Shown: in pieces, positions 1-64,000 of the stretch
Position numbering within the stretch: position 1 is the stretch's first letter
Layout: each line of letters opens with the position of its first letter
From: Isoetes taiwanensis
Lineage: Eukaryota > Streptophyta > Lycopodiopsida > Isoetales > Isoetaceae
NCBI GenBank assembly: GCA_021234155.1
Contig: JAJEKV010000058.1
Coordinates: 3,978,600-4,042,599 of the forward strand
Reading direction: 5' to 3'
Length of the DNA: 64,000 nucleotides
Made by a program: the position numbers and the translations under genes
The notes under the pieces: model-generated
Told to the model about the DNA's origin: nothing
Databases searched by the model: none
What the model saw: the letters and a program-made list of their open reading frames with translations, nothing else

Positions 1-383
1 GTTCAAGACAGCATTGGTATAACAGCTGTCACATTTGCAGGTATGTTATGCAGAAGAAAATGAGTAATTCACTTTTGGTAAGCCACACCTTTTCTAATGA
101 TTTGCAACAACAGTGCTACAGTTCGTGTAGGCAATCCTATCACATGATTTGTTAAAATGCAATGAAAATAATATAAACAGGCTTGCCGACGAAATTGCAA
201 AAGCAGTTGTATCCTTTATGAGGAAACTCCTTCACGAACAGTTCCCCAGTAGTACTGTCAAGGCATTTTGAATTTTGCTGTCAAACTTGGGACATTTACT
301 GTTATCTATTTGTACATGTTTAATGCTCTAAACCAGAGACATGTCAACACTTCCAATTATATATGCATCGATTGAAGACGTAC

Positions 384-559
384 CTCCAGACCCAAGGGGC
401 AAGTTTTTGGTTGGCATCAGCGTCTTTTTATCTTGCAGCTCAGGTGTTGGATGGGGCTGTATATCATGAACTGGAGAACTTAAGGTAGGTTGTGCTGTTG
501 TAGCCTTTTGTTTTTTTGTCTCCTGGCTTACATACCCTATCAGATGACAATGCTTGCCC
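384..559 (-). CDS. Possible internal exon of an unrecognised gene
   Basis: A minus-strand open stretch lies between a good acceptor (tttacag) and a strong donor (GAG then GTACGT). It encodes a hydrophilic, Pro/Thr/Lys-rich segment starting GKHCHLIGYVSQE. I do not recognise the protein. It could be a 3' exon of a gene running out of the window, or the next gene downstream of the TNP1-like gene on the same strand. Only the splice signals and the open frame support it. Confidence 0.2.
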
Positions 560-1474
560 CTGTAAATGAAAATCAGAGTGCATGCTGAAAGATGCTGCAT
601 TCAGACAAATAGATAGACACAGGACAACATATACCAATATGTCTTTTGCATTTGAATAAGTCGAGACTCGAGACGAGACAGAACTGTTGTTCGTTCAAAA
701 CCTTGCTTATCATGTGCAGGCTCCACAAAATTTGCTTCTAAAACCCCTATAGAGAACATCTCAATGTAGTTCTAAAATGATGAGAAGAAAGCAAAGCACA
801 TGCTTACCAATTATTCCACGCCCTTGACTGCTTGCTGAATTCCAAATGCGCCAAAATGGCTACATGAACTTAAAAAATGAGTTTTAAATATAGGCAAGTT
901 TTCATCTCTCTTATGAGTTTTGAATATAGAAAGTGTAGGAAGAAATGTATTGTAGCACTAAAATAGCAAGAGATCAAACTCACCTTGAACATCAATGTAG
1001 CGCGTACCTGTATCTGCTTGGTATCATACATGTTGACTTGTACTTCTTAGACACACACAAAGAAGACTTATAACAATAATATAATCTACGTACAAGTTAG
1101 TAACAATTTTTTTAAATGTTTTAAACATCTCATTTACAACGTACGCTCTTAAATCAAACACTTCCACATCATTGCATAAGCACCAAAATACTTGACATTA
1201 AAGGTATAAAAAAGTGGTTCATCACAAGAGCTTGCTTTTAGAGCAATATATAGAGCTGTAGGTTCAGTTTCAGAAGTTGAAAATTCTGAAATCTTGTACC
1301 CGTGTAAAAAAAACAGCTCTAATTCATAACAGAGGCTTGAAATTGGAGGTTTTTACGGAGACACGCCTTACCTTTGAACACATCCAAATACCAAGTTTCA
1401 GAGCTAGAATTCAATAAAAAACACACAAGTAAATTAAGCGTAGATAGTTACCTGATTTTTTCAGCCCTGCAAAA
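560..1474. other. Intergenic, AT-rich, nothing recognised
   Basis: No convincing coding frame, RNA gene or transposon end is visible. I looked here for a CACTA terminal inverted repeat matching the one at 13156 and did not find it. Confidence 0.5.
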
Positions 1475-4400
1475 TCATTTGCCCTTTTGAATGGATCTAT
1501 ATTGGGCAATATTCCTAGCCACAGTGGCTTCCCCAAAGTCTGGACTCAGATTCCGTCCGATGCCTCTGCCTTTCTTCCCTTTCTTTTTGGGAATGGATCC
1601 ATTGCAATTCTTCTCGGTGGCAACCTTCTTTTTCTTCAAAGTCCCCAACTCCTTTTCCTTTGCTAGAAGAGTAGCAGATGCAACTTCCTCGAAGATATTT
1701 TTGTTCAACAGCCCCTCCTCCGTCATCTCTTGTGCCCAAGGAGGAGTACCATGAGCACCAAGAAGCTGTTGATCTTCCACCTCCCTCTCGTTTCTTTCCC
1801 AATCCATGTCATCTCCAACTACAAGCTGGTGCTCCTCATCAAGATTAACATTTTGCTCCTCTTCAAAATTGACATTCTGCAACTCTAGATTCACCTGATC
1901 ACCATCTTCGAAATCATCTGCTTGTATTTCAGGAGGATCTTCATGCAGCTCTATGTTCTTCATTTTCTCCTGAAACATTTATGGTTAGTATGCTTATTGT
2001 AGAACATTCAAACAAAACTCACTTATGTGGTATCAAACCACAAGACTTATGTGGTTGCATTCCACTGTTGCAACCAAAATTTGCTACCCATGCATGTGGA
2101 AGTGCCACTGGCAGTAGTCATTTGGTTAGCTTAGCTATGCGTGATAAATCATAGATGCCCTTCTTACTCTTAGAAGCCCATGGGTCAGAGGCCAAGGCTT
2201 TAAACACAATTATGGCTTAAGGAGACTATTCTATCAACTTAATACTACCCCTGTCATTTTCGAGCCATATGCTAAAGGAATTCAAGGTAAACCTTAAATT
2301 AGTCCCAGCCACATAACAGGCAAACTGTTTTACCAATGGCTATAGGGATTGGGTGCTTTGCCATGTGGTCTTACGTTTTGAGGCAAAAGGCTTCCACGAG
2401 GCAAACTGCTTAGGTTTCCACCATTGTAGTCACATTTTGCCACAAATGCATGTGGACGATTATGGCCATAGTAAGTTCGGCTGGCATTAGCATGACTGAG
2501 CAATCATAGATGCCAAGAGACATACGCAAAATAACTGGCAAACCACCTATGCAACACTTCGTAGCCACCTGTATCATATTTAGGGTCACCTATTTGAAAA
2601 CATCTGGGCTTAAGCTACTAAGCTTCAACTATTGCTTCTGCACATGCCGTGGGTAAGGGCCAAAACAGCATAATCTCGTTATGGCTTAGGGAGCATTATC
2701 TGCTTGTTAATGCAATTTAAAGTCAATTATCCTACTCTGCCCCGGAGTCTTAGAACAATTCAGAGTAGGTCTTAGCTTTGTCTAAGCAAAACAAATGGCA
2801 AGGTTTTACATACCATTCCAAGCTGGATATCTTGCTATTTTTAGGCAAAAGCTTCACAAAGGCCTTATCGTCATGAGCTTAAAAACTGCAAGCCAGTTCA
2901 ATGGCCCAAAAAGGAGGTTTGATATCCGAGTCTTGCTACCGGCTAGACCACTGCCATGATTCAATTAAAGTCCACTGGTAACAAGCGTCCACTTTTATTC
3001 ATTTGAACTTTATTGTTTTAATCCAACCTTAACACAATAGGGAACACCATAGGGAAGCTGTTTTACCACTGTTATAGCGTTGCAATGTGGTCTCAGGATT
3101 AAGGCAAAGATCTACCACCAAGCTTAAAGTAATGGATCAATTCTCAAATTCAGTAGAGTACTCTATCAAAGTAAATAAAGCAAGAGCATTAAATTTACAA
3201 CCCCTATCTTATCTTTATTATTTCCAGTCCTGTTGGCCTGAAACAGAATCTAGAGACCCAACTAAAAGAAATTTGTGCAATTAGGAAAAAAAATGAGACC
3301 TACCTTTCTTTGCCTTTTCAGCTGCTTGTTCTTCTTTTCTCCCTTCTTCCCTATGTAGTCCACACTTTTAAACTACAAACCGCAAGACCCATGTGTCAGA
3401 CAGGATACAACTCATAATCTTATTAGAAGAAACTCTACTTACGTTTCCAGGAATTCTACCTTCCGCAATCAAAGATTCCCTATACAACTTATATGTTTGC
3501 TTGGCTTTGATTTTTTTGATAGTGGTTGCAGAAGGATAGGTGCCCCAATCTCGAAACTAAAAAAGATATAAATCAGATATAATTAGTTAAACACAAAATT
3601 TAAGAATTAAACAAATAATTTATGAATTAATAAGGTTCTTACATGATCTGCAAGCATGCCGGAAAAGCCACGTGGTCCCCATCTTTGTTTTTCATCAGCT
3701 TTTCGCGCAGCAGCTGCTCTCTTTTGCTGCGTATGATCAGCCTTAGTGTTTGCTAGGAATCTATCCCAAACATCAGGCTCTATATAAAGTGGGGCAGTTT
3801 GCGTTTTACTTCTAGTTAAGTAATTCCTGTCGCATCATAATAAGCAATTAAAAAACAATACTACTCAAAATCATAATTGACTCAAACATATTATACTTAC
3901 TTCCAGCGATTGAACGACCGACCAGCTTTATAAACAATGTCCCGACCCATTATCCCTGTGCCGAATTTAGATTCCATATGTTTCACTATCTTCTTCTTGA
4001 CATCCACTGATATTTGTTTCCACTTCAAGTCAATATCACGACAATGGAATTTAACTGCATGGCTAAGGGCTGTTTTCCACCCTTGGCCATGCTCGTCCAT
4101 GTGAATATCACCTCCGCGAACCATTGTGACCTGCAAATAAGGTGAAAACCATCTACATATTAGTCCACGGAACTAAAATGACAAGCATCTACTACCCAAG
4201 CTTTCAAAAGCATTAGAAAAGAAAAAGAAAAGAGAGAGGGAGACAGAAATCAAACAACCTGTCGCTTCTTGGAAAGTTTTCTAAATGTGACGTACTCATC
4301 CTCCTCTTCACTTGATTCCTCTTCCTCCTCCAGCTCTTCATCCACATCTGTCTCATTCAGAATCTCGTGCTCTTCATCGTCCCCACGAGTATTCGGGGCA

Positions 4401-5032
4401 TTTATAGACTTTTGACTGCAAAAGGGAATTATGCATGAATACCCAAACATGATTATATCTCTCCTTCTCCCGAGAAGCATCGTTAAGAATCTTAAAAATA
4501 AACAAGTTATTCTTCTGCAAAATCTGAGTTTACAAAGAAGAGAAATAAGCAATGATATTGGATTTGCAAGGAGCTTAGTTGAGGGCATTGATTATCTGGT
4601 GAATGACGATTTCTCTACATCACATAGGATGCTTGCTTCAACTGTTGGAGCTGCGCGATTTGCCTGGATCTTAAATATAATATGACCAGCCAATGGATCT
4701 TCAAGCATAAGACCTTTTGAAGCAAACTAGCTCTAGCTAAGCATGCACTAAGCATAATGCATGTACGTATGCAAATAGACAAAGCCACGAACCATGTCAA
4801 AACAGCTAATACCATACCTTGATTTTCCAGCACTCTTAGAAGAACTTGAACCATTTTTGTGGCTCGTGACTGACTGCTTAAGTTGCTTGTCCAACAACGA
4901 CTTGATCTTTAACAATCCCTCTTCCGACAGCTCAGCAATCATATTCTTCAAGTCATTTGTTGTGCCATCTTCATTGACGCTATCTTTCCCTCGTGAGCTA
5001 GCTCCTGTTTTAGACTTGTTCTTTGGGGCCAC
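1475..5032 (-). CDS. TNP1 / Transposase_24-like protein, seven exons, reading frame intact
   Basis: Seven minus-strand exons (5032-4818, 4415-4259, 4130-3901, 3826-3643, 3556-3443, 3372-3304, 1969-1475) join in phase through GT-AG introns to give about 487 residues. The start is the first Met, MAPKNKSKTG. In order: a basic Ser-rich N-terminus; an acidic run (EELEEEEESSEEEDE); a central domain with WKQIS, VKKKIVKHMESKF, FNRWKNYL, EPDVWDRFL and QQKRAAAARKADEKQ spacing like the plant En/Spm TNP1 family (Transposase_24); a Lys-rich stretch; and a second acidic, then basic tail (KKKGKKGRGIGR). In CACTA elements such proteins bind subterminal repeats and help the TNP2 transposase; here the gene runs divergently from TNP2 at 6801. 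It may belong to a transposon or be a domesticated host copy. The exon structure is well supported; the family call is moderate. Confidence 0.6.
2040..3120. repeat. Degenerate direct repeats inside the large last intron
   Basis: The 1.3-kb intron of the TNP1-like gene holds diverged direct copies. Around 2070-2110 and 2420-2455 both carry an atgcatgtgga block; around 2165-2220 and 2640-2695 both carry a gtggg/ggcc...ttatggctta block; and around 2330-2390 and 3060-3110 both carry tttta-cca...catgtggtct. This suggests old tandem duplication or transposon-derived sequence inserted in the intron. Confidence 0.45.
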
Positions 5033-5983
5033 TAAATAAAGTAAAGAAGCAAGTCATCCAAAATATACTCATGCAGAAATCAAACAAATACAAAGCAAAT
5101 GAGTGTAAGTGGAAAAGGCTTACTTATCCCAGCAAATCTGGACTCTAAATCCTTTATTTTATGCAGCAACCTACAGCCTACACCTGCAAATTCACATCAA
5201 ATTAGAAATAAAACATGCATAGATAAAAAAGGAATAATACCTGATAAGGAAAGGGATAGAATTTACAGCACACTTAACATAAAAATTGACAACAGATACG
5301 CATGAATGAAGATAAAGTTCTTGGCATAGGCCCTTTCTTCTAATGGAGCTCCACCATTCAGAATGCCTGGTCTAGATTATGGATCAAGATTCAACATAAT
5401 GGAACTACAAACATGAAACCAGAATAAAATAAAAGGACCTGCTATTTGTTAGAATTACAAGAATGAGGTTACACTTCATGGTATATAGAATTGCTTAATC
5501 AATACGGCTATGTGGGATAGCTCCTGGCAGGATTCTTCAGATCAAGGCAGGTTGATTATACCCAAATTTTATTTACCTACTTGTTTTAGAAGGGCTATGA
5601 AAAGTCTGAAGGTGTATCGCAGTGTGCTGGAATAACTTCATTGATCAGCAGATAATATTCCATCCACCTAATTACAGGCTGAAATACATGTAATTGAAGT
5701 CACAACCTCTGCAGTTCTCAAGCAAGCATCTATTGTTCTGAAGCCATTCACAGAACAGCTAGCTAAGTTGTAATATTTTATTCCCTTGTGGTTACATAAA
5801 GGTTTTTTAAAGCTAATATGAACGTACATCTATGCAAGTACCCAATGTGGCTCTCAATTAGCAGACAGACCCTTGTTCATTCCTTAATTTCTTTCTCAGC
5901 TTTAAATTCGTAGCTTACTTTATGCATATTGAGTGATTGCACACCTACGATAATAATAAATGTGTAGAACGTAAAAGACTTAC
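5033..5983. other. Upstream flank of the TNP1-like gene
   Basis: This is AT-rich DNA between the TNP1-like start codon and the ENGase exon. A minus-strand stretch near 5300-5375 reads ILNGGAPLEERAYAKN, which looks protein-like but is too short to assign. No further ENGase exon was found here. Confidence 0.35.
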
Positions 5984-6091
5984 ATTGTAGCCTCCACCAC
6001 CAAAAGTACCCCGACCAAAGACATCTATACCCATATATACGTCCACAGCACGTTTCCCAGCAGCAGCTGCACACTCTGCTGGAATTCCTTT
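5984..6091 (-). pseudogene. Single orphan exon of endo-beta-N-acetylglucosaminidase (ENGase, GH85)
   Basis: A 108-base minus-strand exon with clean acceptor (gtgcag) and donor (AAT then GTAAGT) encodes 36 residues, including DVYMGIDVFGRGTFGGG. That motif is characteristic of plant cytosolic ENGase, which cuts the chitobiose core of free N-glycans. Exons expected next to it (the upstream NYTWK region and the downstream FAPGWVYE region) are not seen on either side. It is therefore a captured or stranded exon, or part of a gene with very long introns interrupted by transposons. Family call good; functional status unknown. Confidence 0.7.
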
Positions 6092-6654
6092 CTGCACTTA
6101 TTTATAAGATTCAACTAACGAGAAGGGAAGAATACTCTAATGGTCAATTACTGTTTTGAAATTCCATTCACGCTTCTTGCAAAGTTTAAAATGCCATTGT
6201 AAACTAGTTATGATATTCACTAAACAGAAAGCTTGGTTGGGTTTCAGGTAATAACCGCTCTAATCGACCTGAGGTGCATCCGGAAAAAATGCCTACGATT
6301 TCGAACTTTGGCTTTAATATTCACGTAAAGAAAGTGGCAGATGGTGTGAGAAGCCAGGGAAGAACACATAAACAGGCAGATTCATCTTCACCGTGGCTAT
6401 GGCTCACATTTTGCATGCCGAAGCTTCTCCCTAAAGCTATGAAATCCTATAAATTATACAGACCTTCAGAAATCCGCTTGATCACCAGACAAATGCGCTC
6501 GATCACCAGGCGCGTCAATTTTGCTCCTCGAAACTGGACTTAGAACCCTGGAAAAAGGGCGGCAAAAAAGAGCAGAGGATACACGCGCGCGACATCTACT
6601 GAAAATATTATGGACTTAACCAATTTTTTTGTTTGGAAAATAGAAAGTGCGCTC
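6092..6654. other. Flank between the ENGase exon and the CACTA element
   Basis: No gene is recognised. A CACTA-type 5' terminus would be expected near here, because subterminal repeats begin at about 6663, but no sequence matching the 3' terminal inverted repeat (cactacaagagaatgaggg) is present. Confidence 0.4.
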
Positions 6655-6662
6655 TAACTATG

Positions 6663-6715
6663 TTTCTGACGCTCAAGCGTCAGATAAAAAAAAAGCGTCA
6701 GATAAAATAATAATA
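6663..6715. promoter_or_regulatory. CACTA 5' subterminal repeats
   Basis: Three copies of a gcgtcag / ctgacgc heptamer lie in about 50 bases, two as an inverted pair (ctgacgctcaagcgtcag). The same heptamer recurs many times at the right end. In En/Spm-type elements such motifs bind the TNPA/TNP1 protein and overlap the promoter. Copy B lacks these left-end repeats because the duplicated block starts at 6775. Confidence 0.7.
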
Positions 6716-6800
6716 ACGCCAAAGGTTTTTAGTTTTTTTTTGGCCGAGTTTTTGGATTTAGGGTATATGCAGCAGGTTTGTGTCGTCTAAGCTATTCCAG

Positions 6801-8203
6801 ATGACTGACTCTGATGATGACTCTGATTCTCACTCTGATCATGACTCCGGTTCATCGTCTTCAATGCCGTCGACTGATGACTTCCCACCAATGAGGTTTG
6901 AGCCCCCTCTCTCTCTTTTATCTTGTATTTATTAACATGAATGGAATGCATGGCTGCTCTCAGTGATAGAGCTTCTTCGTCGTCTCGCTCAAGCGAATCC
7001 AAAGTAGCTAAACCTTGGCTTCGGAATGATCCATTGGAGCGGCTTGCAAGGCAGTATGGCAATTGTTGGTGTAAGAAATGCCAAGGCAATAACAGAAGAA
7101 TGTACAGCGTAAGACAAGAACACAAAAGAAAGTATGGTTTGATGAGAAATGCCCTACCTCCATCTGAGCCTGAATTGAAAGCACATCAAGAAGCAGACGA
7201 GGTAAGAACGTGCAGCTTGCAATTTTATTATTTGTCTTCTAGCAAAATGTCTAATATACATCTATATGATTTGTTGTAGTATTTGGACATGCTTGACAAA
7301 AATCTTGCACATGTCAATCCAATAGGTAGTCCTACGTCTTCATCCTCGTCTACTACATCATCAACTGGTCCATTCCCCTTCATTTCTTTTGATTCAAGTT
7401 CAAATTCTAGTTCAGGGGAAACTCAAGAAGTTAAGAGAGGTCGCACAAGGGGAAGTACAGTGGCTAAGATAGTTAAGAGTCGTTTTAAAAAAAGCTCACA
7501 TAACCTTGCTCATGCATGTGAAACTGAAAATGACATGGTTGATCAACTCCCTCATCATCTCAAAGCCTCTATTGTCCCATTTGTGCGAGCGTCGTTGGGT
7601 TGCTGGGACGGTGAACTACCTCCAATGTTGGAAGAGTTTATGTATTGGGGCCATAAATATATGATAGCTCCTTCTCTAAAAATGCCACAAGCTGGAAGGG
7701 GGTTGTATATAATGGAGCATGTGAATGTGCAGCCTGGTCACTCAGTTGTGTTGATGGTTTATGGCGGTCCCACGTACCCTTGGGGAGTATGGCATAAACT
7801 TACTTCTTTTATGCCTAGTATGTCTACTTATGCCATGACATTGAATGCGGCATCTTGGAGCGAGCAGAAAGATCGCGGAGAACATATTTCACGGGGCGCA
7901 CTTGTATATATCGATGGTCGACCAAGCGTTCATGGCAATATTGCAGCACTTATAAACAGCTCTCGTGGCCGCCCTGAATTAACAAATGCTGAGTTTGAAG
8001 AGACCACGGAACATGATCCACGGTACATGAGTGGATATGTTGGATCATACGTGACGGTTTGTGCCATACGGAGCCTCCATCCTGGAGATGAGTTATTTGT
8101 GAATTATCCCTTCAAAAGAGATATCCCTAGGCGGGTACGCCGCCAAAAAAATGGTGAACCTATTGTTGTGCCCTATGGCAGAAAACCCCACATAAATGGC
8201 TAG
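6801..8203 (+). CDS. Zinc finger plus SET-domain protein encoded inside the CACTA element (copy A)
   Basis: Three exons (6801-6895, 6964-7201, 7280-8203) join in phase to about 387 residues. The N-terminus is acidic and Ser-rich, followed by a short zinc-finger-like motif (CWCKKCQGNNRRM). The third exon has a Ser-rich linker and a SET-like domain: GRGLYIMEHVNVQPG matches the N-terminal glycine motif, GNIAALINSSRG...TNAEF the N-H-S-like pseudoknot motif, and AIRSLHPGDELFVNYPF the GEEL...Y motif with its tyrosine. SET proteins methylate lysines using S-adenosylmethionine; activity here is not shown. No Cys-rich post-SET motif is seen. The frame is open in this copy and broken in copy B. A phase-0 donor at 8135 could instead splice SET onto the TNP2 exon at 8431. 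Confidence 0.65.
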
Positions 8204-8430
8204 CTATATAATGTTGGGAATCATGACAATACTTACTTGTTTTTCTATAACATTGGGAATCTCAAATGTTTGATGTTTTAAGGTTTGACATTTATGCTTG
8301 ATAATAACAAGAATGTTCAAATATTTATTTTTGGATCAATAGTGAACTCTTTTTTTACGATCTATTATTCAACTTGTCTTTCTATTTTATTTAATTACCA
8401 CATTCACAAACAAAATGCATTTTTTTGCAG

Positions 8431-11400
8431 TCAAGTGATGATGATGTCTCATCTACCCAAAGTGATTTCCACGCAGAGAGTGGTTTGATGGAAGCTATTC
8501 AAAATTACTTCCCAACCAATAACGATGTAAATGTCAGTGATGAAGAAGAGAGGCCAATCACACTTCTTGAGAGAGAGTCTAGCAAACCACTATATTCAAA
8601 TGCAAAGATATCACGTCTTGCTGCATGCATTCTCATCCTCAATCTACAACATAAATCGGGATGGAGTAACAATAGTGTGGATGAACTTCTTGGGTGGGTG
8701 GTTCTCTTCTATTATATTCTTTGCTTTTCTTCACTCATTCCTTATACTTTTATCATGTTTGATAGTTTGCTAGGTGAGTACATACTTCCAAATGATAATT
8801 GTCTTCCAAAATCACGAAGAGACGTTAAACAACTCTTGCAAGAGCTAGGTTTGGAGTACAATTGTATTCACGCGTGCATAAATGATTGCATATTATTCCG
8901 CAATGAATATAGTGACATGAGTATTTGTCCTAAGTGCAACGAATCAAGGTATGATGAAAAAGCAAAGTCTAAAGTCCCAAAGAAAGTTTTGCGACACATG
9001 CCAATCATTCCACGATTACAAGTCATGTTTAAATGTCCTTCCCTAGCCCAATTTATGGACTTCCACGCCAAACACCGAAGCAATGATGGGATCTTGAGGT
9101 ACCCAACCGATGGTGAGGCTTTGAAACATATAGAAGACAAATGGCCACATTTTAAGGATGAACCAAGGAATGCTCGCCTTGCTTTGGGCATGGATGGAAT
9201 ATGTCCATTTGGCACGATGTCATCTACTCATAGTGTTTGGCCCATTGTTGTCATCAACTATAACATACCACCTTGGATGGCAACTAAGGTAGGACATTTA
9301 ATGCTAACGCTTATAGTTCCAGGTACATACCTTTATCCCTTGTGATCATTTTAAATAGGTTGTGGCTTATGCAAAGATATTTTTAGGCAAATACCAAGTC
9401 AAAGATATGAATGTATACTTAGAACCATTTGTGGAGGAATTGGATATTTTATGGAAAGGCATCAAAATGTATGACATTTCGAGGCAACCACATAATTTTA
9501 TGTTCCATGCAATACTATGCTTCACAATTCATGACTATCCTGGATTTAAAGTTGCGTCAGGTACGATACTCGCTCTTACTACATATTTTGTACGAGCTCT
9601 CTACTACAAGATTAACAATTGGAAGTATACTTTTTTTTGTAGGATTGCAAACTAGCGGATCATGTGGATGTCCCTCGTGCGGCCAAAACTTAACATCTTA
9701 TAGATCGCCACACTTGTCAAAGATGATATACATTGGCCATCAAAAGTTTCTACCACTAGGTCATCGGCTCCGTCGTGGTGATATATCAGATGTGCCCGTG
9801 CGAAGAACACCACGTGATTGGTTGGATACATGGAATGATCATGACCCAAAGGCGGGTAAACATCCTCTGGCATGAAGATGCTATCTCGTTCTACAAATTG
9901 GAATATTGGTCGAATTAAAGATTGCACACCTCTTAGATCCTATGCATTTTTCAAAAACGTAAGCCATTCACTTTGGCGACATCTTACGGGAGATTGGGAA
10001 ACTCTAAAAGCTAGGATGGATCTAAAGGATAAAGGCATCAAAAGTGAACTATGGCCAATTGAAGAAGAGGGTAGAGCTCCACGCTTTCCTCGCGGTCCTT
10101 GGGTATTGAAGAAGGATGAACTCAAACAAGTAAAATGTGCTATCAAAAGTTTCGCCTCCAAGCGGTTATGGATCTTCCCTTAGAAGGGCATTTACAAAAG
10201 ATGGGGATCTCACAGGGTTAAAGTCACATGATTGGCACAAGTTTCTACAGGTACATATAAGTATATAAAGTGAATAAGTATGACCAATGGACTAAAGTAA
10301 ACGAGCTCCACCACTAATTTGCTTATAGTATGTTTGTGACATCTAATTTGGGTTCCTTCTTATATGAGCATATTCTTCCATGTGCCTTGGAGAATTGCCT
10401 CACACCACGCATTCGGAAGGTCATCTATAGACTCGCCAACTTCTCTAGGTGGGTCTCTTCTAAGCAAATTGTAGCCGTCGATATCCCCATCATGGAAATA
10501 GAGATTGCTGAGATATTATGCGAACTAGAAGACCTATTTCCCACTAGTATATTTGATCTTCAGGTAATATAGCTATTTTGAATAAATTTCATGTACCAAT
10601 CACGCCTAACAAATGTGATTATTACCAGGTACATTTGTTGGTGCACTTGCCGCGAGAAATATTGCTTGTGGGTCCGAACCCTTCAAGATGGATGTTCTTT
10701 TTAGAGAGATATATGAAGGTGCTAAAAAGGCTTTGTCGCCCGGATGGCAAAACTGAGGGATGTATGGCGAGAAGGGCATCTTATTGAAGAGACATTATTC
10801 TTCTTAACAGATGCCACTATATCAATAGATCCAAATGCACCAAAAATTTGGAGGAAAGAGATTCCTGATTGGTTAGAAGGTGAAGTCTTACAAGGTCTAG
10901 GTAAACAACGGAGATTAAGCGATGAGATGTTTGAAGGCATCAATAAATTCATTGTGAATAATCTGAGATAGCCTTAGAAGGTGGGTGGAATTGTATAAAA
11001 TTGAGAAGGCACAAAGAGATAGTGATCGAAAAGCATATTTGCAAAGGAACCGTCGAGGACATCATAGGAGAGCTATACAATACCCTCGAGAACTAATGCC
11101 TCTACCTGATTCTCCACCCCATTGGTGGTTATCAAAAAAACTTAGAGAAGCTGAAGAAAATGGAGAGAAAATTCAAGAAGATGAACTCAACATTGCATTT
11201 GGTTCTGAAAAATTAGTAAGTTCGTATTTTTTGTTGCCAATATGTATTTTGCATTTGTCATAAGCATCTCCGTCACTTATATTTAACCAATCGTAGGCCA
11301 AGTTCCATAATTCAATGTGGGCATATGGTGCGCACTTTAGAATCGATGACATTGACAAAGCTCGCGTTACTTTTGACTCTGGAATCGTTGCCTCATTCAA

Positions 11401-12111
11401 TCAAAGGAGTCAAGCAAGCATTCGAGATAATAACCCTATTGATGGAGAACTTGAATATGTTGGGGTTATTACTGATATTATTGATGTGGATTTTCGATCA
11501 TTTCGACAGACTATACTGAAGGCCAAGTGGTTCAAACCTTTATATCGTGGGCCGAAATCACCACGGTGAGAGCACATCTTACGGATTTTTGAAGTTGACT
11601 CCACCCACGTCTTAGTGGAATGAAGCGCGAGCCATATGTATATCCACATCAAGTTCGACAAGTTTTCTTTCATGTCAACCCTCAAAACAATGCATGGTGG
11701 ATTGTAATTCCCACGGAACCAACGTCACGTCGACATATTTGCAATACAACCCTTGAAGAACAAGTGCAAGAGGATCAAGGAGAAGAGGTAGAGCATGAGC
11801 AAGTAATTGAATTTATTGAACCAAGAGATATAGAAGAATACGAAGCTCAAGAGAGAACAAGCAATCAAGGAGTGAGACCATTGATGCATTTTGATGAAGA
11901 TTATATTGAAGAGGAGGTTGAAGGAGAAACAAACAATCAAGGAGTGAGATCACCGATGCATTCCGACGAGGATTATATTGAAGAGGAGGAAGATATTGAG
12001 CTCCATACTCCAAATATGCGACGAAGGCTACTCCTACAACTGGACGATGATGAATGGGAGGACATTGAACATGATTTTGCGGACGAGAGTTTGATGTTTG
12101 GTGATCAATAA
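8431..12111 (+). pseudogene. TNP2 transposase (Transposase_21) with DUF4218 and DUF4216, copy A
   Basis: Exons start at the acceptor ttttttgcag (8430). Recognisable TNP2 blocks are DELLG, NDNCLPKSRRDVKQLL, CIHACINDCILF, CPKCNESRY, VPKKVLRHMPIIPRLQ, DGEALKHIEDKWPHF, NARLALGMDGICPFG and the SGSCGCPSCGQ zinc motif. DUF4218 follows (LVHLPREILLVGP, ERYMKVLK), then DUF4216 (GVITDIIDVDFRSF) and an acidic tail with a repeated DEDYIEEE unit. The N-terminal half (to about 9850) is open with in-phase introns (8694-8765, 9323-9386, 9561-9642). Downstream, small scrambled patches near 9860-9960, 10150, 10720-10790, 10955, 11035 and 11550-11630 break the frame. Copy B is open at those points, so consensus error is a real alternative to decay. 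Confidence 0.8.
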
Positions 12112-12839
12112 AAACAACATTTTATCTTATATTGAGTTCAAATGTGATTAAAGAATACTAATGTACCCCCATATATAATGCTTTTGGTTTTCATTAAGAT
12201 ATTGCATGCTTTTTTTCTTTCTTTCTTTTAAATTTCGTGCCAATCTTGAAATTGCTAAATTATTGGATATTTGTGAGGTAACAATAAATTGCCAAATTCC
12301 AAGAGTTTTAAACTTACTACCTTAAAATTCGGTTATGATGTGTTTTTCGGTGGCTGGAGTATATTTGGTCGCTTTGAAACATATAAAGATTTTAGGAATA
12401 TCAAATATTAAACTACTAGTTAGCCAATATTTGCAATGACATAGCATGCCCATAACAAATTCAATGTCTCTGGAGATGCCACATCGTCCGTCGAGGAACT
12501 CTATAGCGAGACTATAAAAGTGTCAAATTACAGTATGCATATAGTATTGTGCGACTTTTAAGTCTACTTGTTAGATTCTTAAAGCGTCACATAAACATAT
12601 AAATATTGGGTGCACGTGAGCTCAAGCCTACAATATATTAGATAGGGATAGAACTTGATCAAGCTTGGTCAAATAATACATTATTAGATAGATTGAGGAG
12701 ATAGCTTTGCAAAACATCAAATTCCATCAAAAACAGACTCTTGAATGAAATGTTATGACTAAATTTGTAATAATGCCTGGAGAAATATTCCTTGACGTAT
12801 AATATGACGTATAAACTGACATAATTTCTGACGATAAAA

Positions 12840-13156
12840 CTGACGAACTTTCTGACGCTAAACATGGCCTTAAAAATCGACAATACATATCATGCCATAC
12901 TCGGCGATAAGTGTGGCCAATTTTTTGACGATTAATTCGGCGCTTATTGTGGACGAAATATCGGCGACTTGCGTGAAAAAGCGTCGAGGAAACTAAAATG
13001 CAAATCGGCGCTTATTGTGCCGAAAATATCGGCGCGCTTGCGTCGAGAAAAAGCGTCGAATTCAAGCGTCGAAATTTCCGGCGGCATTTACGTCGGGCCA
13101 AAATATCTAGAGGCGGTCGGCGCTTTTTCGACAAAAACCCTCATTCTCTTGTAGTG
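12840..13156. repeat. CACTA 3' subterminal repeats and right terminal inverted repeat, copy A
   Basis: This is a dense field of gacgc/gcgtc motifs ending at ctcttgtagtg. Compared with copy B, nearly every ctgacg has become cggcg and gcgtcag has become gcgtcga or similar, while the sequence between motifs is unchanged. In copy B the repeats are regular, so the change in copy A is motif-specific. Confidence 0.7.
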
Positions 13157-14087
13157 AAAGATCCTGGATGTCCAGGTCCTGTAATGCACGGATAATGCTT
13201 AATAAAAAATGTTGGGGATATTATATTGTTATGAATTTGGATGAATTGTTGTGTTATGCTACTAAACATAATGGCATTATCTGGATGAACATCCAATGCC
13301 TTATTTACTATAGAGCTCAATATCAGAATGTATAAGGATAATCTTTTGAAAATCAATTCCCTGTTTGCCTGGTAAATGCTGCGACTGACGTCCAGGGGGA
13401 TTAATCTATATATATATTGGATATGCCATTTGCGCAGATGGGGTCAGGAAAAAACATCTTATTACTATGGGTCTAATAGAAAACCTCTTTTCATCTCCTA
13501 TCCATTCCTCTGCATGTATACCCCATAAAATATTTCTACAAAAAACCAGTAAACTTTTATATGTACTTTCTGCCCATATTCAACTGGTTTACGTATTTCT
13601 ATACGTAACCCTTAGTTATTTTTCATGCAACTAAGTCCATACTTGCATATTTTTCTGGATACATATATGTAAACAAATGCTAATAAAAAAACCCCTAAAA
13701 GTATTCATTGGTTTATTTATACACTACAAATGTGCATCCCTTTGAGCGATGGCAGCCAGGAGCAGCTCACCGACAGTAAAAAGAGAATTGCAGACCAAAA
13801 TGCTTACCCTTATCACAACTGGGGAGCAAGATTTTGATCAGTTGTTTACCTGTGTTGTCGATGATGTAGAATCAAAGGAGAAAATAGCTTTCTTATCGTT
13901 ATAGCCAACGTGGAAGTCTAAAATTCCACCACAAAAAATAATAGCGGCCCAACTGCAATATTGTTGGACATCTTCCATAGCCAATGATAAATTTGGGGCG
14001 TTACGTGGTGGAGAGCGAAAATAAACTACATGTGGAAGAGCAAAATGGCCTTGCTTATTTGAAATAAGCTTGCATATTGGAACTCCA

Positions 14088-14816
14088 TGTTAGATTATTT
14101 GCTTCTTGATAGAAGATAAATCATAGCATGAATCCCATAGCACTCAATAGCTTTCAATTTAAATGCACTTCCCCTTTATTACATCTTTCATTCACCATTG
14201 TGTTATATGAACAATATAACCATAATAAAACACTATTCACTTACCTATGGTCTTCAAAGGTCATTCAAATGATCATATACTGAAAATATTTCGTTACCCA
14301 AATACAAGCATTTACCTTGCGAACTCTACAATATTTCTTCAGCGAATCAAACTATATTCATCAATCATTCTATTTGATTTTATTTACAGGGATCCGGCGG
14401 TCATGGAGACTACCGATCCGCTCTGCAACTTCATTCGACCGTCCTGTATTTACAAAAATAGACCCAAGCTTTTCCCTCCAGGATAAGCTTTCTATTTTCA
14501 CTTTGACTGGGTCTTCGGCATAGAATCTTCAATGGTTAAAACATCAATAATGTATAATGTCTCAACCATTAACTTCGAACCATTAACTTCCAAATCTCAA
14601 CATTAGGTCTTAGTTCCAAAAATGCATAGGGAAAACTCTTTACCAGATTCTTTCCCCTACACCTTGTATCTTTGGTACTTAATCTGCTCAATGCATATAA
14701 ACTGTTCATCACCATAACAATTTTGCATGTACCAGCATTATGTTTAAGTAAACACACTTGTTCTGCAGTTGCCTCCAATTATGAGGTGAACTTAGGAAAG
14801 CAATCATTTCCTAACA
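14088..14816 (-). repeat. Copia 3' LTR
   Basis: A 729-base terminal repeat with TG...CA ends, at the left on the plus strand because the element runs in the minus direction. It is about 98.6 percent identical to the other LTR by eye. Confidence 0.95.
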
Positions 14817-15113
14817 TTCCCCTTTCACCTCATAATTTTTACATGGATCTAGATCCTGTTATTGTTCACACCATAATATCTTCTCCCCTTTTTTTTTATT
14901 GATACAACAATAGTCTGCTTACTGCCACTGCTTCTCATAAGCAGACTTATGTGAACTTTAATGGTTGTGCAATCAAGATCTTGATACAGTCTGACTACTG
15001 CCACTGCTTCTCATAGTCAGACCATGTAAACTTCAGTGTTTGTGCAATCATGACCTTCATTATTTGCACACTTGCTGAACAAATAATAACAAGTGTAACA
15101 GTCAGCAATTGTT

Positions 15114-18100
15114 TCAACCCTTTTCCTTGCATTTTTTTCTGCAGTGTATTCTTTCTGTCAGCATGTTGAATCTGTTACTGCTCAGCACCTTGGTCAAAAT
15201 GTCAGCCAGTTGTTCTTCAGATTTGATATGCTCAAGCTCAATAATATTTTTGTTAACCATGTCCCTAATGAAATGCATTTTCATTTCAATGTGTTTTGTT
15301 CTCTCGTGCATAACAGGATTTTTAGCCATGGCAATGCAACTCTTACTGTCACTATAAAGTATAGTTTGTACCTTTTGCTTTATTCCCAACTCATCCAGCA
15401 TTCTTCTTGTCCAAACAATCTCTTTTGCTGCTAAGGTTGATGATGAATACTCTGCTTCAGCTGTAGAAAGTGCTACTGAGGATTGTTTTTTGCTTCTCCA
15501 GCTTATTGGTCCACCTCCTAACATAAGTATGTATCCAGAAGTTGATCTTCTCTCATCTGGATCCCCACACCAGTCTGCATCACAGTATCCTACCAAGTTC
15601 AAATCATTAGTAGAATATTCTATACCCACATTTTTCGTTCCCTTCAGATACCTTAGTACTTTCTTGGCTGCAAGCCAATGTTGTTTGCCTGGGTTATGAT
15701 TGTACCTGCTTAGAACATTAACAATAAAACTGATATCTGGTCTGGTATTGTTTGATATGAACAGTAAGCTGCCAATTAAAGGCCTATATGGAATTTCCTC
15801 CATATATCTTTCTTTTTGCTCACTTTGTGGGCACATTTCTTTTGATATCTTGCACCCTGGCAGAACTGGAGATTTAACTATATTGCAATCTTCCATATTG
15901 AATTTTTTTAGCACATTTTCTATGTATTTTTCCTGAGACAAGTTTATCCTTCTATTTTTCCTGTCACGTGTCACTTCAACTCCAAGAAACTTCTTTAGTT
16001 CTCCAAGGTCTGTCATCATGAACCTGTTTTTCAACACCTTTTTGCATTTGTTCAACATTACCATGCTTTTACTAGCCATAATGCAATCATCAACATATAA
16101 ACCTATTATACAATGATCATCCTTTTCCTCAAACAAGTAGACATTTCCATCATTGTCTAATTTTCTGAAACCTTGAGTCATTAGAAAAGTATCCATACAT
16201 TTATACCATTCCCTAGGCGATTGTTTCAGCCCATACACAGCTCGATTTAGCTTCCATACTTTGTTTTTTCCCTGTTCATACCCAGGTGGCTGCTCCATGT
16301 ATATTTCCTCTTCCAGTTTTGCATTTAAGAAGGCTGTGTTTACATCCATGTGATGTAGTTCATAATCTAGTGCATTTGCAATTGCAACTATCATCCTTAT
16401 GCTGTTCATTTTAATGACAGGTGAATAGGTCTCATCATAATCAATTCCCTTCCTTTGAGTAAATCCTTGAGCCACAAGTCTTGCTTTGTGCTTAGAATTG
16501 CCATCTGCTCCTATTTTCAGTTTGTATACCCATTTGTTTCCCACTACATTCTTATCTTCTGGTCTTTCTACCACTTGATAGGTATCTGTCCTTTTAAATG
16601 AGTCTATTTCATCATTCATGGCTTGCCTCCATTTGTTGCTATCTAGATCATTGATTGCTTCATCAAAATTTTCTGGAATACCAGCTTCAAGAACCATTAA
16701 GGCTACAGCAGCATCTTCCCTTTGTGATTGTATTCTCACACTTTTACCATCTGGCAGCCTACCATATGTTTTGTGATCAATTTGCATTCCCTCTTTAAGT
16801 TTTTCTTCCTCTGTTTTTCTTCTCTTAACTGCTATATGTGTAACCTTTTCTGTTTCCTTTTCCTCTTGACTATGATCCTCAATAGATCTACTTTCCATAG
16901 ATCTGCAACTTTCTTTATCTGACTCATCATCATCACTGTCATATTGCTTTGTATCCTGTTTATTTCCCTCTGTTTCTTGATCAGAATTATCAAGCTTTTC
17001 TTTATTTAATGTAGGCTTATACAACTTATTTTCCACGAAAGTAACATCCCTACTTATGATTATTTTTCTATTGGCTGGGTTGTATATCCTATAAGCCTTT
17101 GAGTTTTCGTCATACCCCACTAAATATCCAATTGTAGATCTATCATCAAGTTTAGATCTTAATTCTTCAGGTATATGCGCATACACTAGACATCCATAGG
17201 CTTTATACTTTTCATAATTAGGTATATTTCCAGACCAAAGTTCCTCTGGGCAATGTTCATCTATACTTACTGAAGGTAACCCATTTTGAACAAGGACAGC
17301 AGTCTTCACGGCTTCTTCCCATAGGAAATTAGGTAATCCACTATGCTTCAACATTGATCTAACTGCATTAAGAATTGTTTTATTTTTTCTCTCAGCTACA
17401 CCATTTTGCTGAGGTGTGTAGCTGCATGTAAACTGCCTTCTAATTCCCCTTTCAATGCAAAATTTAATGAATTTGGAAGACATGTACTCACCTCCTCTGT
17501 CTGACCGTACACACCTGATTCTTCTTCCAGTGGAGCACTCAACTTCTGCTGCATATCTCTTGAAGGCTTCAAAAGCTAGATCTTTACTCCTTAGACAGTA
17601 GACCTGTGTTTTTCTGCTGAAATCATCAACAAAGGTTATGAAGTATTTTTTGCCAGTAATTCCAGTGACATTCAGTGGACCACATAGATCTGTATGTATC
17701 AATTCAAGTGGAGCCTTAGCTCTTTTCTTGGCCTTAGGAAATGGTAACCTGCTGTGTTTTCCTAACATGCATCCCAAACATGCATTCTCATTGTATTCAA
17801 TGTTTCTGCTCTTAATCCAATTTTTCTTAATCATGTTTTCGATTTGTTTTATACCAGCATGTCCAAGTCTTTCATGCCATGTCTGAATATTAGCATCAGT
17901 GGTCAGATTTATGCTTCCCATGTACTTAGAATTTAATCCAAACAAATTGCCAACTCTTTTGCCAAGAAATCTTAATTTATTCCCTTCATAGATCTTACAT
18001 TCAAGTTGTTCAAATACAACCTTGAATCCCATGTCTACTAACTGGGAAATTGATATAAGATTCCTAACTAATGTAGGAACACAAAGAACATTTTTCAGAT

Positions 18101-19337
18101 TTACAATTCTTCCATCTAAATCAAACAACTCCAATACTCCAACGTCTTCAACCTTCTGCAAACTTCCATTGCCTACTTGAATGTGACCTCCTTTGCTTCC
18201 AATGCAATCCTTCAGGTTCTTGGAAGAGTATGTTATCGATTTTTCAGCTCCACTATCTATAATTAACAAGTCATCATCAATTCTGTTATCAGAAATTGAA
18301 AAAATCTGAGTTTTGTTTACCTCTTCATTTTCTTCTGGACTATCCTCTTCAAGTTTTACCTCTTCAGCCACATTTGCCTCATAATTGAATTTTCCACCTC
18401 TCCCTCTACCTCTTCCTCTAAAACCAGATCCTCTGCCACCTCTGCCCCTTCCCCTTGCACTGGTATTCTCCTTGGGAGTTGAACAAGTTGATGCAATATG
18501 TCCCTTCCCCCCACAATGATAACAGAAAATTTCCCTTGAGACATTAGGACAATCAACTTTCAAATGTCCATATTTATTGCAGTTAAAGCATGGCCCAATC
18601 TTTCCTCCAAACCTAGCTTCTTGTTTAGATTTATTGCTTTCCTTTCCTTTGACAAACAGTATTTGAGCAGAATCATTTTCTCCAAGCACTTTGTTTTGCT
18701 CTAATTCTGTCTTTAGCATTCTTTCTGCTTCAACTTTGGTCTTAGCAATAGTTCTCATAAAGATGGAAATGTTACCTAAACCAGAGCAAGCCCTTGACAT
18801 AGCCAGAACTTGCTGTTGCTGAGTATAGGCCACCCCTGCTCCCTCAAGATCTGCAATCACATTATCAAAGTTCTGCAAGAACTCGTTTATATCATCATTT
18901 TCATGAAACTTCAGTCTTCTTAACTCATTTTCCAACACATCAATTTGAGAGGATGTCTTTTCCTCATAGTTAATCAACAAGTAATTCCACATTTGCTTAG
19001 GTGTCATACCTCTAAGTTTTAGCACAATGCTGGAACTTACTTTGCTCATTATGATTCCTTGAGCTTCTTTTATTTTAGCCTTCACTCCTGAGCCTCCTCT
19101 TGCTGAGATCTCACTTATTTCATCACCTTGCTCTTCTACATTTCCTTCAGTGCTCGAACTCCCTTCAGCTGGAACTCTTCTTCTTACACTTGCAACTTCT
19201 TCAACAGGTTCTATTAGATCCCAAAGATCCTCAACCTCCAGAACATGCTTAATCTTTTCTTTCCAAACTTGAAAGCCTGAATCTCCCTTGAAAACATCTA
19301 TGGCATTTAGTAGCCCTGCTCCAAATCTGCTTGACAT
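15114..19337 (-). CDS. Copia Gag-Pol polyprotein
   Basis: A single open frame of about 1407 residues starts at MSSRFGAGL. Order of parts: Gag, two CCHC zinc knuckles (CFNCNKYGHLKVDC and CYHCGGKGHIASTC), aspartic protease (LIIDSGAEKS), pre-integrase HHCC region and integrase (HTDLCGPL), reverse transcriptase with YVDD, and RNase H. The order integrase then reverse transcriptase places it in Ty1-copia. It looks whole. Confidence 0.95.
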   Translation of the reverse strand: MSSRFGAGLLNAIDVFKGDSGFQVWKEKIKHVLEVEDLWDLIEPVEEVASVRRRVPAEGSSSTEGNVEEQGDEISEISARGGSGVKAKIKEAQGIIMSKVSSSIVLKLRGMTPKQMWNYLLINYEEKTSSQIDVLENELRRLKFHENDDINEFLQNFDNVIADLEGAGVAYTQQQQVLAMSRACSGLGNISIFMRTIAKTKVEAERMLKTELEQNKVLGENDSAQILFVKGKESNKSKQEARFGGKIGPCFNCNKYGHLKVDCPNVSREIFCYHCGGKGHIASTCSTPKENTSARGRGRGGRGSGFRGRGRGRGGKFNYEANVAEEVKLEEDSPEENEEVNKTQIFSISDNRIDDDLLIIDSGAEKSITYSSKNLKDCIGSKGGHIQVGNGSLQKVEDVGVLELFDLDGRIVNLKNVLCVPTLVRNLISISQLVDMGFKVVFEQLECKIYEGNKLRFLGKRVGNLFGLNSKYMGSINLTTDANIQTWHERLGHAGIKQIENMIKKNWIKSRNIEYNENACLGCMLGKHSRLPFPKAKKRAKAPLELIHTDLCGPLNVTGITGKKYFITFVDDFSRKTQVYCLRSKDLAFEAFKRYAAEVECSTGRRIRCVRSDRGGEYMSSKFIKFCIERGIRRQFTCSYTPQQNGVAERKNKTILNAVRSMLKHSGLPNFLWEEAVKTAVLVQNGLPSVSIDEHCPEELWSGNIPNYEKYKAYGCLVYAHIPEELRSKLDDRSTIGYLVGYDENSKAYRIYNPANRKIIISRDVTFVENKLYKPTLNKEKLDNSDQETEGNKQDTKQYDSDDDESDKESCRSMESRSIEDHSQEEKETEKVTHIAVKRRKTEEEKLKEGMQIDHKTYGRLPDGKSVRIQSQREDAAVALMVLEAGIPENFDEAINDLDSNKWRQAMNDEIDSFKRTDTYQVVERPEDKNVVGNKWVYKLKIGADGNSKHKARLVAQGFTQRKGIDYDETYSPVIKMNSIRMIVAIANALDYELHHMDVNTAFLNAKLEEEIYMEQPPGYEQGKNKVWKLNRAVYGLKQSPREWYKCMDTFLMTQGFRKLDNDGNVYLFEEKDDHCIIGLYVDDCIMASKSMVMLNKCKKVLKNRFMMTDLGELKKFLGVEVTRDRKNRRINLSQEKYIENVLKKFNMEDCNIVKSPVLPGCKISKEMCPQSEQKERYMEEIPYRPLIGSLLFISNNTRPDISFIVNVLSRYNHNPGKQHWLAAKKVLRYLKGTKNVGIEYSTNDLNLVGYCDADWCGDPDERRSTSGYILMLGGGPISWRSKKQSSVALSTAEAEYSSSTLAAKEIVWTRRMLDELGIKQKVQTILYSDSKSCIAMAKNPVMHERTKHIEMKMHFIRDMVNKNIIELEHIKSEEQLADILTKVLSSNRFNMLTERIHCRKKCKEKG

Positions 19338-19370
19338 TTTTTTCTTGCCTTCAACCTGCTCTGATACCAC

Positions 19371-20099
19371 TGTTAGATTATTTGCTTCTTGATAGAAGAT
19401 AAATCATAGCATGAATCCCATAGCACTCAATAGCTTTCAATTTAAATGCACTTCCCCTTTATTACATCTTTCATTCACCATTGTGTTATATGAACAATAT
19501 AACCATAATAAAACACTATTCACTTACCTATGGTCTTCAAAGGTCATTCAAATGATCATATACTGAAAATATTTCGTTACCCAAATACAAGCATTTACCT
19601 TACGAACTCTACAATATTTCTTCAGTGAATCGAACTATCTTCATCAGTCATTCTATTTGATTTTATTTACAGGGATCCGGCGGTCATGGAGACTACCGAT
19701 CCGCTCTGCAACTTCATTCGACCGTCCTGTATTTACAAAAATAGACCCAAGCTTTTCCCTCCAGGATAAGCTTTCTATTTTCACTTTGACTAGGTCTTCG
19801 GCATAGAATCTTCAATGGTTAAAACATCAATAATGTATAATGTCTCAACCATTAACTTCGAGCCATTAACTTCCAAATCTCAACATTAGGTCTTAGTTCC
19901 AAAAATGCATAGTGAAAACTCTTTACCAGATTCTTTCCCCTACACCTTGTATCTTTGGTACTCAATCTGCTCAATGCATATAAACTGTTCATCACCATAA
20001 CAATTCTGCATGTACCAGCATTATGTTTAAGTAAACACACTTGTTCTGCAGTTGCCTCCAATTATGAGGTGAACTTAGGAAAGCAATCATTTCCTAACA
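19371..20099 (-). repeat. Copia 5' LTR
   Basis: A 729-base LTR next to the tRNA-iMet primer binding site. It is the same length as the 3' LTR, followed by the ctcca target duplication. Confidence 0.95.
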
Positions 20100-20583
20100 C
20101 TCCACATGTAAGACTACACCATGATAGTCCAATCTTGCTTGACCCATTGCAATGAATCGCTGCAAACAAGCAGACCCCTCTGGATGCAAATGCAGTGGCA
20201 TGTTTGAAGTTTGTGGTGAATGCAAGGGTACATTTTCTAAACAAAGAGTGCCCCTTAATTTTTGAACGGTCCAGATTTATGCCACAATATGAGTCGTCAA
20301 TCGGGGCAGAGACATAAGTCATTCTTTTATCATATAAGATTGTATTTTAGTGAATAGCTGCTTTCACACTAAAAATAGCATTAGCTGAAAATAATTTTGG
20401 CTAGCATGCCAATCAATTGTTCATCTTGGCCATTTGGTCTTGGATATTCTTTGCTATCTAATGTCCCCTTTGCTATCTAACGTCATCTCCTTGTGGTTTG
20501 GTAGCAGTCATTTGGGTTAGCAATTAGAAGATCTTGCTTTCAAGTCTCTCTTGGGATACTTAGGGAACTGTTATATATCTCTA

Positions 20584-20757
20584 TGTTGAGTACTACTATC
20601 TAACTATTGTCTCCATGTATATATCTCTATTGGGGGAGGACGGGGGAATGTTGAGTACTACTATCTAACTATTGTCTCCATGTACATTTAGAGGGCCTCT
20701 ATTGGGGAATGTTGAGTACTACTATCTAACTAACGTCCATGTACATATAGAGGGATA

Positions 20758-20790
<33 letters not shown>

Positions 20791-20830
20791 GGGAATGTTG
20801 AGTACTACTATCTATCTATTATCTTCGTGG
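20584..20830. repeat. Short tandem units with a poly-T tract, unit A
   Basis: Four imperfect copies of a unit built on gttgagtactactatctaac followed by a ccatgtaca motif. The third and fourth are separated by a poly-T run of about 29 bases. The same array occurs in unit B at about 29730-29980 with a slightly different T-run. Confidence 0.7.
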
Positions 20831-20909
20831 ACGATAAAATCAATTCAGTTCAATTCTTATCCCAAAAGATCTTGAGTGCCATCTATCTATTGTCTCCATG
20901 GACGATAAA

Positions 20910-21600
20910 AATCAATTCATGCCATGCTTGGTATATCTGACATGATTAATCTAACTTTGGGAGCATGTTTTGATTGTATAAATCAACTACTCTAACTTTG
21001 GGAGTATCAGTTTTGATCGTATAAATCAACGAATCTAACGTTGAAAGTATGTTTAGATTGTATAAATCAACGAAGCTTTGTATTTTGAAGAGAAAGGTAG
21101 CCACACGTGGTATATCTGGCATCATGAATCAAAGATGATAAAAATAATTCATGCCATGCTTGGTATATCTGACATGATTAATCTAACTTTGGGAGCATGT
21201 TTTGATTGTACAAATCAACTAGTCTAACTTTGGAGTATGTTTTGATTGTATAAATCATCGAATCTAACTTTGGAAGTATGTTTTGATTGTATAAAGCAAT
21301 GAAGCTTTGTATTTTGAAGAGAAGGTAGCCACACTTGGTATATGTGGCATGATGAATCTAACTTTGGGAGCTGTGTTTTTGATTGTATATATCAACTAAT
21401 CTAACTTTGGGTGTATATTTTGATTGTATAAATCAACGAAGCTTTGTATCCACTGATCTCTTGGTCTCCATTGACGATAAAAATCAATTTAATTCAATTC
21501 TTATCTCAAGAGATCTTGGATAAAATTCAATTTAATTCAATTCTATGGTTAATTTAACTTTGGGAGTAGTTTTGATTGTATAAATCGGCAAAGCTTTTGT
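20910..21600. repeat. Degenerate minisatellite, unit A
   Basis: Roughly 35- to 45-base units containing ctaactttgggagtatg and ttttgattgtataaatcaac repeat many times with drift. A longer period (about 200-240 bases) carries catgccatgcttggtatatc and gaagctttgtattttgaag. It is non-coding. The unit B copy lies at about 30060-30750. Confidence 0.7.
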
Positions 21601-21945
21601 AGCATGAAATGGGTGTCTCTGTGTTGGATTAAAACGATCGCTAGTGCTCACACTTCTACTTCATGATAGAGTGCGACAAAGTTTGCTTTGCCCCAGTCCT
21701 TTGAGAAGCTTAATAGCTCTCATAATGAGTCCTAGTTTGTTAGTTGATGTTTTTTTGTTTCTGGCTAAAAACATTTTATTGGAGGGCAATCTGATGGGCA
21801 GGGTCTAGTCTCATAGATTACGAGTTTCTTTGTAAAGTCTAGTAGGTAATGTTCTCTTGTATTGTAAAGTCTAGTAGGTAATGTTCTTGTATGACTACTT
21901 TGCTGGCATTTGCGATCCAGGTTTGTGTCGTCTAAGCTATTCCAG

Positions 21946-23383
21946 ATGACTGACTCTGATGATGACTCTGATTCTCACTCTGATCATGACTCCGGTTCAT
22001 CGTCTTCAATGCCGTCGACTGATGACTTCCCACCAATGAGGTTTGAGCCCCCTCTCTCTCTTTTATCTTGTATTTATTAACATGAATGGAATGCATGGCT
22101 GCTCTCAGTGATAGAGCTTCTTCGTCGTCTCGCTCAAGCGAATCCAAAGTAGCTAAACCTTGGCTTCGGAATGATCCATTGGAGCGGCTTGCAAGGCAGT
22201 ATGGCAATTGTTGGTGTAAGAAATGCCAAGGCAATAACAGAAGAATGTACAGCGTAAGACAAGAACACAAAAGAAAGTATGGTTTGATGAGAAATGCCCT
22301 ACCTCCATCTGAGCCTGAATTGAAAGCACATCAAGAAGCAGACGAGGTAAGAACGTGCAGCTTGCAATTTTATTATTTGTCTTCTAGCAAAATGTCTAAT
22401 ATACATCTATATGATTTGTTGTAGTATTTGGACATGCTTGACAAAAATCTTGCACATGTCAATCCAATAGGTAGTCCTACGTCTTCATCCTCGTCTACTA
22501 CATCATCAACTGGTCCATTCCCCTTCATTTCTTTTGATTCAAGTTCAAATTCTAGTTCAGGGGAAACTCAAGAAGTTAAGAGAGGTCGCACAAGGGGAAG
22601 TAGAGTGGCTAAGATAGTTAAGAGTCGTTTTAAAAAAAGCTCACATAACCTTGCTCATGCATGTGAAACTGAAAATGACATGGTTGATCAACTCCCTCAT
22701 CATCTCAAAGCCTCTATTGTCCCATTTGTGCGAGCGTCGTTGGGTTGCTGGGACGGTGAACTACCTCCAATGTTGGAAGAGTTTATGTATTGGGGCCATA
22801 AATATATGATAGCTCCTTCTCTAAAAATGCCACAAAATTCGGAAGGGGTTGTATATAATGGAGCATGTGAATGTGCAGCCTGGTCACTCAGTTGTGTTGA
22901 TGGTTTATGGCGGTCCCACGTACCCTTGGGGAGTATGGCATAAACTTACTTCTTTTATGCCTAGTATGTCTACTTATGCCATGACATTGAATGCGGCATC
23001 TTGGAGCGAGCAGAAAGATCGCGGAGAACATATTTCACTGGGGCGACTTTGTATATATCGATGGTCGACTGCGTTCATGGCAATATTGCAAAGCACTTAT
23101 AAAAGCGACTCTCGTGGCATACCGAATTAACAAATGCCGAGTTTGAAGAGACCACGGAACATGATCCACGGTACATGAGTGGATATGTTGGATCATACGC
23201 GACCGGGTTTGTGCCATACGGAGCCTCCATCCTGGAGATGAGTTATTTGTGAATTATCCCTTCAAAAGAGATATCCCTAGGCGGGTACGCCGCCAAAAAA
23301 ATGGTGAACCTATTGTTGTGCCCTATGGCAGAAAACCCCACATAAATGGCTAGCTATATAATGTTGGGAATCATGACAATACT
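21946..23383 (+). pseudogene. Zinc finger-SET ORF, copy B, frame broken
   Basis: The leader exons are identical to copy A. The SET exon diverges from the copy A frame near 22836, where cacaaaattcgg replaces cacaagctgg. More scrambled patches follow at 23036-23130 and about 23200. After these the sequence is again identical to copy A, including the end of the SET motif. Confidence 0.75.
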
Positions 23384-23580
23384 TACTTGTTTTTCTATAA
23401 CATTGGGAATCTCAAATGTTTGATGTTTTAAGGTTTGACATTTATGCTTGATAATAACAAGAATGTTCAAATATTTATTTTTGGATCAATAGTGAACTCT
23501 TTTTTTACGATCTATTATTCAACTTGTCTTTCTATTTTATTTAATTACCACATTCACAAACAAAATGCATTTTTTTGCAG

Positions 23581-26500
23581 TCAAGTGATGATGATGTCTC
23601 ATCTACCCAAAGTGATTTCCACGCAGAGAGTGGTTTGATGGAAGCTATTCAAAATTACTTCCCAACCAATAACGATGTAAATGTCAGTGATGAAGAAGAG
23701 AGGCCAATCACACTTCTTGAGAGAGAGTCTAGCAAACCACTATATTCAAATGCAAAGATATCACGTCTTGCTGCATGCATTCTCATCCTCAATCTACAAC
23801 ATAAATCGGGATGGAGTAACAATAGTGTGGATGAACTTCTTGGGTGGGTGGTTCTCTTCTATTATATTCTTTGCTTTTCTTCACTCATTCCTTATACTTT
23901 TATCATGTTTGATAGTTTGCTAGGTGAGTACATACTTCCAAATGATAATTGTCTTCCAAAATCACGAAGAGACGTTAAACAACTCTTGCAAGAGCTAGGT
24001 TTGGAGTACAATTGTATTCACGTGCATAAATGATTGCATATTATTCCTTAGAATGAATATAGTGACATGAGTATTTGTCAAGTGCAACGAATCAAGGTAT
24101 GATGAAAAAGCAAAGTCTAAAGTCCCAAAGAAAGTTTTGCGACACATGCCAATCATTCCACGATTACAAGTCATGTTTAAATGTCCTTCCCTAGCCCAAT
24201 TTATGGACTTCCACGCCAAACACCGAAGCAATGATGGGATCTTGAGGTACCCAACCGATGGTGAGGCTTTGAAACATATAGAAGACAAATGGCCACATTT
24301 TAAGGATGAACCAAGGAATGCTCGCCTTGCTTTGGGCATGGATGGAATATGTCCATTTGGCACGATGTCATCTACTCATAGTGTTTGGCCCATTGTTGTC
24401 ATCAACTATAACATACCACCTTGGATGGCAACTAAGGTAGGACATTTAATGCTAACGCTTATAGTTCCAGGTACATACCTTTATCCCTTGTGATCATTTT
24501 AAATAGGTTGTGGCTTATGCAAAGATATTTTTAGGCAAATACCAAGTCAAAGATATGAATGTATACTTAGAACCATTTGTGGAGGAATTGGATATTTTAT
24601 GGAAAGGCATCAAAATGTATGACATTTCGAGGCAACCACATAATTTTATGTTCCATGCAATACTATGCTTCACAATTCATGACTATCCTGGATTTAAAGT
24701 TGCGTCAGGTACGATACTCGCTCTTACTACATATTTTGTACGAGCTCTCTACTACAAGATTAACAATTGGAAGTATACTTTTTTTTGTAGGATTGCAAAC
24801 TAGCGGATCATGTGGATGTCCCTCGTGCGGCCAAAACTTAACATCTTATAGATCGCCACACTTGTCAAAGATGATATACATTGGCCATCAAAAGTTTCTA
24901 CCACTAGGTCATCGGCTCCGTCGTGGTGATATATCAGATGTGCCCGTGCGAAGAACACCACGTGATTGGTTGGATACATGGAATGATCATGACCCAAAGA
25001 CGGGTAAACATCCTCCTGGCATGAAGATGCTATCTACGTTCTACAAATTGGAATATTGGTCTGAATTAAAGATTGCACACCTCTTAGATCCTATGCACAT
25101 TTTCAAAAACGTAAGCCATTCACTTTGGCGACATCTTACGGGAGATTGGGAAACTCTAAAAGCTAGGATGGATCTAAAGGATAAAGGCATCAAAAGTGAA
25201 CTATGGCCAATTGAAGAAGAGGGTAGAGCTCCACGCTTTCCTCGCGGTCCTTGGGTATTGAAGAAGGATGAACTCAAACAAGTAAAATGTGCTATCAAAA
25301 GTTTGCGCACTCCAACTGGTTATGGATCTTCCCTTAGAAGGGCATTTACAAAAGATGGGGATCTCACAGGGTTAAAGTCACATGATTGGCACAAGTTTCT
25401 ACAGGTACATATAAGTATATAAAGTGAATAAGTATGACCAATGGACTAAAGTAAACGAGCTCCACCACTAATTTGCTTATAGTATGTTTGTGACATCTAA
25501 TTTGGGTTCCTTCTTATAACAACATATTCTTCCATGTGCCTTGGAGAATTGCCTCACACCACGCATTCGGAAGGTCATCTATAGACTCGCCAACTTCTCT
25601 AGGTGGGTCTCTTCTAAGCAAATTGTAGCCGTCGATATCCCCATCATGGAAATAGAGATTGCTGAGATATTATGCGAACTAGAAGACCTATTTCCCACTA
25701 GTATATTTGATCTTCAGGTAATATAGCTATTTTGAATAAATTTCATGTACCAATCACGCCTAACAAATGTGATTATTACCAGGTACATTTGTTGGTGCAC
25801 TTGCCGCGAGAAATATTGCTTGTGGGTCCGAACCCTTCAAGATGGATGTTCTTTTTAGAGAGATATATGAAGGTGCTAAAAGGCTTTGTGCGCCAGATGG
25901 CAAGGCCTGAGGGATGTATGGCAGAAGGGCATCTTATTGAAGAGACATTATTCTTCTTAACAGATGCCACTATATCAATAGATCCAAATGCACCAAAAAT
26001 TTGGAGGAAAGAGATTCCTGATTGGTTAGAAGGTGAAGTCTTACAAGGTCTAGGTAAACAACGGAGATTAAGCGATGAGATGTTTGAAGGCATCAATAAA
26101 TTCATTGTGAATAATACAGATAGCCTTAGAAGGTGGGTGGAATTGTATAAAATTGAGAAGGCACAAAGAGATAGTGATCGAAAAGCATATGCTGCAAGGA
26201 ACCGTCGAGGACATCATAGGAGAGCTATACAATACCCTCGAGAACTAATGCCTCTACCTGATTCTCCACCCCATTGGTGGTTATCAAAAAAACTTAGAGA
26301 AGCTGAAGAAAATGGAGAGAAAATTCAAGAAGATGAACTCAACATTGCATTTGGTTCTGAAAAATTAGTAAGTTCGTATTTTTTGTTGCCAATATGTATT
26401 TTGCATTTGTCATAAGCATCTCACGTCACTTATATTTAACCAATGCGTAGGCCAAGTTCCATAATTCAATGTGGGCATATGGTGCGCACTTTAGAATCGA

Positions 26501-27263
26501 TGACATTGACAAAGCTCGCGTTACTTTTGACTCTGGAATCGTTGCCTCATTCAATCAAAGGAGTCAAGCAAGCATTCGAGATAATAACCCTATTGATGGA
26601 GAACTTGAATATGTTGGGGTTATTACTGATATTATTGATGTGGATTTTCGATCATTTCGACAGACTATACTGAAGGCCAAGTGGTTCAAACCTTTATATC
26701 GTGGACGAAATCACACAGTGAGAGCACATCCTTCTGGATTTTTTGAAGTTGACTCCACCCACGTCTTAGTGGACAGAAGCGAGCCATATGTATATCCACA
26801 TCAAGTTCGACAAGTTTTCTTTCATGTCAACCCTCAAAACAATGCATGGTGGATTGTAATTCCCACGGAACCAACGTCACGTCGACATATTTGCAATACA
26901 ACCCTTGAAGAACAAGTGCAAGAGGATCAAGGAGAAGAGGTAGAGCATGAGCAAGTAATTGAATTTATTGAACCAAGAGATATAGAAGAATACGAAGCTC
27001 AAGAGAGAACAAGCAATCAAGGAGTGAGACCATTGATGCATTTTGATGAAGATTATATTGAAGAGGAGGTTGAAGGAGAAACAAACAATCAAGGAGTGAG
27101 ATCACCGATGCATTCCGACGAGGATTATATTGAAGAGGAGGAAGATATTGAGCTCCATACTCCAAATATGCGACGAAGGCTACTCCTACAACTGGACGAT
27201 GATGAATGGGAGGACATTGAACATGATTTTGCGGACGAGAGTTTGATGTTTGGTGATCAATAA
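23581..27263 (+). pseudogene. TNP2 transposase, copy B, mostly open
   Basis: Same blocks as copy A. Three small changes at 24020-24090 break the frame in the zinc/CPKC region where copy A is open. Downstream the exons are open: 24791-25403 (GLQTSGSCGCPSCGQ to HDWHKFLQ), DUF4218 (ending EGCMAEGHLIEE) and 26469-27263 with DUF4216 and the acidic tail. The tail contains a tandem protein repeat (NQGVR-P-MH-DEDYIEEE twice). The two copies are complementary: where one is shifted the other reads through. Confidence 0.8.
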
Positions 27264-27944
27264 AAACAACATTTTATCTTATATTGAGTTCAAATGTGAT
27301 TAAAGAATACTAATGTACCCCCATATATAATGCTTTTGGTTTTCATTAAGATATTGCATGCTTTCTTTCTTTCTTTCTTTTAAATTTCGTGCCAATCTTG
27401 AAATTGCTAAATTATTGGATATTTGTGAGGTAACAATAAATTGCCAAATTCCAAGAGTTTTAAACTTACTACCTTAAAATTCGGTTATGATGTGTTTTTC
27501 GGTGGCTGGAGTATATTTGGTCGCTTTGAAACATATAAAGATTTTACGAATATCAAATATTAAACTACTAGTTAGCCAATATTTGCAATGACATAGCATG
27601 CCCATAACAAATTCAATGTCTCTGGAGATGCCACATCGTCCGTCGAGGAACTCTATAGCGAGACTATAAAAGTGTCAAATTACAGTATGCATATAGTATT
27701 GTGCAGCTTTAAGTCTACTTGTTAGATTCTTAAACGTCACATAAACATATAAATATTGGGTGCACGTGAGCTCAAGCCTACAATATATTAGATAGGGATA
27801 GAACTTGATCAAGCTTGGTCAAATAATACATTATTAGATAGATTGAGGAGATAGCTTTGCAAAACATCAAATTCCATCAAAAACAGACTCTTGAATGAAA
27901 TGTTATGACTAAATTTGTAATAATGCCTGGAGAAATATTCCTTG

Positions 27945-28315
27945 ACGTATAATATGACGTATAAACTGACGTAATTTCTGACGATAAAACTGACGAACTT
28001 TCTGACGCTAAACATGACGCAAAATCTGACAATACATATCTGTCGCATACTCTGGCGATAAGTGTGACGAATTTTTTGACGATTAATTCTGACGCTTATT
28101 GTGACGAAATATCTGACGCACTTGCGTCAGAAAAAGTGTCAGGAAACTAAAATGCAAATCTGACGCTTATTGTGACGAAATATCTGACGCACTTGCGTCA
28201 GAAAAAGCGTCAGGAATTCAAGCGTCAGAATTTCCGACAGCATTTACGTCAGGCCAAAATATCTCTAGACAGTCTGACGCTTTTTCTGACAAAAAACCCT
28301 CATTCTCTTGTAGTG
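27945..28315. repeat. CACTA 3' subterminal repeats and terminal repeat, copy B
   Basis: Numerous regular copies of ctgacgc / gcgtcag, in both orientations and often as inverted pairs (for example cttgcgtcagaaaaagcgtc), end at the CACTA-type terminus ctcttgtagtg. Gene-proximal motifs are spaced by about 15-20 bases (gacgtat, gacgaac, gacgcta). Confidence 0.8.
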
Positions 28316-28999
28316 AAAGATCCTGGATGTCCAGGTCCTGTAATGCACGGATAATGCTTAATAAAAAATGTTGGGGATATTATATTGTTATGAATTTGGA
28401 TGAATTGTTGTGTTATGCTACTAAACATAATGGCATTATCTGGATGAACATCCAATGCCTTATTTACTATAGAGCTCAATATCAGAATGTATAAGGATAA
28501 TCTTTTGAAAATCAATTCCCTGTTTGCCTGGTAAATGCTGCGACTGACGTCCAGGGGGATTAATCTATATATATATTGGATATGCCATTTGCGCAGATGG
28601 GGTCAGGAAAAAACATCTTATTACTATGGGTCTAATAGAAAACCTCTTTTCATCTCCTATCCATTCCTCTGCATGTATACCCCATAAAATATTTCTACAA
28701 AAAACCAGTAAACTTTTATATGTACTTTCTGCCCATATTCAACCGGGTTTACACGTATTTCTATACGTAACCCTTAGTTATTTTTCATGCAACTAAGTCC
28801 ATACTTGCATATTTTTCTGGATACATATATGTAAACAAATGCTAATAAAAAAACCCCTAAAAGTATTCATTGGTTTATTTATACACTACAAATGTGCATC
28901 CCTTTGAGCGATGGCAGCCAGGAGCAGCTCACCGACAGTAAAAAGAGAATTGCAGACCAAAATGCTTACCCTTATCACAACTGGGGAGCAAGATTTTGA

Positions 29000-29467
29000 T
29001 CAGTTGTTTACCTGTGTTGTCGATGATGTAGAATCAAAGGAGAAAATAGCTTTCTTATCGTTATAGCCAACGTGGAAGTCTAAAATTCCACCACAAAAAA
29101 TAATAGCGGCCCAACTGCAATATTGTTGGACATCTTCCATAGCCAATGATAAATTTGGGGCGTTACGTGGTGGAGAGCGAAAATAAACTACATGTGGAAG
29201 AGCAAAATGGCCTTGCTTATTTGAAATAAGCTTGCATATTGGAACTCCACATGTAAGACTACACCATGATAGTCCAATCTTGCTTGACCCATTGCAATGA
29301 ATCGCTGCAAACAAGCAGACCCCTCTGGATGCAAATGCAGTGGCATGTTTGAAGTTTGTGGTGAATGCAAGGGTACATTTTCTAAACAAAGAGTGCCCCT
29401 TAATTTTTGAACGGTCCAGATTTATGCCACAATATGAGTCGTCAATCGGGGCAGAGACATAAGTCAT
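29000..29467 (-). CDS. Hypothetical protein; C-terminus weakly like an A1 aspartic protease
   Basis: A 155-codon minus-strand ORF starts MTYVSAPIDD. Its last 60 residues (PHVVYFRSPPRNAPNL...ILDFHVGYNDKKAIFSF) recall the C-terminal nepenthesin/TAXi lobe, where a GN-QQQ-FHV-YD segment is usual, but no catalytic DTG/DSG is present in the fragment. It may be a 3' exon or a decayed piece. The same ORF is interrupted by the Copia insertion in unit A. The functional call is weak. Confidence 0.3.
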   Translation of the reverse strand: MTYVSAPIDDSYCGINLDRSKIKGHSLFRKCTLAFTTNFKHATAFASRGVCLFAAIHCNGSSKIGLSWCSLTCGVPICKLISNKQGHFALPHVVYFRSPPRNAPNLSLAMEDVQQYCSWAAIIFCGGILDFHVGYNDKKAIFSFDSTSSTTQVNN

Positions 29468-29729
29468 TCTTTTATCATATAAGATTGTATTTTAGTGAAT
29501 AGCTGCTTTCACACTAAAAATAGCATTAGCTGAAAATAATTTTGGCTAGCATGCCAATCAATTGTTCATCTTGGCCATTTGGTCTTGGATATTCTTTGCT
29601 ATCTAATGTCCCCTTTGCTATCTAACGTCATCTCCTTGTGGTTTGGTAGCAGTCATTTGGGTTAGCAATTAGAAGATCTTGCTTTCAAGTCTCTCTTGGG
29701 ATACTTAGGGAACTGTTATATATCTCTAT

Positions 29730-29912
29730 GTTGAGTACTACTATCTAACTATTGTCTCCATGTATATATCTCTCTATTGGGGGAGGACGGGGGAATGTTG
29801 AGTACTACTATCTAACTATTGTCTCCATGTACATTTAGAGGGCCTCTATTGGGGAATGTTGAGTACTACTATCTAACTAACGTCCATGTACATATAAAGG
29901 GCCGTCGTATAT

Positions 29913-29947
<35 letters not shown>

Positions 29948-29980
29948 GGGAGGGATGTTGAGTACTACTATCTATCTATT
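29730..29980. repeat. Short tandem units with a poly-T tract, unit B
   Basis: Copy of the array at 20584-20830. The T-run (about 29916-29946) and neighbouring bases differ slightly from unit A. Confidence 0.7.
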
Positions 29981-30059
29981 ATCTTCGTGGGACGATAAAA
30001 TCAATTCGGTTCAATTCTTATCCCAAAAGATCTTGAGTGCCATCTATCTATTGTCTCCA

Positions 30060-30750
30060 TGGACGATAAAAATCAATTCATGCCATGCTTGGTATATCTG
30101 ACATGATTAATCTAACTTTGGGAGCATGTTTTGATTGTATAAATCAACTACTCTAACTTTGGGAGTATCAGTTTTGATCGTATAAATCAACGAATCTAAC
30201 GTTGAAAGTATGTTTAGATTGTATAAATCAACGAAGCTTTGTATTTTGAAGAGAAAGGTAGCCACACGTGGTATATCTAGCATCATGAATCAAAGATGAT
30301 AAAAATAATTCATGCCATGCTTGGTATATCTGACATGATTAATCTAACTTTGGGAGCATGTTTTGATTGTACAAATCAACTAGTCTAACTTTGGAGTATG
30401 TTTTGATTGTATAAATCATCGAATCTAACTTTGGAAGTATGTTTTGATTGTATAAAGCAATGAAGCTTTGTATTTTGAAGAGAAGGTAGCCACACTTGGT
30501 ATATGTGGCATGATGAATCTAACTTTGGGAGCTGTGTTTTGATTGTATAGATCAACTAATCTAACTTTGGGGGTATATTTTGATTGTATAAATCAACGAA
30601 GCTTTGTATCCACTGATCTCTTGGTCTCCATTGACGATAAAAATCAATTTAATTCAATTCTTATCTCAAGAGATCTTGGATAAAATTCAATTTAATTCAA
30701 TTCTATGGTTAATTTAACTTTGGGAGTAGTTTTGATTGTATAAATCGGCA
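30060..30750. repeat. Degenerate minisatellite, unit B
   Basis: Copy of the array at 20910-21600, almost identical base for base. Confidence 0.7.
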
Positions 30751-31079
30751 AAGCTTTTGTAGCATGAAATGGGTGTCTCTGTGTTGGATTAAAACGATCG
30801 CTAGTGCTCACACTTCTACTTCATGATAGAGTGCGACAAAGTTTGCTTTGCCCCAGTCCTTTGAGAAGCTTAATAGCTCTCATAATGAGTCCTAGTTTGT
30901 TAGTTGATGTTTTTTTGTTTCTGGCTAAAAACATTTTATTGGAGGGCAATCTGATGGGCAGGGTCTAGTCTCATAGATTACGAGTTTCTTTGTAAAGTCT
31001 AGTAGGTAATGTTCTCTTGTATTGTAAAGTCTAGTAGGTAATGTTCTTGTATGACTACTTTGCTGGCATTTGCGATCCA

Positions 31080-31691
31080 TCGGAACAATTTCCTACGTAC
31101 ATACATCAGGGCAGAGGAAAATTTATATGATGTAGCCAGTTTTAAGTAGATTACAAGCTGTACATGCCAGTTTCAAGGAGTGCAAGCCTTTATATGATGT
31201 AATCTGGGCTTATAACTGGCCAAATTTCCATTCCCGATTATTTCAATCACGTTACTATACGATGTGTGTCCTGCCGTCCTGTATAAGACCACAGCAAGAT
31301 GTTCAAGTTATAAACAAAAAACAAATTTAGGCATCCCTTAGCAAGATAGCAAAACAATGCTTTGTAGTGATTGAATTGTAATGCCATTGTAAGCAAGTGC
31401 AAAGCATGGCTCCATGTCCTCTCCGAACTAGCAAACTTAACAACAAACAGCATTGAACTTATCGAAGTTAAGATGCATCCAATGAAACAACCTTAACAAT
31501 TGTTCTCATTACAAAACAGGACGCGGTCTCGCCTCAGAGTTTGATCTGTATGTATAACAAGAAGACTGCAAATGTAAATCGAGAACAGGATTGCCTTGTT
31601 GCAAATCTGATATCAAAGCTACACTATCTATACTATTCTTTTGCAAAATCTTGATGGACCAAGTTCTGTGGAAGTTCTCTAGTGTGATATA
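31080..31691. other. 3' flank of the receptor kinase gene
   Basis: Unique sequence after the duplication. On the minus strand it would hold the 3' untranslated region of the BIR-like gene. No other gene is seen. Confidence 0.5.
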
Positions 31692-33542
31692 TCAGCCTCT
31701 GAGCTCGTTACCTGTAGTCTTTACTACAATAAGCTCTGGAAAATCATCACCAGTTTCTGGAAGTATGGGGAGCTGGTCATTCTCATCCGTGAAGTTGTAC
31801 TTTGCACCAATAGCTTTCAGCAGTTGGAAAACCTCATACATGGAAGGTCTTTCCTTGGGAGACGAAAGCACACAAGAACAAGCCACATTTCTCATTTGTT
31901 TAAACTCGTCCTCATTCTCACTTTGATCGCTCAGCATTGGGTCTAAGGCCTCGGGGAGTCGGTTGTTAGCCGAAAGCATAGCAACCCATTCTGCCAAATT
32001 ACCTCTAAACTCATCCTCAGTCGAGACCTCCGCGGCCCTATGTCCAGTGATGAGCTCCAAAAGCACCACCCCAAAACTATAAACATCACCCTTTACTGTT
32101 GCAACCAGGGTTCTTACATATTCAGGTGCAACATAACCAACATCACCAAAATCACCATTTACAAAGGTACTGATATGAGTGTCAACAGGATTCATGAGCC
32201 TGGCAAGGCCAAAATCTGCTATTTTAGCCTCCATATTATCATCTAGAAGAATACTATATGCACTAATGTTGCGATGGATGACGCGAGGATTGCAGCTATG
32301 GTGCAGCCATGCAAGTCCTCTAGCAGCTCCAATGGCAATTTTTAACCTGGTAGGCCAATCAAGGCTGGTTTTCTGGATGCCATCACCATGCAAGCAATCA
32401 TACAAACTGCCTTTACTCATAGGCTCATACACAAGAAGCTTTTCACTACCAGCAACACAGTAACCTAACAAAGGAACCAAGTTGGGATGTCTGAGCTTAC
32501 CTAGAGTGTCCATCTCTGCTCTGAACTGTCTATCCCCTTGTGCAGAAACACTGAGCCTCTTGATGCATATCATGGTGCCATCTCCAAGAAGGGCTTTGTA
32601 AACAGTCCCAGTTCTGCAAGAACCTAAAATATTTTCTTCTGAAAAATCCTTGGTTGCAACCATGAGATCAGCTAGCTTAAGTCTGGCTGGCTTTTCAAAC
32701 ATGTCAACTCCAATGGTATTAGGAGCTTTGATCCTCTTAACCCAGTCATTCTGGTCCCTTGTCATAGCCCTTTTAAGAGGCTTTTTCCTCTGCATTAAAA
32801 TGCACCATATGCATATTCCAGCTATGCTTCCAATCCCTAAAATACCACCTCCTGCAACACCAGCAAGCATGGCTATGGAGGATTTGCCCTTCTTGCGCAG
32901 GCGCTTGCATTTGCCTTTGCCTTTGCCAACTAGCGGTCGGCCGCAAAGATACCGATTTCTAGCAAAAGATACAGCAGAAAAATTTGAAAAGGTATATGGA
33001 ATTACCCCTGAGAGATTGTTGTCCGAAACATCCAGATCCTTGAGACGAGGCAGCAGACCTATTGGTCCAGGAATGCTTCCATTCAGCTGGTTCATTTGAA
33101 GTTTTAACACATTCAAGTAAGTGCAGTTGCCAAGGCCTGCAGGAATGGATCCTCCTATTCTGTTTTGTGATATGTCTAACTTGACCAAGAAGGGCAGCAT
33201 TTTACAGAGCTGATCAGGGATGGGACCTGTGAAAGTGTTACCAGATAAATCTAGTGTGGTCAGGCTTGAACAGGCATTGAGTCCTGAAGGAAAACTTCCC
33301 CCAAGCTTGCCCCCAGGTAGTGAGAGGCCATAAACCTTTGATTCATTTGGATGCAGACATGTCACACCCAAAAAATTGCATATGTAAGCTTCTTTTGTGG
33401 TGTTGGAGAAATTCCAACTTCTCAAATAGCCCTGAGGGTCTTGTACCGAGCTCTTGAAGTTTCTGAGGCATTGAATATCCGCCGTAAGTGCCAGGGAGAG
33501 ATTGAGAAGCATGAAAGATAGAAGCAGGCGAGAAAAATACAT
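31692..33542 (-). CDS. BIR-type LRR receptor-like (pseudo)kinase
   Basis: An intact single-exon gene of 616 residues. Parts: signal peptide (about 1-21); LRRNT and about five leucine-rich repeats (22-200); a basic juxtamembrane stretch; one membrane segment (about 222-249); and a kinase domain (about 300-580). The layout and motifs (DTH-STFVNGDFGD-GYVAPEY, KGDVYSFGVVLLELITG) match plant BAK1-interacting receptors (BIR1-4, LRR class X). These sit at the plasma membrane, bind BAK1/SERK co-receptors and restrain immune and brassinosteroid signalling. The ATP-binding lysine (K328) and DFG (443-445) are present. The glycine loop is GSCRTG, without the second glycine, and the catalytic loop reads HRN (423-425) in place of HRD. 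Such changes occur in the BIR family, so weak or no catalytic activity is likely. No sign of decay. Confidence 0.92.
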   Translation of the reverse strand: MYFSRLLLSFMLLNLSLALTADIQCLRNFKSSVQDPQGYLRSWNFSNTTKEAYICNFLGVTCLHPNESKVYGLSLPGGKLGGSFPSGLNACSSLTTLDLSGNTFTGPIPDQLCKMLPFLVKLDISQNRIGGSIPAGLGNCTYLNVLKLQMNQLNGSIPGPIGLLPRLKDLDVSDNNLSGVIPYTFSNFSAVSFARNRYLCGRPLVGKGKGKCKRLRKKGKSSIAMLAGVAGGGILGIGSIAGICIWCILMQRKKPLKRAMTRDQNDWVKRIKAPNTIGVDMFEKPARLKLADLMVATKDFSEENILGSCRTGTVYKALLGDGTMICIKRLSVSAQGDRQFRAEMDTLGKLRHPNLVPLLGYCVAGSEKLLVYEPMSKGSLYDCLHGDGIQKTSLDWPTRLKIAIGAARGLAWLHHSCNPRVIHRNISAYSILLDDNMEAKIADFGLARLMNPVDTHISTFVNGDFGDVGYVAPEYVRTLVATVKGDVYSFGVVLLELITGHRAAEVSTEDEFRGNLAEWVAMLSANNRLPEALDPMLSDQSENEDEFKQMRNVACSCVLSSPKERPSMYEVFQLLKAIGAKYNFTDENDQLPILPETGDDFPELIVVKTTGNELRG

Positions 33543-35290
33543 TGTAGCTTGGGCAGGGCGTGTCCTTGATCTGATATGTATCGAAGCTTAATCCCTTTCA
33601 AATCTGCGAGTGCCTGTTTCCGTTCACCGATATATCAAAACCAATCCTTAAACCCAAAACCCTTGATCAAGCTTTAAGAAAACCCACAAAGCCCTTATTA
33701 GGCTTCAAAACTCTCAAAGCTCATCAACGTTCACACGAAACATAGCAGAAAATGCCTGGACCCAACAAAATCCTAGCAAGATCAACCCATAGATTCAAGC
33801 AAAAATAGGACGAAAATGAAAAGAGGCCTTTCACTTAAAGAAACACCGTTTTTCTGTCCGGCATAGCCAGGCCTAATCAAAGACAAGGATATCAAAATGC
33901 CATTTTACCTGTGACAAAGAACCCCAACGTGTGGAACCCAACAACAACAACAACAAAAAAAAACCCACACGCACAACACAACCCGTGTGTTGTGTCGGGA
34001 CAGCTGCTCACAAAGGAAGAAACGGGAGTCAGAGGGATGGCATGGCTATGGCTGCCGTGTCTGAGAGTAGCAGAGCACAGAGACGCCAGAAAAGACCTGG
34101 CGATCCGATCCCAAGTATACTTTGCTTCTTGCATCAGGATTTCTGATTCTGACCCCTCTGCAGCATCTGCTACGGCCCATTGGGCAACCACGATCTCTTC
34201 TTTAATGGATTCATACAAGCCATGGCAAGTCCGACGGATTTGGGGTACTGGGTTGTGAAGAAACCGTTGTATGGGACCATATTCTGGCCCTGCCATCAAG
34301 ACTGATGGCGATGGTGGATTCTCCATTTCTGCTTTGAGGTTTTCCCCTTTGCCTGGCAGGTTTACCCATACCGATCTTGAACGGCTCTGATGCTCTCCTT
34401 CGATGCGGGACCAAAATCTGCCCCTTCAAATAGTTTACACACAAACTTGTTTGTCACCTGTTTTTATTCTTTGGTCTCCCCTTTTTTTTCCATGGTCTTC
34501 GGTGGTCAAATATTAAAAGAAACACTAGGTGTGTGTTTGTGTGCGTGTGTGTATTTTTTTCTTCGACCGTTCTGGTTTTTATTTTATCTTTGTAGAATTT
34601 GTATCTTGTCCCTTTGCCCATCTCCTCTCCATTTGTCCAAGTTGGTCAAACCCGTCACCCTTTCCCCTGTGCTCTTATTGTTTAATCTTAACATAAACAC
34701 TAATCCTCAGCTCGTTTGCTTCACATCAACACCAGCTCATTACTGACATACCATCCATCTTGCCAACACCTATCAACATTATCCCACCTGGTCTCCCCAC
34801 CTGTCCCCTGCTTAACAGACCTCATGTATGCCTACTGTGTAATCTGTTTCTCCCATATCACTATAAAAACTGTATGGATAAGCTGCTTGGATTGAGACGA
34901 AAATCAAAACGTACGCCTAAGTACATTGTATAATCATGTTTATGTTGCTAAATGTATATTAATGTCACCTTTCTCTCTTATCTAGACTTATCATTTATCA
35001 AAAATGATTTCCACAAGAAGTAAAAAATCCCTGAAGATCTTGTCATCTTGTATTGAACCTTGCTAAAAAATGCCACTCCATATATTGACCATTTCGTCAC
35101 TTCTCGTAGAAAATAGATCGCATAATTCTAGCTAATATTATAATGGTCAATACTTGACCTTGCTCTACTTGAAGTCTACCAAAATAAGAGTAGGTAACCT
35201 CACCAAAAATCGTCGAAAACATATTTGCAAACCTTATAATAAAGACCCATCTTTTAACTAAGGCTTACAAAATAGAAATAGGGTCGCTAT
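33543..35290. other. 5' flank of the BIR-like gene
   Basis: Upstream region of the receptor gene, with a Ca/A-rich stretch (33940-33980) and pyrimidine-rich runs. A possible small ORF is listed separately. No transposon end is recognised. A plus-strand TATA-like ctataaaa lies at about 34862, but no plus-strand gene follows it. Confidence 0.35.
33892..34326 (-). CDS. Possible small ORF upstream of the receptor gene
   Basis: 144 codons starting MENPPSPSVLMAGPEY. The first 80 residues (PQIRRTCHGLYESIKEEIVVAQW) have a protein-like composition, while the last part is a low-complexity hydrophobic run from a CAA-repeat on the other strand. It could be a 5' leader exon or uORF of the receptor gene, or chance. 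Not recognised. Confidence 0.2.
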   Translation of the reverse strand: MENPPSPSVLMAGPEYGPIQRFLHNPVPQIRRTCHGLYESIKEEIVVAQWAVADAAEGSESEILMQEAKYTWDRIARSFLASLCSATLRHGSHSHAIPLTPVSSFVSSCPDTTHGLCCACGFFFVVVVVGFHTLGFFVTGKMAF

Positions 35291-36567
35291 TTTTTGCTGG
35301 GGTGCAATAGTGTGACGCCACGTGGCAATTCCCAATGAAGCGGAATGGAAGTTGGTTAGCCCTATTCTGCGTGACCGGCTGCTCAGGTTTCGTTTAGGGT
35401 TTCTTTAGGGTTATGGCGCCGCAGTTTATCGCAGCTCTGCTCTAGGGTTATGGCACCGTAGTTCTTCGGCCATAGCTCTGCTTTCGAGTTATTGGCAGCA
35501 AAACTTCTTGGCTCTGCTTCGAGTTCTTTGGTTCTGCTTTCGAGATCTTAGCAGCAAAACTTCTGTCTTTGCTTCGATTCGAGTTCTTGCATGTAAAGCT
35601 TCGCAGAAGCAATAAGGTAAAGGCAAGAGGTTCTGTTCTTCGCAAGCAATATATGATCTGAAAAATAGCTCTGCAACAGGTTGGAATAGAAGCTTGATCT
35701 GTTCTTTGCAAGCAGCAAGAGGCAGAAGCATCGGATCTCATCTGTTCTTCGCGCAAGAGGCAGAGCACGAGAGATCTAAAAAATAGCTCCCCCATTTCTA
35801 TTTTGTAGGGGAATGGAGATTGGTCCTCCATTCCCAGTTTTGCAGGTGACCCGCTCCCGGCTAACGCCGGTCGCGAGACCCCACCTGCAAAACAGGGAAT
35901 GGAGTCCCAACCTCCATTCCCCTATACAAAATGAAAAAAAAAAGATCACATGTCTACATCTCAAACCCATGACGTTCATAAATGGTGGTCAATAATATAT
36001 TTTCTTAAACTGCATTGCATTCACAATCATACCAAGAATATTTTACATATGGAAAAAAGAAAGGAACTCCTTTTGAATAAACATTATATTCCCATCAACT
36101 AGGCACGTAAAACACAACATGCCAACAACTTAAATTAGTGGTACACAACAAATCTCTATAATGGAAGATGGCAACAACTTAATCTAGTGGTACACAACAA
36201 ATCTCTTGTAATGGAGAGAAAATCTCCAAAATTTAATTAGTTGATAGGCAAGTAGATATAAATATTTTGATTTGGCAGTATGTAATACAACAATTTGTAA
36301 ATGATGCCGAAACGAGAGGATAGTTTGTGCGCGATCTTGACCATTGTTTTTAGTTAAGTTATTTTCCCATTTTACGTGTTAATTTTGTTATTTTATTTTG
36401 GTACGTCAGACGGGGCAGTTATCTTATTCCACTTTTGATTTGTTCCCCTTTTGTTAGGTGCAAACAAGACGTCGCACGCATCTCTTCCTCGAAGAATACT
36501 GCTGGTTAAATATCTCGGGCAAGATTGACCTAACTCTAGCCTACCGTATATTATGGGAACACCGAAA
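35291..36567. other. Non-coding stretch left of the Gypsy element
   Basis: Holds gctctgctt/ttctttgg-type short repeats (35420-35760), the hairpin described separately, and a two-copy tandem repeat of about 60 bases (36120-36215, core agtggtacacaacaaatctct). No gene is recognised. Confidence 0.4.
35795..35935. repeat. Long imperfect hairpin (foldback)
   Basis: Two arms of about 55 bases (35795-35848 and 35881-35935) are inverted copies: left ttgtaggggaatggag ... ttttgcaggtg, right cacctgcaaaa ... ctccattcccc. The loop is about 30 GC-rich bases (ccggctaacgccggtcg). Shorter palindromes (aatggag...ctccatt) are nested in each arm. This could be a small foldback MITE or a source of hairpin RNA. 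No flanking target duplication was identified. Confidence 0.65.
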
Positions 36568-36640
36568 TCAAATAGGATTGTGGTGTCATTAAGAAAACGC
36601 GCTCATCGTAGGGCAGTTCAAACATCTATGTACTCTGTCA
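36568..36640 (+). repeat. Gene-like repeat flanking the Gypsy element, left copy
   Basis: About 73 bases encode SNRIVVSLRKRAHRRAVQTS in an open frame. A diverged copy at 61938-62011 encodes SNRIVVPLKKCAHRRAVQAS. The two lie on either side of the Gypsy element in the same orientation. Protein family not recognised. Confidence 0.6.
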
Positions 36641-36656
36641 AATTCTTCTTTCCAAA

Positions 36657-37587
36657 TGTTACAGCACAAAATTTTCACAGTGACAATCTCTGCCCGCGTG
36701 TGCCACGCCGATCAGTACCGCCCACACCTTGGATCCCAGATCCCCCACCTGACTGCCACGGCTTGCTGCTTATGCAGAGCTTGCACAGCAGACCGGTTTC
36801 TTCCAAGGAATCCTCCCTGAATGGTATCCACTGGCTTCCAAGTCCAATCTATCCCTGGGTAGCAACAATCTGCCTTGGGCTCTAACCACAGCCTCAGGAT
36901 GCAAATCCGACCCTATGGGCCAAGTCTTGAATCACACAGACTACACTGATAGCAGAATCGGCCCTTAATTTCTCAAGACCCGGTTTCCTCTCTTGCTCGA
37001 ATTCTTGTGGCAGGTTTTATAATCCCTCATCTAGAGTTAACTGGCAGTCTCAGATGCCCAAAACTGGCCAGCTCATGCTTTCGTTCGATCTAATTCCATG
37101 CTCTACAACTCATGTAGAGATCTGGCAGCCCGGATCTTTAACGATTTCGTGTTCTCTGATATATATCAGGTTTATAAGACCCACCCAGCCGTTTGCTGCC
37201 ACATGTACCTTTAATGGTGCATTAAAAACCATAGCTAACTTTGCATTCTTATATTTTAATGCATTTAGCCCCTAGTACCTATGCTAGTCCCATTAGCAAT
37301 AACATAACTTTGCCAACCATGCACCCATATGAATCTCTTGCCTCCGCAAACCCCCTAGCTCTTTCTGCACTAATACTTAGTGATATTAGTGCACCCCCTA
37401 GCAACCCATTACCCGTTGCTTAGCCATCATTACCATTTACCCCACATCCCATCACCGTAGACTGGTTACAGTCAACACAGCCCATTAAATCACAACTGCT
37501 CGGCAATCGCGACCAACAGTACCTCCGTGCTCATGGACGTCCGTCAAGGGCCCGATTCCGGCTATGCCCTTAGGAGCACCTGTAACA
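36657..37587 (-). repeat. Gypsy 3' LTR
   Basis: The undivided 931-base LTR. It is the reference for locating the insertion in the other LTR: its bases 1-595 and 596-931 match the two halves there exactly in length. Confidence 0.92.
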
Positions 37588-37599
37588 TACCTCCCCCTC

Positions 37600-38615
37600 C
37601 TTTTGGACCTTGCCCTCAAGGTTGATCCTTTAGATGAGGGAACTGCTGCACAAATTCCTCCGTCTCCCAAGTGGCATCCTCAGGAGACTGGTCCTGCCAC
37701 TGAACCAGATGTTCTACCACATCTCTATTGCGCAGCTACCGAACTCTTTTATCCAAAAGACGTTCTGGCGTTACAGAGGAGTTTAAGACGATCGGTATAC
37801 TTTGCGGACTAACCACATTAGCGGTATCCAGTATAGCCCTCTTCAGCTGACTTACATGAAACATAGGATGGATCCCTACTTCCTGTGGTAAGTTCCAATC
37901 GTATGATGTTTCCCCCATCCTTTTAGTAATCCTAAAAGGTCCAGCATACCGCGGAGTAAGTTTACGCACCCGACCTTTGGTTAAAGGCCGTAATGTGTTC
38001 ATTCTTAATGCCGAATGATAAACGACCCGTAAGAAAACATAATCACCTTCCACATAAGAGATATCTCGTCTATGCTGATTTGCAGACATTCGTGCCCTAT
38101 CCTGAGCTTTTCGCAACGCTTGCTTGCATTGCCGCAGGATTGCATCCATGTCATGGAGCATATGTACCGCAACTTCTGTTCTAAGGTACTTATGCATACC
38201 AGAATACGCTCTTGGGTTTCGGCCCATCATAGCCACAAAGGGAGTCATCCGAATTCCCGTGTGATGGCTATTTATTATAAGCGAACTCTAGATAGGGTAA
38301 AAAATCTTCCCACCTAGATTCGTGGACAAAACTTCGCAACATGTCCTCTAAGATCATGTTTATGCGTTCAGTTTGCTCGTCCGTTTGTGGATGATTTCCA
38401 CTACTCATGTATAATCGGATCCTCAATCTTTTCATGAGATCTCTCCAGAAGTGACTCGTGAAATTAGTGTCACGATCACTTACAATGGACAAAGGAAGTC
38501 CAAAAGTTGGAAATATGTGCTGCATATAGGCAACTGCTACGTCATGCCCCGTAGCCTCCCCCTTTAATGCTATAAACTTAGCATACTTGGTTAGCCGATC
38601 CACTACGACCAAAAA
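37600..38615 (-). pseudogene. Gypsy integrase C-terminal part and chromodomain-like tail
   Basis: Contains the second part of the integrase core (VVVDRLTKYAKFIALKG, NHPQTDEQTERIN), the GPFRI and HPMFHVSQLK motifs, and a chromodomain-like end (HLVQWQDQSPEDATWE). The rest of the integrase is on the other side of the LINE insertion. Confidence 0.85.
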
Positions 38616-38890
38616 TTTTTTTTTTTTGAGGGATAAAAGATATGCTTTATTTACTTTAAAGGAATGGTACAAAGCCACATGGCAGGGGTGTACTCATCTG
38701 CAACACTGAGATGAGGATAGCTACATGGCTCCTTCTTGCTCTATTCCCTTGTACTTCCTAGTGTAAGCTTAGGTAGGTTCCCCATATTTCGACCTTTACT
38801 TCTTCTTCTCCCTCGAAGGCTAGCCTGAATTTTTTCAGCCTTTCAAGTACTATATGTGGAAGCTGATGTGGTGATATATCTTCTTGATTT

Positions 38891-41800
38891 TCATCGAAGT
38901 CTCCTTTTCCATATGGACCAAATTGTCCAGGCCCTAGCTATATGAAAGGCCACCTTCTTCATGGTGCACCATTCTAGGGGAAGGATTCCTAATAACAGTT
39001 CCTTGGCACCTAACAGGTATTCAAATCTATCAAGACTCCATGCCCATACTACTTGAAGCTTCTCACAATCCACCAGACAATGTTCTAAGGATTCCTGTTC
39101 GGCCTCGCACAAGGGGCATACTGGGCTGACGTTATTGTCCCATTTTGAGACTAGTTGATTAACCCTTGGAACCATGTGTATCACTTGCCAGCGGAAAGCA
39201 TTTATCCGGGGGGAGATATTTCTGCCACGCATCTCTCCAGATGTTTTTGAGGTTTTTCCTCCGTGATTACTAATTCCCATTTGGTTGGTATTGGAAGTAA
39301 ACCCTTAGTCCTCAAGCTTCTGTAACTTGATTTCACAAACTTGTTTGGCAAAATCGCGGGGTGCAAAACCCATGGATTTTGATCTCCTGTAGTTATAGTG
39401 TTTGGAAGTACTGTGGCCACACTTTCCCATATTATTTTGTCTGCATCCTTTAAGGCAAAACGTTCCTGAAATTCTGCCCAACTAACTAATTGCTCTCCCC
39501 TGTACCATTGAGCACAAGAATCTATTCCACAATTTTTCCACCTCTTTACGATCCTTGCATCAGCCACCATACCTAAGGGGCCCTGTTTGTTCTGCAGAAC
39601 CACAGATACCCACCATGGAGGGGAAGTTTCTGCTTCGAATTTGTTGATGTCAAGTGTAAATAGTTTTTTTTTATGATTTTCCAAGCCGAAATTAATCCCT
39701 TCAGGAATGGAGAAGCTTCTCTACATGGCTTAAGATAAAAAAAGAGTGACCATGAGAGTGAGACTTTGATGGAGGGCTTACTATGCTTACATGACGCTAA
39801 TAAAGCCTGGTTGATGAGGTGCATACCTGGAGACTTCACCTCTTTCTGTAGGATCTTCCATATGAATTTGGCTATTAATACTTTGCTCTGTAATGATATG
39901 TCAACCATTCCAATTCCTCCTTCTGTCTTATCTCTCTTGCACTTCCACCAAGCGATTTTGACCACTGCCCCTTCTTCATTCCCTCCCCAGACAAAGTTGC
40001 GGATTAGCCCTTCTAATTCTTGTGCCTTCTCCTTTGGGGCTAGTAAAATTGATGACGTGTAGACATGAGTATTGCTTAACACATGTTTTGCCACTGTAAT
40101 CCGACCTGCAAGTGATAGCTTTGCCACCTTCCACCAATTTAAGTGTTTCTGAAGGTCTAGTAGTATTTCGTCCCATATTTGTGCCTTAGCGATATTGATG
40201 CCCACTGGAACACCTAATAGATTGGAATGCTCACCCTCTGGAATTATTTTCCATGGTAGGATTGTCAAACATGTGGGATGTGGTTCTTCCAAAGGCCATT
40301 GTACTGCGCATTTATTCCAATTTATGAGACATCCTGAAGCTATTGAGAAGGAGGCTAGTAATTTGCCTGCACATGACAGGTTCTCTTCCTCTGCCTCTAT
40401 AAATAGAAATGTGTCGTCTGCATATTGGTTACATATTTGTTGAGAGCCATCCAACATTTCTAGTCCCTGAATCATACCGTCTTCCGAGGCTTACCCGAAT
40501 ATTTGTGAAAGTGCTTCTGCTGCTATATTGAAGAGGAATGGGGCCAGGGAATAAATTACTAATCGCATATTTCTTATTAGCCAGAATGACTTTAGCTAAA
40601 CTTGCTCGATATTAATCCCAAAACTTTCTGTGGTTTAGCTAAACTCTATACATTTTTCCTCTCATACTTTCTAGCGTTTAGCTAAACTAACCCAACATCA
40701 TCCCAAAAATTTCTATGGTATGGCCAACAGAAAATATTAAACCAAATTACTATACTTTTTTTCAATATATTCCACTTATTTTAGTCATTTTCTGTGTGAA
40801 AACATTCTAAACTAATGGTAACTAGTAAAGTCTAGGACTCAAATTAATTCATAATGCTAGAAACTAAACTACTAGTCATATATTTCATATAAACTAGAAT
40901 GATATTAGCTAAACTAGCCCGAAATTCATTCTAAAAGTTTCTATGGTTTAGCTAAACACTATAAAATTTCATGCTCTTACTTTCTAGCGTTTGGCTAAAG
41001 AGCTCCAGGGTTGGTGCAGTCCCGAAAAAAGTTAAGCTAAAATTATTATTTTTTCCCAATTTTTTCCATTTACTTTAGCCATTTTTTTTTGAAAATGTGC
41101 TAAAAAATCGCCAAATAGCTAAGTTTAGCCCTTAAATTATTCCATGAATGGGGCTAAGGGGCATCCCTGCCTGATGCCCCTTTTTATGTCAAATATTGGA
41201 GAGGGTTCACCTTGGAATAGGACTGAGGCTCGCGCAGATCGCAGAAGCTTCATGACCCCTTCTATAAAAATATTTTCACAACCCAGCTTGAGCATCATTT
41301 TATGCAGAAAACTCCATCTGATACTGTCATAAGCTTTGGTAAAGTCTAGCTTTAGGTAGGCCACCTTTTGTCTTGTTTTTCTAGCCCAGTGCAAACCTTC
41401 GAATGCTGCTGCGACATTGCTCATGATACTCCGGCCTGGTAGAAAGCCCGATTGGGCTTGTGAGATGCCTTCAGCTAGAATTGGCTTGATCTTCTCTGCC
41501 ATAGCCTTAGCTATGATTTTATAGAATGCAGATAAAAGTGTGATGGGCCTCCAATCATTGATTGTGCTTGGCTCCTTACTCTTGGGAACCAAGGAGATAC
41601 ATCCTGTGTTCAATCTTGGATTTAGATTTTCAGCTTGCATAAAGCCTGTGTATGTAGAGAATATATCATCCTTAACCCATTCCCAATTGCATTGATAGAA
41701 TTCTATGGGAATTCCATCCATACCCGGACATTTATTTTTAGCCAGTAAAGAAGTGGCCTTTTGAAGGTCTTCGATAGAGAGGGGAAGACTTAATATATCT

Positions 41801-42620
41801 TGCTGGCTAGAGTCCATTATAGGTGAGACTTTTGAAACCACCAGCGCTTTGAAAGTCTCTTGAAATGGTAAGTTATGTTCTCCAAAGAAAGCATTGAAAT
41901 GGTTATATAGATACCTTTTGAGGTCCTCTGGAGATTTGAGAATCGAGCCGTCATTTTGAGTGATGGATGATAGTGTGGAAGATCTCTTCTTTTCTTTAGC
42001 TGTCTTGAAGAAGAACTTTGTGCATTTATCAGCTTCTTTTAGCCAGGTCAATCCTGCTTTACATCTATTTTCAGCTATCTTGATCTCTTCTAATGTCTTT
42101 ATCTGTTCTATTATCCTTTTCTCATCCATCCCATCATTGGGGCCCAATGCTCTAAGTGAGAGAAGTTGGCCATAAAGGGAATCCAGTTCTTCCCTTTCTT
42201 TTTGCACTTTAGCCCTACCCCAGCTTTTAGCATAATTTTTGATATTTGAAAGAGCTGTTATCATGGTTTCCATACCAGTTCCCGTTCTAAAAGCCAATTG
42301 CCATATGCTTTTGCAGGTCTCCACAAACTCTGGGTCTTTCAAATATCTGGTATTTAATTTGAATATTGTTTTAGAAGTTCTAAACTGACAGATATCACTT
42401 GTGGATTATGGCATTCTTTAACTGATTGGACCTTTGAAGGTTTGGGAGGATGGAGAAAGCCACGTCATTCATGTAGCATCTATCGTGCCTTGCATACGTC
42501 CTCCCTGCTCCCAGCCATCCATTACACCATGTAAATCCCTTATCTCCCTCCAGCTCCATAAAACCCATATCCTCTACCAATTTACACCACTGAAGCTTCT
42601 CAAACCCATGTAAAGAACGA
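38891..42620 (-). pseudogene. LINE ORF2: endonuclease C-terminus, reverse transcriptase, zf-RVT
   Basis: Minus-strand blocks: endonuclease end (GFTWCNGWLGAGRTYARHDR, 42395-42620); reverse transcriptase from 42342 (KNKCPGMDGIPIEFY, NDWRPITLL, QSGFLPGRS, KLDFTKAYDSI, RGIRQGCPLAP); then after the MITE LFNIAAEALSQIFG, a stop, and YADDTFLF with its DD pair; then the zinc-binding C-terminus (PRINAFRWQ, CPLCEAEQESLEHCLVDCE, 38891-39280). Breaks: frame changes near 39240 and 39600, a stop at about 40490, the MITE at 40545, and a frame change between 42342 and 42395. Length and order match plant L1 ORF2. Not functional. Confidence 0.88.
40545..41145. mobile_element. MITE (601 bases) inside the LINE reverse transcriptase
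   Basis: The insertion splits the QGCPLAPFLFN coding block. It is flanked by a 9-base direct repeat gaatggggc (40536-40544 and 41146-41154), and its ends are near inverted repeats (cagggaataaatta against atggaataattta). The interior is AT-rich with many tttagctaaact motifs. Nine-base target duplications are usual for Mutator-type elements; an 8-base reading would suit hAT. It has no coding capacity. Confidence 0.75.
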
Positions 42621-42623
42621 AGG

Positions 42624-44621
42624 ATGGACGCTGACATGGCAATCTTGGCACGGGCGCAGGAATGGGCGGCTTCTGTTGCAGCTCGGCAAGCAGCTTTGGA
42701 GGCAGACTCAGATCGAGGGGGCCCAGGAAATGCATCCATAATTCGCCCAGCTCTGCTAAAACCAGTAACGCATGCAAATGAGGCAAAAGCCCCAACTTCC
42801 GGTGAGAGATTGGGCAGAATCGATGCTAGTTGTGAGCTCCAGACAAGGAAAAATGCTGAGACAGAAAGGAATAATAGTGGAGGAAGTACAGGGAAGAATG
42901 GGGCTCTACATAATAAGCTGGCAGAGCTCAGGCGAAAATCTGCAACCCAAGTTGATGCTATAGTTGCTGGGAGATAGACTGATTGCCAAGAAGATGGTGC
43001 AGAGACTATGGTGCAGGTCGAAGATGCAGCAGAAGCGACAGCCTTGGCGGCTGTTGGGAACCGACTTGGGTTCGACCCAGGAGTGCAAAACGGGGCCCCA
43101 AGGCCTCATACTCGCCCTGCCAGCGTCAGTTCAGGCTGGACAACAGCCAAATGGCCGGATTCAAGGGCCAGAAAATCGTCCCCAGAAGATGGGGCTTCCA
43201 TCAATCCCTATCCAATAATTGGGGCTTCTGCCTAGCACAAGGTAAATCATCTCCCTAAACTGTCTGATATAAATCTAGGCCCTTTTGCTGCCGATTCTGC
43301 TTCACATAGTATAGACCATTCCCCAAAGGGAGCACAAGACAATGGAGTAGGTAAAGCAACTGCAGGGGAAGATCTGGCTGCCAAGGCAAGCGTTAGCGCT
43401 ATCGGAGCTATCCAAAAATTGAAAGCTGCAATGTTAGGGGCAGGGACAGGAGGCAGTGCATGTGGACAGGGAAAACCCATACAATTTAGCAGGTCAGAAT
43501 CATCCATGGAAGCTTCACCTATGGAAGAAGTAGAAACCGAAGTAAACAAGAAAGAAATAGAAGCAAATAAAAAACTAGCAGAGGCCAATAAACTGTCTCC
43601 AAATACCACATACGCTACAAGATTTGCAACTGAAGAAGGGCAAAACAACAACGGAAATCCAGACTTACGTAGTAGAGGAGTAAAGAGCAATGTCAGAGAG
43701 GCTTGGAAAAACGACGACACTATAGCAAGAGTTAACAAGCCCAGATTCTCAGAATGGATAAAGAGCAATGTGCCAATAGCAACAGCCAGGAGTTTGAGAG
43801 TAGATGCAGCACTTAAAACAGTAGAAGCAGGTTTTGCCCAAGATAAGGGCAATTTAAATAAAGGCCAGCCTGAACAAAAAGGAACTGAAAGCATAGGAAA
43901 TATGGAAGTAGACGAGGAGTCTAACTTTCCAATAGCAGAGATAGACCATGGTATGCACGTAAAAGTGGTGGAGAACTTGGTATCACGATCTGTTATAGGA
44001 TTCTTTACAGGAGGATTCCTGGACTTTCGTAAACTACTGGACTTTCGTAAACTAGAATCCTGGCTGTCAACACACTTGAAAAGGTTAGATTTTCCTCAGC
44101 ATGAATCTCTAAAGGCATTAGGTGGAAACTTCTTCCTCATCTTATTCCAAAGTGAAGACACAGTAGATAAGATGGTGGCTCGCGCTGCGGACACCTTTAT
44201 GGGGGAATACATCTTATAGCAATACTACTCTCCTGGCTTCTCCCCCCATCAAATGTCAGCAATCAAGATCCCATGCTGGCTGGAGATCGAACACCTACCT
44301 CCAAACTTGCTGATACCTGAGTTTTTAAAGGTCATTGCTAACACAATAGGTGTGTATATCTCACATTCCATAGCCAGAGGGCCAAGGATTTGTGTAGCAA
44401 TTCCAGCAAAGGCGAGCATACCCAGGGGGGTGATAGTTAAGAGTGGCAATTGCTCTTTCAAATTTCCCTTGAAGTTGACTAACAAATGGGAAATATACAG
44501 AATGTTTCCAGATCTAAAAATTGAAGGGCTGGAAGAGAACCCTCAGGCAAGATCTAAAGAGGAAATGAGTCCTCAACATCAAGCACAGAGCGATAATCCC
44601 AAAGATCCCCCCCACAAGTGA
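42624..44621 (+). pseudogene. LINE ORF1 (DUF4283-like), inverted segment
   Basis: Open stretches at 42624-42977, 43008-43235 and 43260-44219 lead into 44253-44621. The C-terminal half (SRSVIGFFTGGFLDF, LSTHLKRLDF, NFFLILFQSEDTVDKMV, then IPCWLEIEHLPPNLL, GPRICVAI, KFPLKLTNKWEIY) has the layout of the DUF4283 nucleic-acid-binding protein of plant L1 elements. A 15-base direct duplication (ctggactttcgtaaa at 44018-44048) is internal. Several frame changes make it non-functional. A 215-codon ORF on the opposite strand here is only its shadow. Confidence 0.75.
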
Positions 44622-45233
44622 TGGGGTCCCAACGAGCCACCCCACAGCTCCCGCAACAATCACCCCATGTGCTCCAGGCCGGGGAGCAGAAACCCCTTAC
44701 AATCGCAATGCGACATCTCCAACCAAGGGACCTACATCGGAGTCTATCATCTCCACAACTGTTGAGGGCTCGTCAAAAATAGATGGTCAAACTTGGGAAG
44801 TGGGAGGGGCCAGGCAAAATGGGAGAACCAGAAATATTGCTCGAAAGAATGGAGGGTCTCGCCCAAAGTTCCCTCCCCAGGTGTCTCTCAGCACTCACAT
44901 TGTCTCTGAGGTAAACAACCCTTTCTCTCAGTACATTAAAGAAGTAATGATTTCAGAGGAGGCATTGCCAGACAAGGCGAAAGGAAATCGAGGAGATATT
45001 GTAGGATGGGGAGAGTTGGTTGCTATAGAGAGCGTCCTCCCATCACACAAACCGATGGGCAGACCTTGCAATGGAAGAGGAGAATGGGGAGGACGAAGAC
45101 CTGTCCAGTGTAACAGGAAAAAAAAATAAAAAGGCAGAAGCAATAGACACAGATGGGACGGGCAGCATGAAAAGGAAGAAAGGGTCTCCAAACATCTCCC
45201 CATGATTTATAAAATCCTTAGCGGGGGGTAAAA

Positions 45234-45676
45234 TCCTCGGAATACAAGAAAAGCAGATTATCAAACGCAATCAAGGAGATAAATCCAGACATTACATGCC
45301 TGCAGAAGCATAAATGTAAACAGGGGGAGATACACGGATTGTTCAACACAATAGGTAAAGAATATGTGGGCGTTGCTGCAGTAAAAGATACCTCTAGTGC
45401 AGGCACTTTGATCGCCTGGAAGAAGGAAGTAAAAGTATGTGATTCACATGTTGACAGGTTTAGTAGGTGGGCTATAATTCTATGGCAACAAGAAGGTAGA
45501 ACATGGGGTCTGGTGAATATTTACGCCCACAACAACCCCAGGGGCAGAGGTGCTTTATGGGCCACTCTCAGACATAGATTAAAAGGCTTTGGAAGTCAGG
45601 TAGCTTGGCTAATGACAGGGGATTTCAACATGGTGGAGGCGGCCGAGGATATACAAGGGGCGTCGTCAGAAATTTG
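45234..45676 (+). pseudogene. LINE endonuclease N-terminus, inverted segment
   Basis: Plus-strand EEP endonuclease motifs: IKEINPDITCLQKHK (family usually LQE; the catalytic glutamate is Lys here), AGTLIAWKKEV, WGLVNIYAHN and TGDFNMVE, running up to the border with the Gypsy integrase. The continuation is on the other strand at 42620, as expected of twin priming. Confidence 0.75.
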
Positions 45677-47458
45677 AGTATGTTGGCTAGCAGTTCTAGG
45701 TAATGCGACTATAAAGTCCATACTCACGCTTTCCCAACATTCATTTGGTATAGGGAGAGGCTGTAACAATCTCGGAGTTTTCCCATGATCCGCCTTCACC
45801 GCTTGACACACCAAACAGTGACTTACCAAGTCCCTGACTTGATCTTGCAACTCTGGCCAGTAGTAGAACCTCTTTACCAATTCATACGTCTTCCATTCAC
45901 CTCCATGCCCAACTTGTGGAGTGTCATGGTGCTCACATAGAATTGACTCCCTAACGTCCCCACTTGAAGGAACATAAATCCTTTCCTTATAGAAATGCAA
46001 CCCCTCTTGCTCAGTCCACAGCTCCCCGAGCTTGACTATCACCGGATCTTGATGATCCTCAGGATATGCATCCTTGATCCTTTGTATAAGATCACTTGCC
46101 AAAGTTGTTACGGTATTTATATGCTTAACTCTGGATAAAGCATCGGCAACTGGATTATTTTTGCCCGGCGTATGCTCAATGGAAAAATAGAACTCTTGGA
46201 GGAAGTCTAGCCACCTAGCCTGACTCGGGCTAATTTCGGCTTGACTTTGCAAGAACCTCAATGATTTATGGTCGGTATAGACGATAAACTTGCGCGGCTC
46301 TTGACTCGTCCCACTATGCAAGTAGTGCCTCCACGTCTTTAACGCATGTACAATGGCTAGCAACTCTTGCTCATAAGTTGCATAATTTCTTTCCGCAGGA
46401 CTTAGCTTCCGACTTTCATAAGCCACTACATGACCCTGCTGCATTAGTTCTGCTCCTAAGCTTGGCCACAAGCGTCAGTATAAACCTCAAATGCCTGATT
46501 CAAATCTGGCACTTTTAGCACGGGACTGCTCACTAGCAAGTCCTTAATGCGCCGAAATGCCTTTTGCTGCTCTCTCCCCCACACAAAATCGTAATCTTTC
46601 TTCAAAAGATCAGTGAGAGGAGCAACAACTTTAGAAAATTTAGGGACAAATTTACGGTAGTACGTGGCTAACCCCAGGAAACTGCGTAACTCTGAAACGT
46701 TTTCCGGTGGGAGCCATTGCTGCACTACTTGTACTTTGGCGGGATCTGGGGACACACCGTCACTAGACAGGATATGTCCCAAATAGGCCACTCGCTGCTT
46801 AAAGAAATCACATTTTGAAATCTTAGCATAGAGTTTATGTTCCCGCAAAATTCGAAGAACGTGTTCCAAATGAGCGAAATGTTCTTCAACAGTTTGCAAA
46901 TAGATGAGAATATCATCTAAAACGACTTCGATAAACTTGTCCAAATGCTCGGAGAATACTTGATTCATTAATCGCATAAACGTTGGGGCGCATTTGTAAG
47001 CCCAAACGGCATAACCAGAAACTCATAATGTCCTTGATGAGTTCTGAATGCAGTTTTAGGTTCGTCCCCTTCCCGAATCATAATCTGATGATATCCACTG
47101 CGGAGGTCGATCTTGGTAAACCATTTGGCACCCCCAAGATGATCCAGAATATCAGCGACCCGGGGTAAATGATATCTATCCTTTACAGTTGCCTTATTAA
47201 GTGCCCGGTAATCTATGCACATCTGCATAGTACCGTCCTTTTTCTTAACAAGCAAGACGGGACTCGCAAAAGGTGATTTACTTTGTCGCACAAACCTTTG
47301 CTTAACAATTCTCTCACTTGCTTTTTAACCTCTTCAAGTTCTAGAGGACTTAAACGGTAGGGAGCACGTGCCATGGGCTTGACCCCAGGCTCAAGCTCAA
47401 TTTTGTGTGGCGGTCCCTCAGGCAACTCTTCTGAAAAAACATCCTTAAATGTATGCAA
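45677..47458 (-). pseudogene. Gypsy reverse transcriptase, RNase H and integrase N-terminal part
   Basis: In order on the minus strand: RT entry (EPGVKPMARAPYRLSP), [43 protein letters not shown]; RNase H (YTDHKSLRFLQ); the integrase zinc region (ILCEHHDTPQVGHGG, CLVCQAVKADHGK); and the start of the core (ESVSMDFIVALPR), ending at the LINE border. A decayed polyprotein. Confidence 0.88.
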
Positions 47459-47499
47459 AAGATCTTTTAATCTTTGGTCTACCTCAGAGTTTACTCAAA

Positions 47500-47616
47500 T
47501 GTTAACCACCAATGAGTTACACGATTTGACAATCAAATCATCTTTTCTCAAGTACATCTAACCACCAATGAGTTACACGATTTGACAATCAAATCATCTT
47601 TTCTCAAGTACATCAA
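47500..47616. repeat. 57-base tandem duplication within the Gypsy pol region
   Basis: The segment aaccaccaatgagttacacg...ctcaagtacatc occurs twice back to back, at about 47503-47559 and 47560-47614, with no change. This is a recent local duplication. Confidence 0.7.
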
Positions 47617-47642
47617 AGAAAAAACATTTGTATTAAACTTTC

Positions 47643-48716
47643 TTAGCCTGAGTGGCTGACAATGAGCTTACTAGGCTCTACATGCGGTAAACCTTGAACC
47701 CTAACTACTCCATTTGACGGTAAATTGAAAACTAAGGTGTGTGTTGGCCAGAGAATTTGTGGCTCAACTTGCTGTAACCATTTCATGCCTAGAATGACAT
47801 CATATCGCTTTAACTGGGCGATGTCTAGATCTATGGACATAGATGTTACAACCCGGGACTCTTTGTCCAACAACTCCAAACAAACACCCCGTGCTTGCTC
47901 ATGGTGACACTGAGTTTGTGGCTCGGCCTCAGACTCGATCACGTACGGAGCCACCTCGTTCAATTCCAGCCCTAGATCTTGTGCTAGATCTGTAGAAATA
48001 AAGTTATGAGTGCTTCCAGAATCAACCAAAACAACTGCGTTTCTACCATTGATGCTACCTAACAATCTGATAACTTTATCCGCATAAGAGCATGGAGTAG
48101 GGCTTACCATGTCTTCTCGAGCGATAACTGATAATGCCTTTACCTCCGGCTTATCATTTACCTTTACAGTACTGCCAAAACTTTCTTGCGAGGATTTGTA
48201 CATTCTCGGGCAAAGTGTCCGACCACCCCACAACGATAACACCCTTAGACTTATCTATTTTGGCATCATCTTCCTTGGCCTTGCCCCCGGCGGCCTTATC
48301 CTTATCCTTAGAATCATTTTTCTGCTTCTTAGAGGGAGCAGATCCCTGGGAGTTTCCCCCGGCCCTCTTTACCTTCCAATTAGCAAAGTTATGAGCCTTC
48401 TTGGATTCTTCCCTACCCACCAGTTTCCTGGCCATCCCCAAAGTCAACTCAAAGTCAGCAGGTTCAGCTTGCAGCAAATGCGTGCGAATGCTAGCATCCC
48501 GTAGACCATTTATAAAATGATCCACGCGCATCCCTGCAGTAATCTCGGGTAAACGCAAAAAGAGCCCCCTCAGCTCCGTCACATAATCCCACAGAGACCT
48601 TGTCTGAGTGAGCTCCTTCAGCTGTATGAGCGCATGTCGCCAGTCATAATGAGGTGCATACTCCTGTCGGAATAAATGACAAAATTCCTCCAATGAAACG
48701 GACCTAGCCCCTTGGC
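47643..48716 (-). pseudogene. Gypsy Gag C-terminal part and protease
   Basis: Gag motif SLEEFCHLFRQEYAPHYDW with a Lys/Ser-rich tail (48716-48154), then a retropepsin-like domain VVLVDSGSTHNFI and VILGMKWLQQ (48242-47643). The N-terminal half of Gag lies beyond the 5.9-kb insertion. Confidence 0.82.
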
Positions 48717-49061
48717 CTAGGCCCTTGCACCGACGCGTTTAACCTCTAAGTAAACATCCAAGATACTCGTATACTTGCTCAATAAAGTATAGTCCCATTG
48801 ATCAGATAATTACATACAAGACCAAGCTCATCTGAGTTTGGCATGCTAACAACTCTTACTAGCTCAACAAGTCCTCCTTATAAGTCATAGAGGATGACTC
48901 TGGAAAACGCTCCTGCTGTCGCATCCTCATCCCTAGACTCTCCATCTGAATACTGCATTCTCAGCTCAGGACGTACCATCTTAAACATATACAAACAACA
49001 CAAGGGGGTTAGTCCACAATGACTAAGTGGGGAGGAAACATTTTGGGAGCATCCACAACAT

Positions 49062-49142
49062 CAACCACAAAGCAATCTAGCGTATAACATCATCCACAAA
49101 GTAATCTAGCATATAACATCATCCACAAAGTAATCTAGCATA
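49062..49142. repeat. 30-base unit, three copies
   Basis: Unit ccacaaagtaatctagcata followed by taacatcat, head to tail, with one or two changes in the first copy. Confidence 0.7.
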
Positions 49143-49314
49143 CCCATCAAAGATAAGAACAACAACAATTTTACCTGCTCCATTACGCCCCTGCATTAGT
49201 TAGAACTCAGGCTACAAGCATGTTTACGTTCTCATCAATTGTATGTATGTATGCACATATGCCAATCCTTGGGTTGCGACCCCAAAGAGACCACTCTCTC
49301 CATCTGTACATACG

Positions 49315-49475
49315 GGGTTTAACTCATCCGTCAGGCCATCTGGCTCGGATGCGGAGTTACACGGCCACCGCACCCCTCCGAAGGTGGGCCGTAAATGCAA
49401 CATGCCATCTGTCTAGCCATCTTGAATGGATGCGGAGTCTCACGGCCATTCCACCCCTCCGAAGATGGTCCGTTT
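49315..49475. repeat. About 80-base imperfect tandem duplication
   Basis: Two copies share a ggatgcggagt block, a cacggcca block and a cacccctccgaag block, ending in ggtccg or gggccg. Confidence 0.6.
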
Positions 49476-50315
49476 GCAATGCAAGATGCAACATCATCCA
49501 TCATGACTTTACAAGATAGAATATCACCAATAACCTTACAGGTTGATCCAATACGAGATATCATAGAATCCTCATGCATCTTACTTCCAAGAACAACCAC
49601 AAAACAATGCAATACAATAGAATGAGGTTCATACCAAGATATTTCATAACCCAGTGACAACATCTCATCGCCACATCTCAAAGCAAGAACATGACTTCCT
49701 TAACATATAAGCAACCATAACTTCCAGGTAATACCATAATTACACTAATGTCCTAGAGACAATTCACATATTCTACTTCATCCTGAGGTCTAAACTCATG
49801 AGATGGACTACCACTCAGAATCTCTACTAGATATGCCATAGCATATTCCTAGCAAACATAATGCAACGCTCATACTCCATCCATCTAGCATCATAAAATC
49901 CACCCATTACTCTATCAAAAGTACTGGCGATATATCCTTCTATGTTACGGTATCAATCTGGCCCCTATTCACAAAGGTTGCATGGAATATCCCACATACA
50001 AGATTATAGCTCTACCAAGGAAACTCTAGGGTCCCAAATTATAATCACAATACTTAAAAGGTTCGTAGGATTAGCAATCCTCAACTCAAATAATGACCAT
50101 CTAGGCTAGCAGCAATGCACCTAGGGACACATAACGCAACGGCTATCACAACGTTCCAAGATATAACAACGTAGCTGGGCGACCATCTAACTATAACCTA
50201 AAGCAAGTTCGATAGTTAGAATAGAGACCCTAGGATAGTAATACAAACTAGATTCAATAACTTAGAACCTATCAATAATTATTCACGTAAGATTCCCATT
50301 ACTATGCCTAATAAG

Positions 50316-50394
50316 TCCTGCAAGACTACAACTCTAAAGAATGGACCCTATTGTTCTGCAAGACTACAACTCTAAAGAATGGACCCTATTGTTC
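50316..50394. repeat. 39-base exact tandem duplication
   Basis: The segment ctgcaagactacaactctaa and the following 19 bases (to ttgtt) occur twice in a row without change. Confidence 0.8.
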
Positions 50395-50430
50395 CATTAA
50401 TGCATGGTCAATATTCTAAAACATACACAA

Positions 50431-50872
50431 ACCATAACACAAACCATTGCATTTATTTAACACATTTAAATTAAAATCCCCCTTAAACCCCCTTTGGTTT
50501 GGGTGCATATTCACACGGGGGGTTACGTAGGGCAGCGAGAGCCCCAAAAATATATTTACAATACATATACAAAATTAACACCATTAAGTACGTTCTCTCA
50601 AACCTTATAGTATTTTGCAAACCTTAATATATAGTATACAAAAACTTGTACATGCATACCCCACAAATGAGGATCGCTATGTACGGTCCATACCCCACAA
50701 ATGAGGATCGCTATGTACGGTCCAGATTTTAGAATAAAGGGGTTATATGCCCATCCGACAGCTCTCGTTGCCCAGAGTAACCCCCCGTGTGAATATGCAC
50801 CCAAACCAAAGGGGGTTTAAGGGGGATTTTAATTTAAATGTGTTAAATAAATGCAATGGTTTGTGTTATGGT
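50431..50872. repeat. 112-base inverted repeat around a 218-base spacer
   Basis: Arms 50431-50542 and 50761-50872 are inverted copies, perfect for about the outer 96 bases (accataacacaaaccattgc ... ggggggttac) with a few mismatches towards the loop. The loop contains a 34-base tandem duplication (50657-50723, core ccccacaaatgaggatcgct). It resembles a foldback element or MITE; no coding. Confidence 0.8.
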
Positions 50873-51643
50873 AGTTGTATGTTGATTGTTGAGCCCTTCG
50901 GGCCCTAACTAAAACAAACATAGGTAAACTTTATGGGCCAGTTAGCCTGTTTATGTAAGTGCCAAGAAATATAGACTATGTTTATGTAAGTACATAAGTG
51001 CCAAAAAATAAACAACTGTAAGAATATGGTGATTTGCTATGCAGAATCTGACCATTAAATAGTAAGAACAAAGAACAAAGGATATGTAGAAAATGCATGG
51101 ATATAAATATCTTATTTCAGCACCACAATCTCATAGAGGCATTTGCACCATTAAATATTGAGAACAAAGAACATGTAGCAAATGAATGTATATGATATGA
51201 TACATAAAAATATTGAACTTGGCAGCAACTGCCCAATGAATTTCAAATATCTCATTTCATCAAATATCTTATTTCAACATGAGAAGTATCATGTATTCTG
51301 GATGTGAAGGTTAGTCATTACATAAATAGTTAAATAGATCCACCTTTCATCTGGGGCATTAGAGAGGCTATAATGCTTTGGGCTTATGAAGCCTTTATCT
51401 CAAATGCATTACCCTGCATTTCATGAAATCTCTGCGTCTGAAACAACTTTATTTTCTTTAAAAGCATCTTCTAGCATTTTGCATATATATTACTATATAT
51501 TACAAAAAGGCAAGCAATTCAAGCCGTCCAAAGGACATTGTTTCAACTAGAAGTAGAAGAAAGGAAGTGGAAAATCCGTTATTCTGCTACCTTGCAGTGT
51601 CTACAGTATTAGTATAAACAAAATTTAAAATGTGAAATTTAAT

Positions 51644-52066
51644 TTAAAAGTACAAACTATAAGAATGCATATTACAATCATACGTATACCTAGCAGATAG
51701 GCTTTTTTCTAGTAAAAAAAGCACCAAGAACTGAATAAACATTTGTTTGAATACCACATACTGCTTCTTAAGAGGTAAATTCCAGAAGTTAAGCTTTAAG
51801 AGGACTTGCAATTCCCTTGCGCGAGTATAATCTGCAGCCAGAACATAACTGAGGCATATTTTAACAAACGAAATTAGTATAAGAAAATAATGTCCACAGA
51901 GAACAACTAGAACAATAAAAGTAGGATCTATTATTATTGTAGAAAGCAGCATTGCATGCGTAGCCATTGGGAGACACCGTTGTTTGGGGGCAGGAGATAC
52001 CAGAGCTCTAGCAGGACACTTTGCAGCCTTAGCAGTCGCAACCTTAGCAGAAGAAACTCTAGGCAT
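51644..52066 (-). CDS. ORF of unknown nature next to the PPR fragment
   Basis: 140 codons starting MPRVSSAKVATAKAAK. A basic Ala-rich start is followed by a hydrophobic segment (IIIDPTFIVLVVLCGHYFLILISFV) and a Leu-rich end. Not recognised. An open frame is the only support and it may be chance. Confidence 0.15.
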   Translation of the reverse strand: MPRVSSAKVATAKAAKCPARALVSPAPKQRCLPMATHAMLLSTIIIDPTFIVLVVLCGHYFLILISFVKICLSYVLAADYTRARELQVLLKLNFWNLPLKKQYVVFKQMFIQFLVLFLLEKSLSARYTYDCNMHSYSLYF

Positions 52067-52189
52067 AATATAAAGAATGAAGCGAAACTATAAAGATAGA
52101 AACTTGGAGATGAAATGGAAGAAAACCTGGGATGAACAGTCTTGCTCTAGCATTCTGCTGCAAATAAAGGCCACCGCACGTTTCTTTCG

Positions 52190-52918
52190 TCAAAGTTGAA
52201 GCAGCATGTCCCCACATTTACCATACATGTTGATAAGGGCTGTCCCAATAAGCACGTTTGATTCACATCCAGCACTTTTAATTTCATCATGCAGCTGCTT
52301 GCCGAGTTCTTTCATTGCCAGAATGGCACAAGAATCGAGCACGCTAACGAAACTAGGAAGCTTCGGTTCCCATGAGTCATGCTTCATGCCTTGAAAGAGC
52401 TCAAGAGCCTTTATGGGACATCCATTCTGTGCGTAAGCTGCAATCGTGGCATTCCAAGTGACTAGATTCAATTCCTCCATCCTTTCAAACACAATAAAGG
52501 CAGAATTTTCATCCTTACACTTCCCATACATAGACATAACTGCATTGTTTACCACCAGACTTGGATCATCAAGAACATGGGAATGCATGTGCTTACCTCG
52601 TGCTAAGGAAGCCAATTCTGCAGATGCATTAAGCACAGAGACAAGAGTGAAAGAATTTGGCTTCATGCCCTGCACCTGCATTTGTTTAAAGATGTTTAGT
52701 GCTTCTTGACCATGCTCTGCCTGGGAACATCCTGATATCATAGCAGTCCAAGAGATTACATCCTTTTCATGAATTCTCTCAAACACCAGCCTAGCTATGC
52801 CAAAACTTCCTCTCGAACAATACATGTTTACAAGAGCAGTAGCCACAATAACATCTGCCTCAAAATCATTAGCTAAAATACAAGCATGTATCTTCTTACC
52901 ATATGGTAAATTTTGCAA
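52190..52918 (-). pseudogene. PPR protein fragment (PLS type)
   Basis: 242 open codons hold about six to seven pentatricopeptide repeats (DVIVATALVNMYCSRG, KDVISWTAMISGCSQ, PNSFTLVSVLNASAEL, NLVTWNATIAAYAQNG, SNVLIGTALINMYGKCGD). PLS-type PPR proteins act in chloroplast or mitochondrial RNA processing and editing. Here the targeting peptide, the upstream repeats and the C-terminal E/DYW region are missing. A stop lies just upstream of the GSIVPLQNLPYGKK run, and the frame is lost right after YGKCGD. It is a decayed fragment carried in the 5.9-kb insertion. Confidence 0.85.
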
Positions 52919-54618
52919 CGGGACAATCGATCCCTAGGAAATAATCTGCTTAATCCTGGTTGGCAGACTTGAACTCTGTTTCAATCCAAAAGCTGTACCA
53001 AATTCCATCCGATGCTGGAAAATTTACAGACAGACTACAGTGGTAAAAAAAAGCAACGCAGAGAATTTAGAAAAAAGAAAAAAAAAGAGAGAGCTCTACG
53101 ACCTAGGCTACTAGTTTCATGTTCTGGAAGAACAAACCTTGTGCTGGTCTGGGAAAAAGAAAAATGGTGTAGAAACAGCGCCGGAGTGACTGGTCAGTGC
53201 TCTAGATGGCACATGCGGCAGATTTTATTTGTGGGTTCCCGGTCCTTTTTAAATAAACAGAGAGAGTAGTTCCATGTGGGGCAAGGTTTGCCAGGCCAAG
53301 GCACAAAAAGGACCCACAAAACGCTTTCTTAAATGACAAAGTACTCCGTCTTCTCTCTGCTCCGACAACCAGAAGACCACGACCTGAAGGCCTCCAATCC
53401 AATCCAATCCATAGACCAGACCCTAATCTACACAACCCTAAAAATAATGGGAGGATATTCACAACCAGCACAAAAAAGCCCCCACCACACGATTTGCCCC
53501 TTTTTCTAAAATCAATGCTAACAAAAGGTTGCACTCTAGAAATACTCTTTAGTACACCTGGATGAATACGGCCACCAAATCATATGAAAACCTTAGAGAA
53601 AACAGTACAAAAACATAAAAAAAAACCCCTGTTATAATGCTACATATTGGTATGGTCTAAACCTTAGGATAACAACTAATATAAACAGATGATTTACCAG
53701 ACCCTTATATCCCTAAGTTCAAAAAGGAGTACTTGTGCAAAACATATGCTAGATTCAAACCTAGGTCTATAGCCTGAAAGGCTCAACTGCTAACCAACTA
53801 ACATACAAGGCTTTCCATGAACTTAAGGGGCAAAATAATTATAAAGAACGAGACTTGGGAACCAAAAAGACATATTAGAGGCTCTCTTTTGCACAGAGGT
53901 ACTGCCAGATTGGCAAACAAGATCAAAACTGGCTGGAATGGAGGCAGAACAGGCCAGAATTCATAAGAAAGACTTTGGATGTGACATAGAACCAAATTGA
54001 AGATCTATTCTAGCTGAAATTGGGTTCGCCATAGCTGTCGGTTCTACTGCAAGCACCACCAAGCAATACAACAAACAAATCACTCATCAAATCCCAAGCA
54101 CGCATCAGATCCCCACCTCAGATTCTCTGATTGATTCCGCTTCCTATTGGTGGAGTGCGCCTTCCCTGCTTCTATTTCCTCGTCGCCTTCCCATCTGCAA
54201 ACTCCTTCCAGTTTCTGCTACTGTTCTACAATTCGGCCAGCCTCTCCTTCTCTAGAGAATAGATAGAGGAGAACAATAAACAAGATCCTTCACCAAACCA
54301 AGACCCCCTCTCCTTTGTTGACATCCAATATATATATATACAATGAGTAAATCTCAATGCATATGCATACTAGACAAGTGTTGTGCATACAATCACATGC
54401 ATGCATGCACATATGCATGTACATGCATGCAATCTAATGCATGCTTATCATATTTTACAAGTCCAATACGCATTAATCTAACACCTTCTGCTTATATAAC
54501 CTTTGCTAATGTATTTCTATAGTTTTAAATGCCACTACTAGCATAACCCATGGACACATATCAACAAGGTCGTTAGATGATCTACACATCTTATACTGAG
54601 ACAAAGTAAGCCACTAGG

Positions 54619-55480
54619 TTCGTTACATCCAAAAATGCAGTGACCGACCATTCTCGGTGTGAATGTCCCAACATCGACCCCGGTCCCTTACGCTTCAGGG
54701 TGGCATACATAAGTCGGGCATTATCGCCCTTCTTCGTGGCTGCAAAATATAACTGCATTTGATTGAACCACCGCATAGCCTGCTTAGCCGTTACATCCTT
54801 GCCATAGAAATCTGGCACTTTTACGCGTTTTAGAGATTTAACCTCTTCCTCAGAAACTTCCTCCAGGGACTCTTCTGGCTGAGCAATACCTTCTATGACA
54901 TTGCGAGCTCTTTGGTTCCTCGGCCAACCTCGTGTTTACTCCCGATGGTGCACTAGGTCCCAGTCGTGCAACCTCGTGAGGAACACTACGATTTGCCACT
55001 GGAGCAGTTGGAGCTGCCCCAGCCACCTGTAGAAACTTCTCTACTACATTACTTAAATGAAGTTCCCGGGCTTTGCCTTTAGCAGCCCACTTCTGCAAGT
55101 TTTCTTGCATCAACCCTAGGTATCCCTGAACTTGGCTTGTTCAGCCCTTATCTCATTCAGTTCCCTAGTTAGACGGTTGATATGACCTACACTTTCGTCA
55201 GGTAGATTCACACCTACCGGACCCTCCTCAGTACTTGCTCCCAGAGCGTTCTCGGCATTCACATTATCAGCATTAGCTGCACTTGCAGCATTAACATGAT
55301 CAGCACCTTCAGGAATAGCTGCTTCAGTTCTGGGGGTGCTCCCCCATCCAACTCGAACTCGGGCAATTCATCGTCTAAATGAATGTCCTCGAGGGCGGGT
55401 ATTATGCCCTCTTCAGGCGGATGCACTTCAGGCAATCCGTCAATAGGTCCAGCTGGCATATTAGGCACATGTTCAGCCAT
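54619..55480 (-). pseudogene. Gypsy Gag N-terminal part
   Basis: Starts MAEHVPNMPAGPIDG just inside the primer binding site. Contains an acidic stretch (EDIHLDDELPEFELDGG) and the retrotransposon Gag start (VPDFYGKDVTAKQAMRWFNQ, SHREWSVTAF), ending at the 5.9-kb insertion. Decayed. Confidence 0.8.
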
Positions 55481-55496
55481 TGAGCTCTGATACCAC

Positions 55497-56091
55497 TGTT
55501 ACAGCACAAAATTTTCACAGTGACAATCTCTGCCCGCGTGTGCCACGCCGATTAGTACCGCTCATACCTTGGATCCCAGATCCCCCACCTAACCGCAACG
55601 GCTTGCTACTTATGCAGAGCTTGCACAATGCCAGGGCCGGTTCCTTCCAAGGAATCCTCCACGAATGGTATCCAGCGGCTTCCAAGTCAATCCATCCACA
55701 GGCAGCAACAATGCGCTTGGGCTCTAACCCGACCTCAAAGTACCAAATCGACCCTATGGGTCAAGCCTTCAATCACCACAGACCAGCGATAGCTAAATTG
55801 ACCCTTAATTTCTCAAGACCCGATTTCCTCCCTTGCTTGAATTCTTGTTGCAGGTTTTATAATCCCTCATCTAGAGTTAACTGGCAGTCTCAGGTGCCCA
55901 AAACCGGCCAGCTCATGCTTTCGTTCAATCTAATTCCATGCTTTACAGCTCATGTAGAGATCTGGCAGCCCGAATCTTCCACGATTTCGTCTTCTCTGAT
56001 ATATATCCGGTTTATAAGACCCACCCAACCGTTTGCTGCCACGTGTACCTTTAATGGTGCATTAAAAACCATAGCTAACTTTGCATTCTTA
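55497..56091 (-). repeat. Gypsy 5' LTR, outer half 1
   Basis: First 595 bases of the split LTR, up to the point ...ttgcattctta. Matches 36657-37251 in length exactly. Confidence 0.9.
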
Positions 56092-56274
56092 TCACTACCT
56101 ATGTAAAGCAGTGTAATTTGTTCCCATTAAAATTTCATTTCTAATATTCCTGGGCTGAGACGAGCCCACAGGTAGGCCACGTCTATTTATTTAGGTCTTT
56201 CTAAAATAAGAGCAGAAAAAATTGTTGCTGCCACACGTGTCCTTTTCTTCTGGTCGAAGAAACCATTATGGGCT

Positions 56275-56516
56275 ATGGCTGGACCCAAGGCACCTCTGTT
56301 CACCCCTGTTCTGCCATCGCCTGTTCTGATGCAAGCAATGATCCGGCAGGCTATTGCTTGGAGCTATGGAGGCAAGGGCCGCCATATGTTCTTGAATGCA
56401 TGCATATTTAAGAGTCCACATCTTCTACAACTGTTTCTACTCTCAAATCGGGCTGCTTCGGATTGCTTATGGCAAGAGGCTTCTAAACAGAAGATTCGTC
56501 TTATTTCAGTAAGCTC
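56275..56516 (+). pseudogene. Exon-like ORF in the Helitron-like insert
   Basis: An open frame MAGPKAPLFTPVLPSP to KQKIRLIS ends at a good donor (TCA then GTAAGC). Not recognised. It may be an early exon of the gene whose later exons lie at 57544 and 57730, but phases require another exon between. Confidence 0.3.
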
Positions 56517-57543
56517 TCTGATTTTTTGTCTTCAATAGTAGATTAAACTACGTGCATCCTCAATGTTATTTCTGAAATCATAAGCTGAAGAAGCTAGGTT
56601 GTTTGCAGAACTATGGCAGGGCAGAAGTATGGCAAGGGCAGAACTATGGCAGGGCATCACGGTTTCCTGGAAAGCTGGACGAAGTACTCTCTTCCGGAAT
56701 AATGGTCGGACTTGTTGAATCCCTCCTCTGCTCTGTTTGAATCTGCTCTTCTACTCTTCTACTACCCGGAATGCCCAATGAAATCCGCTGCTCCTCTTCT
56801 GGCCAGAATGATCTGATCCCAATGCCACGAATGCTCACGGTGGAGGTTTTTGCTCCCTTAGATCTTGCCCTAGTCGGCTGCTTCCATTATTTTTTGCAAT
56901 ATCATGTTCGAAGTTAGTCAGCTTTCAACATATAGCACCCTTCTAGATTGATAAATTGGCGAGTTTCTTTGTACTAGTTTGACAACAAATGAGAATCAAG
57001 TATTTGAGAAGAGAAATTTATGGGCCGGATGCTTAGGTTCTCCATTAGACAAGTCTCTTTCTTTTGACGACTCCTGCCAGTTTTTTCGTGCTATTCATGG
57101 TTCCATGTTGTCGCAATGAGTACAAGAAGGGAATGGCAAGCGAGCTTTTCAGGATTAAAGCGCCTCTTGGCGTCCATATTCATAAAAGGTTATTTTTTAA
57201 GTTTATCAGAGAACTAGACTGGCAAGGGAGCTTTTCATTATGCCATCTATGTCCAAAAGCCCCTACTAGCAAAGTACACCAGAGATGAATTTTTTCTATG
57301 ATGTTCATACTTAGAGAAGGTCAGCTTTCAAGTTTGATGCATTGAGGTTGTTATATTAGAGGGCATGTAAATTGCCTTTGAAGTCTCTGAAAATATTGTT
57401 AGTAAAATATTTGTAAACAAAACAATTGTGGTACAGGAAAACTGTGAAAAGAATATTATCTGCACAATTCTCTCATGGTGAGTCTTGAATATTTTAGTAA
57501 AGCGCCCTCATTTCCAACTTAACATGTTTCTCTATATTTGCAG

Positions 57544-57843
57544 AATTCTGGTACCAGGATCCAAAGCTTTACCATTTCAGCATGTTTCATGCTTCACACC
57601 ATCTAGAACCTGTTGCAGTTAACTCGATTGAGGTATGTTTTTGTGGTAGATGCCATTCCTCACAATGCTTAGTTATACTACATTCTCCTCCATTTTAAGT
57701 CGAATCTCCCCATGACAATCTTTTTCTAGGTGGAAAATGAAATAAAATCTGTGCAATGGGTGGCAAAACAGTGTTGTCCTCTAAAGATTAAGATTGAAAG
57801 GGTAGTGCTAACATCCTCAGGAGTTCTGGTTGGTTGCTGGCAG
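57544..57843 (+). pseudogene. Two exons of a conserved plant protein, possibly 2H-phosphoesterase-like
   Basis: Exon 57544-57632 encodes FWYQDPKLYHFSMFHASHH and on to VNSIE; exon 57730-57843 encodes VENEIKSVQWVAKQC to LTSSGVLVGCWQ. Both have GT-AG borders and join in phase. The YHFSMF segment fits the H-x-S/T motif of 2H phosphoesterases (RNA ligase/cyclic phosphodiesterase fold), but the second such motif is not found, so the family is a suggestion only. Incomplete at both ends. Confidence 0.4.
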
Positions 57844-58869
57844 GTAATGTCAGGAGTAGAATATTATTAACCTGTTTTGATGGTCAGGTTACCTTGATCT
57901 AGAATAATGGGTTCAGAAGGTTGAGTTTCGTTTGCTGTTCCATGACTAAAGGAGTTTTTTCTACCATAGCAAGAGCCATGACTGGTCAAGTAATTGGTTG
58001 CAATGATTATATTATTTTTACTATGCCTAACGAATGCTAAAAGGGATCCCTTATGTTCAAGGGTCTATATGAGATCGTAAATAAATTATTCTGAGTTTTA
58101 AGTCTCTTGCGGTGGCCCACAAGCCCATTGCAGGATATTGTCCTCGGTCCCCATGACTCCAAGCAAGTATCGTCCATCTATACAACCGCGACCCCTTTTT
58201 CTTTTTTCTTTTTTCTTTTTTTTTTTGCCTTAGTGCTCTTTCAATAGAAAAAAGGGCCTCCAATCTCACCCGTTGATTTCCAATAAATCTCTATCGTAGG
58301 TTTGATTTTAATAACAAGTCATATTTCAGTATTATAATTAATATATCTTTCAAGTTCTAGTCTTCATGGTGAAATACATCCAAATATGATAATTCTACAA
58401 GTTTGGTGCCGCTCTGCAAGTTTGAGTCAAGCTCAAACTCAAGCTTAGCTATGGTGTCCATGCTAGAACCTGCGGCTATTGCTGCTAGCCACGACTGTGC
58501 AAAATGCATATGTTGTCTACAGCTACGACAATTTTCCTTGTAGTAACACCCTGGGCTTTGCTAGTGGATGAGCATTCCTTGCCCTTCTGACTGCCCTCTA
58601 AAGTGCAACTTCAACTGCAAAACTTGCAAAAGCAAGTGTGGTTGCATATTACGCAAACTCCTTACGTTAGCTCATTCTAACCTCACTGAATGAAGGTAAG
58701 GCATAGCAGTAAAACTAGGTTAGAAAAGTAAGACAGTTTTTTCAAGAAAACCCAAATGTCAGTACACTCCAAGCAAACCCAAATGTCAATACACTCCAAG
58801 ACTTTAAAATGCGTCTAAAATACGAAGGTACTTCTTGATGTTAGTCACTTGGCCTGTATGCTCAGCTAA
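57844..58869. other. Non-coding middle of the Helitron-like insert
   Basis: Contains a pyrimidine/T-rich stretch (58194-58226) and LTR-like plain sequence around 58100-58180, but no matching partner LTR. Nothing coding is recognised. Confidence 0.3.
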
Positions 58870-60190
58870 ATGTTTAGCTATACTGAGTTAATGAGTCGAC
58901 CGAGTAAAGATCGGTCGAGAAAGAGAAATGTTCGCGGCGGCCAGAGTCGGCAGAGTAAAGATGGGTCGAGGAAGAGAAACCACCGAAAATACAAGAGAAT
59001 CTCGTTTGTGAGAGAGCTTGGTATCTTGGTCTTGGAATCTCAAAGTCAGCATATCTCGAGTGGAAGGCCCAATTCCTTGAGGGTGCACGTAAGGCCGAGC
59101 TGACAACTGCGGCACCATGAAGCCTCGTTCCTCGACATTGGCATGTGAGGCTATGTTTTCCATGTTTGTCAGGGAGAACTACGAATCTTCGCGCCACCGC
59201 AGCAGGAGGAATGAAGATGGAATATGAGAGAATCAGGAAGTTGCCTGCAATGTTTGCTAACTCCAGCATTCTGGAGGAGGTTAATGCAGAAGTTATGGCA
59301 CTAACCGGCAAGAAGGTATCCCCGACTGGGTTTCATAGAACGTGGAGGCGGAGCTTCAGGGATGTCAGTATCGCAAAGAAAATTGTATTTTCCAAATGTA
59401 TTACGTGTGAGGTTATCCACACAAAGTTATTGAAGACTAAGGATGAGGCAGAGAGAAGGATACTGCATGATCAACGAAGGGCACATAGGCTAGAGCAGGC
59501 CTCATGTCGCACTTAGTACTGGTCGTGGACAAGATGGATCAAGCAAAAACATTGATTCCAAAATTGCAACACAAGCTGAAAACATCATTGACCGGTGCAC
59601 TCACTCATGGACATGGAAAGGGAAGCTATGGAAACTTTGTCCTGGGCTTATGGCCAGATGACTCGAACTTCCATGTATGTTCTTTGAATAACATCTTGAA
59701 GAGGTTAGAGATGGTCCACGAGTATGCAGGAGGCCGTCTATCAGTGCCTGAAACATCAGCTCCAACATGGGTGTCATCCTTGCGCGACACGACGGCCTTG
59801 GAATCAGAGTTGTCACTATCCAATAGCAGCATCCCCGCTAATTTGCCACAGGCAGAGGGACCATCAATGAAGCCTCTCCCCCGGATACTATATTTGCAGC
59901 TGGACAATGCATCTGGATAGAACAAGAATAGGTATGTGTTCTCCTATCTTTCATACCTAGTATATCTTGGTGTGTTTGAAGAGATTGAGTTAGGGTTCAT
60001 GACGCCTGGCCATACACATGAGGATATCGACGCCTTGTTTGGTAACTTCTCCTCATCTTTAAGGAAGGCCGAGGTGTTGACCATGCCTGAACTGTTGTAT
60101 GAATTCTACACATGCAACTTGAATACGCCCGTGCCCTATGTTGTCGACAAAGTGCCGGACTGGAAGGGTTTTATAGAAGCGTACATACCT
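58870..60190 (+). pseudogene. DUF7869-like gene, truncated
   Basis: Blocks in order: SRPSKDRSRKRN-type basic start (58891-59103); FHRTWRRSFRDV, FSKCITCEVIHTKL and RAHRLEQA (59145-59516); VVDKMDQAKTLIPKLQHK, LPRILYLQLDNASG, NKNRYVFSYLSYLVYLGVF, GFMTPGHTHEDIDALFG (59504-60190). The D-N...GHTHEDID pattern is that of the DUF7869 family found in many eukaryotes and often transposon-associated. A TAG replaces the usual residue between DNASG and NKN (59918), a frame change lies near 59510, and the gene stops short at the insert border after DKVPDWKGFIEAYIP. Non-functional. Confidence 0.65.
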
Positions 60191-60201
60191 TGTATTTCTT
60201 G

Positions 60202-60537
60202 TATTTTAATGCATTTAGCCCCTAGTACCTATGCTAGTGCCATTAGCAATAACATAACTTTGCCAATCATGCACCCATATGAATCTCTTGCCTCCGCAAC
60301 CCCGCTAGCTCTTTCCGCACTAATACTTAGTGATATTAGTGCCCCGCCTAGCAACCCATTACCCATTGCTTAGCTATTATTACCATTTACCCTGCATCCC
60401 ATCACCGTAGACTGGTTACAGTCACCACGGCCCATTAAATCACAACTGCCCAGCAATCGCGACCAGCAGTACCCCCATGCTCATGGACGTCCATCAAGGG
60501 CCCGATTTCGGCTATGCCCTTGGGAGCACCTGTAACA
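60202..60537 (-). repeat. Gypsy 5' LTR, half 2
   Basis: Remaining 336 bases of the split LTR, ending ctgtaaca and followed by the ccaaa target duplication. Matches 37252-37587 in length exactly. Confidence 0.9.
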
Positions 60538-60737
60538 CCAAATCGTTGCTAGAGATGTTGCATTGGCTAATGGTGCTAGAAGAGCAGCAGGACTCTTGCC
60601 ACCACTTGGTGTGGAAGCTCTCTCTACAGTCCGTTTATCAAAATCTCCTGATAAACATTTGTCTATTGATCAAGTTTTACAACTTCAAATGCTTGCTAAA
60701 TGCAAATTCTTGCCACACGATCAATGACACATGTCCT

Positions 60738-61496
60738 CTCGCAAATGCTACAGTGCCTATGAAGTTCAATAATTCTACTACTTTTGTGCCAGAGAACAAG
60801 TTTAACAGACTCGGCTTGCCATCAAAGGTGGTTTCTTCTGCTGATTTTGTACATGAATCCATAAGGAAAAAAACTTATCGTTGTTTAACTAGGTCCAAAG
60901 AAAACAATAGGTTTCCTTTGAGCACTCATCTGCTAGATGCAAGCTCAGTGGTTTCTGCAGTCAGTTGTCGCATTATGTCAACAGAACAATGTACATCAGA
61001 CTTTGATTTTGGAAGCGAGGAAGCTCCTGTGTCTAACACATGCACTATGTCATCAAAACAGTCATCAGATTTTGATATTGCAAGTAATGAAGCTCCTGCA
61101 TTTAATTTATTGGCTCAAGGATCACCTATTGGATTAAAGAAAATGAAGCAGGAAACTATGGGTGCCATAAATGGAACGAAAGAGATGGTGAAAGCAATGC
61201 TGATTCTCAAAATAATGTGAGTATCATTTTCTTGTCTCCCCCCCTTTTAATTATGGTAAGACAATGTATCATGATATAGGATGCGAGTCAGGATTAGAAT
61301 TCAACATCAATTGGGAAACGACCCAAGATAGCTAAAGTGCACAATATTTCTGAATGTGTGAGTCTATTTGTATGTTAGAACTTCATTCACATAATTTCTA
61401 TTCTCTTATGTATATAGTATATATGTGTAGAGACGACGAGATAGAATAAATGAGATGATGAAGGCATTACAAGAGCTCATCCCAAACTGTAATAAG
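60738..61496 (+). pseudogene. PIF-type bHLH transcription factor remnant
   Basis: Exons ending at 61216 (RDGESNADSQNN, donor gtgagt), 61298-61357 (STSIGKRPKIAKVHNISEC) and 61431-61496 join in phase. The last is a 66-base exon encoding [14 protein letters not shown] and [12 protein letters not shown]...[18 protein letters not shown] is the signature of phytochrome-interacting factors (bHLH subfamily VII), nuclear G-box-binding repressors of light responses. His, Glu and the last Arg of the H-E-R core remain, but the first Arg of the usual SERRRRD run is Cys. The next 66-base exon (expected DKASMLDEAIEYLK) is not found after 61497, and the upstream ORF (60738-61216) is in a different frame from the bHLH exons. 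Probably dead. Confidence 0.7.
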
Positions 61497-63019
61497 GTCC
61501 TTTCATGGTTAACTTTTAAATATTCATTTTAAATTGTTTAGTGGAGAATATACCTCCTAACATTTATAAATTTGTTACAGACTAATTTATTTTCTTGCAT
61601 GAAATAAGTGTATCTTATTTATTCTGTCTTCTGCAGATGACAACTTTGAACTGATTAATGACAACTGGGGTGCAATCTATGGCAGTGCCCATAAATTGTG
61701 GTATTGGTACAGGAATAATGCGTAACCCAATTTTATACAATTTTTCAAACCAGTATGGTTTTTCATACATTGGCCCTAATTTACTCGATCATTATGCTTC
61801 ATTCTCCTAAGTAAATCCAAAAACATCAGGAATGTAGACCAAGCTCCATGGCAGGTTCAGTTGGATTTGGTCTTGCACAACATGTTCTAACTTCTTGTTA
61901 TGGAAGCTGGATATTTCTAAGCGGAGTGCCAAAATCAAATAGGATTGTGGTGCCATTGAAAAAATGCGCTCATCGTAGAGCAGTTCAAGCATCTGTGTAC
62001 TCTTCCATTAGGAAGCTTTGCTTCTTCCCATTCTTCTTCTGTGAAATAAATTGATGAGGAGTTTGATATAATGGTATGACGTGATCATTTAACGAAGCCA
62101 TTAGGTCAAGAGTCGGGAAGGCTAGATGCTCCTATATACTGTTATTGTACATTGAATGCATACCTTTTCTTTGTACTACGTTGTCAGAAATATCTTGTCT
62201 TTATCTACAGTGGTTTCTTGTGAGTTTCTTGTGATCTGGACTTTATAACGAGATTTGGGAATAGAGAGCTAAATCTTTGGTATGTTTGAGCAAAGATTGT
62301 GGTCTTTTAGGGCAATTATGAAAGCAAATTGTAGAAATAGATCCAACAGTAAGGTGCCAAAAGCATTTTTGTCTTGACAAATCTGTCCTCGGCAAGGGGC
62401 CAAGATGACATAGAATTTGGTAACCTGCACATATTGGACTACAGACCATTGCCGATGAATCACAGTTACTTTCATGGGGTAGGGCCGAAGCATAAATTTT
62501 GGAAGACCCGGCATGCCATTCAACCTACAAAGTAAACATGAAACTATAGCTGTTTTGAAAAAAAAAAACAAAGCTTGCAAATGGGATTGCGATTGCTAGG
62601 TAGACTCCCGTTCTTAATGGCAGCATTGTTTTTAGGAATTTAACTTTGATAATTGCTTTGATTTTGTCAAGAGCTGGTCAGATCTCAAGATAAAGTACAT
62701 AGATTGGATGTATCATATTGCGTTGACCATGACAGCTTCTGGAAGAAAAAGAATCGGTACTTCTATGGACACAATGTAATAAACTTGGGATGCAAGCTCA
62801 ATCCAGGGCCTTCCCTAGCAGCATGCAATACTGCTTTGTATAGGGCATTCTCAAATCTTTGTCTTAGCAGGTTACTCCAGCTGTGTTTTTGCCAATGTGT
62901 TTTTTTGGATTTCAAAGTAAAAATCTTTTGAGTCCCCTGTTTTCTTACATTTCTTTGCTAGTTTTTAAACCTACATCTCCTCAAATCATATCTTAATGCA
63001 TAGAGCAAGATGACAAGCA
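61497..63019. other. Downstream remnant region, no clear gene
   Basis: Near 61650-61735 the frame MTTGVQSMAVPINCGIGTG recalls a PIF C-terminus. The gene-like repeat copy is at 61938-62011. An open stretch at 62704-62931 (YCVDHDSFWKKKNRYFYGHN) looks protein-like but is not recognised. No transposon ends seen. Confidence 0.35.
61938..62011 (+). repeat. Gene-like repeat flanking the Gypsy element, right copy
   Basis: Partner of 36568-36640. It encodes SNRIVVPLKKCAHRRAVQAS, continuing VYSS before the two copies diverge. Confidence 0.6.
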
Positions 63020-63911
63020 GAAAAAGAATGATAATAGAATAGAATATAATAGTGTTTTTATTGTCCACGGAGGCCAGTCGGCCTATGGGACCCAAAAAAG
63101 AGGCGCTGCGAATATATTACTGTCTGCGTTAAAAAACTCCCGTCCCAAAGGCTTTTGGGGGGGGAAATAATGAGAGGAATAAGATTATTATCAAATTGTA
63201 CATACATCTATTATGAGGGGAAAGAAATATGTACACATATCAGGCAAATGCCTGAGGACCAAGCTGATCCCGATGATTTATGACCTCTTAAAAGTATGAT
63301 CCCAGTATCCGTACCAAGGCCATGCTCAATATCTCATGCAGGGGCTGGCCAGAATGGACTAGCTCAGCATAGCGTGTTCGAATGTCATCATATACCAGAC
63401 AGCTCTGAAGGGTGTGGCATTCCACAGCTCCAAATTGGCATCGTTATGAAAGCCTCTCTTAGCGTGGCTTCCCAATCCATCTCCACGTCTCAATATGAAG
63501 ATGGTGTGCGCCTGTGCGGATAGAGGCAATGGTTCTGCGCCTTTTCATGGGTAGATGAGTGCGCAGGTAGCATTGCGGGCCTCGCTCCAGCATGGGGTTT
63601 ATGTAGCATTGGTAATGTGTCGCCTTGACCTGTTCAAGGGTTCTGACATCCCATAGCTCACTGAGGAAGCATGTATCAAGGTACTGTCTGAGGCTGTAAT
63701 GATTTGCCTCCATTTGCACTCGGATGCACCTGTGCTCCTGCACATTCCATCTGGCCAGCCACCGAGCTCTCATTTTCCACCAGCAGGCCTTTAGGCGCCG
63801 AGGACCTATTGCCACAGTGTAAGCGAGGTTAGGGAGGCGAGTATCGTCCATGCTGACCACCTTCTGGAAGTAGATGATGTGTCTGTCATTTCTAAAGCCA
63901 TCAAAGGACAA
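63020..63911 (-). pseudogene. C-terminal fragment of a non-LTR retrotransposon (LINE) reverse transcriptase
   Basis: On the minus strand, MSFDGFRNDRHIIYF runs to RRRTIASIRTGAHHLHIETWRW, and then, after a stop and a frame change, ERLS-RCQFGAVECHTLQSCLVYDDIRTRY. The pattern R-IA-lR-G-h-L-IE-gRw followed by C-fGavE-H-L--C--Yd--R matches the zinc-binding tail found after the reverse transcriptase in plant LINEs. The 3' side ends in an AT-rich aatagaatagaatataatag stretch near 63030-63055. The 5' part lies beyond or is lost at the window edge. Confidence 0.6.
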
Positions 63912-64000
63912 CGATGTAGAGAATGTTTTAATTTGTTGCTGCTTGGGCTATGGCAAATTGGTGGCAAGAACATTGTTCTCATTGACTTTTGATAATACGT

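What the first reader, a model, noticed from the sequence alone, without database searches (positions are those of the whole stretch)
6801..8203. SET methyltransferase-like domain encoded inside a CACTA transposon
Between the left subterminal repeats and the TNP2 exons lies an open frame with the SET motifs (GRGLYIMEHVNVQPG, GNIAALINSSRG, AIRSLHPGDELFVNYPF). Ordinary CACTA elements encode TNP1 and TNP2; captured Ulp1-like proteases are known, and Hsmar1/SETMAR is a known SET-transposase union in primates, but I know of no CACTA family that carries SET. A transposon with its own histone-lysine methyltransferase could alter chromatin at its ends or escape silencing. The domain call is from motifs seen; the role is inference.
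Basis: partly seen in the sequence, partly recalled or inferred. Interest (0 to 1): 0.85.

Follow-up and report, generated by a model that had tools for sequence, protein, structure and literature searches.

The report
Jumping gene carrying methyltransferase-like exon
A large, old family of CACTA jumping genes in this genome carries, inside an intron of its own transposase gene, a well-preserved exon for a SET domain, the fold of enzymes that methylate histones, so these transposons may be able to change the chromatin marks that control them.

Summary
Window 6801-8203 encodes a three-exon, 418-aa protein whose last exon is a SET domain: Pfam borderline for this copy, 36 of 37 relatives match, and the AlphaFold model matches known SET methyltransferases. 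It is not a one-off capture. The genome search gives 155 matches (listed rows 42-100% identical; capped list). TNP2 lies downstream on the same strand in 25 of the 30 best loci and 16 of 18 divergent ones. SET and TNP2 diverged together (Mantel r 0.93). SET is under purifying selection (omega 0.13-0.14; TNP2 0.075). New here: ten SET-less relatives join the same exon 2 straight to TNP2, so the SET exon, with its own stop, sits in the transposase intron as an alternative 3' exon. Most likely one gene makes N-domain+SET and N-domain+transposase, as En/Spm makes TNPA and TNPD. No transcript was seen; activity, targets and any anti-silencing role are inference. Rooted on the deepest lineages, SET is ancestral to the sampled family and was lost at least three times. 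Both window copies look damaged. SET genes in other DNA transposons (HarbingerS, MuDR of oomycetes) are in print; my searches showed none in CACTA. Verdict: real, a new variant of a known kind.

The parts
6801..6895 (+). Exon 1 (Asp/Ser-rich, start codon)
   Evidence: Splice model with one open frame; inferred, no transcript
6964..7201 (+). Exon 2: CxCxxC...H motif domain, phase-0 donor at 7201; shared with SET-less transposase genes
   Evidence: no usable Pfam match
7280..8203 (+). SET exon with its own stop codon
7844..8107 (+). Stretch matched by Pfam SET (PF00856 positions 43-104)
   Evidence: residues 116-203 of window 7499-8200
8431..9345 (+). First TNP2 exons (small intron inside; ends approximate); phase-0 acceptor tttttttgcag just before 8431
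   Evidence: PF02992 in 8425-9345; acceptor
9429..12111 (+). Further TNP2 exons, frame broken in this copy
   Evidence: ORFs compared with copy B; domains of copy B
6662..6715 (.). Left-side TGACGC/GCGTCA-type repeats
   Evidence: sequence
12780..13120 (.). Right subterminal repeats, degraded in copy A and clearer in copy B (about 27930-28290)
   Evidence: sequence
13140..13156 (-). Right terminus CACTACAAGAGAATGAG
   Evidence: 91 genome matches of the 24-base form, 0 for the reversed control
21918..28315 (+). Copy B: left-truncated tandem duplicate with SET frame broken; right terminus 28299-28315
14085..20103 (-). Copia element that split the first duplicated unit (LTRs 14085-14820 and 19367-20103); not part of the CACTA element

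Best explanation
A long-standing lineage of CACTA (En/Spm-type) transposons carries a SET-domain exon in the intron between exon 2 and the TNP2 exons of its transposase gene. Exon 2 ends in one phase-0 donor that can join either of two phase-0 acceptors. Joining the SET exon, which brings a stop, gives an N-terminal-domain+SET protein; joining the TNP2 exon gives N-terminal-domain+transposase. Shown by sequence: SET fold, intron position, splice signals, retention across subfamilies, co-divergence with TNP2, purifying selection. Inferred: that both isoforms are made, that the shared N-terminal domain binds element DNA, and that the SET protein is active and methylates histones (or the transposase) so that element copies stay expressible or transpose better.
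For: SET call and fold. 155 matches in the genome; TNP2 downstream on the same strand in 25 of the 30 best loci and 16 of 18 divergent SET loci; 0 of 8 best PF00856 loci (L001-L008) show TNP2, exon 2 or this SET. Ten SET-less loci have exon 2 followed by TNP2. Donor and both acceptors in phase 0 in 20 of 25 readable SET+ loci. L065 and L076 carry SET but have no in-frame Met in the first TNP2 exon, so their transposase needs an upstream start and must skip the SET stop. Omega 0.141 for 32 SET rows; 0.130 SET and 0.075 TNP2 on the same 19 elements. Mantel r 0.93, 0 of 5000 permutations as high. Tyr111, Asp139, His145, Asn147, Asn153, Tyr203 invariant in 37 of 37.
Against: No transcript or protein data. 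Window-type copies have a conserved Met in the first TNP2 exon, so a separate start is possible there. In the L037/L039/L056/L068/L069 group the TNP2 acceptor read has no pyrimidine tract, and in L058-L064 exon 2 was not detected, so the layout is not shown in those lineages. The canonical NHxC motif reads NSS in 33 of 37. Many copies lack SET, so it is not essential for spread. Both window copies have broken frames.
Confidence: 0.72

Rival explanations
1. SET is a separate second gene of the element with its own start and promoter, merely lodged in the transposase intron; no shared N-terminal domain.
For: An ATG lies 4 codons into the SET exon in the window and the exon is open by itself. Window-type TNP2 has its own conserved Met.
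Against: A phase-0 acceptor directly before the SET exon is kept in window-type copies, and the donor of exon 2 is kept with it (20 of 25 readable loci). SET-less relatives show exon 2 to be part of the transposase gene, and L065 and L076 need that upstream start.
Confidence: 0.17
2. The SET module is kept but is not an active methyltransferase: it binds chromatin, cofactor or the transposase.
For: NHxC reads NSS in 33 of 37, the YxG Tyr is Phe in 7 of 37. Some SET-fold proteins are known to lack activity (recalled).
Against: GxG, Asn153, Tyr111 and Tyr203 are kept (G66 36, G68 34, the others 37 of 37). PRDM9 is active with a divergent NHxC (recalled). Compatible with either gene layout, so its odds are not exclusive of the other readings.
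Confidence: 0.2
3. Passive capture: a host SET exon was picked up and is carried along without function.
For: CACTA elements often capture host genes (PMC8616336 passages); some copies lack SET.
Against: Omega 0.13-0.14 with 2dL of 956 and 796 against neutrality, on internal as well as tip branches; retention across subfamilies as low as about 40% identity; co-divergence with TNP2.
Confidence: 0.05

Closest known systems
HarbingerS and MuDR DNA transposons of Phytophthora with SET genes (Repbase Reports 2014, as cited in PMC12730594; primary reports not seen)
   Same: A DNA transposon that carries a SET histone-methyltransferase-type gene
   Different: Harbinger and MuDR transposases in oomycetes; here CACTA/TNP2, with SET as an exon inside the transposase intron
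En/Spm of maize (recalled)
   Same: CACTA transposon whose two proteins TNPA and TNPD come from one transcript by alternative splicing
   Different: TNPA is not a SET protein; here the alternative exon codes for SET; no TNPA/TNP1 was sought here
TET/JBP-carrying transposons of fungi, including CMCT-clade elements (PMC12730594)
   Same: DNA transposons that captured an epigenetic enzyme, in several lineages
   Different: DNA dioxygenase instead of SET; fungi
SETMAR/Hsmar1 of primates (recalled)
   Same: SET joined with a transposase
   Different: A host gene fused to one mariner copy; here SET travels with a multi-copy family
VANDAL anti-silencing proteins of Arabidopsis MuDR elements (mentioned in PMC12730594 passages)
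   Same: Transposon protein acting on the element's own epigenetic state: the nearest functional model
   Different: Not a SET protein; the role is reported there and only inferred here

Membership tests
CACTA / En-Spm transposon | TNP2-type transposase | tested here: met
   PF02992 E 7.5e-29 and DUF4218 E 4e-18; DUF4216 below its cut-off
CACTA / En-Spm transposon | CACTA terminal inverted repeats at both ends | tested here: inconclusive
   Right end found, also 3.4-5.3 kb downstream of 8 of 55 SET places, always inverted; left end not found
CACTA / En-Spm transposon | Subterminal repeats | tested here: met
   TGACGC/GCGTCA-type repeats seen by eye on both sides; no statistical test made
CACTA / En-Spm transposon | 3-bp target-site duplication | not tested
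   Flanks of complete copies could not be fetched
SET-domain lysine methyltransferase | SET fold and profile match | tested here: met
   36 of 37 relatives; 136 PDB chains at E <= 0.001; this copy borderline in Pfam
SET-domain lysine methyltransferase | GxG, YxG, Asn of NHxC, catalytic Tyr | tested here: met
   Kept in 34-37 of 37 except YxG Tyr 30 of 37; roles recalled, part of the pairing seen against MLL1
SET-domain lysine methyltransferase | Complete NHxC motif | tested here: not met
   Reads NSS in 33 of 37
SET-domain lysine methyltransferase | Methyl transfer to lysine | not testable with these tools
   Needs protein
HarbingerS (SET-carrying Harbinger) | Harbinger-type transposase | tested here: not met
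   The transposase is TNP2/PF02992
En/Spm-like two-product gene | Two proteins by alternative splicing of one transcript | tested here: inconclusive
   Splice signals and shared exon fit; no transcripts

The most novel reading that the evidence does not exclude
A self-regulating transposon family in which mutually exclusive splicing of one gene yields either the transposase or an element-targeted SET methyltransferase sharing its N-terminal DNA-binding domain. The SET protein would write an anti-silencing or transposition-promoting mark on copies of its own family: a transposon-encoded chromatin writer acting in trans.
Probability: 0.33. Interest if true: 0.88.

Novelty: new variant of a known kind. 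Interest (0 to 1): 0.72.

Why it matters
Hosts silence transposons through histone and DNA methylation. A CACTA lineage that has kept its own SET domain under purifying selection through deep divergence would be a natural case of a transposon writing chromatin marks instead of only evading them. SET-less sister lineages in the same genome (TNP2 91% identical between SET+ and SET-less copies) make the effect of SET on expression, chromatin and copy number directly testable. The intron-lodged alternative exon also shows how a transposon can gain a second protein while reusing its transposase's N-terminal domain.

Tried and rejected
One-off capture: rejected by retention, co-divergence and omega. 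Chance SET motifs: rejected by the profile over relatives and the fold. A close microbial or viral source: scans of viral contigs and genome contigs with the 37-row alignment gave no relative by tblastn; the viral structure library gave 11 matches at E <= 0.001, 12-22% identical, remote SET proteins. The host donor gene was not found or sought further. Exon 2 has no usable Pfam match. A left terminus was sought in the window and in the loci then held and not found. The two window copies as independent insertions: rejected; they are a tandem segmental duplication with a Copia element inserted in the first unit. In the first tree L052 sat as a deep SET-less row on a branch of 2.37; on checking, its TNP2 matches the L055 type only in two pieces (67.7% and 42.1% identity), so I left it out and rebuilt with four more divergent SET+ rows.

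Limits of counts. One search scored 150 of 1382 candidates; some of its 155 matches are pieces of one copy and not all are listed. In one search I pasted 133 of the rows listed; 50 of 150 TNP2 rows had a pasted SET row within 8 kb upstream, an understatement since both lists are capped. In one search I used 55 SET rows picked by me, mostly window-like; 2 of the 8 with a terminus are the window copies the pattern came from and 2 are neighbours on C1044. The 18 divergent SET loci were chosen by me. The omega runs left out 8 of 39 open rows: 3 duplicates and 5 shifted or shortened copies; only open copies were used. Tree rows with more than two stops (L032, L063) were dropped. In one search, 28 SET+ rows had all three sites read; I set aside L056, L068 and L069 because the SET-exon match began only at residue 17, which leaves 25; the five that fail are L011, L020, L024, L032, L033.

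Full report
Observation. Exons 6801-6895, 6964-7201 and 7280-8203, joined at GT-AG borders, give 418 aa with a single terminal stop. Pfam SET (PF00856) scores 22.1 bits for the whole protein, a shade under the 22.4 cut-off, and 22.8 bits for the last 234 aa. As a family the call is firm: 36 of 37 aligned relatives match SET, and an AlphaFold2 model made with that alignment (mean pLDDT 74.3, pTM 0.73) matches 136 PDB chains at E <= 0.001, led by MLL1/2, LegAS4, ATXR5 and SETD8, with SET7/9 and PRDM9 further down. Sequence searches of the PDB are not significant (best E 0.096 to an unrelated protein with one sequence; 0.31 to MLL1 with the profile), so this is a divergent SET.

Setting. Downstream lie TNP2-type exons (PF02992, DUF4218, and DUF4216 below its cut-off), TGACGC/GCGTCA-type repeats and a right terminus CACTACAAGAGAATGAG at 13140-13156. 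A 24-base form of the terminus occurs 91 times in the genome with up to one mismatch, 0 times for the reversed control. Of 55 SET places picked mostly as window-like, 8 have it 3.4-5.3 kb downstream, always inverted; about 0.09 are expected within 15 kb by chance (two of the 8 are the window copies themselves). No left terminus was found.

Window copies. The stretch 6773-14087 recurs at 21918-29249 (98.2%) and 20099-21919 recurs at 29244-31079 (98.8%): a tandem segmental duplication, its first unit split by a Copia element with LTRs of about 737 bp. Copy A has an open SET frame and a broken TNP2 frame, copy B a broken SET frame and longer TNP2 frames. Neither looks autonomous.

Family. The SET part has 155 matches in the genome, listed rows 42-100% identical (150 of 1382 candidates scored, some matches are pieces of one copy). 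Of the 30 best loci, 25 carry TNP2 in the downstream 1.5 kb on the same strand (L013, L026, L034, L035, L036 do not, though for L013 TNP2 lies 6.9 kb on). Of 18 divergent SET loci chosen by me, 16 carry TNP2 (not L054, L062). The 8 best PF00856 loci, presumably host genes, show neither TNP2 nor exon 2. In 22 of the 30 best loci the SET stretch is open over most of its length.

SET exon in an intron. Exon 2 (a CxCxxC...H motif) was searched by itself. In ten loci (L049-L052, L055, L071, L073, L074, L081, L082) it is followed by TNP2 with no SET between; L084 is a weak eleventh. A SET profile run on six frames of 16 SET-less or undetermined loci found nothing better than E 0.69. In these genes exon 2 ends, and the TNP2 exon begins, at a codon boundary. 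SET+ copies keep the same donor and the same TNP2 acceptor and add an acceptor before the SET exon; all three are in phase 0 in 20 of 25 readable loci. The SET exon ends in a stop. L065 and L076 have SET but no in-frame Met in the first TNP2 exon, so their transposase needs an upstream start and must skip the SET exon. In window-type copies a conserved Met there leaves a separate start possible. The layout is not shown for the L037/L039 group (acceptor without a pyrimidine tract) or for L058-L064 (exon 2 not detected).

Constraint and history. On 19 elements with both parts open, SET gives 0.130 and TNP2 0.075, with no clear difference between internal and tip branches. Only open copies were used; the model itself has no stop codons. 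SET and TNP2 distances correlate at r 0.93 (0.97 without L060), 0 of 5000 permutations as high. On a TNP2 tree of 47 rows rooted on the five most divergent rows, all SET+, SET+ rows lie on both sides of the root and the 9 SET-less rows form three nested lineages plus undetermined rows, so SET is ancestral to this sample with at least three losses. The rooting is my choice, backbone support is partly weak, and the tree needs 7 label changes when undetermined rows are counted. A SET-less copy (L055) and a SET+ copy (L065) are 91% identical in TNP2.

Active site. Tyr111, Asp139, His145, Asn147, Asn153 and Tyr203 are invariant in 37 of 37; GxG is kept in 34 or more; the YxG Tyr is Phe in 7; NHxC reads NSS in 33. 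The profile alignment to MLL1 pairs HGN, the Asn and the GxEL...Y motif. Catalytic roles are recalled. The pattern fits an active enzyme but does not show one.

Mechanism. Best reading (0.72): one transcription unit, two products, both starting with exons 1-2. Shown by sequence: exon layout, splice signals, retention, constraint, fold. Inferred: that both isoforms are made, that exon 2 binds element DNA, that SET methylates histones or the transposase, that this helps the element. Rivals: a separate SET gene (0.17), a SET module without activity (0.2, compatible with either layout), passive capture (0.05).

Known and new. [quoted passage not shown] the primary Repbase reports were not seen). 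Searches for CACTA, EnSpm, HarbingerS or DNA transposons with SET domain listed no paper whose title or shown abstract reports a CACTA family with SET; I saw passages of two, PMC12730594 and PMC8616336, and read none whole. The library lacks most subscription journals and Repbase, so absence is not proof. I rate it a new variant of a known kind.

Noticed in passing
window 5984-6091 (minus strand): A 36-aa stretch matches Glyco_hydro_85 (endo-beta-N-acetylglucosaminidase, E 1.3e-5). It lies mostly in a part not shared with the C919 copy, so whether the element captured it or it is flanking host DNA is open.
   Followed up: partly
window 6773-31079: Tandem segmental duplication of about 9 kb whose left breakpoint lies inside the CACTA element, with a Copia element inserted in the first unit.
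   Followed up: yes
genome contigs C1026:16221830-16230830, C1030:6729514-6737711, C1035:12694944-12705014, C314:28407-35392, C1107:2533060-2537374: Five pairs of the terminus in inverted orientation 4-10 kb apart, possibly complete elements; contents not read.
   Followed up: no
L059-L063: A divergent SET subfamily, several copies with the same 278-aa open frame and near-identical sequence, hinting at recent spread.
   Followed up: partly
L056, L057, L068, L069: Copies in which one open frame of 427-435 codons runs from exon 2 through the SET domain, perhaps without the intron between them.
   Followed up: no
window 59504-59920 (+): Open frame matching DUF7869 (E 2.7e-8), perhaps from another transposon.
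   Followed up: no
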